Of a DNA stretch of 64,000 nucleotides, positions 1 through 64,000 are shown piece by piece; the stretch's first letter is position 1; the number at the start of each line of letters is the position of its first letter. The stretch spans positions 16,095,272-16,159,271 of the forward strand of contig OY755042.1 of the NCBI GenBank assembly GCA_963576565.1, read 5' to 3'. Both the position numbers and the translations under genes were made by a program. The notes below the pieces were generated by a model. The model worked only from the letters and a program-made list of their open reading frames with translations. It did not search any database and was not told the origin of the DNA. The stretch comes from Aspidapion aeneum (Eukaryota; Arthropoda; Insecta; Coleoptera; Brentidae).

Positions 1-112
1 GAGTGATAAGAACGGCATTAGCAAAGGATGACGTTCGGAAGCTGTCAAAACGGCTAGCACCCATGTAGCGCCCAACAGTGGTAAGGCTATCACTGACACC
101 CAGAGTAGTGTT
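1..112 (-). CDS. stan: flamingo/starry night exon: TM6 and start of TM7 (cut by window edge)
   Basis: Seen: reading leftward from a TTTCAG acceptor at 113-118, base 112 completes the arginine codon left open by the exon ending at 2118. The frame then gives TLLWVSVIALPLLGATWVLA, a TM6 helix, followed by SERHPLLMPFLSL at the window edge, the approach to TM7. Known: the family-B2 adhesion GPCR core of stan/CELSR has an NLRTLLW turn before TM6. The rest of TM7 and the cytoplasmic tail should lie to the left of this window. No frameshift or stop is seen. Confidence 0.93.
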
Positions 113-299
113 CTGAAACAAACAAATAAAATATAGTTACGCTTTTGTGACATTTCCAACCTCTTCATTTATTATGCATAATGACAGCAACAAAAAGAAT
201 CTCAAAACGGCAGTTATTTTTTAGATGTGCATTTTTTTTTGTTAACATACAGTCAGCATCTTTTTATCCAGAAACGGTGTCAGTTTTACCTTTAATTTT

Positions 300-1545
300 A
301 TACCACCACTACTACTACTATGTCGATTTAGAACGTTTTTCTACGTGTGTACTATTCTCCACCTCCATCGATCCTGCCAATCATCTTTTGTCAGGTTTTT
401 TGACTCATTGATCTTTGAGTTGAGTGTTGCCGTTCCAGTTTAGGACGTCCTCCTTTTCTGCACCCTATTGGTTGCCATTCTAGGACCTGCTTTGGTAATC
501 TCTCGTCGTTTATCCGTTGTAAATGGCCGTACCATATCAGTGGTCTTTTAGTGATGTCATCCGTTATGCTTCCCTCGTCACTCATTGTCAAGTAAGCTTT
601 ACAGGTAGCGAAGCCTAACTCTGATTTTCTATTTTTTGGTTATAGTTTTTGACATGTTTTCCTCGGTTTCGCATTGGCGGCTCGTTCTTTTTTTAAAAAT
701 GTGGTTTTAACACAGTCTAAAGATCTATTTAATAATGATACAGTTTCAAGATAGTTTGCAGCATAACTTTTTAATTCTAATTACATAAATATATATAGTT
801 TAGTTACCTTCATTCTGTGTAAAGCAACATCTTCAAAATAAAACAGAACCACCAATGCGAAACCGGTGTCACATACTAATATAGAAATAAATTGGAGACC
901 CGTAGGGCCTGGTGTCATACTAATATAGAAATAAATTTGAGGCCTGTAGAGTCGAGAGTCACATACTAATATAAAAATAATAACCAAAAAATAGAAAGGC
1001 TGACGTTTTCTTCGCTTCCTATAAGGCTTGCCTTTACGATGAGTGTCCTTAGTTCTATTCCCATTGATCTTATTGCTTCCATGTCGACACTTTCCATTTT
1101 CGTTTTGTATTTTTCTGTTACGCGACAAGTGTCTCTTCCATACAACAGCGTGCTTTTCACCATTGTTTCATATACGTTAAATTTTACATTCCTTTTTATC
1201 TCTCTGCTCCATAAAAGCCATTAAGACATCCAATAATCTTTTTTGCTTTTACTATTCTTTCTTCCAGTTCTTTACAGTCTGTTCCTGTCTTATCAAATGT
1301 GATACCCAAGTATACATAATCATTCCATGGAGATATTGTTTGTCCATTGTCTAGATCTAACTCACTTGATTCGTTTCCAATACATAAGTACTGTGTCTTG
1401 TCCACGTTCACTGTTAACCCCCACTTTTGTGCGATATATATTTTAAAAAGAGTTTGAGAGTATCCACCTGATTCCTGATTGATCCAAATCCTAAATGGGG
1501 CGTTCCCAGCGGGATCCTTAATCGAACACGCTTTTACCACAAACC
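300..1545 (-). pseudogene. LINE (APE-type non-LTR retrotransposon) 3' fragment, decayed
   Basis: Minus-strand reading gives pieces of the same LINE as the near full-length copy at 52980-56265: KWGLTVNVDKTQYLCIGNES near 1380-1425, YLGITFDKTGT further on, then MVKSTLLYG, then the C-terminal DITKRPLIWYGHLQRINDER near 500-560. The RT catalytic centre is deleted (TLFKIYIA jumps directly to QKWGLTV) and an unrelated block sits at about 598-1015. Both copies end in a (TAC)n run followed by the same 25-bp block (306-330 here). A dead copy in the stan intron between the TM5 and TM6 exons. Confidence 0.85.
866..985. repeat. Short tandem repeat, about 55-bp unit, about three copies
   Basis: The block containing CATACTAATATAGAAATAAA recurs at about 866, 916 and 966, separated by related GAGGCCTGTAG-type spacers. 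It lies inside the insertion that interrupts the LINE fragment. No coding potential is seen. Confidence 0.7.
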
Positions 1546-2117
1546 CTCAAAATTAAAGTTAAGTCAACGTGTTAGTTTTTGAAAAACCTTTCGAACAAGC
1601 TATGGTGAGATAAATCTTTGAAACTTGACAAAAATTATAAAAAAATACATTTGACAGTCGATAGATTTTCACACGTTTGACATAGGCAAGGAGCAGTTGC
1701 GCCAAAATGTTGGTCTTTCAAACAAGATATCACTCAATAGGGTTTTTGTTTAAAACAACAAACTTGTGAGTTTTGACAAAAACGGAAAAAATTAGGTTTG
1801 TCAGTCCATAGGTTTTGACAGATTTGACGTAGGCAATTGGCACTTATGTCAAAATGTTAGTTTTTCCAAGGCCTGTAAAACAAGTTGTCACTAAATGGGT
1901 TTCCATTAAAAAAAATGCAGGGACATAAATTATATCTCTTGATCTTAGATTAATTTGTTAGTCTGAGCTCTTGATGCTAAAGATCACTGCCAAATATAAT
2001 TTACTTATCTTCAATAATTCAGAAGATATATGCGTGGACTGGACATTTAACAAAATTTTTAGATTTATACCTAGAAGTTGTGCTATTATATTCTAATTGC
2101 TTGATACTTCCTCTTAC
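1546..2117. other. stan intron; diverged duplicate of about 158 bp, otherwise nothing seen
   Basis: Two diverged copies of a block running from GTTAGTTTTTgaaaa to tgtcaaaatgtt lie at about 1570-1715 and 1725-1865 (shared words GACATAGGCAA/GACGTAGGCAA and TTGACA). The rest up to the splice donor at 2117 is AT-rich without recognisable content. Confidence 0.5.
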
Positions 2118-2264
2118 CTTAAATTGCCAAATCCCAGTACATGATCTTGCAGAGTAAATGCAGCTCTTATGCACAAAACCAGAATGACTAAATTGACAAA
2201 AGTCAATAGGCACGTGGGACCGACCAAGCTCCAAATAACACTCTCATAAAGAGATACCCAGCAG
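2118..2264 (-). CDS. stan: flamingo/starry night exon: TM5 and third intracellular loop
   Basis: Minus strand: acceptor TTTTAG at 2265-2270, donor GTAAGAGG at 2117 downward. The first base joins the TT left by the exon ending at 32005 to make phenylalanine, then CWVSLYESVIWSLVGP and a hydrophobic TM5 (TCLLTFVNLVILVLCIRAAF), ending FGNL plus AG of an arginine codon. Known: CELSR/stan reads FCWLS...IWS...GP at the ECL2/TM5 boundary, so the FCW joined across the intron is a strong check. The 147-nt length (1+144+2) fits both neighbours. The exon is 29.7 kb from the preceding one; that intron contains a complete opposite-strand gene. Confidence 0.95.
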
Positions 2265-2557
2265 CTAAAAAAAAGAAAACAATTTTATACTGCTATACCG
2301 TGAAATACATATAAAAACCTAACGTAACCACAATAACCTAAAAATTAAAGTATAGATGTTGCTGAAATTTTAAGTGTCTGTTAGTTTGTTAATAGATTCA
2401 TTTAGTTTTATATGAACTCACTTAGCAACATCTTACAATAATCAGTCTTCCAAACGTGGCAATACAATTTTTGCCCAAAAAGACTCATGGCGGATCTGAA
2501 ACCTCCCAAGCCAATTATCTAAACGGGCACCCATAGTTTATCATAAAGTATAAATAA
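2265..2557. other. stan intron start (minus-strand acceptor side), nothing recognised
   Basis: AT-rich sequence with the polypyrimidine tract of the TM5 exon acceptor next to 2265. No open frame or repeat is recognised. Confidence 0.4.
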
Positions 2558-3245
2558 AAAATCATCCAAGATCATAAAGCAAAATGGTATAACAATGTCA
2601 AAAACGGAATTATTAATAACCAGACATTATCAAAAACGTGATTCATCTAAACAAGACAAAAGCAAAATCGTATGTCTTTTACCAAAACCAGACAAAAAAA
2701 TCACCGAACAGAACTTAAAAAACAGCGGTTCTTATATTGCTATGTAATTGAAGCGTCATTCACTATTTAAAGCCATGCTTAATGAAAGCTTCGTATCTAT
2801 ATAGGAATTGCTACAGCAGGTACGACATTTTCATTAAAAGGCCTATCCTTAAAAATAAGTTAGGCGGGGGGGGGGGGGGAGTTTTGGATCCTAGGTTAGG
2901 ATTCATTTGCAATTAATAAACATAGAGGGTAGGTTAACACCGATTTTGACCTTCCAAAAAAAGGACAGGGAGGCTAATTAATGATATGGATTTGTATGAG
3001 AAGAGAGACGGAACCAGTATACATGAAAAGAACAGAGGGCGTTGCGCATGCTGGACCCGGCCCGATTTTTATGATTTTGTCCTTTTTGATTTTGTCCGGT
3101 TTTGATAAAAGACGTTTTATACCAAACTTCGATTTTGCTGTTGTCTTGCTTTGATAAATGACTTTTTTGATAATGTCCGGTTACTAATAATTCCGTTTTT
3201 GACGTTGGTTATACCATTTTCATTTATGATTTTGGACGATTTTTT
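2558..3245. mobile_element. Foldback element, inverted arms of about 150-170 bp
   Basis: The left arm (about 2558-2705: GGTATAACAATGTCAAAAACG, GACATTATCAAAAA, ACCAAAACCAGACAAAA) reappears reversed and complemented at about 3072-3245 (CCGTTTTTGACGTTGGTTATACC, TTTTTGATAATGTCCGG, TTTTGTCCGGTTTTG). The loop contains a G-run (2864-2879). No transposase is present; a non-autonomous foldback/MITE is inferred. Confidence 0.7.
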
Positions 3246-3479
3246 TGTCATTTATGACGATGGATATGGATTCATCTAAACATAAGGTAAGACTTTTCTA
3301 GTTTTAGATATAAAAGTGAGTGATCCTTTTAATACTTTGAGTTAAATAACAACTTTGACAATGAGAGATTGTCAGTCACTAGGATGACATTTTATATCTA
3401 CAGTATCGTTAAATGTAATTAGTATGGAGTGTTGTTAAATAGCGCTCTATTAATTTGTCAAATTTTTTTTTCACTTAAA

Positions 3480-4993
3480 ATAAGGTTAAATAAATTTAGA
3501 AAAAAAACTTTTTGAAAACAAGCTTTTATAAAATGGACTAAAAAGCATAAAATAATATTTTGAGTGTTCTGATATCATAATAATAAAAGCGATGGGCGTA
3601 TTAAAGGAAATTTACCCGTTTTTGTTTTATACCCGTTTTTGTTTTACCTTGTTAACTCGAAGTTTTGTGAAAATCCAAATTCATTATATTATAGCAAAGA
3701 ACTGTAAGGGTAGACAATTTAACCCAACCCAACCCAACCCTACTCAGTGTGTCGATTTATTTTGTCCCATTGAAAAAGAAGAGTCGGTCCATCATCGGTT
3801 GTAGACGATCCACCAAATGCGCATGGAAAGGCATTTACCTAATATTAAATACGCCTATCGCTTTTATTATTATGAAATCAGAACACTCAAAAAATTATTT
3901 TATGCTTTTTAGTCCATTTTATAAAAGCTTGTTTTCAAAAAGTTTTTTTTTCTAAATTTATTTTTTAATTTTTAGATTTGTCTAAGTCTATACATTTCAG
4001 CTAGCGCATCGTATGTGAAAATCAATCAGATACCTACATGGAAGTCAGTTGAAGGTAATTAGAAAAACTCGTTATTAAATCGTCTATTTTTAATGCGCCA
4101 TATTGAATTTTTGTAATCTCATCAAAAATTCGTAATCCTCATCCTCAAAAACCAAATGATATCAATTTTGGTGGAAATCCGACAAACTAAAATTTTAACC
4201 CCTCTCCGCCCTCCACGTTAGGGGGGAGGTAGGCAGTCAGTTAAAAGTAATCAGAAAAACTTGACATTAGATCGTCCATTTTGAATCCGCCATATTGAAT
4301 TTTTGTAATTTGATCAAAAATTCGTAATCCTCATCCATAAAAACCCCCAGATACCAATTTTGATGGAAATCCAACAAACTAAAATTTTACCCCCTCTTCG
4401 TCCTCCAGGTTAGGGGTGAGGTAGGCAGTCAGTGATATCACATTATTGAATTTTTGTAATCTGATCAAAAATTCGTAATCCTCATCCTCAAAAACCAAAT
4501 GATACCAATTTTGGGGGAAATCCGACAAACTAAAATTTTAACCCCTCTCCGCCCTCCACGTTAGGGGGGAGGTAGGCAGTCAGTGATACCACATTATTGG
4601 ATTGTCATCGGAACTATAACGGTATGCGAAATTTAATGTCAATCGAATATGTGGAAGTCCGTTGAAAGTAATCAAAAAAACTTGACATTAAATCGTCCAT
4701 TTTGAATCCGCCATATTGAATTTTTGTAATCTGATCAAAAATTCGTAATTCTCATCCTTAAAAACCCCCAGATACCAATTTTGATTGAAATCGGACAAAC
4801 TAAAGTTTTACTCCCTCTCCAACCCCCATGTTAGGGGGGAGGTAGGTACCCGATGAAACCATATTATTGTATTGTCATCGGAACTAAGACGCTATGCGAA
4901 ATTTTAAGTCAATTGGATGTTTGGAAGTTCTTCAATAATGAGTTGCAAGATACATATACATACATACAGGTGAAGTTAAATAAAAGCTTACTA
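3480..4993. mobile_element. Family Y element, copy 1 (hairpin head, tandem-repeat body, AAGCTT ends)
   Basis: Begins with a large hairpin: the arm around 3500-3605 (AAGCTTTTATAAAATGG onward) is the inverted complement of about 3850-3940. The loop holds four AACCC repeats at about 3721-3740. The body (4040-4880) is about four tandem copies of a 190-240-bp unit built on ATTGAATTTTTGTAATCTGA and GTTAGGGGGGAGGTAGGCAG. It ends in a TACATA microsatellite and TTAAATAAAAGCTTA (4978-4992), so the first and last words are inverted (AAGCTTTTAT/ATAAAAGCTT). Copy 2 is at 8800-10352. No ORF; non-autonomous. Confidence 0.7.
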
Positions 4994-4999
4994 CCAAAT

Positions 5000-5850
5000 T
5001 TTGTGATAGTGTCTGTCTGGGACACGATAACTCAAAAACCGTTAAACCTATTTTAACCAAATTTGGCACAAAATTAATTTGGTCATTAATTAATGGTAGT
5101 GGTGGGGGGCCGCAAGGGGGTTAAAATATTTTAAAAGATCATAATTCGAGAACCACAGCCGCTAGCAAAACGAGATTTTCAAGGTTACATTAGGAATTAC
5201 GTTTTCAACAAAATTTGTCATAGCGTCAAATCATTACAGTATTGTAACCCTATAACTCAAAAACGACAGCAGCTACTTTCGGGTGATTTTGATATAAATT
5301 GGCATGCTGTTTAGAGACTCCATACAAAATTAGGAAAAAATAGTTTTTTGATCGGGATCGCATTATAAGTGGCGTCGCGACGGCCTGAAGTTTAAGATAG
5401 ATAGTAACCTAACTTTTGTCAAACAATTCAAAAACGGTAATACGTAGGACAATTTTGTTTTTGCCTAGTACATATCCTTTTACATATCATTGTGCTAGAA
5501 TCTCACCAAATATTTTGACTTTTTTTTTATCAAAATTTCGGAAATAGGATTTCAATGAAAATTATTTTTTATTTTTTGGATTATTTGGTATACTCTAAAA
5601 TATTTTAGGGGTGATTTTGAGTTATTATAAAAGTTATTGTGCCTTTTAACTCAACCTATCTATATAGATTTAGATTTGTTAATTATAAAATCCCAAAATC
5701 AGTTTGCGTTTTGTAATAAAAAAAATGCTTTTAACGTTAAATAATTATAATTAACTATTATTAGTTTTACTACTTATTTTTAGCCATTCATAGCGTAGGC
5801 GTTATTGGGATCGTAAAAAAACTTTTTTTATTTTCATTCAAAATATATTA
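5000..5850. other. stan intron, AT-rich; no feature recognised
   Basis: Contains phrases such as GATAACTCAAAAACCG and ACCACAGCCGCTAGCAAAACG that recur with variation at about 7095-7240 and 21740, so this is probably decayed dispersed repeat. No coding signal. Confidence 0.4.
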
Positions 5851-5851
5851 T

Positions 5852-6025
5852 TTGTAACTACTAGTCGCAGTTAAGTACAAAATTAATAGGCATACCTATA
5901 ATGTACGACATGCTTTAACTTTTAGGTCTGATGCCCAAAGCGCACTTACGAAATTATACAGCTTTGTATATTCATGAATCAGGTTATTGGGTAATTTTGT
6001 ACCCAACTGCGACTAGTAGTTACAA
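5852..6025. mobile_element. MITE-like element with inverted termini of about 33 bp
   Basis: TTGTAACTACTAGTCGCAGT at 5852 is the inverted complement of ACTGCGACTAGTAGTTACAA ending at 6025; the pairing continues to about 33 bp (TACAAAATTA/TAATTTTGTA) with one or two mismatches. The 108-bp centre has no ORF. Size and shape fit a MITE; the superfamily is not assigned. Confidence 0.75.
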
Positions 6026-6189
6026 GTAAATTTAGCAGTTGGGTGTTTTTTTTTATTATTATTTTTGTTATTTCCAACTTTAAGGTTTAATTCTTATTCA
6101 GCCTTATAAAAAGCACTAAGCATTTTACAATTCATTTAGCTTTACCCAAAAAGTACGTGTAGATTTTCTACGGACGCGAACAGTGTTAG

Positions 6190-6720
6190 CTTTCATTGAG
6201 TGAAGGGGGGGGCCGAAAAAGGGAGGAGGGAACTAGTAAAATGGTGTGGAAAAAAAATCTTAAAGCGTGTGCCGAAAGAATTTTTGAAATCGCTCTAAAT
6301 TTGTAAAAGGTATAGCTACAACTATTACTAATAAGAAGAGTGGGGAGAAAAGAAGGAGAGGAAGGGGGAAACTAGTAAAATGATGTTGGAAAAAAGTCTT
6401 AAAGCGTGTGCAGAAAGAATTTTGGAAATCGCTCTATATTTGTGAAAGGTATAGCTACAACTATTACCAATAAGAAGGGAGGGGAAAAGAGAGGGAGGGG
6501 GAAACTAGTAAAATGGTGTTGGAAAAATGTCTTTAAGCGTGTGCAGAAACAACTTTTGAAATCGCTTTATATTTGTGAAAGTTATAGCTATTACTAATAA
6601 GGATGGCGGGGAGGAAAGTGGGAGAGGCGGGGGGGGGGGGACTAGTAAAATGGTATTGGAAAAAAAATCTGAAAGCGTATGCAGAAAGAATGTTTGAAAA
6701 AAAAAGCAAATTAGAGGACA
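6190..6720. repeat. Tandem repeat, about 132-140-bp unit, four copies
   Basis: The words ACTAGTAAAATGGTGTTGGA, AAAGCGTGTGCAGAAAGAA and GGTATAGCTACAACTATTAC recur at about 6232, 6372, 6504 and 6641. Units are separated by purine-rich GGGGAGAAAAGAAGG tracts. The small open frames here are products of the repeat. Confidence 0.8.
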
Positions 6721-7861
6721 TTTGCAATGGGTAATTAAAGAAAATTCAATAAAATCGCCTGAAATTTCGATAATTTGTATGCCTTAAAGCCTACATCACG
6801 TGACAAAATGGTTTCTGTGGAAAATGTTGATTCCTGTTTAAAAAAATATAGCCTATAGCACCTTCGGGATCAGTAGCAATTCAACGACACCTCTTTTGTC
6901 AAAATCGGTTCAGCCGTTTACCGTCTAGCGTGACACAAACATATTTACTTACATACATACAACAACGATAAACATCTAGCAAAATGAGGTTTGTAAAGTT
7001 TCAGAACTATATTTTCGACATTATTTGCCATAAGGTCAAAGTTCGTCACAGACACAGTTTTTGATTTATAAATTTAAAAAAAATCAAATGTTCGTGAGAT
7101 ATGACCGCAGCTAGCAAAACGCGGTTTTCAAATTTAGATTCTGAATTACATTTTCAGCAAAATTTGTCGTAGCGGCAATGTCAGTTACAATTTTTGAAAA
7201 AAGGAAAATGTATATATCCTAAAAACCACAACAGCTAGGGTAACGTAGTTTTTACAAATTATTTAAAAATTTAACTTTCAACAAAAATAAAGCTACCTTA
7301 ATAATGACTACTGGCGCAAATTCTTCCTTATACTAAATTGCAAAAATAGTGCGTAAAGCACGTGACTAGTGTGGCTTTTAACCCCTCAGCGTATTATATT
7401 TAAACTGTTCGCCTAGGTATTAAAAGTACTACTTTAGTCCCTAGGTTTATAATGTTTTTTTATGCACTTTAAGGATTAAAAAATTAAAATAGCCCATTTA
7501 CAGAGTAAAGTGGGAAGTTAAAATTAAAAGTAAAAATATAAAAATGTTTTGCTTTTTTGTCAATTTATAATAAAAACAACCCAATTCAATGAAAGCGCAT
7601 TAAATCCATTCAGAATAGCGATAGGCAAACAACAACATCAACATTTTAATTTTTGTTCTAACTTACTTTGCTCTTTTTAAATTTTTTTTCTTAAAACAAC
7701 ATATTTTGGATTTAATGCATTTTGGTCAGTTGCTCCTCAATTGCAATAAACCGATAAGTTTTGAAAAACGGTGACATTAAAAATTTTAAAAATATGCCCA
7801 TATAGGTTTTCTTGCTTTGTTTTTATTCAAGTTTGATTAGTAAAAAAACATATTTAAGAGG
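6721..7861. other. stan intron; possible RTE-type LINE tail near 6895-6970, otherwise nothing seen
   Basis: ATCGGTTCAGCCGTTTACCG followed by ACATACATACAA (6904-6963) resembles the 3' end of RTE-type LINEs common in insects. The rest is AT-rich with no recognisable gene. Confidence 0.4.
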
Positions 7862-8664
7862 GGGGTCAAGTGGTGCAAAAACGAGACGGCCGAAAATTTG
7901 GTCAAAAACAAGACATTCAGTTTTTCACAGTCAAAGAAAATAATAAAATTGTAAAAACTATATTTTATGCTACTTTCACACATATAAAATTAAAAGTTAT
8001 TATAAATACCAGTAAACCTAACCATCTAAAAAACATATCACACTTTGCTGTTGTGTCGGAGTACGCGATCATAAAACCTCGGCAAGTATCGCGTTTTTCA
8101 AACAATAAAAGTGAATTAATCTTTACTTGTTGCCAAGCAAGCACGTTGTATAAAAAGGGTCAAAAACAAGGCACCGCAAGGTGCAAAAACCAGACACTAC
8201 CGAGTTTTAAAAAAACGAGAGAAAACGCTTTTGTTTTAATCTTTAACATTAAAAAGAAAGAAGTTTACTACATGGCACAATTTCCTTTTTGAAGTTTTTG
8301 AGAGCAATGTTAAAGCAAAATATCTGAGACGCAAATAGTTTCTTGATTTTTAACCCTTCCAAACTTGTTTGAAAACTCTTTCAGTGAGCTCGTTTCCATA
8401 GCCCTATACTGACTTTCGTAATTCATGTAAAATAAGTAAAAGACAGGTGTCTCGTTTTTAACCAGTCATTGTCTCATTTTTGGCCAGTCAGTGGTTAAGA
8501 AAGAGGTACTCTTTTTTTAAAAGACATTATCAACATAATGAAACATTTCTCACCGCGAGGTATACTGTATATTAAGGGAAACGTAACAAATCCTTTAAGT
8601 CGAGTATTTTGTTAAAAAAATAAAAGATTTAAAATTTGTCTCGTTTTTAAACCACTTGACCCTA
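7862..8664. mobile_element. Foldback/MITE-like element with ends about 25 bp long
   Basis: GGTCAAGTGGTGCAAAAACG (7864) followed by AGAC is inverted at 8638-8662 (GTCTCGTTTTTAAACCACTTGACC) with a single mismatch and one length change. A 140-codon frame (7870-8292) begins inside the left arm; its composition is lysine/asparagine-rich and it resembles nothing known, so it is treated as fortuitous. Confidence 0.6.
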
Positions 8665-8799
8665 CAGTAAATCTTGCAAATTAAACGGAAAAAAATAGTA
8701 ACGCAAATTTTTTTTCACAGATCGATTAGGTTCGTTTGGATTTATTTTTACGCGAAAACGATACGTCGCAGACATAAACTTTGTTAACAAATAAATTGG

Positions 8800-10352
8800 T
8801 AAAAAATTTTTTTTAAGTCACAAGCTTTTATAAAATGCACTAAAAATTAAAAAATAATTTTCTAACATTCTAATATTATCATAATAATAAAAGCGATGGC
8901 CGACTGATGGAAATTTTGACGATGTTAGTACGATAAGATATCCGTATCAATTAAATATAACTATTTGAAGAATCAATCTTGCAGAAAAATGCTGAGGTAC
9001 CAAACCCACCCAACCCGACCCAAGATACCCCAGCATTTCTCTGACATAGGTATGGCAATGGCATAACATTGCGGCACATCAAAAATATCTTTGATGACCT
9101 GCTATGTTGAATATTCTTTAAGTGTTTAGATCACAAATTTAGATTAACATGCTTTGATTTGCGGCCATCGCTTTATTAGAATGTTAGAAAATTATTTTTT
9201 AATTTTGAGTGCATTTTATAAAATCTTGTGACTTAAAAAAAAATTTACCAATTTATTTTCTACTTTTTAGTCTCAGCTATTCTCTATTAAATGAAAATAT
9301 TTGTTCAATAACAGAACAGAAGAGTTTATTCTAGATTATAATGAAATCGCTGATCATGAGTTGTTTGGAAACTCATTTTTCTATTGGGGGAAGGAGAGGG
9401 TAGGGGTAGAGGTAGAAATATATTTTTTGTTTGGGCTCTATTCCCATCATACCTTAATGTATCTACCAAATTTTATAAAAGTCATTTGAAGTGAAGTGTG
9501 TCAAAAACGCATTTTTTATGGAACGGGGTGGGGGTAGGGGTGGGAGGACATTTTTTCATTATTGTTGTATTGTCATCGGACCACTATATGTATACCAAAT
9601 TTCATCCAAATCGGATAATGGGAAGTGTGTCAAAAACGCATTTTTCTATAGATGGGGGTTGGGGGTAGGAGTGGTAGCATTTTTATTTTCAATGTTGTAT
9701 TGTCATCGGACCACTTATGTATACCAAATTTCATCCAAATCGGATAATGGGAAGGGTGTCAAAAACGCATTTTCTATGAAAGGGGGTGGGGGTAGGAGTG
9801 GGAGGATATTTTTTTTAAATGTTGTATTGTCATCGGACCACTATGTGAATACCAAATTTCATCCAATTCGGATAATGGGAAGTGTGTCAAAAACTCATTT
9901 TTCTATGAAAGGGGGTGGGGGTAGGGGTGGGAGGATATTTTTTTCTTAATATTGTATTGTCATCGGATCACTATATGTATACCAAATTTTATCCAAATCG
10001 GATAACGGGATGTGTGTCAAAAACAAATTTTTCTATGGAAGGGGGTGGGGGTAGGGGGATATTTTTTTCTTATTGTTGTATTATCATCGGACCACTATGT
10101 GTATACCAAATTTTATCCAAATCGGATAACGGGATATGTGTCAAAAACAAATTTTTCTATGGAAGGGGGTGGGGGTAGGGGTGGAAGGATATTTTTTCTT
10201 AATGTTGTATTGTCATGGGACCACTATGTGTGTACCAAATTTCATCAAAATCGGATAATGGGAAGTGTGTCAAAAACGCTTCACAAGATTTGATAGATAG
10301 TTAGTTAGATAGTTAGATAGTTAGACAGAACATCTGAAGCTAAATAAAAGCT
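8800..10352. mobile_element. Family Y element, copy 2 (hairpin head, 128-bp tandem body, AAGCTT ends)
   Basis: Same plan as 3480-4993. Hairpin arms lie at about 8800-8900 and 9165-9258 (AAGCTTTTATAAAATGC against GCATTTTATAAAATCTTG), with AACCC-type repeats in the loop (about 9003-9022). Then come seven tandem units of about 128 bp (spacings 123-135) starting GTGTGTCAAAAAC near 9496, 9624, 9747, 9882, 10010, 10136 and 10266. Each unit carries a G-tract (GGGGGTGGGGGTAG) and ACCAAATTTCATCCAAATCGG. The element closes with a GATAGTTA microsatellite and CTAAATAAAAGCTT. Non-autonomous. Confidence 0.75.
9490..10290. repeat. 128-bp minisatellite inside family Y copy 2
   Basis: Seven units; because the unit is not a multiple of three, the overlapping frames of 152, 87 and 93 codons repeat the same peptide pieces in shifted form. 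These frames are repeat artefacts, not genes. Confidence 0.85.
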
Positions 10353-10519
10353 TGTAAAAAATGTTCAGGACACAATTCCCTACAATTTCTCTCTGTGGGT
10401 AACAACTCCACAACCACATTTGTATAAGATCGAGGACGGAAAAGTTGCCAAAAATCTTTTGTGTTTTAATTTTTTCTAGGACTTATTGTTTTTGCATAAA
10501 ATTTTAAAAATGATTTTTA

Positions 10520-10960
10520 CAAATTTGGCGCCTTCTATATTTTACACATTGCTTGGTACCTAAAAAAGATTGTAGACAAATGTGCCATAAACATGTTGTC
10601 AATAAAGTTTCTCTCAACAACGGTTTTTGTGTAAAATGCAAAAAAATAGGGTCACTGCATAAAAAAAACATAATTTGGCGCCCTCTATCTTTTAAACATG
10701 AGACTGCAGACCTGTAACCTATGGAGAGATATTGTAAAGAATCGTGTAATAAACAGTTCTCGTAGATTAAAATTTTCTCTACGAGTTACCGTTTTCGTTT
10801 GAAATAAAGATTTTTGTCAACTTTGGCGTCCTATATCTTTTACCTATCTGGCTGTAGAGCTGTAACCTGTAAAGACAAATGGTAGGGAGTTATATCATTA
10901 ACAGTTTTTGTTAACAAAGTTTTTCTCTGAGACGTACCGTTTTTGAGTTTTCCAAAAACG
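10520..10960. repeat. Diverged tandem repeat, about 149-bp unit, three copies
   Basis: The word TTTGGCGCC/TTTGGCGTCC followed by TATCTTTTA and TGTAACCT recurs at about 10523, 10674 and 10821. Each unit ends with a (C)GTTTTTGTG/CGTTTTCGTTTG/CGTTTTTGAG word. No coding function is seen. Confidence 0.7.
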
Positions 10961-11161
10961 TTTAAGAGGAGGGGGGAAGTACACAATTTTTTTACGATGT
11001 TATTGTGACACGTAATCGGTTTGCAAAAATTTGCGTTACTATTTTTTGCCAAATCAATCACTTTTTCGAGTCAGGTGTATTGTACTATAATCTGTTTAAA
11101 AAATGAATTAGTAAAATGATAAAAATGCAGTAAATGAATTAAACTTAAACTATTCGGTAAG

Positions 11162-11168
11162 TATAAAA
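11162..11168 (+). promoter_or_regulatory. TATA box of the nested nuclease gene
   Basis: TATAAAA sits 78 bp before the ATG at 11240. About 31 bp downstream lies CATTCAACTAG (11191-11201), a fair insect initiator. This gives a predicted start near 11194 and a 5' UTR of about 45 nt. Core-promoter placement is inference from spacing. Confidence 0.6.
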
Positions 11169-11239
11169 GCGAGTGTGTCACCGGCAAAAACATTCAACTA
11201 GTCACCGGGAACGGGCAACTGATTATAAATAAAACTAAT

Positions 11240-11405
11240 ATGAAATGTATATTTATCTTTGTTTTAGTGTTATCAAGTGTTTCAGGTCAAGACCCTACAG
11301 ATACAACAATCGAAAATAGTTATACCTTATTTTTTTATGACGACGTGAACATATCTAATAATAATAGTAATGTCAATGTAAGTCCGAAGGCCTCTTCTTA
11401 TAATG
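11240..11405 (+). CDS. Secreted DNA/RNA non-specific endonuclease, exon 1 (signal peptide)
   Basis: Start chosen at 11240: it is the first ATG after the TATA/initiator pair and opens with a classic signal peptide (MKCIFIFVLVLSSVSG, cut probably before QDP at residue 17). It is followed by an Asn-rich low-complexity stretch and ends with G before donor GTAAGACAG. The exon covers residues 1-55 plus one base. With exons at 18061, 18571, 21879 and 25776 it makes a 431-residue protein whose four junctions all keep frame. The gene lies on the strand opposite to stan, inside a single stan intron. Confidence 0.88.
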
Positions 11406-12744
11406 GTAAGACAGGTTTTTCGTCTCGACGTATACGGGATATATAAATAAGGGTATTATTACGATGCACTTTTCTTCTTCATATATTCACTGTTAATATT
11501 TGAAAACTATAATATACACCATATTTTCGACTTGGAAAATTCCTTAAAAACGTCTTTGTATAAAACGTTAAATCTAAAAAAATATATGCAGGAATTCCTT
11601 AACGTTTTCTTGTCTATCGACTGACCGCCATATAACTCAAAAATTCAATTTTTTAGAAAGATTTTGATTACCCCTTCGGAGTTACGTATTATACATACGT
11701 AAGTACGACCCTTACTTACAAAGTGAAATCGGTTAAAATAACACATCGTTTTAAAGGTATGCTTAATGAACACAAACTTTTTATAATTTTTCTTTCTGTA
11801 GTTTTACTTGTTGTTTATAGTTTTGAGGTCCTTGCATTATTTGCAATTTGGTATTTGGATATGCTTAATACTGTTACAAAGATGTATTAATTTTTAGTTA
11901 AATAGATTTTAAAATAATTGCCAAAAATACATATTTTGTTTGTACGTTTCAGAAATATTTCACAAAAATGCTGACGTCCGTCGATTTAATTTTATCCCAA
12001 AGAGAAATATACTACCTAAGGTCCTCTCCGGGAAGGTAGTTTTACAGCCATAACTTAAATTGAAAATCTTTTTTAAGTGGCACCTTTTTTTGTAAGAATA
12101 ATTAATTATAAAATTATTTTAAAAATATGTTTAAACAGTTTTTCAATTATATTTACTCCAAGTTGTCAATTGCACACACAAAGGACTTAAAGTTACTAAA
12201 AAATAAATTTGATGAAAATCTTTCTCAACTCAGCATATACAGGTCACTTGATCCACCTTCCATCAGCCGCGACGCTAGACTTTTCTCTTGGAAGAGGGGG
12301 CAGAAGGGGCCAAAAATATTTTAGCAGAGACATTACAACTTTGATTTGCGGGGCTAGGGCCGTAACTAGCCGAGTAATTTTAGAGGTGCTTTCGTCCAGC
12401 CTTAAAAAGATTAACTAATTTTGGGGAAAATTTCACCACAAAATTACAGCGCAAGCTAAAATGTTAAAAATTTGTACTTTTCGGTAAAAATGACGCTTAC
12501 AAAAAAAAATCAACAAATGATATGAGAAAAGAGTTAAGTACGTTTCGAAAGAAATCGCAGCAGGGATTTGTTTTTGTAAACATAAGGAAACCGAACCGAA
12601 CCGACAGCACCGCAGGCGAAATTTTTAGAAAATTTTGTTTTTTTTTCATAAAAAATGGCGCTACAGAAAATAATTTTGTAAAAAAAATGCTGAAAGCGAA
12701 AATTTTATTCTTTTTTGTAAAACGCTAGGTTGTAAATCCATATC
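11406..12744. other. Nuclease intron 1, first part: nothing recognised
   Basis: AT-rich intron. Short open frames at 12127-12418 and 12522-12728 have no recognisable content. Confidence 0.5.
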
Positions 12745-13910
12745 AAAACAACCAGTCCATTGTTTCGACCATCTCCGATTTTGATGATTTTTGGTACACT
12801 TATTCCGCTTCTAGAAAAACTCACAAATCCATTAGATTTTTTGGATTACTACTTTTTGTGTTTTGAATTTTTGAAAATTGAAAAAATGGTCAATTTGGCT
12901 CTTACAGGCACTTACGTAAATAGTAATATCTTGAAAACTACTAAATGTAGAGAAAAGTGTGATAGCTTAATTTAAAGGTATTTATGGATGATTCTACCAA
13001 AAGTGGGCTTTATGGATATCATTTTTGGTTATTGCCTTTAAATAACAGTACAGCACAGTAAATAATTTTGTTTTTGTAAATTTATGTAACTAATTAGGTG
13101 TAAGCTAAAAAACATTTATTTTCCCGAATTTTAGGAATTATTGCATAAAAATTCCAGAGGGATGAGTACCAGAGGAATGAGTTTTGATTTAAATTGGTTT
13201 TCCAATTTAAATCAAAATCTATTTAGACTCCTTAACTTAAGTTTTGTATAAACAAAGTTCCTATACTTATAATTTTAAAACAATCAACAAAAAAATTATA
13301 CTATTGATACCAGTCGAATATTTACTTACCAGAGGAATGATAATTGAAGCGTTCCTTTTTGATTTCTCCGAAAAAAACTAATTTTCTGCCGAAAATAAAA
13401 AGATCTATAACTTAAACCAAACTAAAGTTGACATTATCTGTCACAACTTGTCACCCTCACAAGTAAATTAGATATCCAGGGTCGTCTCTTTCTCTAGAAA
13501 TTAACCGGTGGTATTCACAAATATTGTGTTATTAAAAATGGAGCACGTTTAAAATTGTAAAATTTTCCGGAGAAGATGTAATTTCGGATTTTAAAAAATA
13601 TGACTGCAAACTTAAGTTTTATCAATTTTTGGATAAATAGTTAAGGCTTGGTTAAATATTATATATTAGGATATTTTTTTAAATATTTGGTTTGGGACTA
13701 CACCAGAGGAATAAGATTTTTTTTTATAAAAAAGTATGCTGTGTGATACATTGTTAAAAAGGTCTTTGAAGTACCTTTAAATTGAGGTATCACACTTGTC
13801 GCTAGGTTTCGCAGTTTTCAAGATATTAGTATTTTTGTTAGTGCCTGTAAGAGCCAAATGTACTATTTTTTTGAATTTTCAAAAATTCATAACACAGAAA
13901 CTACTAAGTG

Positions 13911-14476
13911 AAAATACTCTGCCAATATATGGGCCCCTAAGCTCACACTAGGTACTATAGTTATAGTGTATGTGCGAGCTAATAAAACTAAAACCTGAAA
14001 TATATCTTATTCAACTCTAGACTAAATTACCTTTTGTTTGATACCACACAACCCATGTTTTGACTTAAACTCAAATTTTTGAAGTCTACCCTCACCCTTA
14101 AAAAAACAAAAACTAAAATGTATTTTGTTTAACTCCGGACTTAATTACCTTTCGTTTGATACCACACACGCCATATTTTCACGTAAACTCTAATTTTTGA
14201 AATCTACCCCCACCCTTTTTGAGAAAATAAACTAAAATGTATTTTGTTTAACTCCATACTCAATTACCTTTCGTTTGATATCATACACGCCATATTTTCA
14301 CATAAACTCTAATTTTTGAAATCTTCCCCCACCCTTTTACTTGGCTTGTGTTCGGTGGATTTTGTTCATTTTTAAATGGGACCATCTCGACCCAAGACCC
14401 AGTCCAGGTACCAAATTTCATTAAAATCGGCCTAGCGGTTTTTGAGTTATGCGCGTTGGTCGTTACAGACAGACAT

Positions 14477-14535
<59 letters not shown>

Positions 14536-14713
14536 TACAGACATACAGACAGACAGACAGACAGACAGACAGACGGCGCGACAAAAATGTTTCAAAATCA
14601 TCTGAAACGCAAAGATATATAAAATTTTTTGAAATCGGAGCAACTTTTTTTTTCTCGAAAAAATTAGGATCACCATAGCTCACACAACTCTAGTATAGTA
14701 TATGTGTGAGCTA
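13911..14713 (+). mobile_element. Family X element, copy 1
   Basis: Starts AAATACTCTGCCAATATATG, then a hairpin AGCTCACAC...GTGTGAGCT (about 13940-13982). About three diverged 90-100-bp tandem units follow, each with ACCTTTCGTTTGATA and TACCCCCACCC. Next come ACCAAATTTCATTAAAATCGG and TTTTGAGTTATGCGCG, then a long CAGA array (14467-14573), then GGAGCAACTTTTTTTTTCTC and a second AGCTCACAC...GTGTGAGCT hairpin at the end. No ORF of its own; the Cys-Leu-Ser-Val or Asp-Arg-Gln-Thr peptides come from the microsatellite. Inferred non-autonomous Helitron/Helentron-type element. Confidence 0.8.
14464..14573. repeat. (CAGA)n microsatellite in family X copy 1
   Basis: About 27 CAGA units with three CATACAG interruptions; the longest of the nine X copies. 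Confidence 0.95.
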
Positions 14714-14800
14714 AAATCTAAAATTTTGTTTATAAGGAAAATAAGTGTACCAAAAATCATCAAAATCGGAGATGGTCAAAACGAAAATCATCATTTTCGT

Positions 14801-15559
14801 GGTTGATTTGATATGGATTTAACCGCTATTGGTTATATTTGCGTGTCCTTTATCAGGGGTTAATGTAGGTGGTAAAAAAATACTTGAAATGGAAAAGTTG
14901 CATAATTTTATCCATATTATCTTTTGGACTATGTCAGAAATGTCAGACAATGACAGCAATTTTCTTAAGTTAAAAGGACCACCCTGTATTATATTTGTCA
15001 GAACTAATGATATCTTTGCCCTGATTTCAAAAATTTGTAGGTTGATTAGTTTTATATTACTTTTAAAGTGCACCAATGATAATCGCCTTGGCCAGGGTTC
15101 CGTGTGTACACTTCAATGTAAATTTGGGTTTTAATTGCAGTATATCCCACCTTAGCCTGGTTGACGAACCACTTGTGCAAGAGGAAACCTCAAAATTTTG
15201 GGGGTTTGAATTGACAGCCAATTAAAATTTAATGCCCATATATTAAATTTAAGTAAAAAATCGAATCTCATCTAAGATTTGGGATCGCATTCTGGGGCAT
15301 GGCCACCTGTTGAAGCTTTTATTTATTCTTAAAAAAAAAGCAGTACGCTTTATAGTCAACGTTCCACAAACGGAGTCTTGTAAGCCTTACTTTAAAGTCC
15401 AAAAAATATTAACTTTAACATCTGTATATATTCTGTAAATTTGCTCACTTATGTTTAAACCCTATAAAACGTTAAATAGATCTAAACATCAGAGAATAAC
15501 ACGCCATCAGAAGGAACTAAGTTTGCAAATTCTTAAAACTATGCTAACTAACGAATCAT
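14801..15559. other. Nuclease intron 1, middle: nothing recognised
   Basis: Overlapping frames of 85 and 101 codons on opposite strands (14819-15134) carry no recognisable motif. Confidence 0.4.
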
Positions 15560-16270
15560 TAATTTATGAAGGTAGTCTCGGTCTTCCTCTCTCTCTCTGC
15601 CCTGTGATGTCCAATTTAGTATTTTCTTTGGGATTCTGTCTTCCGCCATTCTTTGTACGTGTTTGTTTTGTTTTGTTTTGATACAGCCTTATCCCAGAGA
15701 ATATTGTTGAGTTGCCTAATTGCTTATCTTCCTTGGTTATTTCTGTGTTTGATTCCTTCATCTAAACTACCGTTATTAGTGATGTGCATTCCCAGATATT
15801 TGTACTTTTTGCATTGTTCTATCTGATGTCGTTTCAAGATAAGGTCCTGTTGCTCCTAATCATCCATCCATCCATCCATCCACCCAATGTACATATATTC
15901 CGTTTTCTGCAGATTTACCTCCAGTCCTTATCGTATTCTTCAAATAATTTATGGGTCATATATTCTAAATCGTCGTTATCTTGAGCCAGGACTATTTGAT
16001 TATCAGCGAAGCAGAGAGTATAAAGTACATGTTTTCAGCTTGTTCTAGAGTTCTTGAACAGCTTTTATTAGTGTTTTGCTGATGTTGGTTTTTTCGAGAG
16101 CCTCCCAAAGTTTTATCTGGGGTACACTGTAGTACGGTTTGTTGGGATCTAAGTAAGAAGTAGAGAAGGTGTATTTCTTGATTGTGCCGTATTTTTCTTA
16201 ATTATCTGTGTTATTGTGAATAAGTGATCCACAGTGGGTCTACCAGCTAAGTCTTCCTGCTTTCATTAAA
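15560..16270 (-). pseudogene. LINE reverse-transcriptase fragment, decayed
   Basis: Minus-strand reading in shifting frames gives KLWEALEKTNISKTLIKAVQ near 16065-16125, ADNQIVLAQDNDDLEYMTHK near 15960-16010 (a mutated RT motif C, normally ADDQ), LNLQKTEYMYIG near 15900, and RERGRPRLPS at 15564-15593, a usual LINE C-terminal arginine-rich end. Several stops and shifts; a dead copy. It contains a short CCAT repeat at 15862-15882. Confidence 0.75.
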
Positions 16271-16594
16271 AATAAAAAGTCACTATTGGTTAAGGAATGA
16301 CATAGGTGAGTTTTATACAAGCCCTTTAGTTTAAACTATTTTAGGATTTTAGACTGTTGTATTTTTTAATTGTTTTATTTTGTTTTTATATTTAACTTTT
16401 TTTTTGTTTTATTTATTTTGTTTTTTAGTCTTATTTACATTTTAGCTTTTATGGAGGTTTTTAAGATGTTTAGTTTATTTAAAGCTTTTAATATTTTATC
16501 ACTATTTCACATTTTTTTAAACGCTTATAGTTAATTGAGATTTTAACCAAGTCATTCTATTTTTAAGATCTGTGATTTGATTAGCATTTAATTT
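16271..16594. other. Nuclease intron 1: T-rich stretch, nothing recognised
   Basis: Strongly T-rich on the plus strand (16350-16520). No gene or repeat is identified. Confidence 0.4.
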
Positions 16595-17196
16595 TAGCTC
16601 ACACATATACTATACTATAGTAGTGTGAGCTATGGTGATCCTAATTTTTTAGAGAAAAAAAAAGTTGCTCCGATTTAAAAATTTTTATGTATCTTTGCGT
16701 TTCAGATGATTTTGAAACTTTTTTGTTGCGCCGTCTGTCTGTCTGTCTTTATGTCTGTCTGTAACGACCAACGCGCATAACTCAAAAACCGCTTGGCCGA
16801 TTTCAATGAAATTTGGTACCTTGGCTGGGTCTTGGGTCGAGATGGTTCCATTTAAAAATGAACAAAATCCACCGAACACAAACCAAATAAAAGGGTGGGG
16901 ATAGATTTCAAAAATTAGAGTTTATGTGAAAATATGGCGTGTGTGATACCAAACGAAAGGTAATTAAGTCCGGAGTTCAACAAAAGACATTTTAGTTTTT
17001 GTTTTTTTTAAGGGTGGGGGTGGATTTCAAAATTTGAGTTTAAGTCAAAACATGGCTTGTGTGGTATCAAACAAAAGGTAATTTAGTGTGGAGTTGAATA
17101 AAATATATTTCGGTTTTTAGTTATATTAGCTCACACGTACACTATAACTATAGTACCTAGTGTGAGCTTAGGGGCCCATATATTGGCAGAGTATTT
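16595..17196 (-). mobile_element. Family X element, copy 2
   Basis: Reverse orientation: terminal hairpin TAGCTCACAC...GTGTGAGCTA at 16595-16633, a short CTGT array (16734-16763), two 100-bp tandem units, the second hairpin at about 17129-17169, and CAGAGTATTT at the end. Same termini as the other copies. Confidence 0.8.
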
Positions 17197-18060
17197 TACC
17201 TACTTGTTCAAATATAATATTTTCTAAAACATAAATAATAAGGTGACTCCAAACCAAAGATTTTTATTATTTTTAAATTGTTTTCTTTGTAAGATAATAA
17301 ATATGGTTTTATTTTACTGTTTATCAAACTCATAATAATCATTAAGAAAAGTTTTAGATTATTAAAAAATATAAAATATAATTGTCTAACTAAATAAAAT
17401 TAATATTAATTTAATAATGACAATTTTATTATTGTTATGAATAACAGAAGGGACTCCATTTTAAATTTAGTGCATTAGGACAATTAGATTTAGCATGCTT
17501 TGCCTAACGTAAATCTTTGTTTAAATTTCAGCGGTGGGCGACTAAACTTCAGGGACCCCGGGCCACTCTGGCCCCCCTGGCGTTGCGGCTCCCTTCTCAA
17601 TTTAAATAAGCATCAATAACCATATTTTTTAAAAGGGTGCATTTCACAAATATTTTTTTAGCGTCATTAGCATGTTAGATGCATGTCACGCATCTAAAGT
17701 CAAAAATTTGACATAAATTCATTTTTTTTAAATGGAGGGGGGGTTCTATACCTCGTTCAAAAGGTATTTTTAGATAAATAAATAAATTTAAAAAAAATAT
17801 TATTTTTTTTTAGGAAAGTTTGCAGGTGCACAAACACGCTAATAACGCCAAAGTTTACGAAAAATTGTCTTATTAAAACCAATTTTCACCCGAAGTTTAA
17901 CACACCGTGTTTACTGAATATTTGAAATTTTCTTTCTGCGTGACGTAATAATCATAATCGATAATTCGGGGAAGTAGGACGACATGCGCAAAAACATATC
18001 GTGTTTGCGTTTTTTGGAACTACCACAAATAAACAATTAATTTTCTTCCATTTATTTTAG
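17197..18060. other. Nuclease intron 1, last part: nothing recognised
   Basis: AT-rich; ends in a polypyrimidine tract and TTTTAG acceptor before exon 2. Confidence 0.4.
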
Positions 18061-18234
18061 AATGTTTGTTGGATTTAACAAATCCAAATTATGAAAAGTA
18101 CTCTCCTGTGCCAATACGCAAGGATGTGCTGGGGATGTATCAAGAAATTATCCCGCAAAAAGGTCTAGTACGACTTGAAATTGGCGAAGAAATCAAATTT
18201 ATTTGTTCGGGTTCTAGGAATAAACTTAAATTGG
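18061..18234 (+). CDS. Secreted DNA/RNA non-specific endonuclease, exon 2
   Basis: Acceptor TTTATTTTAG at 18051-18060; the first two bases complete the Glu codon opened by exon 1, then CLLDLTNPNYEKYSPVP onward; donor GTAAGACG at 18235. It encodes residues 56-113 in the N-terminal extension that insect and crustacean members carry before the nuclease core, with Cys residues (CLLDL, FICSG) likely in disulfides. 174 nt (2+171+1) keeps frame on both sides. The assignment to this gene rests on phase fit and on residues such as EIKFICSG, typical of this family's N-terminal region. Confidence 0.85.
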
Positions 18235-18570
18235 GTAAGACGATGTAAAAGACGAATCATTATTTATCTGTGAGAAAAGAATGGTGACTTTTTATCCATT
18301 CATGTATCAGAGAAAAATTTGGCTCGAAAATTACAAAAGTGTAAATAACATAGTGGGCCGTGAGAATCTCAATCAGACCTAATTTTTCTAAAGTGCATGC
18401 ATCAACCGCGCCGTTTGACTGACAAAGTTTCTTTTTCTTTAAGACATAAGAAGTTTTTCTGTTGTAAAATAGTCGCAAACAACAAGTGGAAAGAATTTGC
18501 CTTAGAATGAAGTAGAAGATAAACTGTGGTTTAAAAATCTTTATTTACAAAGAAAATTGTTTTTTTGCAG

Positions 18571-18849
18571 CTCCTAAAACTAGCATTCATTCGGCAACAT
18601 GCGTACGAGGTACAACTCTTAAGTTAGGAAATACAAATTATGATTTTTCAAAATTTGTGTGCTCCTACATAGTAAAGGGAGACGTTCAAAATACGCAAAG
18701 AACGTGTGCCGGCGGAAAAGGCACCTACTTTGAGATCGGCCATAAGATAACCAAAGAAGATTTTATCAAATTAGTGGGTGTTTGCTATGACAATGACCGC
18801 CAAATACCGTTGTACGCCGAACATATTTTGCATGGAACAGAAATTCAAT
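18571..18849 (+). CDS. Secreted DNA/RNA non-specific endonuclease, exon 3
   Basis: Acceptor TTTTTTGCAG at 18561-18570, donor GTAAGTATC at 18850. Encodes residues 114-206, from APKTSIHSATCVRGTTLKLG to HILHGTEIQ, with three further Cys (TCVRG, FVCSY, RTCAGG) and VGVCYD. This is the region between the signal peptide and the catalytic core; the family shows YEIGF-like (here YFEIGH) and IPLYAEH-type conserved phrases. Frame continues 2+276+1. An open frame runs past the donor to 18977, but the donor is near-consensus and the extension has no similarity. Confidence 0.87.
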
Positions 18850-20159
18850 GTAAGTATCAGTTAAGACAGTTAAGTTGTAGCTATCTAAAGTTAACTTTAA
18901 CGTGTTATAAGTTTCACAACCGTTTAATTTTATTGTCAAAAGGTCAATGGCGTGCAGTGCTAATCAAAGCAGGGTAGGTAAAAATTGGCATTGTTTTGCC
19001 ACACGCTTACTGTACACACAGGTACTAGACTACAAGTTAAAAATTTCCGAAATAAAATCCCCCACAAACACTATTATTAAATATTAAAATAAAATAACCT
19101 TACAAAACCAAACAAATTTATTATAGCGATTATGAAATCGAGATGATTCTGACGAAATATGGAAAAAGGTAGTAACTAGCAGAAAAACCAAAATGCGTTT
19201 TTTTGTTACCAGTTAATCCTAAATTATTTTATATTTTGCGCCCAAATTCAACCTAAAAGGAATTTAGTTTATTTGTTATAAATATTTTTGTTTAAACCAT
19301 TGATTTGAATATTATACGATTGCCGTGCCAATAGTAATAATAAGTAAACTACTTATCACTTTTTTTTAAAATTTATTGACTATCTTTGACTTTTTATTAA
19401 CAAAACGCTGTTTTTTTTTACTTTTATTGGTAGAATCTTTATGTAGAGATAAAACAATTTTTATTTTTTAGTTAAAAATGACGCATCGTAAAAAAAAAGT
19501 AAAGAGACATTTTTTAACTAAAATTAAACAGTGATTTTAAAAATAATTTGAAAGCAAAAAAAAATCCATTGGCGTAACATTTTTTCTTCAAAAATCTGAC
19601 AGTCACCGCCCGTGCGCACGCCCCTGGCAAACCAAAGCTTTTGCTTTATAAAGAAAAGTATACAGCTAAATTAACCTTTTTCTGTACCAAATTTAGCTTT
19701 ATTGTTTCAAGTAGTTTTCTAGATAATAATTTTTTTCGTTTTTTTTAAGAAAAATTTTAACACACTGTATTTTCCTAACGTACCATTTTTCGACCTATGT
19801 TGTATAGACTTTTTTTAAAATATTTTTAAACGTACAATACGCTGGTGAAGTTTGGCTTGTTAAGATTGTATATATAATTTCTTTAAGTTTTTTAACATAT
19901 CCATTAATTAAATAATTTATGTTAAAATCACCCAAATTTATATTTTTATATTACTTAAATTCCAGGTTTCTTCACAAATTAAATTGAAAAAATTTTCATT
20001 AGAAAGTTGTTAGTTACCTGATAATCTTAAGCCCACATAATATTTTTTTAGGTATACCTTAAAAGTGAGTGAGTGAACCATTAAACATGCTTTTTATTTG
20101 GAGTTAATATCTATAATAAACAGGATATTATAAATATCACACAACTATTATACAAAACA
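18850..20159. other. Nuclease intron 3, first part: nothing recognised
   Basis: AT-rich intron sequence. No repeat or gene recognised before the LINE at about 20160. Confidence 0.4.
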
Positions 20160-21625
20160 AAAAGGGAACCATGAAGAAACTTCAAACAAAAATAAAGAAA
20201 AATAACAAATTACCTGGAAAAGACGGAGTAACAGCAGAAATGCTAAAATTCCGGTGGTAAGGCTGTAGTTAGTACCCTAAATATTCTCCTAAATAAAATA
20301 CTAAAAGAAAAAATAATCCCAAACAACGGGAAAGAATCCATAACCATTATTCTACACAAGAAAGGCGATAGAGCAGACCTCAAAAACTATCGACCTATAA
20401 CACTCAATGTAATTTATAAGGTTTTCACGAAAATATTAACAGATAGAATAACTACAAAATTTGACGGATATCAATCAAAGGAACAAGCAGGCTTGAGAAA
20501 AGGTTTCAGTACAGTTGACCACCTACTAACCATGAAAATCCTAATAGAACGAGCCAAAGTATACGACATTCCACTACATATTGCGTTTATAGACTTTGAA
20601 AAAGCTTTCGATAGCATTGAGCACTGGGCAGTAAAAGCATCTTTAATTAATAGCCGAATAGATCACAGATACACCGATTTAATAGCCAATATATATAGCG
20701 AAGCAACAACATCAATCAAAATCCACGAAGGAACCAAGCCAATCCGCATAAGAAGAGGTGCCACTCAGGGTGACACAATATCACCTAAACTATTTAATCA
20801 GGCCCTAGAAGATGTTTTTAAAAACTTAGATTGGGAACAAATAGGCATCAAAGTAAACGGGCAATAAATGAACCACCTAAGATATGCTGATGATATTGCC
20901 TTAATAACAGATAAGAAAGAAGAACTGATTAAAATGCTGGAGGAATTGGGTACAGCAGCAAAAAATATAGGCTTGAGTATGAACTGCACTAAAACTAAAA
21001 AGTGGTAACAAACACGATGAGGATTCACGTTCAGAATAAACCAAAAGAAAATAGAATAAGTAGAGGAATATATATACCTGGGAAAAACAATTAAACCAAA
21101 GAGAACGAGTAAGATTGGCCTGGGCAGTATTCGGTAAAATAAAAGGTACATAATAAAAAATAAAAAATATCCTCAGTACCTCAAAACGAAAGTGTATAAT
21201 CAATGTATCCTTCCTGTACTTACCTATGGATCCCAGACCTGGACATTTACAAAATCAAACATGGATAAGGTAACGAAGGCCCAAAGATCAATGGATAGAC
21301 AAATGTTACATGTAAAGCTAACATATAGAAAAAGGAATGAATGGATAAGAAATAAAACAAAAGTAAGGAATGTCAGAGAAGTAGCAAAATTAAAATGGAA
21401 ATTTGCCGGTCATAATATCAGACAGGAACACGATCGATGGAACAAGTGTATTGTAAACTGGAGACCTGGGGAAGATAAAAGAAGTAGGGGAAGACCCCAA
21501 ATGAGATGCGCGGACGATTTGAAGAGACATGCAGGAGCTAGATGGATGAACACGGCGACAGCCAGAGAAGAATGGAAGATATTGGGGGCGGCCTATGTCC
21601 AAACATGGATCGAAGAAGGCTAGAT
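20160..21625 (+). pseudogene. RTE-type LINE, 5'-truncated and frame-broken
   Basis: Reads LPGKDGVTAEMLK (about 20210), IILHKKGDRADLKNYRPITL (20347-20406), then the open frame 20493-20867 with IAFIDFEKAFDSIEH (RT motif A, near 20582-20626), RRGATQGDTISPKLF (motif B, about 20752-20796), and after a stop LRYADDIALI (motif C, about 20878-20907). The C-terminal part is 21192-21623: ILPVLTYGSQTW, KLKWKFAGHNIRQ, RSRGRPQMRC. Known: these phrases characterise the RTE clade. The endonuclease domain is absent and there are several frameshifts. Same strand as the nuclease, in its intron 3. Confidence 0.9.
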
Positions 21626-21878
21626 AGATCTATAATAATAGCGAATTGTTTGAGTTATACCTTTGAGCACTAACTTTCTCAAAATAATTCGCTATAATTT
21701 CATTCAAAAGTTCATTAGGAGAGAGTAATTTTTACATCCGAACTGTATATCTCAAAAACGACAGCAGCTGGAGTAACAGTGTTTAAAATCTGATTAAAAA
21801 TTTTATTTTTAACAAAAATGAAGCTGTTATAACACATACATTTCTTGGACTTAATAGAAGTTCTGTATTTGCTTTTAG

Positions 21879-22122
21879 TTGCTTCCAAATCCAATTACAG
21901 ACCCGCCTTTAGCACGGAGGGGCTTAGAATCACATCGAACTTCAATCCACAGGTGAATTACAAGATTGTGTCGCAGCAAAAGAAGTTTGGAAATGAATCC
22001 GGACAAAACGTTATTACAGAGTCGATGTTTTTAGCCAGAGGGCATTTGTCACCTGACAGCGATTTTCTTTTGGCGACTAGCCAGTTCTCAACTTTTTTTT
22101 ACATCAACGCAGCTCCAATGTG
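21879..22122 (+). CDS. Secreted DNA/RNA non-specific endonuclease, exon 4 (catalytic RGH motif)
   Basis: Acceptor TTGCTTTTAG ending 21878, donor GTAAGATAT at 22123. Encodes residues 207-287. It carries FLARGHLSPDSDF at residues 257-269; His262 matches the general base of the DRGH motif of the NUC1/Serratia-nuclease family. The first residue of the motif is Ala instead of Asp, as is common in arthropod members (RGHL[ST]PD). It ends YINAAPM plus TG of a Trp codon. 244 nt (2+240+2) fits its neighbours. The open frame begins upstream at 21845, but the acceptor and phase set the start at 21879. Confidence 0.94.
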
Positions 22123-22216
22123 GTAAGATATTTTTTGGAAAGATTTACCATGAAATAAACTAAGAAGAAAGTTAGGAAAACGCTTTTAGTGTGTTTAATC
22201 ATATCATTTTAAAAAT

Positions 22217-22832
22217 AATCGAACTAGAAAATACCAGTTTCAACTATCTTTTACAAATAATAAAAAATACTCTGCCAATATATGGGCCCCTAAGCTCACA
22301 CTAGGTACTATAGTTATAGCGTACGTGTGAGCTAATATAATTAAAAACTGAGATATATTTTATTCAACTCCAGACTAAATTACCTTTCGTTTGATACCAC
22401 ACAAGCCATGTTTTAAATTAAACTCAAATTTTTAAAATCTACCCCTACCCTTAAAAAAAACAAAAACTTAAATGTGTTTTGTTTAACTCCGGACTCAATT
22501 ACCTTTCGTTTGATATCACACATGCCATATTTTCACGTAAACTTTAATTTTTGAAATTTACCCCCACCCTTTTTTTAAACTAAAATGTATTTTGTGTAAC
22601 TTCAAACTCAACTACCTTTTATCTGATATCACACACGCCATATTTTCATGTAAACTCCAATTTTTTTAATCTACCCCCACCTGTTTATTTGGCTTGTGTT
22701 CGGTGGATTTTGTTCATTTTTAAATGGGACCATCTCTGCCCAAGACCCAGCCTAGGTACCAAATTTCATTGAAATCGGGCAAGCGGTTTTTGAGTTATGC
22801 GCGTTGGTCGTTACAGACAGACAGACAGACAT

Positions 22833-22876
<44 letters not shown>

Positions 22877-24660
22877 CGCGACAAAAAAGTTTCAAAATCA
22901 TCTGAAACGCAAAGATATATCAAAATTTTTGAAATCGGAGCAACTTTTTTTTTCTCGAAAAAATTAGGATCACCATAGCTCACACTACTATAGTATAGTA
23001 TATGTGTGAGCTAAAATATCCCGGAGTACAATAATAACAAATATAAGTTTGCTATATATACCGAACAGTTTTAATTTTCTACTGTCTTTTGGGACCCGGG
23101 ACGTGAAATGGGATGCCAGGCGGGACAGAAATCAAGAGTTCATAGATTGTACTGGACAAAGAACGCGCGATTTTCCGGATAATATTTTGGTCATTTTTTT
23201 TTTCTCAAAAATATTTTTTGGGATACTTTTTTATAAAAAAAAAGTAAGAAGAATGTCTGGATATGTTAAACTATTTAACAAAATCGTAACTTCTAAACGG
23301 AGGATGACATAATATGTTCTCAGTAATTCATTTTAAAGATACTGAAAAAACCAGTTGTATAGTTTTCAGAAAGGGCAGGTTTCTCTAGGCTTGGGTAATG
23401 TTATGCGCAAAGAATAAGCCAATAGTGGAGTGGCTTATAGTAAAAAATTGTGTCCCGTGAGATAGTTAAGGAATTTTTTTAAAAACTACTTTAGATCGAT
23501 TGGTAGTAGATCACACAATTTTAAGTAACCGGTTTAAAAATGATCGAACTAGAAAATACCAGTTTCAACTATCTTTTGCAAATAATAAAAAAAATGTCCC
23601 GGAGTACAATAATAACAAATATAAGTTTGCTATTTATACCGAACAGTTTTGATTTTCTACTGTCTTTCGGGACCCGGGACGTGAAATAGGATGCAAGGCG
23701 GGACAGAAATCAAGAGTTCATAGATTCTACTGGACAAAGAACGCGCGATTTTCCGAAAAATATTTTGTTCAAAAATGTTTTTTTTTTCAAGTAAAGATTT
23801 TTTGGGAGACTTTTTTATAAAAAAAAAGTAAGAAGAATGTCTAGACAGGTTAAAACATTTAACAAAATCGTAACTTTTAAACGGAGGATGACATAATATG
23901 TTCTCAGTAATTCATTTTAAAGATACTGAAAAAACCAGTTGTATAGTTTTAAGAAAGGGCAGGTTTGGCTAGGTTTGGGTAATGTTATGCGCAAAGAATA
24001 AGCCAATAGTGGAGTGGCTTATAGTAAAAAATTGTGTCCCGTGAGATAGTTGAGGAATTTTTTAAAAAGCTACGTTAGATCGATTGGTAGTAGATCACAC
24101 GATTTTAAGTCACCGGTTTAAAAATGATCGAACTAGAAAATACCAGTTTCAACTATCTTTTGCGAATAATAAAAAAAATATCCCGGAGTACAATAATAAC
24201 AAATATAAGTTTGCTATTTATACCGAACAGTTTTGATTTTCTACTGTCTTTCGGGACCCAGGACGTGAAATGGGATGCCAGGCGGAACAGAAATCAAGAG
24301 TTCATAGATTCTATTGGACAAAGATTTTCCGAAAAATATTTTGTTCAAAAATGGTTTTTTTTTTCAAATAAAGATTTTTTTATAAAAAAAAGTAAGAAGA
24401 ATGTCTAGACAGGTTAAAATTAAATTCAAATAAATATTTTTTGGGAGACTTTTTTATAAAAAAAAAGTAAGAAGAATGTCTGGACAGGTTAAAATATTTA
24501 ACAAAATCGAAACTTCTAAACGGAGGATGACATAATATGTTCTCAGTAATTCATTTTAAAGATACTGAAAAAGCCAGTTGTATAGTTTTAAGAAAGGGCA
24601 GGTTTGGCTAATGTTATGCACAAAGAATAAGCCAATAGTGGAGTGGCTTATAGTAAAAAA
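22217..24660. repeat. Tandem repeat, about 580-bp unit, three copies, the first split by family X
   Basis: The word ATCGAACTAGAAAATACCAG starts units at about 22217, 23542 and 24126. After removing the 749-bp X insertion (22265-23013) the first unit is about 576 bp, the second 584. Shared inner words include CCCGGAGTACAATAATAAC, GGACAGAAATCAAGAG, TTCTAAACGGAGGATGACAT and CAATAGTGGAGTGGCTTATA. The third unit has a short internal duplication (24415-24500). The small open frames here follow the repeat. It fills most of nuclease intron 4. Confidence 0.9.
22265..23013 (+). mobile_element. Family X element, copy 3 (with empty-site comparison)
   Basis: Same termini and hairpins as copy 1; CAGA array at 22817-22874. 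It interrupts the first 580-bp unit between AATAATAAAAAA and TATCCCGGAG. Units 2 and 3 show the uninterrupted site, AATAATAAAAAAAATATCCC (unit 3) with one change in unit 2. No target-site duplication beyond the A-run is present. Confidence 0.9.
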
Positions 24661-24669
24661 ATTGTGTCC

Positions 24670-25700
24670 CGTAAGTCACCGGGTGTTTGTCTTCCATTTG
24701 AGTAGGAGGGCCTGTGTGACGTCAGAAATCCAAGATGACGGCTTTTTTCATGTTTTTCACAAACTTCGGCTTACAAATTTCATTTTTTGTTTGCAAGAGA
24801 ACACCAATTAATATAGAGAAGATATTAGCATTACATCTTAAAAAGTAAAAAATATATTTTTTAAAAATACAAAAAAATAACTTTTTTTCCAAAACAAAAT
24901 ATTAAAGAAGAAATACTACCCCAAATCGCTGGGTGTTTGCCTCAAATTTGAGTAAGAGCACTTGTGAGACGTCAAATCCAAGATTCTCATTTTTTTCATG
25001 TTTATTCTCAAAATATGTATAGGTTAAGATTTGTTCGCAATAGAACAATAATTTAATTGTCGTTGGAATAAGCTTTATATCACAAGAACTAAAAAATATA
25101 TTGTTTTTTTTTGTAAATAATAAAAAATTACAAAAATTCAAGATTGGACAAGAACGTTTTAGACAGGACAAGACAAAGAAATTTAATGAATGTTTTTGGT
25201 TTTAGACTACTAGATTACTAGATTAAGTTAGGTCACCGGGTGTTCGCCTTGAATTTGAGTAGGAGGGCCTGTGTGACGTAATAAATCCCAGAGAGTGGTT
25301 TTTTCATGTTTTCTTTACAAATTTTGGCTTAATTAGTTATACAAAAAAACCGTAAACACGTTTCCTGTTTACAAGATAACATTAATTGATATAGTTATTA
25401 TCTTATATATTATATCTTAGTTAGTTAGTTTTTAATAAAAAGCTCATTTCTTTACTAGCTTAATTGGTGTTCTATGTAAACAAAAAACGTAAGAAGAGTT
25501 TTTCTGTAAAACTAATTTTGCAAAAGTTATAAGCCTAAGTTTGTAAAAAAACACGATAAAAGCCGCCATCTTGGATTTATAACGTCACACCGGCCGTCTT
25601 ACACAAATTGGAGGCAAAAACCCGTTGACTTAAAATTGTTTGATTTTTTACCAATCGATCTAGGGTAGTTTAAAAAATCTTCCACAACTATCCCGCGGGA
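24670..25700. mobile_element. Foldback element F, copy 1
   Basis: GGGTGTTTGTCTTCCATTTG, GAGGGCCTGTGTGACGTCA and ATCCAAGATGACGGC at 24680-24740 are inverted at 25563-25640 (GCCGCCATCTTGGATTTATA, AACGTCACACCGGCC, AATTGGAGGCAAAAACCC). Partial repeats of the same phrase lie at 24925-24985 and 25233-25290, so the element has internal sub-repeats. Copy 2 is at 56745-57830. Confidence 0.75.
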
Positions 25701-25775
25701 TACCATAGCCCCGTAGAAGAAGAATAAACAAACAAATAATTTATTTTAAAATTGAATTTTTTACATTAATTTTAG

Positions 25776-26208
25776 GCAGACCATAAACAACAGAAACTGG
25801 AAAATTCTAGAAAATACAGTTCGTACGTATTCCTCCAAGTTCCCAGAACTGAAAATTATAACTGGTACTCATGGTCAACTGAGCTACAAAGATAAAAATA
25901 ACAATGAAGTGCCAGTTTTTCTGGGAGAAGGAAAATTACCCGTACCCAAATATTTTTGGAAGATTGTTTTAGATCAAAGCACACAACGCTCTATAGTTTT
26001 TGTAGTATATAACAACCCATTTTTAAGCCAAGTACCCACAGACCTAATTTGTGACGATATTTGCAGTGATGCAAGCTGGCTTCATCCTCAATGGAAAAAA
26101 CTAGATTCGGGTTATTTATTTTGTTGTGATTTTAAGAAGTTCATAAAAATTGTGCCCACAGCTCCAAATATTCATACAAATGGAATTTTGAACAAAAATA
26201 GCTCATAA
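25776..26208 (+). CDS. Secreted DNA/RNA non-specific endonuclease, exon 5 (metal-site Asn, stop)
   Basis: Acceptor TTAATTTTAG ending 25775; the first G completes Trp288. It reads QTINNRNWKILENTVRTY: Asn292 lies 30 residues after His262 and Glu300 lies 38 after it, the same spacing as His89, Asn119 and Glu127 of Serratia nuclease, so the Mg2+ ligand and its partner are present. Then follow VPKYFWKIV (a conserved P.Y.WK phrase of the family) and a C-terminal part with five Cys, stop TAA at 26206-26208. Total protein 431 aa, in the usual range for arthropod secreted nucleases of this family. Likely role: extracellular digestion of nucleic acid (gut, saliva or venom not decidable here). Confidence 0.95.
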
Positions 26209-26229
26209 CCATCCTCCTTCCCTTGACTA

Positions 26230-26235
26230 AATAAA
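26230..26235 (+). promoter_or_regulatory. Poly(A) signal of the nuclease gene
   Basis: AATAAA 22 bp after the stop codon, the first one downstream. Confidence 0.6.
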
Positions 26236-28904
26236 TTACTTTTCGGGCTCGTCCTCAGAACGGAGTAGTAGTAGCTGTATACATCGATGTTACTGCCTTG
26301 TTAGACATCATCAATACGGCACTCGTTCCTTTGGCAGATTATAGTTAGGCCAATACTTATACGAAATTTCTTATGCTAGGTATAGAAAAAATTCAGACGG
26401 ATCTTCTTGAACACCGTACAAAATCACAAAAGAAATTCTAAAATCTATCCATTGAGATTGGCGTACAGTGGCGTAAAAGTGGACAAACATTTCACTATCT
26501 GCCATAAATTTTTTTATATATAACCAGGACTTTTGTTTAAACAAATTTAATCCTCACAAATCCCTAACGATAGTTCTAATCAAACCAAGTACGCGAAAAT
26601 GGTATTCCGTAAAAAGAATTGAGATCAAAGTATAGCCAAGTTTTTCATTAGACATTTCAAAATGAAAGGTTCTCACTCATTTGGAAATATTTATTTAAAC
26701 TTTTTTTTGATTGATTGTTTATTTCTTTGTTATTATAACCTATGTATTGTATATAATTGCGTTAATGTCTGATTTGCTAATAAATATAGGAATAGGAAGA
26801 GGGAGGGATTATTTTTAAGAACTATCAGTTTTGGAAGTTGCATGCAATATTAATTTTATACAACTTTACATGGATCGGGGAGGGAAATGAATTTAAAATT
26901 TGGGTTTTTTTGTAATTTTTTTAATAGTTTTGTTAAAATTTCTATTAGTTTGCCAAATCTCAACTCTCTATCATTTCTGGAAGTATAGTAGAATCTTGAT
27001 GATCTATACATGAGTAAGTGAGTGAATGAGTGAGTGAGTGGTAAATTCGATGTTTTTCAAAATTCCGTAACTACTTTACATCTTTATGGAATTAGGTGAA
27101 ACTTGAAGGAGTTATTGGCTCTATCGAGATCTACGACTGTGCAGGTTCGTAGCTGTTCGGAATGACTGGAGTTATAGATAGGTCAAATATGGGCTGAAAT
27201 GTTTCAAGACAAGGTGGTACAGCAGTTTGCGTTAACTTGGCGGGGCACTGCCTTGTTTCAATGGTTTCAAACAACTTTTAATCAAGCCGAGGCAATTTTT
27301 TTTTAACTTTTTTGTTTTATTACTTAGTTTTTTTTTCCAAAAAACCAGAGTGATTTGGACAACCGTAAAATTACACGATAACTTTGACTGTTCTCTAAAT
27401 AATTCCAGATTTTTGGCTGGTACTACCCGGTACTTTTGGCAGAAAGTGAGTGATTTTGTATTGAGATGCTCTAGTACCAAATGCCAATTTTAACCTGGAA
27501 ACTAATAATACCCTCCTGAACTTTAAACTTATAGATGACGGATTAAAAATAAAACATAATAAAAAACACCTAAAAAGTATTTAATAAGTTCCTGCTATAT
27601 CTGCATTCTAATCTATATTCAAACTCTGTGATTTGTAAAACTATGATAATTTTTTTTAAAGATCTCTTTATTGTAAATGGATTTCGATGATAAATAAATA
27701 AATAAATAAAAGTATTGATTGTCAAAGTTATAATTTATTTTTAATTTTCCAAGGTACGCTCTTTTTATTCGCCATATTAAATTTATTGTGCTAGGGTGCC
27801 TTACCTACTAAGTTTTGTAGTGCAGTAGAGGTATTATAAGTTTCCAAGGTAAAATCCGGCGTGGCGATCAACATTTACAAAAGGATCTTAAAAACAACTG
27901 GATGCCACCATTTTATTACTACAGCATCGTTTCATAAAATATCACTTTACGACAAAAGTACCGGATAGTAGCAGCCAAAATTCTAGAATAATTCAGAGTA
28001 TGGTCAAGGTTATTGTGCAATTTTACAGGAGTTGTTCAAGTCCGTGGGCCTTTGTTCAAGTCCGTGGGACTTGCGTGTTTAATGTCTAAACTACTTATTT
28101 GAAACAAAAAAAAAATAAAACAGTTTTAAAAAAGAGCACGCCACTGCCTTGATGAATTTTTTTTTAAGTTGCAACGGGATATTTTAGAACAGAAAAAGTT
28201 TTGGCCATATATGAAAAAATTTACGCAAGCAAATATAATTTTTCCCGTAACAGGATAAACCTAGGCCTAAGTTTTGAATTATGCTAATATTATAGCATTA
28301 TTGTACTCGGTGACAAAAAAAGCTGATAATGCTACTGCATTCGGCGAGAGCGCCGCTGCATCGGCAGGTTTGAATCTGATTGATTGGGTTTGGTTGTTTG
28401 TTTCCTCCTAAGTTCGCTGAAAAAGCATGCGCATCTTTAAGTAGTCTATTCACCAGTCCGACTCGTTAGAAAAATATTAAAAGTGTAACATACTGTACAT
28501 AATTATAGAACACATTTTTAAATGAAATCTGAAAGTCAAAGTAGTATTTAGTTTTTTGTTATTTTCTGCATTTTTTTCAATCAGAGTGTGTGAAAGATTT
28601 GAGGAGCGTAATAGGTATTTACGTTACTAGACCTCTTTCCGGTCGTGTATCGTATTTTATATATTTTTTCCATATCTAAATATTATTTTTTTAAATTTAA
28701 ATGCCACAGACATACTTTACATATAAATATAACGGTACTTACCTAAAAGCTAGTATTATTCTTAAAACCACAATAGATGACATTATACACAGTGTGCCTG
28801 AATGAAGTATAGGTTACATAAAAATGGTTTCAAAAACTAATTGCACATTTTGAATATGGACTCTTTCCTGACTTCAGAGCCATATTCATATAAATCCTAG
28901 CTGA
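26236..28904. other. stan intron: TGAG microsatellite, LINE-like tail, otherwise nothing
   Basis: A (TGAG)n-type run lies at 27011-27041. At about 27655-27712 ATTGTAAATGGATTTCGATG runs into five TAAA units, a form typical of LINE 3' tails, with no coding part recognised upstream. No exon is seen. Confidence 0.45.
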
Positions 28905-29745
28905 TCCTCTTCTCGAAATTTTTGACATTTTTCTAGTTAGTCTAGGCGCTGGCTCCTGTCACGTGTGACCTAATATCTGCGCTCAGTTTGACTGCGGGAC
29001 TTTGTGAAGCACCCATAGCAGTATAAAAAAAGTTTGGTCACGTGGTCGAACTCATGGTCGTTTGGCCGCCATCTTCGAAAATGACCGCCAAATTAAAACA
29101 TTTTTTGTTTAAGCGTATGTCCCTACACAGTGGTCCTATTTTAATTTTTTAAAGCTTATTTTACTTCTTTTTGAAAGGCAAACATATTTTATCATAACAC
29201 ATTTTTTGATAAATTACGTAGTTTTTGAGATATACCAAGATTATTAGTATTTCCGTTCGCCAAAGAGTTAAAATAATACCCATGCTTATTTTATTGTAGC
29301 AACAATATTATTACCATTTGTTTGTTTTTTGTTAAATAGAAGGCTTTAAATCTTTCACAGAAGAGGATATTGACTATATGTTCTTAAAGTTCGTTGGATG
29401 GCAACAAAAAAAAGAAATGTCAATAATACTGTGGCTATAATAAAAAGAGTATGGGTATTATTTAAATTGTTTTGCGAGCGGAAATACTAACAAGCTATAA
29501 AAACTTTAAGTCGGATGACTGGGTAGGGAGATACGCTTAAACAAAAAATTCTATCAATTTGGCGGCCAAACGACCATGACTTCAACCACGTGACCAAACT
29601 TTTTTTATACACCTATGGGTGCTTAACAATGCTAGGCAGTCAAACTGAGCGCACATATTAGGTCACACGTGACAGGAGGCAGCGCCCAGACTAACTAGAA
29701 AAATGGCAAAAATTGATAAAATTTCGAGGCTATTTCCCAATTTAA
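28905..29745. mobile_element. Foldback element with very long arms (about 400 bp)
   Basis: CTCCTGTCACGTGTGACCTA (28951), GCGCTCAGTTTGACTGC, AAAAAAGTTTGGTCACGTGG and CATGGTCGTTTGGCCGCCA (left) are inverted at 29571-29690 in mirrored order. Pairing continues inward through GTTTAAGCGTAT (29110 and 29535 inverted), AGTATTTCCGTTCGC and AATAATACCCATGCT to the centre near 29330. No ORF; arms about 85-90 % similar by eye. Confidence 0.85.
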
Positions 29746-29899
29746 GTTTATTTTTAATAATAAATACAAATTAAAAACTGTCAACAAGCTGTCCAAGTCG
29801 ATAGAAGTCATGACCACCTCGACTGAAATACGGACCGTTAAAATAGATTTTTCGGTCTCTTAGTTCTTTACTGGTCCCTGTTAAGACCAGTCGATTTAA

Positions 29900-30615
29900 A
29901 AAATACTCTGCCAATATATGGGCCCCTAAGCTCACACTAGGTATCTACTATAGTTATAGCGTACGTGTGAGCTGATAACTAAAAACTAAAATAAATTTTA
30001 TTCAACCCCAGACAAAATTACCTTTCGTTTGATACCACACAAGCCATGTTTTGACTCAAATTTTTGAAATCTACCCCCACCCTTAAAAAAACAAAAACTA
30101 AAATATATTTTGTTTAACTACGGACTCAATTACCTTTCGTTTGATATCACACACGCCATATTTTTACGTAAACTGTAATTTTTGAAATCTACCCCCACCC
30201 TTAAAAAAACTAAAATATATTTTGTTTAACTCCAAACTCAATTACCTTTCGTTTGATATCACACACGCCAAATTTTCACATAAACTCTAATTTTTAAAAT
30301 TTACCCCCACCCTTTTATTTGGCTTGTGTTCGGTGGATTTTGTTCATTTTTAAATGGGACCATCTCGACCCAAGACCCAGCCTAGGTACCAAATTTCATT
30401 GAAATCGGGTAAGCGGTTTTTGAGTTATGCGCGTTGGTCGTTACAGACAGACATACAGACAGACAGACAGACAGCCGGCGCAACAAAAAAGTTTCAAAAT
30501 CATCTGAAACGCAAAGATATATAAAAATTTTTGAAATCGGAGCAACTTTTTTTTTCTCGAAAAAATTAGGATCACCATAGCTCACACTACTATAGTATAG
30601 TATATGTGTGAGCTA
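29900..30615 (+). mobile_element. Family X element, copy 4
   Basis: Starts AAATACTCTGCCAATATATG, has both hairpins, three tandem units, a short CAGA array (30444-30474), and ends TATGTGTGAGCTA. Confidence 0.85.
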
Positions 30616-31078
30616 ATATTAAAGCTATACTAGAGGCTGGTTGGATTTACCGGTATTATTTTCCTGGAATATGTGTAACAGCATGTTTACCATAAGGTCC
30701 CAAACAAAAATCTCCTATTCTCCAATTCCTTACATTCACCTTTTTCTTGACGTTCCTCATTTCCGTTTCTTGTCTGTGACCACTTAATTTTGCGGCTGTT
30801 TGTCCCCAAGAATTTTAGTACAACATTTTGTGTGTTAAATACATTTTTTTACATGATATTTTATATAAATAAATCACCCACCATCACCTTGTCAAGATCA
30901 AATGTGGGTCCGAACCCCCGTATCTCTACTACTTCTATTGGTTATATATAGGTATATAGAACTAACATTCACATACTACCTAGATGGGCGCCAAAAATTG
31001 TTTTTTTCCAAATCTCAAAAACTATCGGTTTATTCCTAAAATATGAAGAGCCGGACCTACAAAAATGTTGTAAGGATT
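30616..31078. other. stan intron, nothing recognised
   Basis: No repeat, ORF or exon recognised between family X copies 4 and 5. Confidence 0.4.
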
Positions 31079-31783
31079 TAGCTCACACATATACTATAGT
31101 AGTGTGAGCTATGGTGATCCTAATTTTTTCGAGAAAAAAAAAGTTGCTCCGATTTCAAAAATTTTTATATATCTTTGCGTCTCAGATGATTTTGAAACTT
31201 TTTTGTTGCGCCGTCTGTCTGTCTGTGTGTAACGACCAACGCGCATAACTCAAAAACCGCTTGGCCGATTTTAATGAAATTTGGTACCTAGGCTGGGTTT
31301 TGGGTCGAGATGGTCCCATTTAAAAATGAACAAAATCCACCCAACACAAACCAAATAAAAGGGTGGGGGTAGATTAAAAAAATTAGAGTTTATGTGAAAA
31401 TATGGCGTGTGTGATATCAAACGAAAGGTAATTGAGTCTGCAGTTAAACAAAATACATTTTAATTTATTTAAAAAAAAGGGTGGGGGTATATTTTAAAAA
31501 TTAGAGTTTAAGTGAAAATATGGCGTGTGTGATATTAAACGAAAGGTAATTGAGCTCGGAGTTTAACAAAATACATTTTAGTTTTTTGTTTTTTTAAGGG
31601 TGGGGGTAGATTTCAAAAATTTGAGTTTAAGTCAAAACATGGCTTCTGTGGTATCAAACAAAAGGTAATTTAGTCTGGAGTTGAATAAAATATATTTCAG
31701 TTTTTAGTTATATTAGCTCACACGTACACCATAACTATAGTACCTAGTATGAGCTTAGGGGCCCATATATTGGCAGAGTATTT
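31079..31783 (-). mobile_element. Family X element, copy 5
   Basis: Reverse orientation; terminal hairpin at 31079-31111, minimal CTGT array (31213-31228), three tandem units, second hairpin 31714-31755, ends GCAGAGTATTT. Confidence 0.85.
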
Positions 31784-32004
31784 TTTAAAGTTAACGGTTT
31801 AGTGACAACAGCGAATAAATGATGAACTTTCGTAAAGTAATCTGCGTTTAGCCGAAATCTACAAAGATGCAAAATTTGAAAACTTCACGAGTAACTAACC
31901 ATAAGATTATTGCTTTTCTTCCTGATATATTTTATCTTTTCTATCAATGCATGAAGTGGAGCTAGTAGATTTTAATACTAGAATTTTAAATAAAAAATAC
32001 TTAC

Positions 32005-32225
32005 AAGTAGTAGTTGCCATACTGATGCGCCCGAACACCCACCGATAGTCCGACAACCACAGCTGGAACGACATAACCAAAGCTGTAGTAAAAGCGCATT
32101 GGGCCGTGGTTGATGTCGCGCATTTCGGTTAGCATTCTGTACAAGTGCACCGCATCGATTAGCATCCAGCAGAATGACGCCAGCCACAGGTAGTGCATTC
32201 CGATTGCCACCAGTTTGCAAGTAAA
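32005..32225 (-). CDS. stan: flamingo/starry night exon: TM3 and TM4
   Basis: Minus strand: acceptor TTTTAG at 32226-32231, donor GTAAGTATT at 32004 downward. Encodes FTCKLVAIGMHYLWLASF (TM3), then the signature HLYRMLTEMRDINHGPMRFY (intracellular loop 2), TM4 (YSFGYVVPAVVVGLSVGV), RAHQYGNYY and TT of the Phe codon finished at 2264. Known: HLYRMLTE.R..N.GPM.FYY is diagnostic for stan/CELSR among adhesion GPCRs. 221 nt (219+2) fits both neighbours. Family X copies lie 222 bp to the left and 175 bp to the right; neither touches the splice sites. Confidence 0.97.
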
Positions 32226-32400
32226 CTAAAACAAAATATAAAGTTAACCGTCAACTTTGTTAAAAATGTGTTTAAAAAAGTTCTAAATAAAATAAAAGCG
32301 ACAAACGATAAAAACCTCAAAACTTTCGCCGTCATAACACATGAAGTATTTAATATATTGCCTGTTTATAACATGAAATCTGCATAATAAACAAATTTTT

Positions 32401-32991
32401 CGCTCACACTACTACTACACTCTAGTAGTGTGAGCTATGGTGATCCTAATTTTTTCTCGAAAAAAAAAAGTTGCTCCGATTTCAAAAATGTTTATATATC
32501 TTTGCGTTTCAGATGATTTTGAAACTTTTTTGTCGCGCCGTCTGTCTGTCTGTCTGTCTGTAACGACCAACGCGCATAACTCAAAAACCGCTTGCCCGAT
32601 TTGAATGAAATTTGGTATCTGGGCTGGGTCTTGGTTCGAGATGGTCCCATTTAAAAATGAACAAAATCCATTAAACGCAAGCCAAATAAAAGGGTGGGGG
32701 TAGATTTTAAAAATTGGAGTTTATGTGAAAATATGGCGTGTGTGATATCAAACGAAAGGTAATTGAGTCTGCAGTTAAACAAAATACATTTTAGTTTAAC
32801 AAAAAGAGTGGGGGTAAATTAAAAAAATTACAGTTTAGGTCAAAACATGGCTTGTGTGGTATCAAACGAAAGGTAATTGAGTCTGGAGTTGAATCAAATA
32901 TATTTCAGTTTTTAGTTATATTGGCTTACACGTACACTATAACTATAGTACCTAGTGTGAGGTTAGGTGCCCATATATTAGCAGAGTATTT
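32401..32991 (-). mobile_element. Family X element, copy 6
   Basis: Reverse orientation; outer hairpin degraded (CGCTCACAC at the end), CTGT array 32541-32560, two tandem units, second hairpin mutated (GGCTTACACG...GTGTGAGGTT), ends AGCAGAGTATTT. The most diverged copy with copy 7. Confidence 0.8.
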
Positions 32992-33260
32992 CTATTGTAT
33001 CGGTTTATGTATTTATATTTTTTATACAATTAAAACATCTAATCAATTCTATAGAACAGGTATTTTTCCAGAATATACATTTATAAACATTTTTAACTAC
33101 GCTACTGACCAAAACCTACTATGATAGATTTGATTTAATAGGTTATGTTGCATTCTTGAATTTTACACTCTTAAAACTTTTTCGTAAAAGGGCGTGTTTT
33201 CAAGATAATAGCAAAAAAACACAAATATGATATTTTCTTTACCCTATACCCAAAATTTAA

Positions 33261-33935
33261 AAATACTCTGCCAATCTATGGGCACTTAAGCTCACACTGG
33301 GTACTATAGTTATAGTGTACGTGTGAGCTAATATAACTAAAAACTGAAATATATTTTATTTAACTCCAGGCTCAATTACCTTTCGTTTGATACCACACAA
33401 GCCATGTTTTGACTTAAACTCAATTTTTTTTAATCTACCCCCACCCTTTTTTTAAAAACTAAAATGTATTTTGTTTAACTGTAGACTCATTTACCTTTGG
33501 TTTGATATCACACACGCCATATTTTCACTTAAACTCCAATTTTTGACATTTACCCCCACCCTTTTTTTTTATAAATAAATTAAAATTCATTTTGTTTAAC
33601 TCCAGACTTAATTACCTTTCGTTTGATATCACACACGCCATATTTTCACATAAACTCTCATTTTAGACATCTAACCCCACCCTTTTATTTGGCTTGTGTT
33701 CGGTGGATTTCGTTCATTTTTAAATGGGACCACCACGGCCCAAGACCCAGCCTAGGTACCAAATTTTATTTAAATCGGACAAGCGGTTTTTGAGTTATGC
33801 GGGTTGGTCGTTACAGACAGACAGACAGACAGACACACTGCGAGATCATCTGAAACGCAAAGATATATAAAAAATTTTGAAATCGGAGCAACTTTACTAT
33901 ACTATACTACTATAGTATAGTAGTAGTGTGAGCTA
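33261..33935 (+). mobile_element. Family X element, copy 7
   Basis: Starts AAATACTCTGCCAATCTATG. CAGA array at 33815-33834. The block CTCGAAAAAATTAGGATCACC normally before the last hairpin is deleted and the hairpin is replaced by a TATAGTA run, ending TAGTGTGAGCTA. Confidence 0.8.
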
Positions 33936-34287
33936 AAATAACTCCGCCATCGCCACTGATAATACCAAGTTAACAGTGACGATGACTAATTTTGCCTTCT
34001 TTAACTCATTACCCGTGATCTTGTGAAGTAAAATATGTTGGTAAAATATGACACTTAATAATCCAATCTGGTTCAATTTTTGGATTTTAGAATTCACTTG
34101 CCTTAACTCAACAAACATATAATTTAAAAAAATGTTTTTTTTTGTAAAGTCATTGCCGAAGCCAGTAACGGTAAAGTACAGTGTTAGAAGTGCTTTAGTA
34201 GCACCGTGGTGGCACTCCGGCCTTAATCAGGACAGCAGAGATACTTTTTAGTACAAAAAGGCATGTACTTTTAAAGCAATGCATTTT

Positions 34288-35007
34288 TAGCTCACACATA
34301 TACTATACTATAGTAGTGTGAGCTATGGTGATCCTAATTTTTTCGAGAAAAAAAAGTTGCTCCGATTTCAAAAATTTTTATATATCTTTGCGTTTCAGAT
34401 GATTTTGAAACTTTTTTGTTGCGCCGTCTGTCTGTCTGTCTGTATGTCTGTAACGACCAACGCGCATAACTCAAAAACCGCTTGGCCGATTTTAATGAAA
34501 TTTGGTACCTAGGCTGGGTCTTGGGTCGAGATGGTCCCATTTAAAAATGAACAAAATCCACCGAACAGAAACCAAATAAAAGGGTGGGGGTAGATTTCAA
34601 AAATTAAAGTTTATGTAAAAATATGGCGTGTGTGATATCAAACGAAAGGTAATTGAGTCTGCAGTTAAACAAAATACATTTTAATTTATTTAAAAAAAAA
34701 GGGTGGGGATATATTTAAAAAATTAGAGTTTAAGTGAAAATATGGCGAGTGTGATATCAAACGAAAGGTAATTGAGTCCGGAGTTTAACAAAATACATTT
34801 TAGTTTTTTGTTTTTTTTAAGGGTGGGGGTAGATTTCAAAAATTTGAGTTTAAGTCAAAACATGGCTTGTGTGGTATCAAACAAAAGGTAATTTAGAATG
34901 GAGTTAAATAAAATATATTTCAGTTTTTAGTTATAGTAGCTCACACGTACACTATAACTATAGTACCTAGTGTGAGCTTAGGGGCCCATATATTGGCAAA
35001 GTATTTT
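34288..35007 (-). mobile_element. Family X element, copy 8
   Basis: Reverse orientation; both hairpins and three tandem units present; CTGT array 34426-34450. The 12-bp word AAAGCAATGCAT occurs immediately on both sides (34273 and 35009), but related words repeat locally, so it need not be a target-site duplication. Confidence 0.85.
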
Positions 35008-35937
35008 TAAAGCAATGCATTATTTTAAACTTTTTTGTACACAAAAGCATGTACTTTTAAAGCAAATTTTTTTTTGTACAAAAATACCTGTCTTTTTATT
35101 GTAAATATTGTAAGGCCATTACGTCACTTACGTCTCATATTTACGCCAAGAAATATTTAATCCTTATAAAGATCTTTAATATTCCTTTTCATATCAGAGG
35201 AGGATATTTCCAAATATTATGGAACATTCCACACCAATTTAAAACCAAATAAAATCATTCACATTCATAAGCTTGACATTCTTCACTGCACCTATAAAAT
35301 GTTGACTAGTGTTTGCCATCTAGTGGCGAGGGCAGCAAATATCAACTTGTCAGAATTTTGCCTCATTCGAAATGTTATTAAAACGTTTTTTTGTAAATAT
35401 TTTATTTTCACAGTAAAATATTTAATTTTTCTGTACTAAAATATAGTGCTTTAAAAGCAACTGTTTAAAAATACTTTTAAAATGTTCCTTCTCTGTTATA
35501 TTCATTTTGCGTAAAACTTTTAAACCTTTAATAATAAATTAACTGTACTTTAAGAGTTAAGAGCCTTCTTCGAAATGTTATTAAAACGTTTTATTGTGAA
35601 TATTTTATTTTCAAAGTAAAATAATTATTTTTTTATACTAAAATAGGAGTGCTTTTAATGTATCTGTTCAAATATATTTTTTTAATATTTTTTTAACAAT
35701 ACCTTAGATATACTATAAAAACATTGAATTATAGTACAGTACTTTTTTTAATGGCACAGATGATGCTACAAATGGTGTACAAAAATGTTGCTTTTCTAAC
35801 AGTCTTCAATACATATAAATGTAGGTGATACTAAATTAGTAAAAAATAAGCACTTTATTAGGGTTTGCCAGCAGTTAAAGTACAAAATTAGTACAGTTCC
35901 GTCAAGTTGATATTTGTTGTGAGTTTTTTAAACTTAC
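35008..35937. other. stan intron: AT-rich with a local direct repeat
   Basis: GTTATTAAAACGTTTT followed by ATATTTTATTTTCA and AGTAAAATA occurs at about 35372 and 35577 (spacing about 205 bp). AAAGCATGTACTTTTAAAGC also recurs. No gene seen. Confidence 0.5.
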
Positions 35938-36156
35938 CTCTATTGCAACCATGGCTTTTCTCGCCTTTAGAGCTACAAAAAAGAGTAATTCAGCCAAAAA
36001 AACGCAAAGCACCAAATTTTTTCGAATGGTGTTTGAATTAGTTTGCAATCCTCTTATTAACGCCAGAATCAGGTAGGTTCCCAGAAGCAATGGCAATGAT
36101 ATTGAAAAGCAGCTGTAGCTCGAAATATTTTCCAGCAATGATGGTTCAGGAATGTA
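35938..36156 (-). CDS. stan: flamingo/starry night exon: TM1 and TM2
   Basis: Minus strand: acceptor TTTTTTTCAG next to 36156, donor GTAAGTTT below 35938. Encodes YIPEPSLLENISSY, TM1 (CFSISLPLLLGTYLILALI), RGLQTNSNTIRKN and TM2 (LVLCVFLAELLFFVALKA), ending AMVAIE. Known: stan/CELSR has ...Y.PEPS directly after the GPS and a short LQTNSNTI.KN loop between TM1 and TM2. Exactly 73 codons, phase 0 at both ends, joining GAG of the GPS exon and TTT of the TM3 exon. Confidence 0.96.
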
Positions 36157-36287
36157 CTGAAAAAAAAAATGAATAAAATTAAAAACATTTTATATTAAAA
36201 GCAATAATTTTTCACCAACAGGTATGTATTCCCACTTAATTATGTGGAATCATTTTTAAAGATTTTGAATGGAGTTTCAACAAGTTT

Positions 36288-36542
36288 TGTTTGGGCGCCT
36301 GTTGTTTTGGTTAGGTTAAGGATACGTACCATTTAGGCGCAAACCAATTGGGCGCCAATCATTTGGACACTGAACATTTGAGCAATAGCCGTAAACAAGA
36401 AAAAATAATAATGCCTTTACACCGATCTTTTTTGGGACGACTGGTTGGACGTCTGTTGTTTTGGTGATGATTGGCCTCTAAATGGTCTGCGCCTAAACGG
36501 TAATTGTCCTCCACCAAACCAAACCGACAGGCGCCCAAACAA
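36288..36542. mobile_element. Short foldback (MITE-like) element
   Basis: GTTTGGGCGCCTGT at 36289-36302 and ACAGGCGCCCAAAC at 36528-36541 are inverted. Further inward TACCATTTAGGCGCA pairs with GCGCCTAAACGGTA, and TTGGCGCC-type words recur. No ORF; the plus frame across it is accidental. Confidence 0.65.
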
Positions 36543-36599
36543 TCTTCGCAAAAAGTGGGTGTCAAGGTATTATTATTTTTTGTTGTTTAGATTAGATTA

Positions 36600-36770
36600 T
36601 TTTAATAATACTATTCATATTAATCCCTCGCTGTCTGGGGTCCAGAAATTCGCACAACTTAATTATTTAGTTGATAGCCCCTCAGCATCTGGTGTCGATT
36701 TGTCCGTGTCTGACATAAATTATGATACAGTTTTGTTTATAACGCGCTAATAAAACGCTTTAACAATGTA
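36600..36770 (+). pseudogene. BEL/Pao retrotransposon gag fragment, left piece
   Basis: The plus frame reads PSLSGVQKFAQLNYLVDSPS and, after a shift, NALIKRFNNV right up to the TA at 36769-36770. Known: BEL/Pao Gag (DUF1759) has a LS..QKF.YL segment and AL..L..R(Y/F) soon after. The frame continues beyond the mariner insertion at 45036 (RMLSQLHWNS), so this is the left half of the split fragment. Confidence 0.7.
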
Positions 36771-37189
36771 CAGGGTTGTCCCATATATTTTTACACCATA
36801 TCTAAAATGTTTATTTGAATAGATATCTAAATATGATAAATGCAAAAGTTTCATATTTTTTTATGAAGTTTAAGAATTTTTAAGTCGGAATGTCAAAAAA
36901 AAATTCTAAATGTCAAAATTTGACAGGTTGATGGTTTTTTTATAGGGAACACCCTGTATATTATTTTAGATATTAATAGTTCTTTTATCCCTGATTTTAA
37001 AAATATATATTATTGTATTATTTTATTCATTAGTTTTGGAGATATATGCGCTTAAATGTTTAAAATACTTAAATTGATCTCCTTAAAACATCAAGGCAGT
37101 CATGAAAAAGACAATCGCATTTACACAAAAAGTGATGCTGTTGCTTTTGTAAGGTATATAATTAATTAATATTTACTATCAGGGGTGAT

Positions 37190-37615
37190 TCTGCGCAGTA
37201 ATGTGTGGCGCCGCAAGCTAGTAAAACAAAAAATTATGCAATTTATGTGAAAGAAAAAAATATTTATTACTTCATTTTTAACTTTCTACATAGCCTCCTT
37301 GATTATTAATACAATTTTGAATCATTCTTACAAATTTTCTGTGGATAGCTTGAAAGATAGAGTTCGCAAAATTTTCTGTTGTAAAATTTGAAGTGTTTGC
37401 GACGTGTTATAATACATCTTATTTTTTAGGGAGCCCCACAAAAAAAACAAGGGGAGACAAATCCGGGCTATTTGCTGGCCATAATAATGTGCCGTATCTT
37501 CCTATCCAATACATATATCTATTATTTAAAAAATTCGTTACTGGCTGGATGTTATGTGGGGGGTTCTGTCCTGTTGCCATATTAAATTTCTATAGTTATT
37601 AACAGCTTCTAAAAG
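37190..37615 (-). pseudogene. mariner-like transposase, C-terminal part
   Basis: The minus strand continues the transposase frame after the Penelope insertion: LLEAVNNYRNLIWQQD (second catalytic Asp region, near 37560-37615), then in shifted frame IGRYGTLLWPANSPDLSP (third-Asp region NSPDLSP, near 37450-37505), ending near a GGYVES stop at about 37275. One or more frameshifts; PHI replaces the usual PHY. Dead. Confidence 0.8.
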
Positions 37616-37627
37616 CTCTTCTATTTC
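37616..37627. repeat. 12-bp target-site duplication of the Penelope insertion, left copy
   Basis: CTCTTCTATTTC here and again at 43784-43795, directly flanking the Penelope composite. Both lie in the transposase codons, reading EIEE on the minus strand. Confidence 0.85.
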
Positions 37628-37700
37628 TCTTTGTTTGAAACTCGTAGACAATGATTGTGTAGAAATAAAATTTCGGACTTCCATTGTCTTTATTTATTTT

Positions 37701-37748
37701 AAAACACGACGTTTCGGTTAGTAAGTATCTCTAACCGTTATCAAGTGT
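37701..37748 (-). ncRNA. Degenerate hammerhead-like stem-loop in Penelope pLTR (copy A end)
   Basis: Minus strand: ACAC, TTGATAA, stem GGTTAG/CTAACC, then GAAACGTC and GTGT. This matches a hammerhead layout (core, stem II, GAAAC, GUC site, stem I ACAC/GUGU), but the CUGAUGA core is mutated to UUGAUAA. It is repeated in all four Penelope units (40259-40306, 41171-41218, 43693-43740). Known: Penelope-like elements often carry hammerheads in this place. Activity unlikely as written. Confidence 0.5.
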
Positions 37749-37794
37749 AAACTAAACAATCTGGTCTCTAGGCTACTACTTATACTACTTGGTG

Positions 37795-40240
37795 TGCAGT
37801 CAGGTGTGACGGCCCGCCCCCTTTTTTAATCCTAAGACGCCTGTTTTCCTTAAGGAGTGGTTTCCATATGTTTGGTATGTCCGTGCTTGGTTGACTGAAA
37901 ACTTCTTTATTCTACATTATATACGCAGCTTCAATAAACTTTCGTTTTCGCCAATGCGACTCCTTAGGTAAAACTTTAGCTTCTGACCACTGAATCCTGT
38001 GATCATTTGACCATGCATGATCTGCTAAACCGGATTTTTCAATATCCCCTAATTGGGTACTTTTTAGATGTTCATTTACTCTAACCTGAAGAGGGCATTT
38101 CGTTTCACCTACATATGATTTACCACACTCACACGGGATTTGGTAAATACATTCCTTATTATTTGAGGGATTGTCTGGTTTTGTTTTAGTTACAAAACTT
38201 CTTATCGTATTTCCCGAAGAAAATACTGTTTTTATATTATAGTGTTTAGCTATTCGTCTTATGTTTTCTGAAATCCCTTGAATATATGGAATGTTAATAA
38301 CACCTAACGGATTATTATTTTGAGAATTTGGTACATTTAGTTTGTTTTTAATTTTAAATATCGTTGAGTTTATTAATTTCTCGGAATAACCATTCTGTTG
38401 TAAGTCCTTTTTAATGTTGTTAATGTCTGTGGTTAATTCTTCATTATTACTACAAATATTTACGGCTCTTAAATACAAACTTCTTATAACTCCTTGTTTT
38501 GATGCAACAGAATGATTAGACTTAAAATTTAGGTACTGTCCCGTGTGTGTAGGTTTCCTATATACAGTGGTTTGAATGTTTCTGTCTAATCGTTTGACAA
38601 GAACATCCAAAAAAGGTAAGGCCGAATCTGTTTCAATTTCCATGGTGCACTTGATTGTTGGTCGAATACCGTTTAAATGGTGTAGAAAATTTTGTAGTTC
38701 GTCATCATTTTCCGGCCATATAATAAATGTGTCATCCATGTATCGCAGCCATAGTTTTGGTTTGACTCTTGCTGTGTTGATCGCATGGTCCTCGAACCAC
38801 TCCATGTAGATGTTTGCTACCACTGGCGAAAGAGATGAACCCATTGGGAGTCCATCATTTTGCGCGTAAAACTTATCTTTCACTTGAAAGTAAGAGTTAC
38901 GGAGACATAGCTCCAAAAGATCCATCACCCCCTCCACCGATAGCGTTGTTCTCTCGTGAAGTGTATCATCAGTTTGTAATTTGTTTTTAATGATACTGAG
39001 TGACTCATTTATTGGCACGTTGGTGTAGAGACTTTCTACATCAAAACTTACAAATCTATCGCCGGGATCTAATTCGATACCTTTTTAAAACCTCCACAAA
39101 ATGTTCCGAGTTTTTGACAAAAGATTCGGACTTACCCTGTAGTGGTTGAATTATGTCCAACAAAAACCTCGACAAAGTGCTGGTCGGTGAGTCCCTGGAG
39201 CTAGTAATTGGTCGCATTGGTATATCCTTCTTATGGATCTTTGGTAATCCATAAAAATTTGGTGCCTTACTGTGGTGTGGAGTCAGGCGGGATCTAGCAG
39301 CGTCCGGGATATTTTCAGCATACTTCTTCAAAGTCCTGTAGATGCGTCCTTCTATGGTGGTGGTTGGGTCTTTGGGTAGTTGCTTGTAGTCTCCTTTCTC
39401 CAGAACTTCTTGGATCTTTTTGTCGTAAGTCTCGACATCCATGATCACCGTTGCGTTTCCTTTGTCGGCCGGTAGAATCTTGATTGATTTGTCAGCCTGC
39501 AGGTTCTTGATTGCCCGTTGTTCTTGACTGGTGATGTTTGTCTTTTGTTGCTTCTTTCTGTCCAACGTTGTTCTTACTTTATGGCGAAACTCATCAGCTT
39601 CGGGTTGAGGTAGACTAACGGTCTCTATTGCCGCAATAATTTCCAGTGTCGGTGTCTGTGCCGGTGCAATGGCGAACTTAAGTCCCTTACTGAGTACCAA
39701 TTCTTCGTTGGTGCTCAGAGTCCTTTTGGAGATGTTCACTATAGTGCTTGGTGTTGTTAAGTCTGTTCTATCTTGAGTACGTGTCTGTAGTTTCTTAAGT
39801 TTTTCTCGGTGAGTTGATCGTATCTTCTGTCGTTCTCTGTTGCACGTACTGTCAATTTTGCTCAGTATCGGTTCGTAGTCTTCCTCCCATGTGTGTCGTC
39901 TAATTTCCTCAAATCGCTCCTCCATGTCGGCGTTGAAGTTGGCTTTTCTCCATCGATGGTAACTGATTTGGGATCGGATTAGTGCTTGGCTGGTCCTCTC
40001 TAAGATCTTCTTCGTTCTTACACCCGGAAAGTTGGCTTTTATGCGGAAACCAACCGGAATGACACCACTGTCGCGCGCCTCGCACAAGAATGAAATGTGT
40101 TCTTCTTCCTTTATCACTTTAAGTTTGGTCTTCTCGTAGCCTCTGAATAGATTGTTGATTCCGGGTCCGTACCGTTCTTCAACTCTTTGTTTGAAACTCG
40201 TAGACAATGATTGTGTAGAAATAAAATTTCGGACTTCCAT
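37795..40240 (-). pseudogene. Penelope RT/GIY-YIG polyprotein, copy A (one frameshift, one nonsense)
   Basis: Nearly identical to copy B. Two lesions are seen. An A4 run became A5 after FVEVLK (about 39083-39087), shifting the frame (RYRIRSRR, then a stop). A CAG Gln codon became TAG after EAAYIM (37912). Catalytic parts upstream and downstream are otherwise intact: YMDDTF and CGKSYVGETK. Amino-acid changes relative to B include LRPITSY to MRPITSS. The reading continues to HQVV and a stop near 37797. Confidence 0.92.
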
Positions 40241-40244
40241 TGTC

Positions 40245-40884
40245 TTTATTTATTTTAAAACACGACGTTTCGGTTAATAAGTATCTCTAACCGTTATCAA
40301 GTGTAAACTAAACAATCTGGTCTCTAGGCTACTACTTATACTACTTGGTGTGCAGTCAGGTGTGACGGCCCGCCCCCTTTTTTAATCCTAAGACGCCTGT
40401 TTTCCTTAAGGAGTGGTTTCCATATGTTTGGTATGTCCGTGCTTGATTGACTGAAAACTTCTTTATTCTGCATTATATACGCAGCTTCAATAAACTTTCG
40501 TTTTCGCCAATGCGACTCCTTATGTAAAACTTTAGCTTCTGACCACTGAATCCTTTGATCATTTGACCATGCATGATCTGTTAAACCGGATTTTTCAATA
40601 TCCCCTAATTGGGTACTTTTTAGATGTTCATTTACTCTAACCTGAAGAGGGCGTTTCGTTTCACCTACATATGATTTACCACACTCACACGGGATTTGGT
40701 AAATACATTCCTTATTATTTGAGGGATTGTCTGGTTTTGTTTTAGTTACAAAACTTCTTATCGTATTTCCCGAAGAAAATACTGTTTTTATATTATAGTG
40801 TTTAGCTATTCGTCTTATGTTTTCTGAAATCCCTTGAATATATGGAATGTTAATAACACCTAACGGATTATTATTATTTTTTTT
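40245..40884 (-). pseudogene. Penelope 3' segment (endonuclease region and pLTR) upstream of copy A
   Basis: The minus strand runs from about VINIPYIQGISENIR through CIYQIPCECGKSYVGETK to GGGPSHLTAHQVV and the stem-loop, then directly into the start codon of copy A at 40240. It represents the tail of a tandem unit and may act as promoter-bearing pLTR. Confidence 0.85.
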
Positions 40885-41234
40885 TCCGGTTTAGCAGATC
40901 ATGCATGATCAAATGATCACAGGATTCAGTGGTCAGAAGCTAAAGTTTTACATAAGGAGTCGCATTGGCGAAAACGAAAGCTTATTGAAGCTGCGTATAT
41001 AATGCAGAATAAAGAAGTTTTCAGTCAACCAAGCACGGACATACCAAACATATGGAAACCACTCCTTAAGGAAAACAGGCGTCTTAGGATTAAAAAAGGG
41101 GGCGGGTCGTCCCACCTGACTGCACACCAAGTAGTATAAGTAGTAGCCTAGAGACCAGATTGTTTAGTTTACACTTGATAACGGTTAGAGATACTTACTA
41201 ACCGAAACGTCGTGTTTTAAAATAAATAAAGACA
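40885..41234 (+). pseudogene. Penelope 3' segment and pLTR upstream of copy B
   Basis: Plus strand: SGLADHA then TGA in place of TGG (W), SNDHRIQWSEAKVL, SHWRKRKLIEAAYIMQNK, ending at HLTAHQVV, the stem-loop (41171-41218) and TAAATAAAGACA immediately before the ATG of copy B. Shorter than the matching segment of copy A. Confidence 0.85.
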
Positions 41235-43712
41235 ATGGAAGTCCGAAATTTTATTTCTACACAATCATTGTCTACGAGTTTCAAACAAAGAGTTGAAGAA
41301 CGGTACGGACCCGGAATCAACAATCTATTCAGAGGCTACGAGAAGACCAAACTTAAAGTGATAAAGGAAGAAGAACACATTTCATTCTTGTGCGAGGCGC
41401 GCGACAGTGGTGTCATTCCGGTTGGTTTCCGCATAAAAGCCAACTTTCCGGGTGTAAGAACGAAGAAGATCTTAGAGAGGACCAGCCAAGCACTAATCCG
41501 ATCCCAAATCAGTTACCATCGATGGAGAAAAGCCAACTTCAACGCCGACATGGAGGAGCGATTTGAGGAAATTAGACGACACACATGGGAGGAAGACTAC
41601 GAACCGATACTGAGCAAAATTGACAGTACGTGCAACAGAGAACGACAGAAGATACGATCAACTCACCGAGAAAAACTTAAGAAACTACAGACACGTACTC
41701 AAGATAGAACAGACTTAACAACACCAAGCACTATAGTGAACATCTCCAAAAGGACTCTGAGCACCAACGAAGAATTGGTACTCAGTAAGGGACTTAAGTT
41801 CGCCATTGCACCGGCACAGACACCGACACTGGAAATTATTGCGGCAATAGAGACCGTTAGTCTACCTCAACCCGAAGCTGATGAGTTTCGCCATAAAGTA
41901 AGAACAACGTTGGACAGAAAGAAGCAACAAAAGACAAACATCACCAGTCAAGAACAACGGGCAATCAAGAACCTGCAGGCTGACAAATCAATCAAGATTC
42001 TACCGGCCGACAAAGGAAACGCAACGGTGATCATGGATGTCGAGACTTACAACAAAAAGATCCAAGAAGTTCTAGAAAAAGGAGACTACAAGCAACTACC
42101 CAAAGACCCAACCACCACCATAGAAGGACGCATCTACAGGACTTTGAAGAAGTATGCTGAAAATATCCCGGACGCTGCTAGATCCCGCCTGACTCCACAC
42201 CACAGTAAGGCACCACATTTTTATGGATTACCAAAGATCCATAAGAAGGATATACCACTGCGACCAATTACTAGCTACAGGGACTCACCGACCAGCACTT
42301 TGTCGAGGTTTTTGTTGGACATAATTCAACCACTACAGGGTAAGTCCGAATCTTTTGTCAAAAACTCGGAACATTTTGTGGAGGTTTTAAAAGGTATCGA
42401 ATTAGATCCCGGCGATAGATTTGTAAGTTTTGATGTAGAAAGTCTCTACACCAACGTGCCAATAAATGAGTCACTCAGTATCATTAAAAACAAATTACAA
42501 ACTGATGATACACTTCACGAGAGAACAACGCTATCGGTGGAGGGGATGATGGATCTTTTGGAGCTCTGTCTCCGTAACTCTTACTTTCAAGTGAAAGATA
42601 AGTTTTACGCGCAAAATGATGGACTCCCAATGGGTTCATCTCTTTCGCCAGTGGTAGCAAACATCTACATGGAGTGGTTCGAGGGCCATGCGATCAACAC
42701 AGCAAGAGTCAAACCAAAACTATGGCTGCGATACATGGATGACACATTTATTATATGGCCGGAAAATGATGACGAACTACAAAATTTTCTACACCATTTA
42801 AACGGTATTCGACCAACAATCAAGTGCACCATGGAAATTGAAACAGATTCGGCCTTACCCTTTTTGGATGTTCTTGTCAAACGATTAGACAGAAACATTC
42901 AAACCACTGTATATAGGAAACCTACACACACGGGACAGTACCTAAATTTTAAGTCTAATCATTCTGTTGCAACAAAACAAGGAGTTATAAGAAGTTTGTA
43001 TTTAAGAGCCGTAAATATTTGTAGTAATAATGAAGAATTAACCACAGAAATTAACAACATTAAAAAGGACTTACAACAGAATGGTTATTCCGAGAAAGTA
43101 ATAAACTCAACGATATTTAAAATTAAAAACAAACTAAATGTACCAAATTCTCAAAATAATAATCCGTTAGGTGTTATTAACATTCCATATATTCAAGGGA
43201 TTTCAGAAAACATAAGACGAATAGCTAAACACTATAATATAAAAACAGTATTTTTTTCGGGAAATACGATAAGAAGTTTTGTAACTAAAACAAAACCAGA
43301 CAATCCCTCAAATAATAAGGAATGTATTTACCAAATCCCGTGTGAGTGTGGTAAATCATATGTAGGTGAAACGAAACGCCCTCTTCAGGTTAGAGTAAAT
43401 GAACATCTAAAAAGTACCCAATTAGGGGATATTGAAAAATCCGGTTTAGCAGATCATGCATGGTCAAATGATCACAGGATTCAGTGGTCAGAAGCTAAAG
43501 TTTTACATAAGGAGTCGCATTGGCGAAAACGAAAGTTTATTGAAGCTGCGTATATAATGCAGAATAAAGAAGTTTTCAGTGAACCAAGCACGGACATACC
43601 AAACATATGGAAACCACTCCTTAAGGAAAACAGGCGTCTTAGGATTAAAAAAGGGGGCGGGCCGTCACACCTGACTGCACACCAAGTAGTAGTTACACTT
43701 GATAACGGTTAG
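41235..43712 (+). CDS. Penelope-like element RT plus GIY-YIG endonuclease, copy B, intact frame
   Basis: A single 825-codon frame with no lesion. Domains: N-terminal basic/coiled region (1-250); a pre-RT segment with IKILPADKGNATVIMD (near 253-268) and FYGLPKIHKKDIPLRPI (near 334-350); RT motif A FVSFDVESLYTNVP (near 395-408); motif B GLPMGSSLSPVVANIY (near 463-478); catalytic YMDD (499-502); LPFLDVLVKR (near 540); C-terminal GIY-YIG nuclease with CIYQIPCECGKSYVGETKR (near 695-713). It copies and inserts the element by target-primed reverse transcription. Compared with the other units a roughly 36-bp deletion after HQVV removes the usual stop, so the last residues VTLDNG are read from the hammerhead-like stem-loop. 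Inserted in a mariner transposase gene within a stan intron. Confidence 0.97.
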   Translation: MEVRNFISTQSLSTSFKQRVEERYGPGINNLFRGYEKTKLKVIKEEEHISFLCEARDSGVIPVGFRIKANFPGVRTKKILERTSQALIRSQISYHRWRKANFNADMEERFEEIRRHTWEEDYEPILSKIDSTCNRERQKIRSTHREKLKKLQTRTQDRTDLTTPSTIVNISKRTLSTNEELVLSKGLKFAIAPAQTPTLEIIAAIETVSLPQPEADEFRHKVRTTLDRKKQQKTNITSQEQRAIKNLQADKSIKILPADKGNATVIMDVETYNKKIQEVLEKGDYKQLPKDPTTTIEGRIYRTLKKYAENIPDAARSRLTPHHSKAPHFYGLPKIHKKDIPLRPITSYRDSPTSTLSRFLLDIIQPLQGKSESFVKNSEHFVEVLKGIELDPGDRFVSFDVESLYTNVPINESLSIIKNKLQTDDTLHERTTLSVEGMMDLLELCLRNSYFQVKDKFYAQNDGLPMGSSLSPVVANIYMEWFEGHAINTARVKPKLWLRYMDDTFIIWPENDDELQNFLHHLNGIRPTIKCTMEIETDSALPFLDVLVKRLDRNIQTTVYRKPTHTGQYLNFKSNHSVATKQGVIRSLYLRAVNICSNNEELTTEINNIKKDLQQNGYSEKVINSTIFKIKNKLNVPNSQNNNPLGVINIPYIQGISENIRRIAKHYNIKTVFFSGNTIRSFVTKTKPDNPSNNKECIYQIPCECGKSYVGETKRPLQVRVNEHLKSTQLGDIEKSGLADHAWSNDHRIQWSEAKVLHKESHWRKRKFIEAAYIMQNKEVFSEPSTDIPNIWKPLLKENRRLRIKKGGGPSHLTAHQVVVTLDNG

Positions 43713-43740
43713 AGATACTTACTAACCGAAACGTCGCGTT
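43693..43740 (+). ncRNA. Degenerate hammerhead-like stem-loop, Penelope copy B end
   Basis: Same motif as 37701-37748, with GTCGCG in place of GTCGTG after GAAAC. It overlaps the last codons of the extended copy B frame. Confidence 0.45.
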
Positions 43741-43783
43741 TTAAAATAAATAAAGACAATGGAAGTCCGAAATTTTATTTCTA

Positions 43784-43795
43784 CTCTTCTATTTC
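43784..43795. repeat. 12-bp target-site duplication of the Penelope insertion, right copy
   Basis: CTCTTCTATTTC, identical to 37616-37627. Confidence 0.85.
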
Positions 43796-44560
43796 ATTTC
43801 GCAACAAATCATGATATTTTTCTCCGGTTAAGTTACCATTTAAAAATATAGGCCCAATAACTCTGTTATTCAGGAGACCGCACCAAACATGTAGGGATCT
43901 GCGTCCTTGAATTTTGACAGCTTGTAAAGTATGCGGGTTTTCTCTTGACCAAATATGCTTATTTTTTCTATTGAACATTCCCGCCGTGGTGAATGCTGCC
44001 TTATCAGTAAAAATTATATTTGACAAATTTATTTGATTTGCCGCTATTCCTCGTCGTATTTCCTGACAAAAATGTAATCTGTTTATTTTATTTTCGTTGC
44101 TTAAATTTTGCACGGGTAAAAATTTATTAGCCTTGTATTTGTGATATTTTAAAACAGAGTGAATTTTATGCCATGATTTGTTAAAAAAAAAGTTGCTGCA
44201 TCCGGAATAGACTGTTCAGGATTCTCTAAAATAACAAGGGAGAACATTTTTTAAATATGATAAACTAACTTATAAAGAAAAACTAACCTTGAAAATATAA
44301 CAAAATATTTAAGTCCTCTTCAGCGTTTCTTTCGACTGTTCTAGTTTTTCTTTTAAGTGTTTTTCTTTGATTAAATGAGTTTACTATATTTACTATGGTT
44401 TGGCGGGTTGGTTGTCTTCTGTCGGGAAACTCAATATAATACTGGTTGCGAGCTACAGATGCATTTTCATTATTTGAGTAAAATAATTTAATAATATCCA
44501 GTTTTTCTTCCTCCTAACCGCTCTTAAAACTGAATTTCACAACACTTTTGTGTCAATGCG
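43796..44560 (-). pseudogene. mariner-like transposase, N-terminal part (DUF4817-type HTH, first Asp)
   Basis: Minus strand from about 44515: EEEKLDIIKLFYSNN, ASVARNQYYIEFPDRRQPTR (helix-turn-helix of the DUF4817 kind seen in insect mariner-like transposases), then after shifts LSNENKINRLHFCQE, NIIFTDKAAFTTAG (first catalytic Asp), HIWSRENPHTLQ, VWCGLLNNRVIGP and HDLLRNEIEE at the Penelope junction. Frameshifts are present between 44115 and 44330. Joins logically to the C-terminal part at 37615. Confidence 0.85.
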
Positions 44561-45035
44561 ATTATTTTTTTCCTGGCTTCCTTGATGTTTTAAAAAGTAC
44601 CAATTTATGTTTTTTATACTTACTAAATACTAAATATTAATTAATTATATACCTTACAAAAGCAACAGCATCACTTTTTGTGTAAATGCGATTGTCTTTT
44701 TCATGGCTGCCTTGATGTTTTAAGGACATCAATTTAAGTATTTTAAACATTTAAGCGTATATATCTCCAAAACTAATGAATAAAATAATACAATGATATA
44801 TATTTTTAAAATCAGGGATAAAAGAACTTTAAATATCTAAAATAATATACAGGGTGTTCCCTTTAAAAAAACCATCGACATGTCAAATTTTAACATTTAG
44901 AATTTTTTTTAACATTCCGACTTAAAAATTCTTAAAATTTGTAAAAAATTATGAAACTTTTGTATTTATCATATTTTGATATCTATTCAATAAACGTTTT
45001 AGATATGGTGTAAAAATATACGGGAAAACTCTGTA

Positions 45036-46015
45036 CGTATGTTAAGTCAGTTACATTGGAATAGCATTGCTAGCGCTGCAAAAGTTTCGTATAATCACCG
45101 CTATGCTTTACGTCGGCTTCTAGTTTTTCCAACATTACAAAAATTAAATCATCATGTAAAAGCATGGGATTTTATTTTAGCAGATTTAATATTAAAGAAA
45201 ATTGATTCTGATACGTTAGCACGTTTCGTTCAAAATCCGAATCCTTCAGATAGTATGCCTAAATTTGATGATAATTTTAAATGTTTAGAACAGCATTGTA
45301 ATGCTCTAATTCTGGCAAATGACCCTAAGAAAAATAATTATAAAAATAAATATGACAAATCTTTAAATAAAAATTATTCTTGTAAGGGTAAAGCATGTAA
45401 GTTCTTATAGTTTTTGGGAGCTAATAATCAGAAGCAAAATAATGGTCAACGTCAGTTATGCAGTTTTTGCAAAAAAGACTTACACATATTATATAACTGT
45501 AGTGAGTTTATTTCTAAACCGATGAGCTAAAGTTTTATTTTTGTAAAAAATAATAAACTTTACAATAATTGAGCCATTTACATAACACTTTTAAATGCTA
45601 ATCTACTATGTCATGTCGTTTTTGTAATAAGTGCCATAAAAGTCTTCTTTATTTCGGTTGTAGCTCTCAAGCATCGCCGCAAGATGAGCGAGTTCAAATG
45701 TCGACCCCACCTGTCGCTTTTTAGGGAAACTTCTATGGGCAATTTATTCCTTAATAAATGTTGTTTGACTGCTTATAATGTTGAAAATTATTGTTGTTTA
45801 ATATCTACGATAATGATTGATATTTTGAATGTTTTTAAAACTGTTCATGGAAAATATGTTACCGCTCGCGGAGTGTTAGATTCTGGATCCTATAAGTCCT
45901 TTAGATCTCAAAAACTAGTAAACCGTCTTGGATTATCTATAACAAAGGCAAACATGTCTGTCCAAGGTATTGGTGGGAGAGGAAGTATAATCTTGGCTCT
46001 ATTTCATTATATATA
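45036..46015 (+). pseudogene. BEL/Pao retrotransposon fragment, right piece (Gag C-terminus and protease)
   Basis: 45039-45410 reads LLVFPTLQKLNHHVKAWDFI, LILKKIDSDTLARFV: the conserved L..LP.L......AWD..L..L...KLD layout of BEL/Pao Gag. Further on LCSFCKKDLH-like zinc-knuckle remains (about 45455-45490), and 45845-45985 has ARGVLDSGSYKSFRSQKLVN and SVQGIGG, the A17 aspartic protease (LDSGS). Stops and shifts throughout; no RT, no LTR seen. It ends within tens of bases of the stan GPS exon donor. Confidence 0.8.
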
Positions 46016-46046
46016 TAGTAATTGTGAAAATTTACTACACACTAAC

Positions 46047-46191
46047 CTCCAAATCAACTACGTCAACCAAAACAGCAAACGTAGTCAAATGATTGCAGCT
46101 GCAATTCACAATAACAGGCTTGTGGGCAGATACGTCATACCAGTTGTCATCCAGTTCTGTGCGGCAACCCACTCGCGACCATTCACCAAAG
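46047..46191 (-). CDS. stan: flamingo/starry night exon: GPS autoproteolysis site
   Basis: Minus strand: acceptor AAATATAG next to 46191, donor GTTAGTGTG below 46047. The first C completes the Gly codon left by 51949, then FGEWSRVGCRTELDDNWYD, VIVNCSCNHLTTFAVLVDVV and DLE, joining TAC of the TM1 exon in phase. It carries the full GPS: W, C (VGC), C.C (NCSC), HL before T. Known: adhesion-GPCR autoproteolysis needs His-Leu followed by Ser/Thr and happens between Leu and Thr; all are present, so cleavage is predicted. A plus-strand open frame covers this exon and hides it. 145 nt (1+144). Confidence 0.97.
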
Positions 46192-46569
46192 CTATATTTT
46201 AAAACGTTTTATTAAAAGAGTATCAAATTTTATTTAAAAAAAATCGATTTTTTTTTGTATAATATAGTCTTTGAAAAGCGTATAACTTCTAAAATAGAAA
46301 ATTTAAAAAGTGTAAAATTTTGCTAATTGTTTTTAATATCAGATGTACTGTGTGTCCCAAATATCGATGCTTTTGGGGGTTTTCAGGCGTTTCTAGGGAG
46401 GAAAAAACTGACCTCTATTTACGAGCCTTGATTTTTAAGACATTATGTTTTTAAGCTACAGGGGTTTTTGAAGTTTCCGTTTTGGGAGTGGGTCTATAAC
46501 TTTTTTATTTATTTCTTTTTTTGTGTAAAATACTTTTTTATCAAGAATGTTATGTAAAGTTAGCATTTT
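46192..46569. other. stan intron, nothing recognised
   Basis: AT-rich with acceptor tract for the GPS exon next to 46192; phrases such as GCATAACTTCTAAAATAG. No repeat family identified. Confidence 0.4.
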
Positions 46570-46752
46570 TCTTGTGGAATGACCCCCTTCTTACATTACA
46601 TTTAAAACCAGCGTAAAAGTTTCTTTAACTTGACGTATTACGCTATTTTATTTTTAAAATTATTTTATTTTTGTTTTTATTTACCTCCTTATTTTTGATT
46701 AATTTCCTATTTTGATCACTTTAAAAATATTTAAAATCCATTTTTTTGACAC

Positions 46753-46870
46753 TCCTAGACAATGATTGAGTAGAAACAAAATTTCGGACTTCAATTGTCT
46801 TAATTGATATAAAACAACAGTGTTTAAAATAAATAAAGACAATAGAAGTCCGAAATAGTGTTTCTATTTT
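46753..46870. mobile_element. Penelope pLTR end fragment, inverted pair (unit 1)
   Basis: AGACAATGATTGAGTAGAAA with TTTCGGACTTCAATTGTCTT is the minus-oriented Penelope end. It is followed by AATAAATAAAGACAATAGAA and GTCCGAAA, the plus-oriented end, with little between. A head-to-head remnant like the junctions at 37628 and 43783, older (several changes). The same pair is at 48940-49078 in unit 2, with a 28-bp internal duplication. Confidence 0.75.
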
Positions 46871-47227
46871 AAACCCAGTTAACAACAGAATATAAAATTA
46901 AAAATACAAATATAAAGAAATAAAGGAGTCATACCAAAAAGAAATAATAATTTTATTGTACATCTCAAAAACTAAAAGAGCCCTATAAAAATACCTTTAA
47001 GAAAGCAATTTACACCAAAATTACTCTTTCATAAATAAAAAATGTTATAGAAACCAGAAGAAGACTTTTAAAAATGCGAATTTTACTTTTAAGCTTGGCT
47101 TGAATATCAAGCTTGGCTTAAAAATCAAGCCTCGCAAGACAGAGACTTCCTTCCTGCGCTAACGTTGAGATTTATCATCATCGCGACTGGCAGCCTATAG
47201 AGCAATTCATTTAACACTAAGAAACGA

Positions 47228-47467
47228 ATATGGGAACCGTGGCCGACTGGCTTAGCGCGTTGATTCGTGCATATGGCTGCAGTGCTTGCTATATTACTAG
47301 ACCGACCGCGCGTAGGCTGGGCGCGCTGCTTATCTTGTGGGTTCGAGTCCTACCTCGGCATATGGTTTTTGTAACGTCCCAACAAGGCATATCTCGGCAA
47401 AAATTTGACTAACAAGACTGAGCGATTGATCCTAGCAATGAATAAAAAAGTTCCAGTATAAAAAAAA
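47228..47467 (+). mobile_element. tRNA-derived SINE with target-site duplication (unit 1)
   Basis: RNA polymerase III boxes: A-box-like GTGGCCGACTGG (47239-47250) and perfect B-box GGTTCGAGTCC (47340-47350); A-rich tail at 47459-47469. Flanked by AACACTAAGAAACGA at 47213-47227 and 47468-47482, a 15-bp direct repeat. It does not fold as a full tRNA: the A-B spacing is too long and the acceptor ends do not pair. Confidence 0.85.
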
Positions 47468-47490
47468 AACACTAAGAAACGATGAATCAC

Positions 47491-47501
47491 TAAAATGTTC
47501 T
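47491..47501. repeat. 11-bp direct repeat flanking the hammerhead array, left (unit 1)
   Basis: TAAAATGTTCT, repeated at 48469-48479 directly after the array. The same pair flanks the array in unit 2 (50383-50393, 51361-51371). Confidence 0.8.
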
Positions 47502-47609
47502 CAAAACGAATTTTATACTTCACACAAAGGTATGTGTGCCTAACTTGCGAGTGTCAGAAGGAGAGGGAAGAGTTGATTTTGGTTGTTTTCCTACTTACAC
47601 AAGGTTGCA

Positions 47610-47653
47610 TCTCTAGACGTACGTTTCTGTGTGTTTCACGTCATCAGTAGAGA
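47610..47653 (-). ncRNA. Hammerhead ribozyme motif 1
   Basis: Minus strand in order: UCUCUA (stem I), CUGAUGA core, CGUG-AAACA-CACA (stem II with three pairs and a C-A mismatch at its base), GAAAC core, GUACGUC (two- to three-pair stem III ending in the GUC cleavage site), UAGAGA (stem I partner). All conserved core bases are present. The tiny stem III is as described for Penelope and retrozyme hammerheads, which may work best as dimers. Confidence 0.8.
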
Positions 47654-48063
47654 ACAGCAAACCCAGGTAAGCCAATTTCAACCAAAACCAACTCCTACAT
47701 ATGAAATACTCGCGGCGGTGCAATGCGAGTAAACTCCAAGGTGTAGCGCCATCTAGCGGACTGGCTCGAGCACTCGAAAGTTTAAGCACACTGGCATCGT
47801 CTTGTCTGAGACGCCGAAGCGCCATTTATGACAAGTTTCGTCCATTGATGTGGTATTAAAACCACGTAATCACGTAGCAACTAAAAGGCCGTACTGCCCG
47901 AAGCATATGCAAAGAAGAAAGACGGAAAACGTGCTGTGTGTGGATCGATAAAAATCAAAACGAATTTTATACTTCATACAAAGGTATGTGTGCCTAACTT
48001 GCAAGTGTCAGAAGGAGAGGGAATAGTTGATTTTGGTTGTTTTCCTACTTACACAAGGTTGCA

Positions 48064-48107
48064 TCTCTAGACGTACGTTTCTGTGTGTTTCACGTCATCA
48101 GTAGAGA
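48064..48107 (-). ncRNA. Hammerhead ribozyme motif 2
   Basis: Identical 44-nt sequence to motif 1, 454 bp away in the same orientation; together they bound one monomer. Confidence 0.8.
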
Positions 48108-48268
48108 ACAGCAAACCCAGGAAAGCCAATTTCAACCAAAACCAACTCCTACATATGAAATACTCGCGCTCGAGCCAGTCTGCTAGATGGCGCTACACCT
48201 TGGAGTTTACAGGCATTGCACCGCCGCGAGTTGGTTTTGGTTGAAATTGGCTTACCTGGGTTTGCTGT

Positions 48269-48312
48269 TCTCTACTGATGACGTGAAACACACAGAAACG
48301 TACGTCTAGAGA
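48269..48312 (+). ncRNA. Hammerhead ribozyme motif 3 (inverted)
   Basis: Same 44-nt sequence as motif 1 on the plus strand, in the inverted end of the array. Confidence 0.8.
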
Positions 48313-48939
48313 TGCAACCTTGTGTAAGTAGGAAAACAACCAAAATCAACTCTTCCCTCTCCTTTTGACACTCGCAAGTTAGGCACACATACCTTTGTTT
48401 GAAGTATAAAATTCGTTTTGATTTTTATCGATCCACACACAGCACGTTTTCCAACTTTCTTCTTTGCATAAAATGTTCTATTAAATAACGCCATTAACAC
48501 TCTTTCAAGCCGTGCATGTTGGCTGCCTACTATATTACCAGACCTAACCATCGATCGATTTTAATATAGCCTAGTCCATGTTAGTGTGGTTAGATCAAGA
48601 GAAGTGATTTGTGTCGATGAAATACTTCTTTATTTTAAAGTAAAAAAAAACAATCGTGTTAAGATTCTTCTTGTAATACTTTTAATAACTAAAAATTCAA
48701 GTATTTATCCCTTTGCACTCTTGTAGTAGAAAAAAAAAGTAAATGATTTTTCCATTTTTCTTGTCGAATGACCCCCTTTTTACATGCTATTTAAAACCAG
48801 CGTAAAAGTTTCTTTAACATGACGTATTAAGCTATTTTATTTTTAAAATTATTTTATTTTTGTTTTTATTTACCTCCTTATGTTTGATTAATTTCCTATT
48901 TTGATTACTTTAAAATATTTAAAATCCATTTTTTTTAGA

Positions 48940-49078
48940 CAATGATTGAGTAGAAACAAAGTTTCGGACTTCAATTGTCTTAATTGATATAAAACACCAG
49001 TGTTTAAAATAAATAAAGACCAGTGTTTAAAATAAATAAAGACAATAGAAGTCCGAAATAGTGTTTCTATTTTAAACC
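48940..49078. mobile_element. Penelope pLTR end fragment, inverted pair (unit 2)
   Basis: As at 46753-46870, with CAGTGTTTAAAATAAATAAA duplicated in tandem (about 48992-49042). Confidence 0.75.
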
Positions 49079-49245
49079 CAGTTAACAACTGAGAATATAA
49101 AATTAAAAATACAAATAATATAAAGAAATAAAGGAGTCATACCAAAAAGAAATAATAATTTTATTGTACATCTCAAAAACTAAAAGAGCCCTATAAAAAT
49201 ACCTTTAAGAAAGCAATTTACACCAAAATTAAACTTTCATAAATA

Positions 49246-49951
49246 AAAATACTCTGCCAATCTATGGGCACCTAAGCTCACACTAGGTACTATAATTATA
49301 GTGTACGTGTGAGTTAATATATAACTAAAAACTGAAATATATTTTATTGAACTCCAGACTCAATTACCTTTCGTTTGATACCACACAAGCCATGTTTTGA
49401 CTTAAACTTTAATTTTTCTAATCTACCCCCACCTTTTTTTTAAACTAAAATTTATTTTGTTTAACTCCAGACTCAATTACCTTTCGTTTGATATCACACA
49501 CGCCATATTTCCACATAAACACTAATTTTTTTAATTTACCCCCACCCTTTTTTTTAAAGTAAAATGTATTTTATTTAACTCCAGACGCAATTACCTTTCG
49601 TTTGATATCACACACGCCATATTTTTACATAAACTCTAATTTTTGATATATATACCCCCACCCTTTTATTTGGCTTGTTCGGTGGATTTTGTTCATTTTT
49701 AAATGGGACCATCTCGACCCAAAACCCAGCGTAGGTACCAAATTTCATTAAAATCGGGCAAGCGGTTTTTGCGCGTTGGTCGTTACAGACCGACATACAG
49801 ACAGACAGACAGACAGACGGCGCAACAAAAAAGTTTCAAAATCATCTGAAACGCAAAGATATATAAAAAATTTTGAAATCGGAGCAACTTTTTTTTTCTC
49901 GAAAAAATTAGGATCACGATAGCTCACACTACTATAGTGTAGTGTGAGCTA
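49246..49951 (+). mobile_element. Family X element, copy 9 (with empty-site comparison)
   Basis: Full X structure; CAGA array 49795-49818; last hairpin short (TAGCTCACACTACTATAGTG onward). It occurs only in unit 2: unit 1 reads CATAAATAAAAAATGTTATAG at 47030-47050, unit 2 has X between CATAAATAAAA and ATGTTATAG. No target-site duplication. Confidence 0.92.
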
Positions 49952-50167
49952 TATGTTATAGAGACCAGAAGACTTTTAAAAATGCGAATTTTACTTTTAA
50001 CATTGGCTTGAATATCACGCTTGGCTTAAAAATCAAGCCTCTCAAGCAGAAACATGGGAGGGGATAGATTAGTCTTCCTTTCTGCGCTAACGTTGAGATT
50101 TATTTAGAGACATCGCGACTGACAGCCTATATATTCATTTAACACTAAGAAACGAATATGGGAACCG

Positions 50168-50350
50168 TGGCCGACCGGCTTAGCGCGTTGATTCGTGCAT
50201 ATGGCTGCAGTGCTTGCTATATTATCTTGTGGGTTCGAGTCCCACCTCGGCATATGGTTTTTGTAACGTCCCAACAAGGCATATCTCGGCAAAAATTTGA
50301 CTAACAAGACTGAGCGATTGATCCTAGCAATGGATAAAAAAGTCACAGTA
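50168..50350 (+). mobile_element. tRNA-derived SINE (unit 2)
   Basis: Copy of the unit 1 SINE with B-box GGTTCGAGTCC at 50232-50242 and 15-bp flanks AACACTAAGAAACGA (50141-50155 and 50370-50384 region). It lacks about 37 bp between the boxes that unit 1 has (ACTAGACCGACCGCGCG onward), bringing the A-B spacing closer to a tRNA. Confidence 0.8.
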
Positions 50351-50501
50351 TAAAAAAAAAACACTAAGAAACGATGAATCACTAAAATGTTCTCAAAACG
50401 AATTTTATACTTCACACAAAGGTATGTGTGCCTAACTTGCGAGTGTCAGAAGGAGAGGGAAGAGTTGATTTTGGTTGTTTTCCTACTTACACAAGGTTGC
50501 A

Positions 50502-50545
50502 TCTCTAGACGTACGTTTCTGTGTGTTTTACGTCATCAGTAGAGA
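50502..50545 (-). ncRNA. Hammerhead ribozyme motif 4 (stem II mutated)
   Basis: As motif 1, but stem II has CGUA in place of CGUG, losing one of three pairs; probably weakened. Confidence 0.7.
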
Positions 50546-50955
50546 ACAGCAAACCCAGGTAAGCCAATTTCAACCAAAACCAACTCCTACATATGAAATA
50601 CTCGCGGCGGTGCAATGCGAGTAAACTCCAAGGTGTAGCGTCATCTAGCGGACTGGCTCGAGCACTCGAAAGTTTAAGCACACTGGCATCGTCTTGTCTG
50701 AGACGCCGAAGCGCCATCTATGACAAGTTTCGTCCATTGATGTGGTATTAAAACCACGTAATCACGTAGCAACTAAAAGGCCGTACTGCCCGAAGCATAT
50801 GCAAAGAAGAAAGATGGAAAACGTGCTGTGTGTGGATCGATAAAAATCAAAACGAATTTTATACTTCATACAAAGGTATGTGTGCCTAACTTGCAAGTGT
50901 CAGAAGGAGAGGGAATAGTTGATTTTGGTTGTTTTCCTACTTACACAAGGTTGCA

Positions 50956-50999
50956 TCTCTAGACGTACGTTTCTGTGTGTTTCACGTCATCAGTAGAGA
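50956..50999 (-). ncRNA. Hammerhead ribozyme motif 5
   Basis: Identical to motif 1, 454 bp from motif 4. Confidence 0.8.
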
Positions 51000-51160
51000 A
51001 CAGCAAACCCAGGTAAGCCAATTTCAACCAAAACCAACTCCTACATATGAAATATTCGCACTCGAGCCAGTCCGCTAGATGGCGCTACACCTTGGAGTTT
51101 ACAGGCATTGCACCGCCGCGAGTTGGTTTTGGTTGAAATTGGCTTACCTGGGTTTGCTGT

Positions 51161-51204
51161 TCTCTACTGATGACGTGAAACACACAGAAACGTACGTCTA
51201 GAGA
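51161..51204 (+). ncRNA. Hammerhead ribozyme motif 6 (inverted)
   Basis: Identical to motif 3. Confidence 0.8.
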
Positions 51205-51655
51205 TGCAACCTTGTGTAAGTAGGAAAACAACCAAAATCAACTCTTCCCTCTCCTTTTGACACTCGCAAGTTAGGCACACATACCTTTGTGTGAAGTATA
51301 AAATTCGTTTTGATTTTTATCGAGCCACACACAGCACGTTTTCCATCTTTCTTCTTTGCATAAAATGTTCTATTAAATAACGCCATTAACACTCTTTCAA
51401 GCCGTGCATGTTGGCTGCCTACTATATTACCAGACCTAACAATCGATCGATTTCAATATGGCCTAGTCCATGTTAGTGTGGTTAGATCAAGAGAAGTGAT
51501 TTGTGTCGATGAAATACTTCTTTATTTTAAAGTAAAAAAAAAACAATCGTGTTAAGATTCTTCTTGTAATACTTTTAATAACTAAAAATTCAAGTATTTA
51601 TCCCTTTGCACTCTTGTAGTAGAAAAAAAAAAAAGTAAATGATTTTTCCGTTTTT

Positions 51656-51948
51656 ATTGTGACTAGTCTAATTAGTAAGCTGGCAACGGAGAATAATTTA
51701 GGGGAAGTTGACCACAAAATGGCCGACTCACAGATCCTCATGGTGTCCTCATTAAATTCGGCTGCACATACGCCATAAAGCTATCTATTCCCCTCTCATG
51801 TCTCTGCACGCAACTGAGAATCACTTTGTTTTTACCTCCCCTAGAAACACTTTAAACCCCCAAAAAACCTAAACATAAATATTTTTTCTTTGGCCAGAAA
51901 ATAATGAATCTATTAAAACAAAACATTAAAGCTTTAATTAATACTAAC
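51656..51948. other. stan intron, unique sequence, nothing recognised
   Basis: No repeat or ORF recognised between the duplication and the GAIN exon donor. Confidence 0.4.
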
Positions 51949-52243
51949 CCCCTGACCGTCGACCAATGAACACACTGCGGGTTTGACCTTTCGTTGAAAA
52001 TCGTGTCATTCGAGTTAAGCCAAAGATTTAATCGAATCGGCGTTTCAAGCTGTGCACTGGATAGGTTTTTGTACAGCAGTTTTTTTCTGAAATTCTTTTC
52101 TCTGCGGGATCGGGGCTTTTCAATTAGGTACCGATCGTTACCGTGAATTCTAACTTCGGGTTCCATAAAGACCTGGGGATTGTCTTCCGGAATCTCGATT
52201 TCGGGTAGCTTTACGTCGTTAGGAAACTCATTTTGATCTGCAC
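51949..52243 (-). CDS. stan: flamingo/starry night exon: GAIN domain, C-terminal part before GPS
   Basis: Minus strand: acceptor ATTTTGTAG next to 52243, donor GTTAGTAT below 51949. Encodes ADQNEFPNDVKLPEIEIPED, a basic linker (EKPRSRREKNFRKKLLY; the dibasic run RSRREK could be a furin-type site), then PIRLNLWLNSNDTIF and RSNPQCVHWSTVRG, the start of the GPS strand pair (NPQCV.W). 295 nt (2+291+2) joins Ser from 56325 and Gly completed at 46191. The open frame past the donor (LVLIKALMF) is intron. Confidence 0.95.
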
Positions 52244-52319
52244 CTACAAAATAGACAATACAAGTACAAGATCCTCTTATACGATCCTCTATTCGACCAT
52301 ATAATCCTTCTTGAGTTCC

Positions 52320-52930
52320 ATAATTAGCCTCCTAGCTCATTAGCACACTCCAAATGAACTTCACGCTACACCATCACCATTGAAAAGAGTTTTTGTAAAT
52401 ATCTCAGAAACGGAAGCTTCTAAGAACTTTTTAGTAAGAACATAAATTATTGAGAAAAACGTATTCTACTATAATCCGAAAGGCGTGTATTGATGGGATA
52501 CTGATCTGCTCTTTACAGTATTGTACACTATTTTTCCTAAAAATTTCATGAAAATCGACTCAAGGGTTTAGGACCTATCGTGTTACGGACATACATGGTG
52601 TTTCACGAACATCGAAACAGAGGCCTTTTTGCGTATTTAGAGTGCGAATTTGGAGAAACGCTCGGACACGTCGATTTTGTTTGCGAGGGGGACACTTTTT
52701 GGCTATCTTGAAATTTTTGTAGCATGAACCCCCTTCGAGGGGGAACTTTACCCCTATATTTTGAATAGGGAAAGTGGGTCTAGTGATACCCACCAAACTG
52801 TCATTAGCATTAATGGATTTTGACCAAAATCTAATCAGCTCCTTAGTGTCTAACACTATTTTAACTAAAAATTTTATGAAAATCGATTCCGCGGTTTAGA
52901 AGCTATTGTGTTACGGACATAAATACACAT
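52320..52930. repeat. Dispersed repeat Z, copy 1
   Basis: GCACACTCCAAATGAACTTC, AAATATCTCAGAAACGGAAG, CATAAATTATTGAGAAAAAC and GTCATTAGCATTAATGGATT recur at 60020-60260 in the same order. It ends in the LINE-tail style GATTCCGCGGTTTAGAAGCT, TGTTACGGACAT and (ACATAC)n at 52880-52945, so it may be the 3' region of an RTE-like element. Confidence 0.6.
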
Positions 52931-53059
52931 ACATACACACACAGACAAACATCACGACGATATTGCTAAGATAGGTCAAAATACTACTACTACTATGTCG
53001 GTTTAGAACGTTTTTCTACGTTGTCCGACGCCTATTCTCCACCTTCGATTCTGACAGTC

Positions 53060-54398
53060 ATCTTCCGCCAGGTATTTTTGACTCATTCACCTTTGGATTG
53101 ACTGTTGCCATTCCAGTTTAGGACGCCCTCTTATTTTGCGCCCTATTGGTTGCCATTCTAGGACCTGCTTTGGTAATCTTTCGTCGTTCATCCTTTGTAC
53201 ATGGCCGTACCATATCAGTTGCCTTTTAGTGATGTCATCCGTTATGCTTCCCTCGATTCCCATTCTTTCTTTTATGATCTCATTTCTTATATGATCTGTT
53301 CTAGATATTCTCATTGATCTTCTTATTGCATCCATTTCGACACTTTCCATTTTTTGCTTTGTATTTTTCTGTTACGCGACAAGTCTCTATTCCATACAAC
53401 AGCGTGCTTTTCACCATTGTTTCATATATGTTAAATTTTACATCTTTTTTATCTCTCTGCTCCATAAAATACTGTTAAGACAACCAATAACCTTTTTTTG
53501 CTTTTACTATTCTTTTTTCCAGTTCTTTACAGCCTGTTCCTGTCTTATCAAATGTGACACCCAAGTATACATACTCATTGCATGGAGATATTGTTTGTCC
53601 ATTTTCTTGATTCATTTCCAATACATAGGTACTGTGTCTTGTCCACGTTCACTGTTAACCCCCACTTTTGGCATTCTTCCGTTAACTTTCTCATCATATA
53701 CTCCATGTCTTCTTTATCATTAGCTACAATTACTTGGTCGTCAGCAAACTATAGTGTGTATATGGTAAATCGGCCGTTAAGTTGTATTCCCATGCCGTGT
53801 ACTTTGCGTTCCCAGTTTTTTAGAGCTACTGCGATATATATTTTAAAAAGAGTTGGAGAGATACAACATCCCTGTCTTAAGCCTTTCGTTACCAGGAATT
53901 CTTTTGAAAGTCGATTTTAATTTTAGATTTTGACCCTTTGTATAGTTCTTTTATCGCTTTTATGTATGTATGATTGATATTAGTCTGCTCTAACACTGTC
54001 CATAGTTTTTCTAATGGAACGGTATCATATGCTTTTTGTAGGTCCACAAAGGTAACATGAGTCTCTATATTTCTGGCGCTCCTTTTCTCAATTACTTGTT
54101 TAAGACAAAAAACATTATCACTACAAGATCTGCCTGCACGAAACCCACTTTGCTCTTCTTCTTCTTGTTCATGAAAATCCTTCTCTATTAGATCTCTAAG
54201 AATCCTACCGTACAATCTACTGAGAGTACTAGTTACTGAAATTCCTCTGTAATTGTTGCAATCCAGCTTATTTCCTTTTTTATGTATTGAGGATATGAAT
54301 GCAATTTTCCAATCATCAGGTACTGGATGTCCGTTTATGCATTGATTGATAATATATGTGAGATTTTCGATTAGTTTCTCTGATCCATATTTGAGCAT
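53060..54398 (-). pseudogene. LINE reverse transcriptase, frame-broken
   Basis: Open frame 53889-54398: KIAFISSIHKKGNKLDCNNY, SGFRAGRSCSDNVF, HVTFVDLQKAYDTVP (motif A). Then in shifted frames GLRQGCCISPTLFKIYIA (motif B), FADDQVIVAND (motif C, near 53740) preceded by a stop, KWGLTVNVDKTQYLCIGNES, LLYGIETCRVTEK, DITKRQLIWYGHVQRMNDER. Several shifts and stops make this copy inactive. Confidence 0.88.
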
Positions 54399-54399
54399 G

Positions 54400-55797
54400 T
54401 CAGGATTTAAGCTTTTTAATACTATTTTTTATCATTTCTTTTTCGATGATTACTTCCTCTCCGTGTACTTCTATGTCTCTCCTCGGAGAGGCTGCCAGAT
54501 ATTCGGGTCTCGTTTCCTGCAGCAGTCTCTTGTAGTGTTCTGTCCATTGTTCTGGTTTGATGATCTGGATGTTTACTTTTTCTTTTGTTGGGTTTTTTAC
54601 TGTAGAAATGAATTTCCATACTTCAGAACTCTCCCTACCTCCTACATGTGTATTGATATCGTGGCATTTGCGCTCGCAGAGTTCATTTTTTTCTGTGCGT
54701 ATCAAATTTCTCAGCTGTCTTTTGGTTTCCCTGTAGATTTCTAGGTCTAGCCATTTTAAGTATGTGCGTTTTTTCTCTTTGACCATTTCCTGTATTTTTT
54801 CCGTCCACCACATCTTCCTGCTATTTCTATTATCTTGGTATCCAACAGCTTCGATGCTTGCTTCCTTCAAGCTTTTTATTATGTTTGTATATATCTCTTC
54901 AAATGAGTGTTCTGTGTTTATTAATTTCTTATCTAATCGGTTCTGATACAATCTTTGAGTACTTTCGATTTCTAGACTTCTAAAGTTGTATTTTTGATTG
55001 TCTTCGATGCATTCTAGGTTTTCATTTTCTTCAATACTTTCGTCCTTATGTGTTTTTCTGAAAGAGAATAATATTTTTGCTTTTACCAGATGGTGGTCAG
55101 ATCCACAGGTAATACCACGAAGTGCTCGCACATCATACCACTTTAATTGCGAGTGTTGTCCACCTATAGCATAGTCAATGATTGATTTAAAATTTCTTGT
55201 TGGCTGAATCCAGGTATATCGATGAATATCCTTATGCCCAAAAAAACCATTATTTATTTTTAGGTTGTGGGATTCACACAATTGCATCAGTCTCAAGCCA
55301 TTATCATTTGTTACCTCTTCTCCAAATGGTCCTATCACTTTGCTCTGGGTTTGTCTACCAGTTCGGCTATTAAAATCGCCAAGCATAATTATTTCTCTGG
55401 TATTACCGATTTTGGTGATAGTCTCATCAAGTTGGTCAAAGAACAGTTGTTTTGTAGCTACTTTTTCGTCATCTGATGGTGCGTAGACTGCTATTATGCT
55501 TATATTATGACCAAGCATCTTAATGTTCACTCGAAGTATGTTTTCACTAATGCCATCGTAGTCGGTAATCTTATTTTTTAGGTTTTTCTTTATTAATAAG
55601 GATACCCCTCTGGCTGCTCTTCTTTCTTTTGGGACTCCAGTGAATATATGGACGAAATTGCCGACACTATTCGTACCTGTTCCTTTCTTTTTTGTCTCTG
55701 TAAGTGCAATGATATCGATCTTACAATTCTGAACTTCGGTTGCAATAAGGTCCAACTTTTGATTCACTCCCTGTACGTTCCATGTAGCTATATTCAT
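54400..55797 (-). CDS. LINE apurinic-type endonuclease, open frame of 465 codons
   Basis: Transposon-encoded. It begins MNIATWNVQGVNQKLDLI and has the exonuclease-endonuclease-phosphatase motifs in order: TWNVQG (residues 4-9), ALTETKKKG (31-39), IIAVYAPS (101-108), MLGDFNSRTG (142-151), SIIDYAIG (210-217), GSDHHLV (235-241), whose last His is the catalytic one. The region after 250 links to the RT. The frame stops at KLKS (54400) and the RT follows in another frame from 54398, so a frameshift splits one ancestral ORF. Nicks target DNA for reverse transcription. Confidence 0.93.
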   Translation of the reverse strand: MNIATWNVQGVNQKLDLIATEVQNCKIDIIALTETKKKGTGTNSVGNFVHIFTGVPKERRAARGVSLLIKKNLKNKITDYDGISENILRVNIKMLGHNISIIAVYAPSDDEKVATKQLFFDQLDETITKIGNTREIIMLGDFNSRTGRQTQSKVIGPFGEEVTNDNGLRLMQLCESHNLKINNGFFGHKDIHRYTWIQPTRNFKSIIDYAIGGQHSQLKWYDVRALRGITCGSDHHLVKAKILFSFRKTHKDESIEENENLECIEDNQKYNFRSLEIESTQRLYQNRLDKKLINTEHSFEEIYTNIIKSLKEASIEAVGYQDNRNSRKMWWTEKIQEMVKEKKRTYLKWLDLEIYRETKRQLRNLIRTEKNELCERKCHDINTHVGGRESSEVWKFISTVKNPTKEKVNIQIIKPEQWTEHYKRLLQETRPEYLAASPRRDIEVHGEEVIIEKEMIKNSIKKLKS

Positions 55798-56324
55798 AGT
55801 CCTTTGTCTTTGCTTTTTTCGTCTTTGAGAATTTCCATCTATTGCTCCGAGACTTTGTTTAGGCTTTTTGGTAATTGCTTTGTTTTACAAGTATTAGAGA
55901 ACCAGTCTAATGCCTCAACCCCCTACTTGGAGGGCCAGGATTTTTAATCAAGGTTTTTCTCCTCTAGCCTTTGACGAGCCAACGCCATACTGTAAGGCAA
56001 CAGCTATCTTTTATACTATCCCTAAAAGCAAGGGTTGCCACCTACGCTATGATCACCGTACCGAGGTCCATTCTCTCCGCCTTTCATATCGATGTGGTCT
56101 TCTCCCGTAACCCTGGGAAAGGGACCCTAGACAGGTGCTAACTCTCCGGGTCGGAGAGTACCTGGAATCTACGGAGGGCAGGGTCGATTCATTTCCCCTG
56201 ATAGACATCTGACGAGGTCTACTCGTACCCAAATTAGTTACTCCCTGGGTTATATGGTCGATTACAACATAGGTTTTTATTCCATAAAAGTTTCAATTAT
56301 TTAATAATAAACCTGTTAACTTAC

Positions 56325-56543
56325 TTTTTTCGATGGCATCCACATATTCCGGCATCAAAACGCTCACAGTTATTAGGGGCGAGCCAATGGTCATATCCAC
56401 GCCCCATCGTCGAACGACCGAGTCATGGTACGATTTCGGCAACAGTGATGCAGCTTGGTTGTACTGAACGTAGCTCACTATGGCCGCGTCTGCATCTAGA
56501 CTGTGTTTGGTGACGATTTCGCCGTTGTCTAAAGGAGTAATAC
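56325..56543 (-). CDS. stan: flamingo/starry night exon: GAIN domain, middle
   Basis: Minus strand: acceptor TTTTTGTAG next to 56543, donor GTAAGTTAAC below 56325. Encodes ITPLDNGEIVTKHSLDADAA, IVSYVQYNQAASLLPKSYHD, VVRRWGVDMTIGSPLITVSV and PEYVDAIEK. Known: in stan/CELSR GAIN domains a VV.YR.L..LLP..YD..VRRWG...V.NSP.V..SV segment stands here, then the GPS part. 219 nt (2+216+1) joins Gly from 59553 and Ser at 52243. Confidence 0.96.
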
Positions 56544-56744
56544 CTACAAAAATAAATAACTTTCAATCAATATCGATCAATAGGATTGTAAATAATTTTG
56601 AAATTCTTAACTCAATTTTCGTTCTTCGTATAATTTTGCTCACATCCAGGACATAAACAATTCCCAGAGAGTAACGCGAATGGTCCGCAATAAAAAAATT
56701 AAATTTATACTAAAAAAAAAAAAAATACCTTACAGTTTAGTGGC

Positions 56745-57830
56745 CTATAATATCCCGTGGAATAGCTGTTGAAGATTTTTTTAAAACTACCCTATATCGA
56801 TTGGTAATAAATCACACAATTTTAGGTCAGCGGGGGTTTGCCTCCAATTTGAGTAGGAGGGCCGGTGTGACGTCATAAATCCAAGATGGCAGCTTTTTTC
56901 ATGTATTTTCGAAATTAGTTATTAGTTTTTAGTTTGACAGAAAACTGTAAATGCATTTTTTGTTTGCAATAGAACACCAATTAAGATAGTAGAGAAATAA
57001 GCTCGATATTTTAAAAACTAACAAACATATAATTTTTTTTTTAAATACTTAAAAATAGTTTCTACCCAAAAAATAAAATAGAGGAAGGAACTTTTAGACT
57101 ACCCCAAATCGATTGGTTATGCATTACTTAATTTTGCAGGTGTTTGCCTCAAATTTGAGTAAGAGCACCTCTGTGACGTCATAAATCCAAGATTGCGATT
57201 TTGTCCATGCTTTTTCACAAACTTTTGCATTTAACTTTTGTCACATTAACTTTACAAAAAAATTATGATTTGTTTGCCATAGAACAACAATTAGATTATT
57301 GGCTTAATGAGCTTTATATCTCAAAAACTAAAAAAGATATTATAGCGGCATTTTCCAGTTTTTTACAAACTTTGGCTTATATCTTTCGCTAAATTAGTTT
57401 AACCGAAAAACAGTAAAAAAAGGTTTTGGTTTGCAAAAGAACACCAGTTAATAAAGTAAAGAAATCAGCTTTCTATCTTAAAAACTGGAAACAAAGTTAT
57501 TTTTTTTTGGGTAAAAAAGATCACTACTTTTTAGTATTTTAAACAAAAAAATCATATCTTTGTTATTTTTTAAGATATAGGTCTAGTTTCTTTACTATAT
57601 TAATTGCTGTCCTTTTGCAAACAAAAACTTTTGTTACAGTTTTTCTGTAAAACTAATTCAGCGAAAGTTATAAGCCAAAGTTCATAAAAAATGGAAAATG
57701 CCGCCATTTTGGATTTATGACGTCATATACGCCCTCATACTCAAATTTGAGGCAAACACCCGGCAACTTGATATTAAGTGATCCATCACCAATCGATCGA
57801 GGGTAGTCTTAAACTTTCTTGCTCAATCTT
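56745..57830. mobile_element. Foldback element F, copy 2
   Basis: GGTTTGCCTCCAATTTGAGT, GTGTGACGTCATAAATCCAA and GATGGCAGC (56836-56892) are inverted at about 57696-57770 (GCCGCCATTTTGGATTTATG, ACGTCATATACGCCC, TTTGAGGCAAACACCCGGC). An internal sub-repeat is at 57137-57195. The outer ends ATATCGATTGGT/ACCAATCGAT also mirror. Related to 24670-25700. Confidence 0.75.
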
Positions 57831-57943
57831 GAATTTTTATAATTTTTTTATTATTTAAAAAAATAACAATATTTAATTAGTTCTTAAGATATAAAGCTTA
57901 CTAAAGCGACAATTCAATTGTTTTATTGCAAACAAATCATAAC

Positions 57944-58135
57944 CTATACAATTTTGTAAAGTTGACTACTTTTTAGATCACTGTCGGTGAACAGTCCCTC
58001 TTGTCTCTCGAAAAAGCTCGTTTTGATTTGACCATACCCGAGACTATGCTGTGGGCATACTTCCAGTGACAGCACCGTCTTTTCATTCTTTGCCTTCAAA
58101 ATTTTCAGTGGAATTAGGTTATAAATTTTCACCGT
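57944..58135 (-). other. Unidentified open frame, possibly a pseudogene or element fragment
   Basis: The minus strand reads TVKIYNLIPLKILKAKNEKT, LSLEVCPQHSLGYGQIKTSF and RQEGLFTDSDLKSSQL. Composition looks coding-like, unlike the AT-rich surroundings, but no family is recognised. It does not fit between stan exons by phase, because 59553 and 56543 already join in frame. It could be a fragment of an inserted gene or transposon. Confidence 0.3.
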
Positions 58136-58379
58136 TCGTTTTTCATAAATGAATTTATGGCTTAAAAATAGTTAAAAAACTTAAAATATTTACCGCGAAT
58201 GATTCGCTGCTGTGTGCACTATGTGCAGCCATTTCTTTTGTGACTCGATTGATAGTTTTGAGTGAGAAATTCATGGATGAATTTCTGGCTGCCCCAAACA
58301 AAGGGTGAGTAATATATTTTTCTGTTAATTAATTATCTGCAGTTTATGCCAAGCTTTTATTTCTTCTATCTATTGGCAA

Positions 58380-58740
58380 ATTTTCTAAAGGCCATGTATC
58401 TTTAATTTAGGGTTTTTCGTCCGGCTCTCTCTCTACCCTTCCTCAATCAGAGTGCCCTCGTGGTCGTCGTCAGAACCTGCCTCTTATAGACCTCCTCAAC
58501 AGTTTGTGTCTTTGACGTTCACTCTTCCTCCGGTACCTGTTCAGCTACAATGACCTGCTCTATGGCTGCCTTATTTTGCAGATGTCCTAATATGCCTTGC
58601 GGAGCCCTAACCTGCCTTATCCTCTTTGGGACACAAAGGCCTTGATGGTGGTAGCAGTTTTCAGGTGGGATCACTCCTTTCTTTTATAAAATATATATTT
58701 ATATTTTTCCTTTTTTTTAAATTTAATTAGGCGGTTCGCT
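58380..58740. other. GC-richer segment of unknown origin in stan intron
   Basis: On the minus strand about 54 codons are open (GVIPPENCYHHQGLCVPKRI, then AAIEQVIVAEQVPEEE and a stop at about 58520). Base composition differs from the neighbouring intron. A transposon remnant is likeliest; no family assigned. Confidence 0.3.
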
Positions 58741-59552
58741 CCATAATTTTTGATATCCTCATAGTTATTAATATTAAAGTTAATATTGTATGCGCTCGCT
58801 ATGTGGCCACGTATCGGATAAAGCAAGGTTGATTAGATTTTTTTTATGAACAATTTTCAATTGTAGGAATGTACATAACTAATTTGTTGATAATACAAAG
58901 TTTTGAATTCAGTTAAAGTGTATTTCTTTCAAGATACTAAATTATAAAAAGGTTGAAGTTATCTTAAAACAACACTTGGTAAATATTAATAAATATATTT
59001 CCTTTTTTTAATATTTATTAAAAACTTCACTTCAACTTATTACCAAAAAAAGGTGGCGCTCAAATAGCAGAAGAGTTTCCTAATCCACAACCCAATGTCA
59101 CCAGACAAATGAGCAGCCGTACGCACTTTGTAAAGTATTATTGGTTTGTCCTGGCAACAGAATAAACAAATAATGCTGTAAAGTTGGAGAGAGAACCACT
59201 TGAAGAGATAGCGAGTGGGGGTGAGGTTGGCAAGCGGATGGGGATTTTCATCCAATCATTTGGCACTATCTTGCGTTGTTGTTAATAAACAGCCTTTAAT
59301 AATTTAGATACAGTCACGAAAGGTCGGATTAGAGGGCATCCAGAAAAAAACTCAAGTACATCTGCTCTGTAATTAAAATTATCACCCCCAAGAAAACATT
59401 TGGTAAATTAGAAACTAAACCAAGCTGCCATATTTTTTGAAAAACCAAGCAAGCGCACTGTGTGCTTCGCTGGTTTTGAATTATGAAAGATTAAAATGGC
59501 AACAATGGTTAAAAACCTATATCCCAATATTATATTCACATGTAAACCTTAC
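58741..59552. other. stan intron, nothing recognised
   Basis: AT-rich with a short GC-richer piece (59040-59260). No exon or known repeat found. Confidence 0.4.
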
Positions 59553-59804
59553 CTAACAAAGACAATGGTATTAAAACCTTGGTGTGCTGATCGAATTTGC
59601 TTTTGTCCAGCAGATAATTGTTGTACTTCGGGAAAGACACCATCGGTCCATGACTCTGCGAGATTCGGTTGTCTTGTAAAAACTGCGAAGTATCTGGAAT
59701 GATGACGCTTTCAGTGGTGAAGGTGTGACTGCCGTGATTATAAGACATCAGGTCGGGTTCGTAGCCATAGAGGGATTCTGGAGTGACTATATCAAGGCCC
59801 AGAA
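59553..59804 (-). CDS. stan: flamingo/starry night exon: GAIN domain, N-terminal middle
   Basis: Minus strand: acceptor TTTTTTTTAG next to 59804, donor GTAAGG below 59553. TT completes Val, then LGLDIVTPESLYGYEPD, FTTESVIIPDTSQFLQDN, FPKYNNYLLDKSKFDQHTKV and LIPLSLL. Known: LGLD.V...SL.GYEP follows the ..SPFE.V.PN segment in stan. 252 nt (2+249+1) fits both sides. Confidence 0.95.
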
Positions 59805-60019
59805 CTAAAAAAAATATGTAACTATGGTGCTGTGTGCAAAAACATAAAAAAAATACAAAAATTTGTATTTAATTTGAGCGTCTAAAGAAGTTCCGAGAAG
59901 TTTGCAAAGTATATGGTGTTCTTTATAACTCTATGGGATCATTTTATATCAAATATTTTAATGATTTTTGGCACAGCTGTTCTAGTCATTGAACAACTAA
60001 GTAAATATATCCATGATGG

Positions 60020-60260
60020 ATCTGGCCCATTAGCACACTCAAAGTGAACTCAACGCTATATCAGCCTCGAAAACAGTTTTTCTAAATATCTCAAAAACGG
60101 AAGCTCCTACGAAGTTTTTTTTAGCATAAATTATTGAGAAAAACGGGTTGAACTATATTCCGAAAACCGCATATTGATGCGATTTTCCGTTAAGTTAGGT
60201 TAACATATTTTCAATTTGTAAACTGTCAAAAACCTGTCATTAGCATTAATGAATTTTGAC
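60020..60260. repeat. Dispersed repeat Z, copy 2 (partial)
   Basis: Shares with 52320-52930 the words GCACACTCAAAGTGAACTC, AAATATCTCAAAAACGGAAG, CATAAATTATTGAGAAAAAC and GTCATTAGCATTAATG. Confidence 0.6.
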
Positions 60261-60344
60261 CAAAATAAGGAAAGATGAATTCCCAAACCACCTCTTTTTT
60301 TTTGGTTGATATAATATGAAATGACCCTATGGAATGATACTTAC

Positions 60345-60741
60345 CCACATTAGGCGACACAATCTCAAACGGGCTGGTGTAAGTATCGTGCTGACTTTCC
60401 AATAAAATATTGACGTATTTTTCGAGTAAAGCTATTAAATCTTGTGCGTCCTGGCCAGTTAAGATTTTAATTATTTTCCAGTGTTTGGTATATTGCTTAG
60501 TCAAAACGACACTAGCCGAATTCACTAGATTATGAATGTAGTCTTTATCTTGACTGTGGGTCAGATTTAAGCCTTGAACGTTGGATTCGTAGCGTAGCAT
60601 TTCTTTCATCAAGTCAAAGGTGATTAACACGTCGGAACCATACAATGTTTTGGTGTTGTTGGTTGCTTTGTAAAGATCGTGAGCCAATTTCACTACTACG
60701 AATGTATTTAACGTAAGATCTCCTAATTCGATGTTCGCCAA
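60345..60741 (-). CDS. stan: flamingo/starry night exon: start of GAIN domain
   Basis: Minus strand: acceptor CTTATTTCAG next to 60741, donor GTAAGTATC below 60345. Encodes LANIELGDLTLNTFVVVKLA, ATNNTKTLYGSDVLITFDLM, LNLTHSQDKDYIHNLVNSAS and SQHDTYTSPFEIVSPNV. Known: LYG.DV....L......E...Q.GLNLTHSQDK.Y...L..S.S and the SQHDTYTSPFE phrase are near-unique to stan. 397 nt (132 codons plus one) joins GAG of 62514 and TT of 59804. The larger open frame 60226-60855 overruns both splice sites. Confidence 0.97.
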
Positions 60742-62513
60742 CTGAAATAAGACATTAAACTCGTTACACATATTTTCTATTAAATTCTTTTTACCAATAT
60801 ATTTATAAATTATAGTTAAGAACAATTTGTCTTTAAACAACATAAAAAGTTTCATACAAAAGCATAATGCAATGTAAAGGATTTTTTTACGTTTTTAAAA
60901 AACTCACAGGTATAACTGAATCAACTATTTATAGTATACAGGGTTTTTTTAAGACATTCTTGGGTCTATTTTAAGAAAATAACTTTTTATAAACATATGT
61001 CCTTAACGTCTTAACTTTTTTTAAAAATCTCCATTTTTATTAATATCTGTGATACTGCTCTAGATAACGCTCATAGAGTTGAAATTTGTAGGTTTGTAGC
61101 AGCTCAGTCCTGAGTTAAAATAAACAACGCTCTGAGTTACGAAGTGTTGCGGAAATTGCCGAGCATAGTTGATTCAACGCCTCGTGTCGACTCTTCGCCC
61201 TGCTTCGCTCATTTGTACCGTGTTGTTTGAGGTAGAAGCCACGCATCGCCCGACCTTCTTTCTACGCGCTAAGAACATCGCCAGAGCGGACAGAAATTTT
61301 ATTCTTAACCGTCTCCCGAGTTCACCCACCAAAAAACTGGGTGCGGTCAAGTAAACAGGCGAAGGTAGGGCAACCTGCTCTTACGTACTTACCTACTTAA
61401 CCTGACCCCCCTGATTTGACGCTGTTTTTTTTTTACTAGGCCGAGCGACGACTTGGCGTTATAAAAGTGGGGGATCCGTATATTTTTTTGAAAAGAAAAT
61501 TGAAAATTTGTGGCAGATAGGTATCTAGGCTTTAGTAATTACCTACATAAATATTGTGTCTAAAAATCGAAGAAACTTTGCTCTTCTAACCTGCGGATAG
61601 AATTGTTAGCCAGCAGTGCCCAAAACGCGACGTGCCCAGTAATTTTTATTTCGATAGGCTTTTTTTCATAGTTTAGTGCATTTGCATAAGTGAGAAACAG
61701 CATACCATAAAATACTTCCCCTTCATCGCTCTGTCTGCACTGTAATAACTATCATCAAGTTAGGTTACTGCAGTGATGTAGAGCGGTTCGGTTCCGTTCG
61801 GTTCTCACAAAGTCAATTACAAAAAATCAGGCGAACATACGTCGCAAGTTGCCACAACTCAGCTAATGGTTTGTTTTAACTCACTAAATGAGTTATGATA
61901 AATCAGACCAACATACGACGGAAGTAGTCACAACTTAATTAAGAATTTGTTGTCACTTAGGCCAACATATGTAGTGAGTAGCCACAGCTTAAGGGTTTGT
62001 CGGAACTCACAAAGTGAATTATGATAAATCAGACGGAACCAACTCAGTAAGAAGAGTTATGAGAACTTACAAATATTTTACTCATTTCCCCATTCCTTAA
62101 CATACACTATGCCTTAGGACAACCCACGAAAGGTGCGTTCTCATTACTACTTTGATGAAGTCAAATCAACTCAAAGCCTGAGCTGTCCCCTATTGGCCAT
62201 ACGTTTTGAATTAGAAAAACTCGTATTTAAGCTCTGAAAAACCCAATTTTTTCTCAGTGTTTCTGTTTTTTTTAATAAAAATATTTTTTGAAATTCTTAT
62301 TGTTTGCTGAGTAAATGATAAATAGACAAATAAACCCTTTATAAGAATTTTTTTCATTTAAAATACCGAAAGCAATCCCCGCAAGAAGGTCACTAGTCAA
62401 AGTAAACAAACATGTTAAACATCAGAAAATGCCTCTTTATAAATAGAATGTGTAGCAAATTTAACAAAAATATCTAGACAAGAGATTTTAAAAAAATCTT
62501 ATTTGGCACTTAC
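60742..62513. other. stan intron: GC-richer piece and decayed tandem repeat
   Basis: 61140-61440 is GC-richer with an open frame of 61 codons and no known motif. 61755-62080 holds diverged 80-100-bp repeats (AATCAGACCAACATACG, AATCAGGCGAACATACG, AACTCACAAAGTGAATTATG). Nothing else recognised. Confidence 0.45.
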
Positions 62514-62713
62514 CTCATATCTCAAATCGACGAAAGTGTCGGATGTGCAATTAAATAAATCAGGTTCTTGCCAGCCGCCCATATCGATGTCGCATTTCCT
62601 TGATGCTTTTCCTTGTGATCCCTTAGGACAATCTTCCACAGCTTCCATCCCAAACAAAGTTCGAGGCCACCAAATCCCATAAACTGAAGACCTTGGACAC
62701 CCGTCGTAAATAA
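62514..62713 (-). CDS. stan: flamingo/starry night exon: hormone-receptor (HRM) domain
   Basis: Minus strand: acceptor TACGGTTTAG next to 62713, donor GTAAGTGCC below 62514. TT completes a codon, then IYDGCPRSSVYGIWWPRTLF, AVEDCPKGSQGKASRKCDID and GGWQEPDLFNCTSDTFVDLR YE. The Cys and Trp pattern (C...WWPRT..G....CP.GS.GKA.R.C....GW..PDLFNCTS) is the HRM domain preceding GAIN in stan/CELSR. 200 nt (2+198), phase 0 into 60741. Upstream EGF/LamG/cadherin exons are beyond the right edge or not recognised. Confidence 0.96.
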
Positions 62714-63026
62714 CTAAACCGTAAATAAAATATCAGTTTTCTAATCTAGGCAAGAATAAGAAAGTGCCCTAATACCTTTCCAAATTCTTTAATAACGGGC
62801 GTAATGATGAGTTCTGATTATTCTTTGTCTAAAATCGTTATTAATAGGCGAAATACTTGTATAGTGTCAAAAATGTGTTCGCCAAAACACTAGGAAAATT
62901 TTATGAACTCAAAAATTATTATTATACCAAACCATTTTAAAGAAACGGTCCGTTTCCAAACCTTACGTTATTATTGAAGCAACGTTGCAACCTTTAATTT
63001 TCTGGCCGTTACGACATCAAAAAATA
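62714..63026. other. stan intron, nothing recognised
   Basis: AT-rich; acceptor tract near 62715. No feature found. Confidence 0.4.
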
Positions 63027-63166
63027 AAGCATAGTTTCCACCTATGTGTGCCCACCCTGATTCAAAAAACGCGTCACGTGACGGGACGCGGATTTACACC
63101 TATTTAAATGCAGCGTCGCCTAATGCGTTTTTTGAATCGGGGTGGGCACGCATGGGTGGAAACCGG
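63027..63166. mobile_element. Short palindromic (MITE-like) element
   Basis: GTTTCCACCTATGTGTGCCC and ACCCTGATTCAAAAAACGC at 63033-63072 are inverted at 63126-63166 (GCGTTTTTTGAATCGGGGT, GGGCACGCATGGGTGGAAAC). Arms about 40 bp with few mismatches; 60-bp centre. Confidence 0.8.
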
Positions 63167-64000
63167 GTTTAAGCTACTATTTCTAATCGTTTACACTGGC
63201 AGAGGCGGACTCCTGCACGGTTGTCGTCACGAATTTGTACATTTCTAATCATGTGGCGTACCAGCGTTCATGTTGTTGTCAGCACGTGCGTATTGCAATG
63301 TTTTAGAAAAGTTTTAGGTTATATTTACAGAAAATATTTGTGGAAGTTTTTGCAATATTTTTGATTAAAAATGGAAAACTTATTGGCGAATAATATAAAT
63401 CACCAATTCTTTCTACATTGTGTGTGTCTGCAGTTATAAGCCTCTTTATGACAAAAGTGACAAGATATGTAAACAATGGTATTGCGCATGTCTGGTATGT
63501 AGCACGGGTTTGGTTCGGTTCGGCTTGCAAAGACGTCGGACCGTGCTGGCATGTGTGTTGGTAATATATGGTTACATTGATTCCCATGCGTGTTGTGTTT
63601 GCACTCTGGCAGCGCACACGATCAGAAATGCATCTTTATCTAACGCACGTTAAAATTAATATGTTAGAAACTTCACGTTCTAAAATATCAGCGGAAAAAT
63701 ATTTAACTAACGAAATTTGGATATTTTATTCTCGTAACCATACTTTTCTGTTTTCTTTTATATTTTTGAAGGTCTTGATTTTTTTGCGTAAACGAGGAAA
63801 AAAAACGAAAACAAGGGCCCAGTTTTACATCAAACGATGTAAATTTAGTAATATACATCACCCCGCTACAAAATAATTCTTGAAAACACTTAAAGTAATA
63901 AAGTTAATAATAAGCTGAAAGAGGCTGCTGTGAATACTGATGGGCAATGGCTTCAGAAACTCTTACAATTGTTTTAAATACAGTGGCAGTATCCACTCCT
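63167..64000. other. Right end: probable stan intron; possible unconfirmed exon at the edge
   Basis: No recognised domain. At 63907-64000 the minus strand is open to the edge (GVDTATVFKTIVRVSEAIAH) with a possible donor GTAAGAG near 63966; it resembles no part of stan known to me, and the plus strand is open too. Left undecided. Confidence 0.25.

What the first reader, a model, noticed from the sequence alone, without database searches (positions are those of the whole stretch)
47502..51360. Six hammerhead ribozyme motifs in two retrozyme-like arrays
Seen: the same 44-nt motif occurs six times (minus at 47610, 48064, 50502, 50956; plus at 48269, 51161) with every conserved hammerhead core base, a six-pair stem I, a small stem II and a two- to three-pair stem III ending in GUC. 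Same-strand neighbours are exactly 454 bp apart, giving a monomer size fitting a small circular RNA. Known: retrozymes are non-coding tandem units with hammerheads whose RNAs self-cleave and circularise. Inference: this is such a family in an insect. The base pair closing stem II is C-A in all copies, an oddity that may make it a new variant.
Basis: partly seen in the sequence, partly recalled or inferred. Interest (0 to 1): 0.93.

Follow-up and report, generated by a model that had tools for sequence, protein, structure and literature searches.

The report
Hammerhead repeats bearing Penelope insertion marks
The six motifs are copies of one 454-base non-coding repeat, dispersed through this animal genome, that carries a predicted self-cutting RNA and whose insertions end in the distinctive way of Penelope retrotransposons, so they were likely inserted by Penelope-type enzymes; what moves such repeats in animals has been an open question.

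Summary
The motif is real: six copies at the stated places with an intact hammerhead core, same-strand neighbours 454 nt apart. They are not six independent events. One insertion (47501-48470) was duplicated with its flanks as a 2.89-kb segment; both halves share the target-site duplication TAAAATGTTCT. Rfam does not recognise the motif (14.9 bits against a cut-off of 34), and copies show no extra conservation of the core, so ribozyme activity stays predicted. The mobile element is clear. Of 21 independent loci, 14 have target duplications of 8-14 nt, and 12 have two head-to-head arms, one ending at a fixed 3' terminus and the other about 47 nt further on. This matches the tail, inverted arms and target duplications described for Penelope-like elements (PLEs). 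A PLE with the same architecture and an open 828-aa reverse-transcriptase frame lies 3.7 kb away. Linked unit variants shared between arms and loci indicate that multimeric RNA, not only 454-nt circles, was copied. Best reading: a retrozyme-like, non-autonomous element mobilised by PLE enzymes through two-sided target-primed reverse transcription. Inferred: the enzyme, self-cleavage, circular RNA.

The parts
47491..47501 (.). left target-site duplication TAAAATGTTCT of insertion copy 1 (last T shared with the element)
   Evidence: exact 11-nt match to 48469-48479
47501..48470 (.). the insertion, copy 1: left arm antisense (1.47 units from the fixed terminus, site 1), right arm sense (0.67 unit, ending with the tail at site 2)
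48469..48479 (.). right target-site duplication of copy 1 (first two letters shared with the unit's continuation)
47501..47954 (-). reference 454-nt unit
   Evidence: continuous tandem units in 9-kb loci
47610..47653 (-). hammerhead-like motif 1
48064..48107 (-). hammerhead-like motif 2
48269..48312 (+). hammerhead-like motif 3; predicted cut between 48306 and 48307
48168..48168 (.). head-to-head inversion junction (arms meet at unit positions 241 and 184)
48422..48470 (+). tail: the stretch past site 1, present at one end only
   Evidence: compare the 31-nt tail of the PLE at 37628
50383..50393 (.). left target-site duplication of the duplicated insertion (copy 2)
50393..51362 (.). insertion copy 2, made by a 2.89-kb tandem segmental duplication and not by a second transposition
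   Evidence: same target duplication, same arm limits within 1 nt, same flanks
50502..50545 (-). hammerhead-like motif 4 (stem II pair broken)
   Evidence: not found by the strict descriptor
50956..50999 (-). hammerhead-like motif 5
51161..51204 (+). hammerhead-like motif 6
51361..51371 (.). right target-site duplication of copy 2
37628..43784 (.). Penelope-like element with the same head-to-head architecture; TSD TCTTCTATTTC at 37617-37627 and 43785-43795; tail at the left end only
   Evidence: repeats; ends read by eye
41226..43712 (+). 828-aa open frame of that element (reverse transcriptase; GIY-YIG-type C-terminus by recalled motif)
   Evidence: RVT_1 E 2.1e-12; 58% identical over 97% of the query to an 813-aa protein; relatives in beetles and Anolis
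41171..41215 (+). minimal hammerhead-like motif of the PLE pLTR (ACAC-UUGAUAA-C-GGUUAG...CUAACC-GAA-ACGU-C-GUGU)
   Evidence: read from sequence; no Rfam hammerhead hit

Best explanation
The six motifs belong to a dispersed, non-coding 454-nt repeat with a predicted type-I-like hammerhead ribozyme, and its insertions were likely made by the enzyme of a Penelope-like retrotransposon acting in trans. Proposed cycle. (a) A genomic array is transcribed into multimeric RNA (inferred). (b) A Penelope RT-endonuclease binds the region after the hammerhead and nicks both strands of A/T-rich DNA 8-14 nt apart (the target duplications are observed; the binding and nicking are inferred). (c) Each nick primes reverse transcription at one of two internal start sites, site 1 or about 47 nt further on (site 2); in the full two-armed insertions one arm uses site 1 and the other site 2. 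(d) Synthesis runs through one or more units, and the two cDNA arms are joined at a variable point, giving head-to-head arrays. (e) The hammerhead is predicted to cut the multimers slowly, as a dimer through its self-complementary stem III (ACGUACGU) or with protein help; circles may form but are not shown.
For: Dispersed copies with target duplications: 14 of 21 independent loci have exact duplications of 8-14 nt (13, L051); 13 of these 14 are 10 nt or longer, against 4 of 420 mismatched flank pairs of the same 21 loci. They are 80% A+T against 66% for the window. Twelve of 21 loci have two arms in opposite orientation with one end at unit position 454-7 and the other at 44-50; no locus has two like ends, and all 12 have a target duplication. 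Eleven inversion junctions were tabulated: all differ, and the two arms' unit positions are unequal in 10 of 11, against simple snap-back priming and against a fixed inverted-repeat transposon. Published PLE traits, from the parts of the papers that I read: optional 30-40 bp tail equal to the distance between two RT start sites, cutting and extension of both strands, ATT/A+T-rich targets (PMC11167929); inverted pLTR, 31-bp tail at one of the inverted pLTRs, TSD of 8-10 bp (PMC3846280). The neighbouring PLE has inverted halves, a one-sided tail and an 11-bp duplication. Units on the same strand of a locus differ by 1.2% (83 pairs) and on opposite strands by 1.3% (39), against 3.6% between loci (2872). 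Multimeric template: 179T+432T in one unit each of L033 and L040, and 196T+380G in one unit of each arm of L032.
Against: No autonomous PLE with this unit as its pLTR was found. The unit shares no DNA with the window PLE (best E 1.2) and no convincing ORF remnant with 120 PLE proteins plus the window PLE (best E 0.025), so the mobilising enzyme is unidentified. Rfam Hammerhead_1 scores only 14.9 of 34 bits, in a shifted register. The isolated motif prefers another fold (-12.6 kcal/mol against -3.7 for the hammerhead). Core positions vary as much as random positions (15 against 16.4 expected, P = 0.51). Seven of 21 loci show no target duplication. Two two-armed loci (L044, L046) have one end at neither site (unit positions 404 and 387). 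The 8-nt duplication of L049 is weak: 21 of 420 mismatched pairs reach 8 nt. No RNA data exist here.
Confidence: 0.7

Rival explanations
1. A standard animal retrozyme: the hammerhead cuts transcripts into 454-nt monomers that a host ligase circularises, and rolling reverse transcription of the circle makes the arrays, with any reverse transcriptase.
For: 454-nt tandem period, hammerhead core, no ORF seen in the unit, dispersed young copies. Arrays are more homogeneous within a locus than between loci, as a circle template would give.
Against: Linked minority variants confined to one unit of an array recur in another locus or in the other arm, which a single monomer circle cannot give. PLE-type ends are not part of the retrozyme description in the papers read. 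The hammerhead is weak by model and folding. Circular RNA was not tested.
Confidence: 0.25
2. The unit is the pseudo-LTR (pLTR) of an autonomous PLE family of this genome: a pLTR-only or internally deleted derivative, not a retrozyme. This is compatible with the best explanation's mechanism.
For: The structural marks are those of PLE pLTRs. An ATG lies 6 nt after the predicted cut, 110 nt before site 1; the Anolis PLE starts reverse transcription 111-118 bp into its ORF.
Against: No similarity to the window PLE or convincing similarity to PLE proteins. PLE pieces do lie 0.4-1.3 kb from the arrays in 3 of the 20 nine-kb loci (L038, L045, L046), but they belong to the window PLE's family (80-97% DNA identity) and are not continuous with the units. 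Only the window PLE and L068-L070 could be checked out of the PLE families of the genome.
Confidence: 0.3
3. A foldback-type DNA transposon with long inverted repeats; the hammerhead match is chance.
For: Inverted arms and target duplications. Chance expectation of the descriptor over several Mb of repeat families is not negligible (39 per 726 Mb).
Against: No two-armed locus has two like ends: 12 of 14 pair site 1 with site 2, and L044 and L046 have one end elsewhere. Arm lengths and junctions vary, and a one-armed copy with a 12-nt target duplication exists (L035). Transposase was not searched for.
Confidence: 0.05
4. The mir-2513 match means the inverted repeat is a microRNA precursor.
For: 67.4 bits, E 3.3e-12.
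Against: Below the gathering score (89); the paired arms score as a long perfect hairpin, here a by-product of the inverted arms; listed for only one of the two inverted pairs.
Confidence: 0.02

Closest known systems
Metazoan non-LTR retrozymes (Cervera & de la Pena 2020, PMC7229834: abstract, results part 1 of 3 and passages read; PMC7761336: sections 8 and 9 and passages read)
   Same: Non-coding tandem units of a few hundred nt, type-I-like hammerhead with a weak helix III, dispersed, target duplications when present.
   Different: Here the head-to-head arms, two alternative 3' termini and tail tie the element to PLE-type insertion; PMC7761336 says metazoan retrozymes show no conserved motif that would reveal their helper. 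Several insertions copied multimeric RNA. The 454-nt unit is longer than the ~170-400 nt RNAs of the abstract, and C/A stands at 10.1/11.1, where a G-C pair is usual (recalled).
Penelope-like elements with pLTRs and minimal hammerheads (PMC11167929: parts 1-2 of 4 read; PMC3846280: passages and discussion read)
   Same: Inverted head-to-head arms, optional tail at one end, A/T-rich targets, TSD near 10 bp, hammerhead upstream of the RT start sites; palindromic ACGU in the stem III position in the window PLE.
   Different: No ORF in the unit; 454 nt instead of about 2.5 kb in the window PLE; stem III palindrome of 8 nt (ACGUACGU) instead of the 4 nt (ACGU) of the window PLE; no sequence shared with the window PLE.
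Rotifer Pen3a pLTRs that carried an NRPS gene in trans (PMC3846280, passage read)
   Same: pLTR sequences suffice for insertion in trans with a target duplication.
   Different: A gene-capture event there; here a large non-coding family in tandem arrays.

Membership tests
Type I hammerhead ribozyme (RF00163) | conserved core CUGANGA ... GAA ... UH with stem I open | tested here: met
   all six window copies; by my reading of the list, 57 of 63 unit copies (58 if A17 is allowed)
Type I hammerhead ribozyme (RF00163) | covariance-model score at the gathering threshold | tested here: not met
   0 hits, none among weak matches; 14.9 of 34 bits, shifted register
Type I hammerhead ribozyme (RF00163) | core kept while flanks vary | tested here: inconclusive
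   no excess conservation (P 0.51); in unit 241-454, of 15 positions with variants shared by 3 or more loci only one lies in the 44-nt motif, the free position U7 (P 0.14)
Type I hammerhead ribozyme (RF00163) | self-cleavage | not testable with these tools
   needs in vitro assay
Metazoan retrozyme | short non-coding tandem repeats with a hammerhead motif, dispersed in the genome | tested here: met
   up to 7.2 units in L051
Metazoan retrozyme | monomer circular RNA as intermediate | tested here: inconclusive
   no RNA data; linked unit variants show that at least some templates were multimeric
PLE-mobilised insertion | target-site duplication of about 10 bp, A/T-rich | tested here: met
   14 of 21 loci; control 4 of 420 at 10 nt or more, 21 of 420 at 8 nt or more
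PLE-mobilised insertion | inverted head-to-head arms with a tail at one end only | tested here: met
   12 of 21 loci, 0 with two like ends; two further two-armed loci have one end at neither site
PLE-mobilised insertion | autonomous PLE sharing the terminal region | tested here: inconclusive
   window PLE shares none; further PLE flanks could not be fetched
Autonomous PLE | RT-endonuclease ORF inside the element | tested here: not met
   no convincing ORF remnant in the unit
Foldback/TIR DNA transposon | two identical inverted ends | tested here: not met
   0 of 14 two-armed loci have two like ends

The most novel reading that the evidence does not exclude
An animal retrozyme-like family that is a parasite of Penelope elements: PLE protein starts reverse transcription at two fixed internal sites on its multimeric RNA, one per nicked DNA strand, so every full insertion has one arm of each type. 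The hammerhead, weakened at stem II (C/A at 10.1/11.1) and built for dimer cutting by an 8-nt palindromic stem III, trims multimers instead of making the insertion template. This would be direct genomic evidence of the helper of animal retrozymes and of two-sided target-primed insertion by PLEs in nature.
Probability: 0.5. Interest if true: 0.74.

Novelty: new variant of a known kind. Interest (0 to 1): 0.62.

Why it matters
A review of animal retrozymes names Penelope-like elements as likely helpers but states that the repeats show no conserved motif that reveals the machinery they use (PMC7761336, sections 8 and 9). Here the insertion ends themselves carry the PLE signature, and the question can be tested with purified protein. 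The pairing of one site-1 arm with one site-2 arm, the variable junctions and the common source of both arms also speak on how PLEs make inverted copies: they favour priming at both nicks over the self-priming proposed earlier (PMC3846280). The shared unit variants give a sequence-only test of whether the copied RNA was a monomer circle or a multimer.

Tried and rejected
Rfam at gathering and E-value thresholds: no hammerhead. mir-2513: explained by the long inverted repeat. Rfam Hammerhead_1 over the whole genome: one unrelated hit above cut-off (L001), with 74 of 155298 candidates scored. Core-conservation test: no signal. Foldback transposon: rejected on unequal ends. Monomer circle as sole template: rejected unless templates switched or loci converted each other. 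PLE deletion derivative: no remnant found in the unit. PLE pieces near arrays: found in 3 of 20 nine-kb loci (L038, L045, L046) and unlinked to the units. Proximity of the 91 listed GIY-YIG hits to the listed unit hits: none within 10 kb, by eye. Literature: searches; from their listings and the papers opened I saw none that reports PLE tails in a retrozyme, but most listed papers were not opened ('retrozyme' with 'beetle': 0 papers). Cervera & de la Pena 2014, Schostak 2008, Lunse 2017 and Craig 2021 are not held and are known here from reference lists and recall only.

Rows dropped: in the count of independent loci L047b (palindromic partner of L047a) and W2 (segmental duplicate) were not counted; the first control (504 pairs) still held W1 against W2 and was replaced (420 pairs, 21 loci). 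Searches use both window halves; searches use only the first. One search keeps L046 and L047, whose local duplications lower the within-locus figure. L001 was not used as a family copy. In one search, 44 matches came from 40 scored of 87 candidates; 9-kb regions were fetched for 20 places, and four further listed places (C2:79973827, C1:112601303, C1:101020923, C1:140776804) were not fetched. L002-L031 overlap these loci or the window and were not counted again. L052-L067 were used only.
Full report
What is in the window. They sit in one compact structure: two same-strand copies 454 nt apart, then an inverted copy, joined head to head at 48168. The structure is bounded by the 11-nt direct repeat TAAAATGTTCT (47491-47501 and 48469-48479). 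The second group (50393-51362) has the same target repeat, the same arm limits and the same flanks for hundreds of bases: it is a 2.89-kb segmental duplication of the first. So the window holds one insertion event. The motif at 50502-50545 has lost a stem II pair, but its core is intact.

Chance and model tests. A strict hammerhead descriptor, allowing a failed 10.1/11.1 pair, gave 5 hits in the window, 0 in 300 shuffles and 39 in 726 Mb of Markov sequence, about 0.003 per window. Searched over several megabases of repeat families, such a match is not excluded by chance alone, so its place in the element matters. Rfam does not accept it: no hit at gathering score, no hammerhead among matches up to E 5 in 45000-54000, and 14.9 bits against 34 in a shifted register when the motif alone is given. 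Folded alone, the RNA prefers another structure. The circular 454-nt unit folds at -139 kcal/mol, against a mean of -113 for 30 mononucleotide shuffles; the motif lies at the end of a long rod formed by the inverted repeat GAGTTGGTTTTGGTTG/CAACCAAAATCAACTC around it.

The family. A 187-nt query over the motif gave 44 matches (40 of 87 candidates scored) on ten contigs, the full-length ones at 95-100% identity. A 241-nt query over the other half gave 42 matches from 40 scored of 1480 candidates, including long arrays. Twenty loci of about 9 kb were read. The 454-nt unit is tandem in many, up to 7.24 units (L051), and continuous through the boundary used here as position 454/1. Sixteen further small regions hold the same young family, 96-99% identical over the unit. 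Of 63 copies covering the motif (both window halves included), 38 carry the commonest form.

Ends of the insertions. One terminus is fixed: sense ...GAAGTATAAAATTCGTTTTGA, followed by mostly A/T-rich flank. Call it site 1. The other kind of end lies about 47 nt further on, after ...CACACACAGCACGTTTTCCATCTTTCTTCTTTGCA. Call it site 2; the stretch between is the tail. Of 21 independent loci (20 fetched plus the window), 12 have two arms in opposite orientation with one end at each site: L032, L033, L038, L039, L040, L041, L043, L047, L049, L050, L051 and the window. None has two like ends. For L039 and L051 the short second arm was recognised by eye from the printed flanks. All 12 have an exact target duplication of 8-14 nt, of which a few letters may belong to the element. 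Two more loci have two arms but one end at neither site: L044 (46 and 404, with a 10-nt duplication) and L046 (387 and 7, none). L035 has one arm, a truncated end and a 12-nt duplication. L034, L036, L037, L042, L045, L046 and L048 show no duplication. Mismatched left and right flanks of the same 21 loci reach 10 nt in 4 of 420 pairs and 8 nt in 21 of 420, so the 8-nt case of L049 is weak on its own. The eleven junctions tabulated all differ, and in 10 of 11 the two arms stop at unequal unit positions, with 0-6 shared nt or a few extra bases.

Comparison with Penelope-like elements. PMC11167929 (parts 1 and 2 of 4 read) reports for the Anolis PLE: reverse transcription starting inside the RNA at two adjacent sites whose distance is the optional 30-40 bp tail of genomic copies, cutting and extension of both DNA strands, A/T-rich targets, a hammerhead upstream of the start sites that cut in vitro only when protein was added, and insertion independent of hammerhead cleavage. 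PMC3846280 (passages and discussion) reports inverted pLTRs, a 31-bp tail at one of them, and target duplications of 8-10 bp. The family here shows the tail, the inverted arms, the target duplications and the hammerhead-like motif upstream of the ends. The window also contains such an element: 37628-43784, with an 828-aa frame (RVT_1, E 2.1e-12), 58% identical over 97% of its length to an unnamed 813-aa protein and 36% identical over 808 aa to an Anolis protein, inverted halves, a tail of 31 nt at one end only, and the duplication TCTTCTATTTC (read). GIY-YIG was not reached by Pfam in its C-terminus; that assignment rests on the recalled motif around CECGKSYVGET and on source names of two relatives ('predicted GIY-YIG superfamily endonuclease'). 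The best named relatives are from beetles (Anthonomus, Harmonia, Diabrotica), so the host is probably a beetle (inference).

Relation to the PLE next door. A hammerhead-like motif also lies in that PLE (41171-41215): UUGAUAA in place of CUGAUGA, a change that keeps the 3-8 pair as U-A, then an unpaired C, stem II GGUUAG/CUAACC, and GAA-ACGU-C. The unit has the same C after A9 and GAA-ACGUACGU-C, a doubled ACGU. Both stem III candidates are self-complementary, which suits cutting as a dimer (inference; dimer cutting by PLE hammerheads is stated with citations in PMC7761336). The unit and the PLE share no sequence otherwise. Pieces of this PLE's family lie 0.4-1.3 kb from the arrays in 3 of the 20 loci (L038, L045, L046; 80-97% DNA identity) but are separate insertions, so they do not identify the helper.

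What RNA was copied. Units on the same strand of a locus differ by 1.2%, on opposite strands by 1.3%, in different loci by 3.6%: both arms of an insertion come from one source. Yet arrays are not uniform copies of one monomer. In L033 and in L040, which have different target duplications, one unit carries 179T and 432T together while its neighbours do not. In L032 one unit in each arm carries 196T and 380G. L051 and L046 show repeated unit types too, which later local duplication could explain. The simplest reading is a multimeric RNA with unlike units. Switching between two different circles, or gene conversion between loci, is possible but needs more steps.

Is the ribozyme under selection? 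The copies are too young to say. Core sites vary like random sites (15 against 16.4 expected). Of 15 positions in unit 241-454 with variants shared by three or more loci, one lies in the 44-nt motif, and it is U7, the only free position of CUGANGA (P 0.14).

Verdict. Shown: motif, unit, dispersal, target duplications, two-site ends, head-to-head arms, single insertion plus segmental duplication, neighbouring PLE. Inferred: PLE protein as the enzyme, two-sided priming, multimeric template. Predicted and untested: self-cleavage, circles. It works like a PLE insertion and looks like a retrozyme; membership in the retrozymes is open, because circular RNA was not tested and the covariance-model test of the hammerhead was not met.

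Noticed in passing
window 37628-43784: Autonomous-looking Penelope-like element in two inverted halves with an open 828-aa frame, one-sided 31-nt tail and 11-bp target duplication; its hammerhead-like motif has U3/A8 in place of C3/G8, a compensating natural variant.
   Followed up: partly
L001 1480-1570 (G000:C9:59493794-59493840, minus): The only Rfam Hammerhead_1 match listed in this genome (40.6 bits, above cut-off; 74 of 155298 candidates scored), unrelated to the 454-nt family, near what by eye look like ankyrin-repeat exons; it reads CUGAUGU instead of CUGAUGA.
   Followed up: no
L047 95-9469: A head-to-head insertion (1479-2331) and its flanks lie in a palindrome of at least about 9.4 kb (mirrored frames), with both halves carrying the same insertion; biological inversion or assembly artefact not decided.
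   Followed up: no
L051 1329-4616: Units 2 and 4 and units 3 and 5 share different variant sets: alternation with a two-unit period, as a dimer circle or a later two-unit duplication would give.
   Followed up: partly
L046 2881-5932: 1199-bp period (two units plus a partial one) repeated, with unit-specific variants recurring each period.
   Followed up: no
L038 6055-6321 and 8482-8549; L045 5648-6005; L046 2169-2239: Pieces of the window PLE's family close to the arrays, not continuous with them.
   Followed up: partly
window 53889-55884 (minus): LINE-like endonuclease and reverse-transcriptase frames (Exo_endo_phos, RVT_1).
   Followed up: no
window 60226-60894 (minus): Stretch with a GAIN domain of an adhesion-type receptor (PF16489, E 2.1e-18), probably a host gene exon.
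   Followed up: no
window 47240-47360 and 50165-50255: Stretch that by eye resembles a tRNA-derived SINE head (CCGTGGCCGACTGGCTTAGCGCG ... GGTTCGAGTCC) in both duplicated flanks; ARAGORN finds no tRNA gene in 46900-50500.
   Followed up: partly
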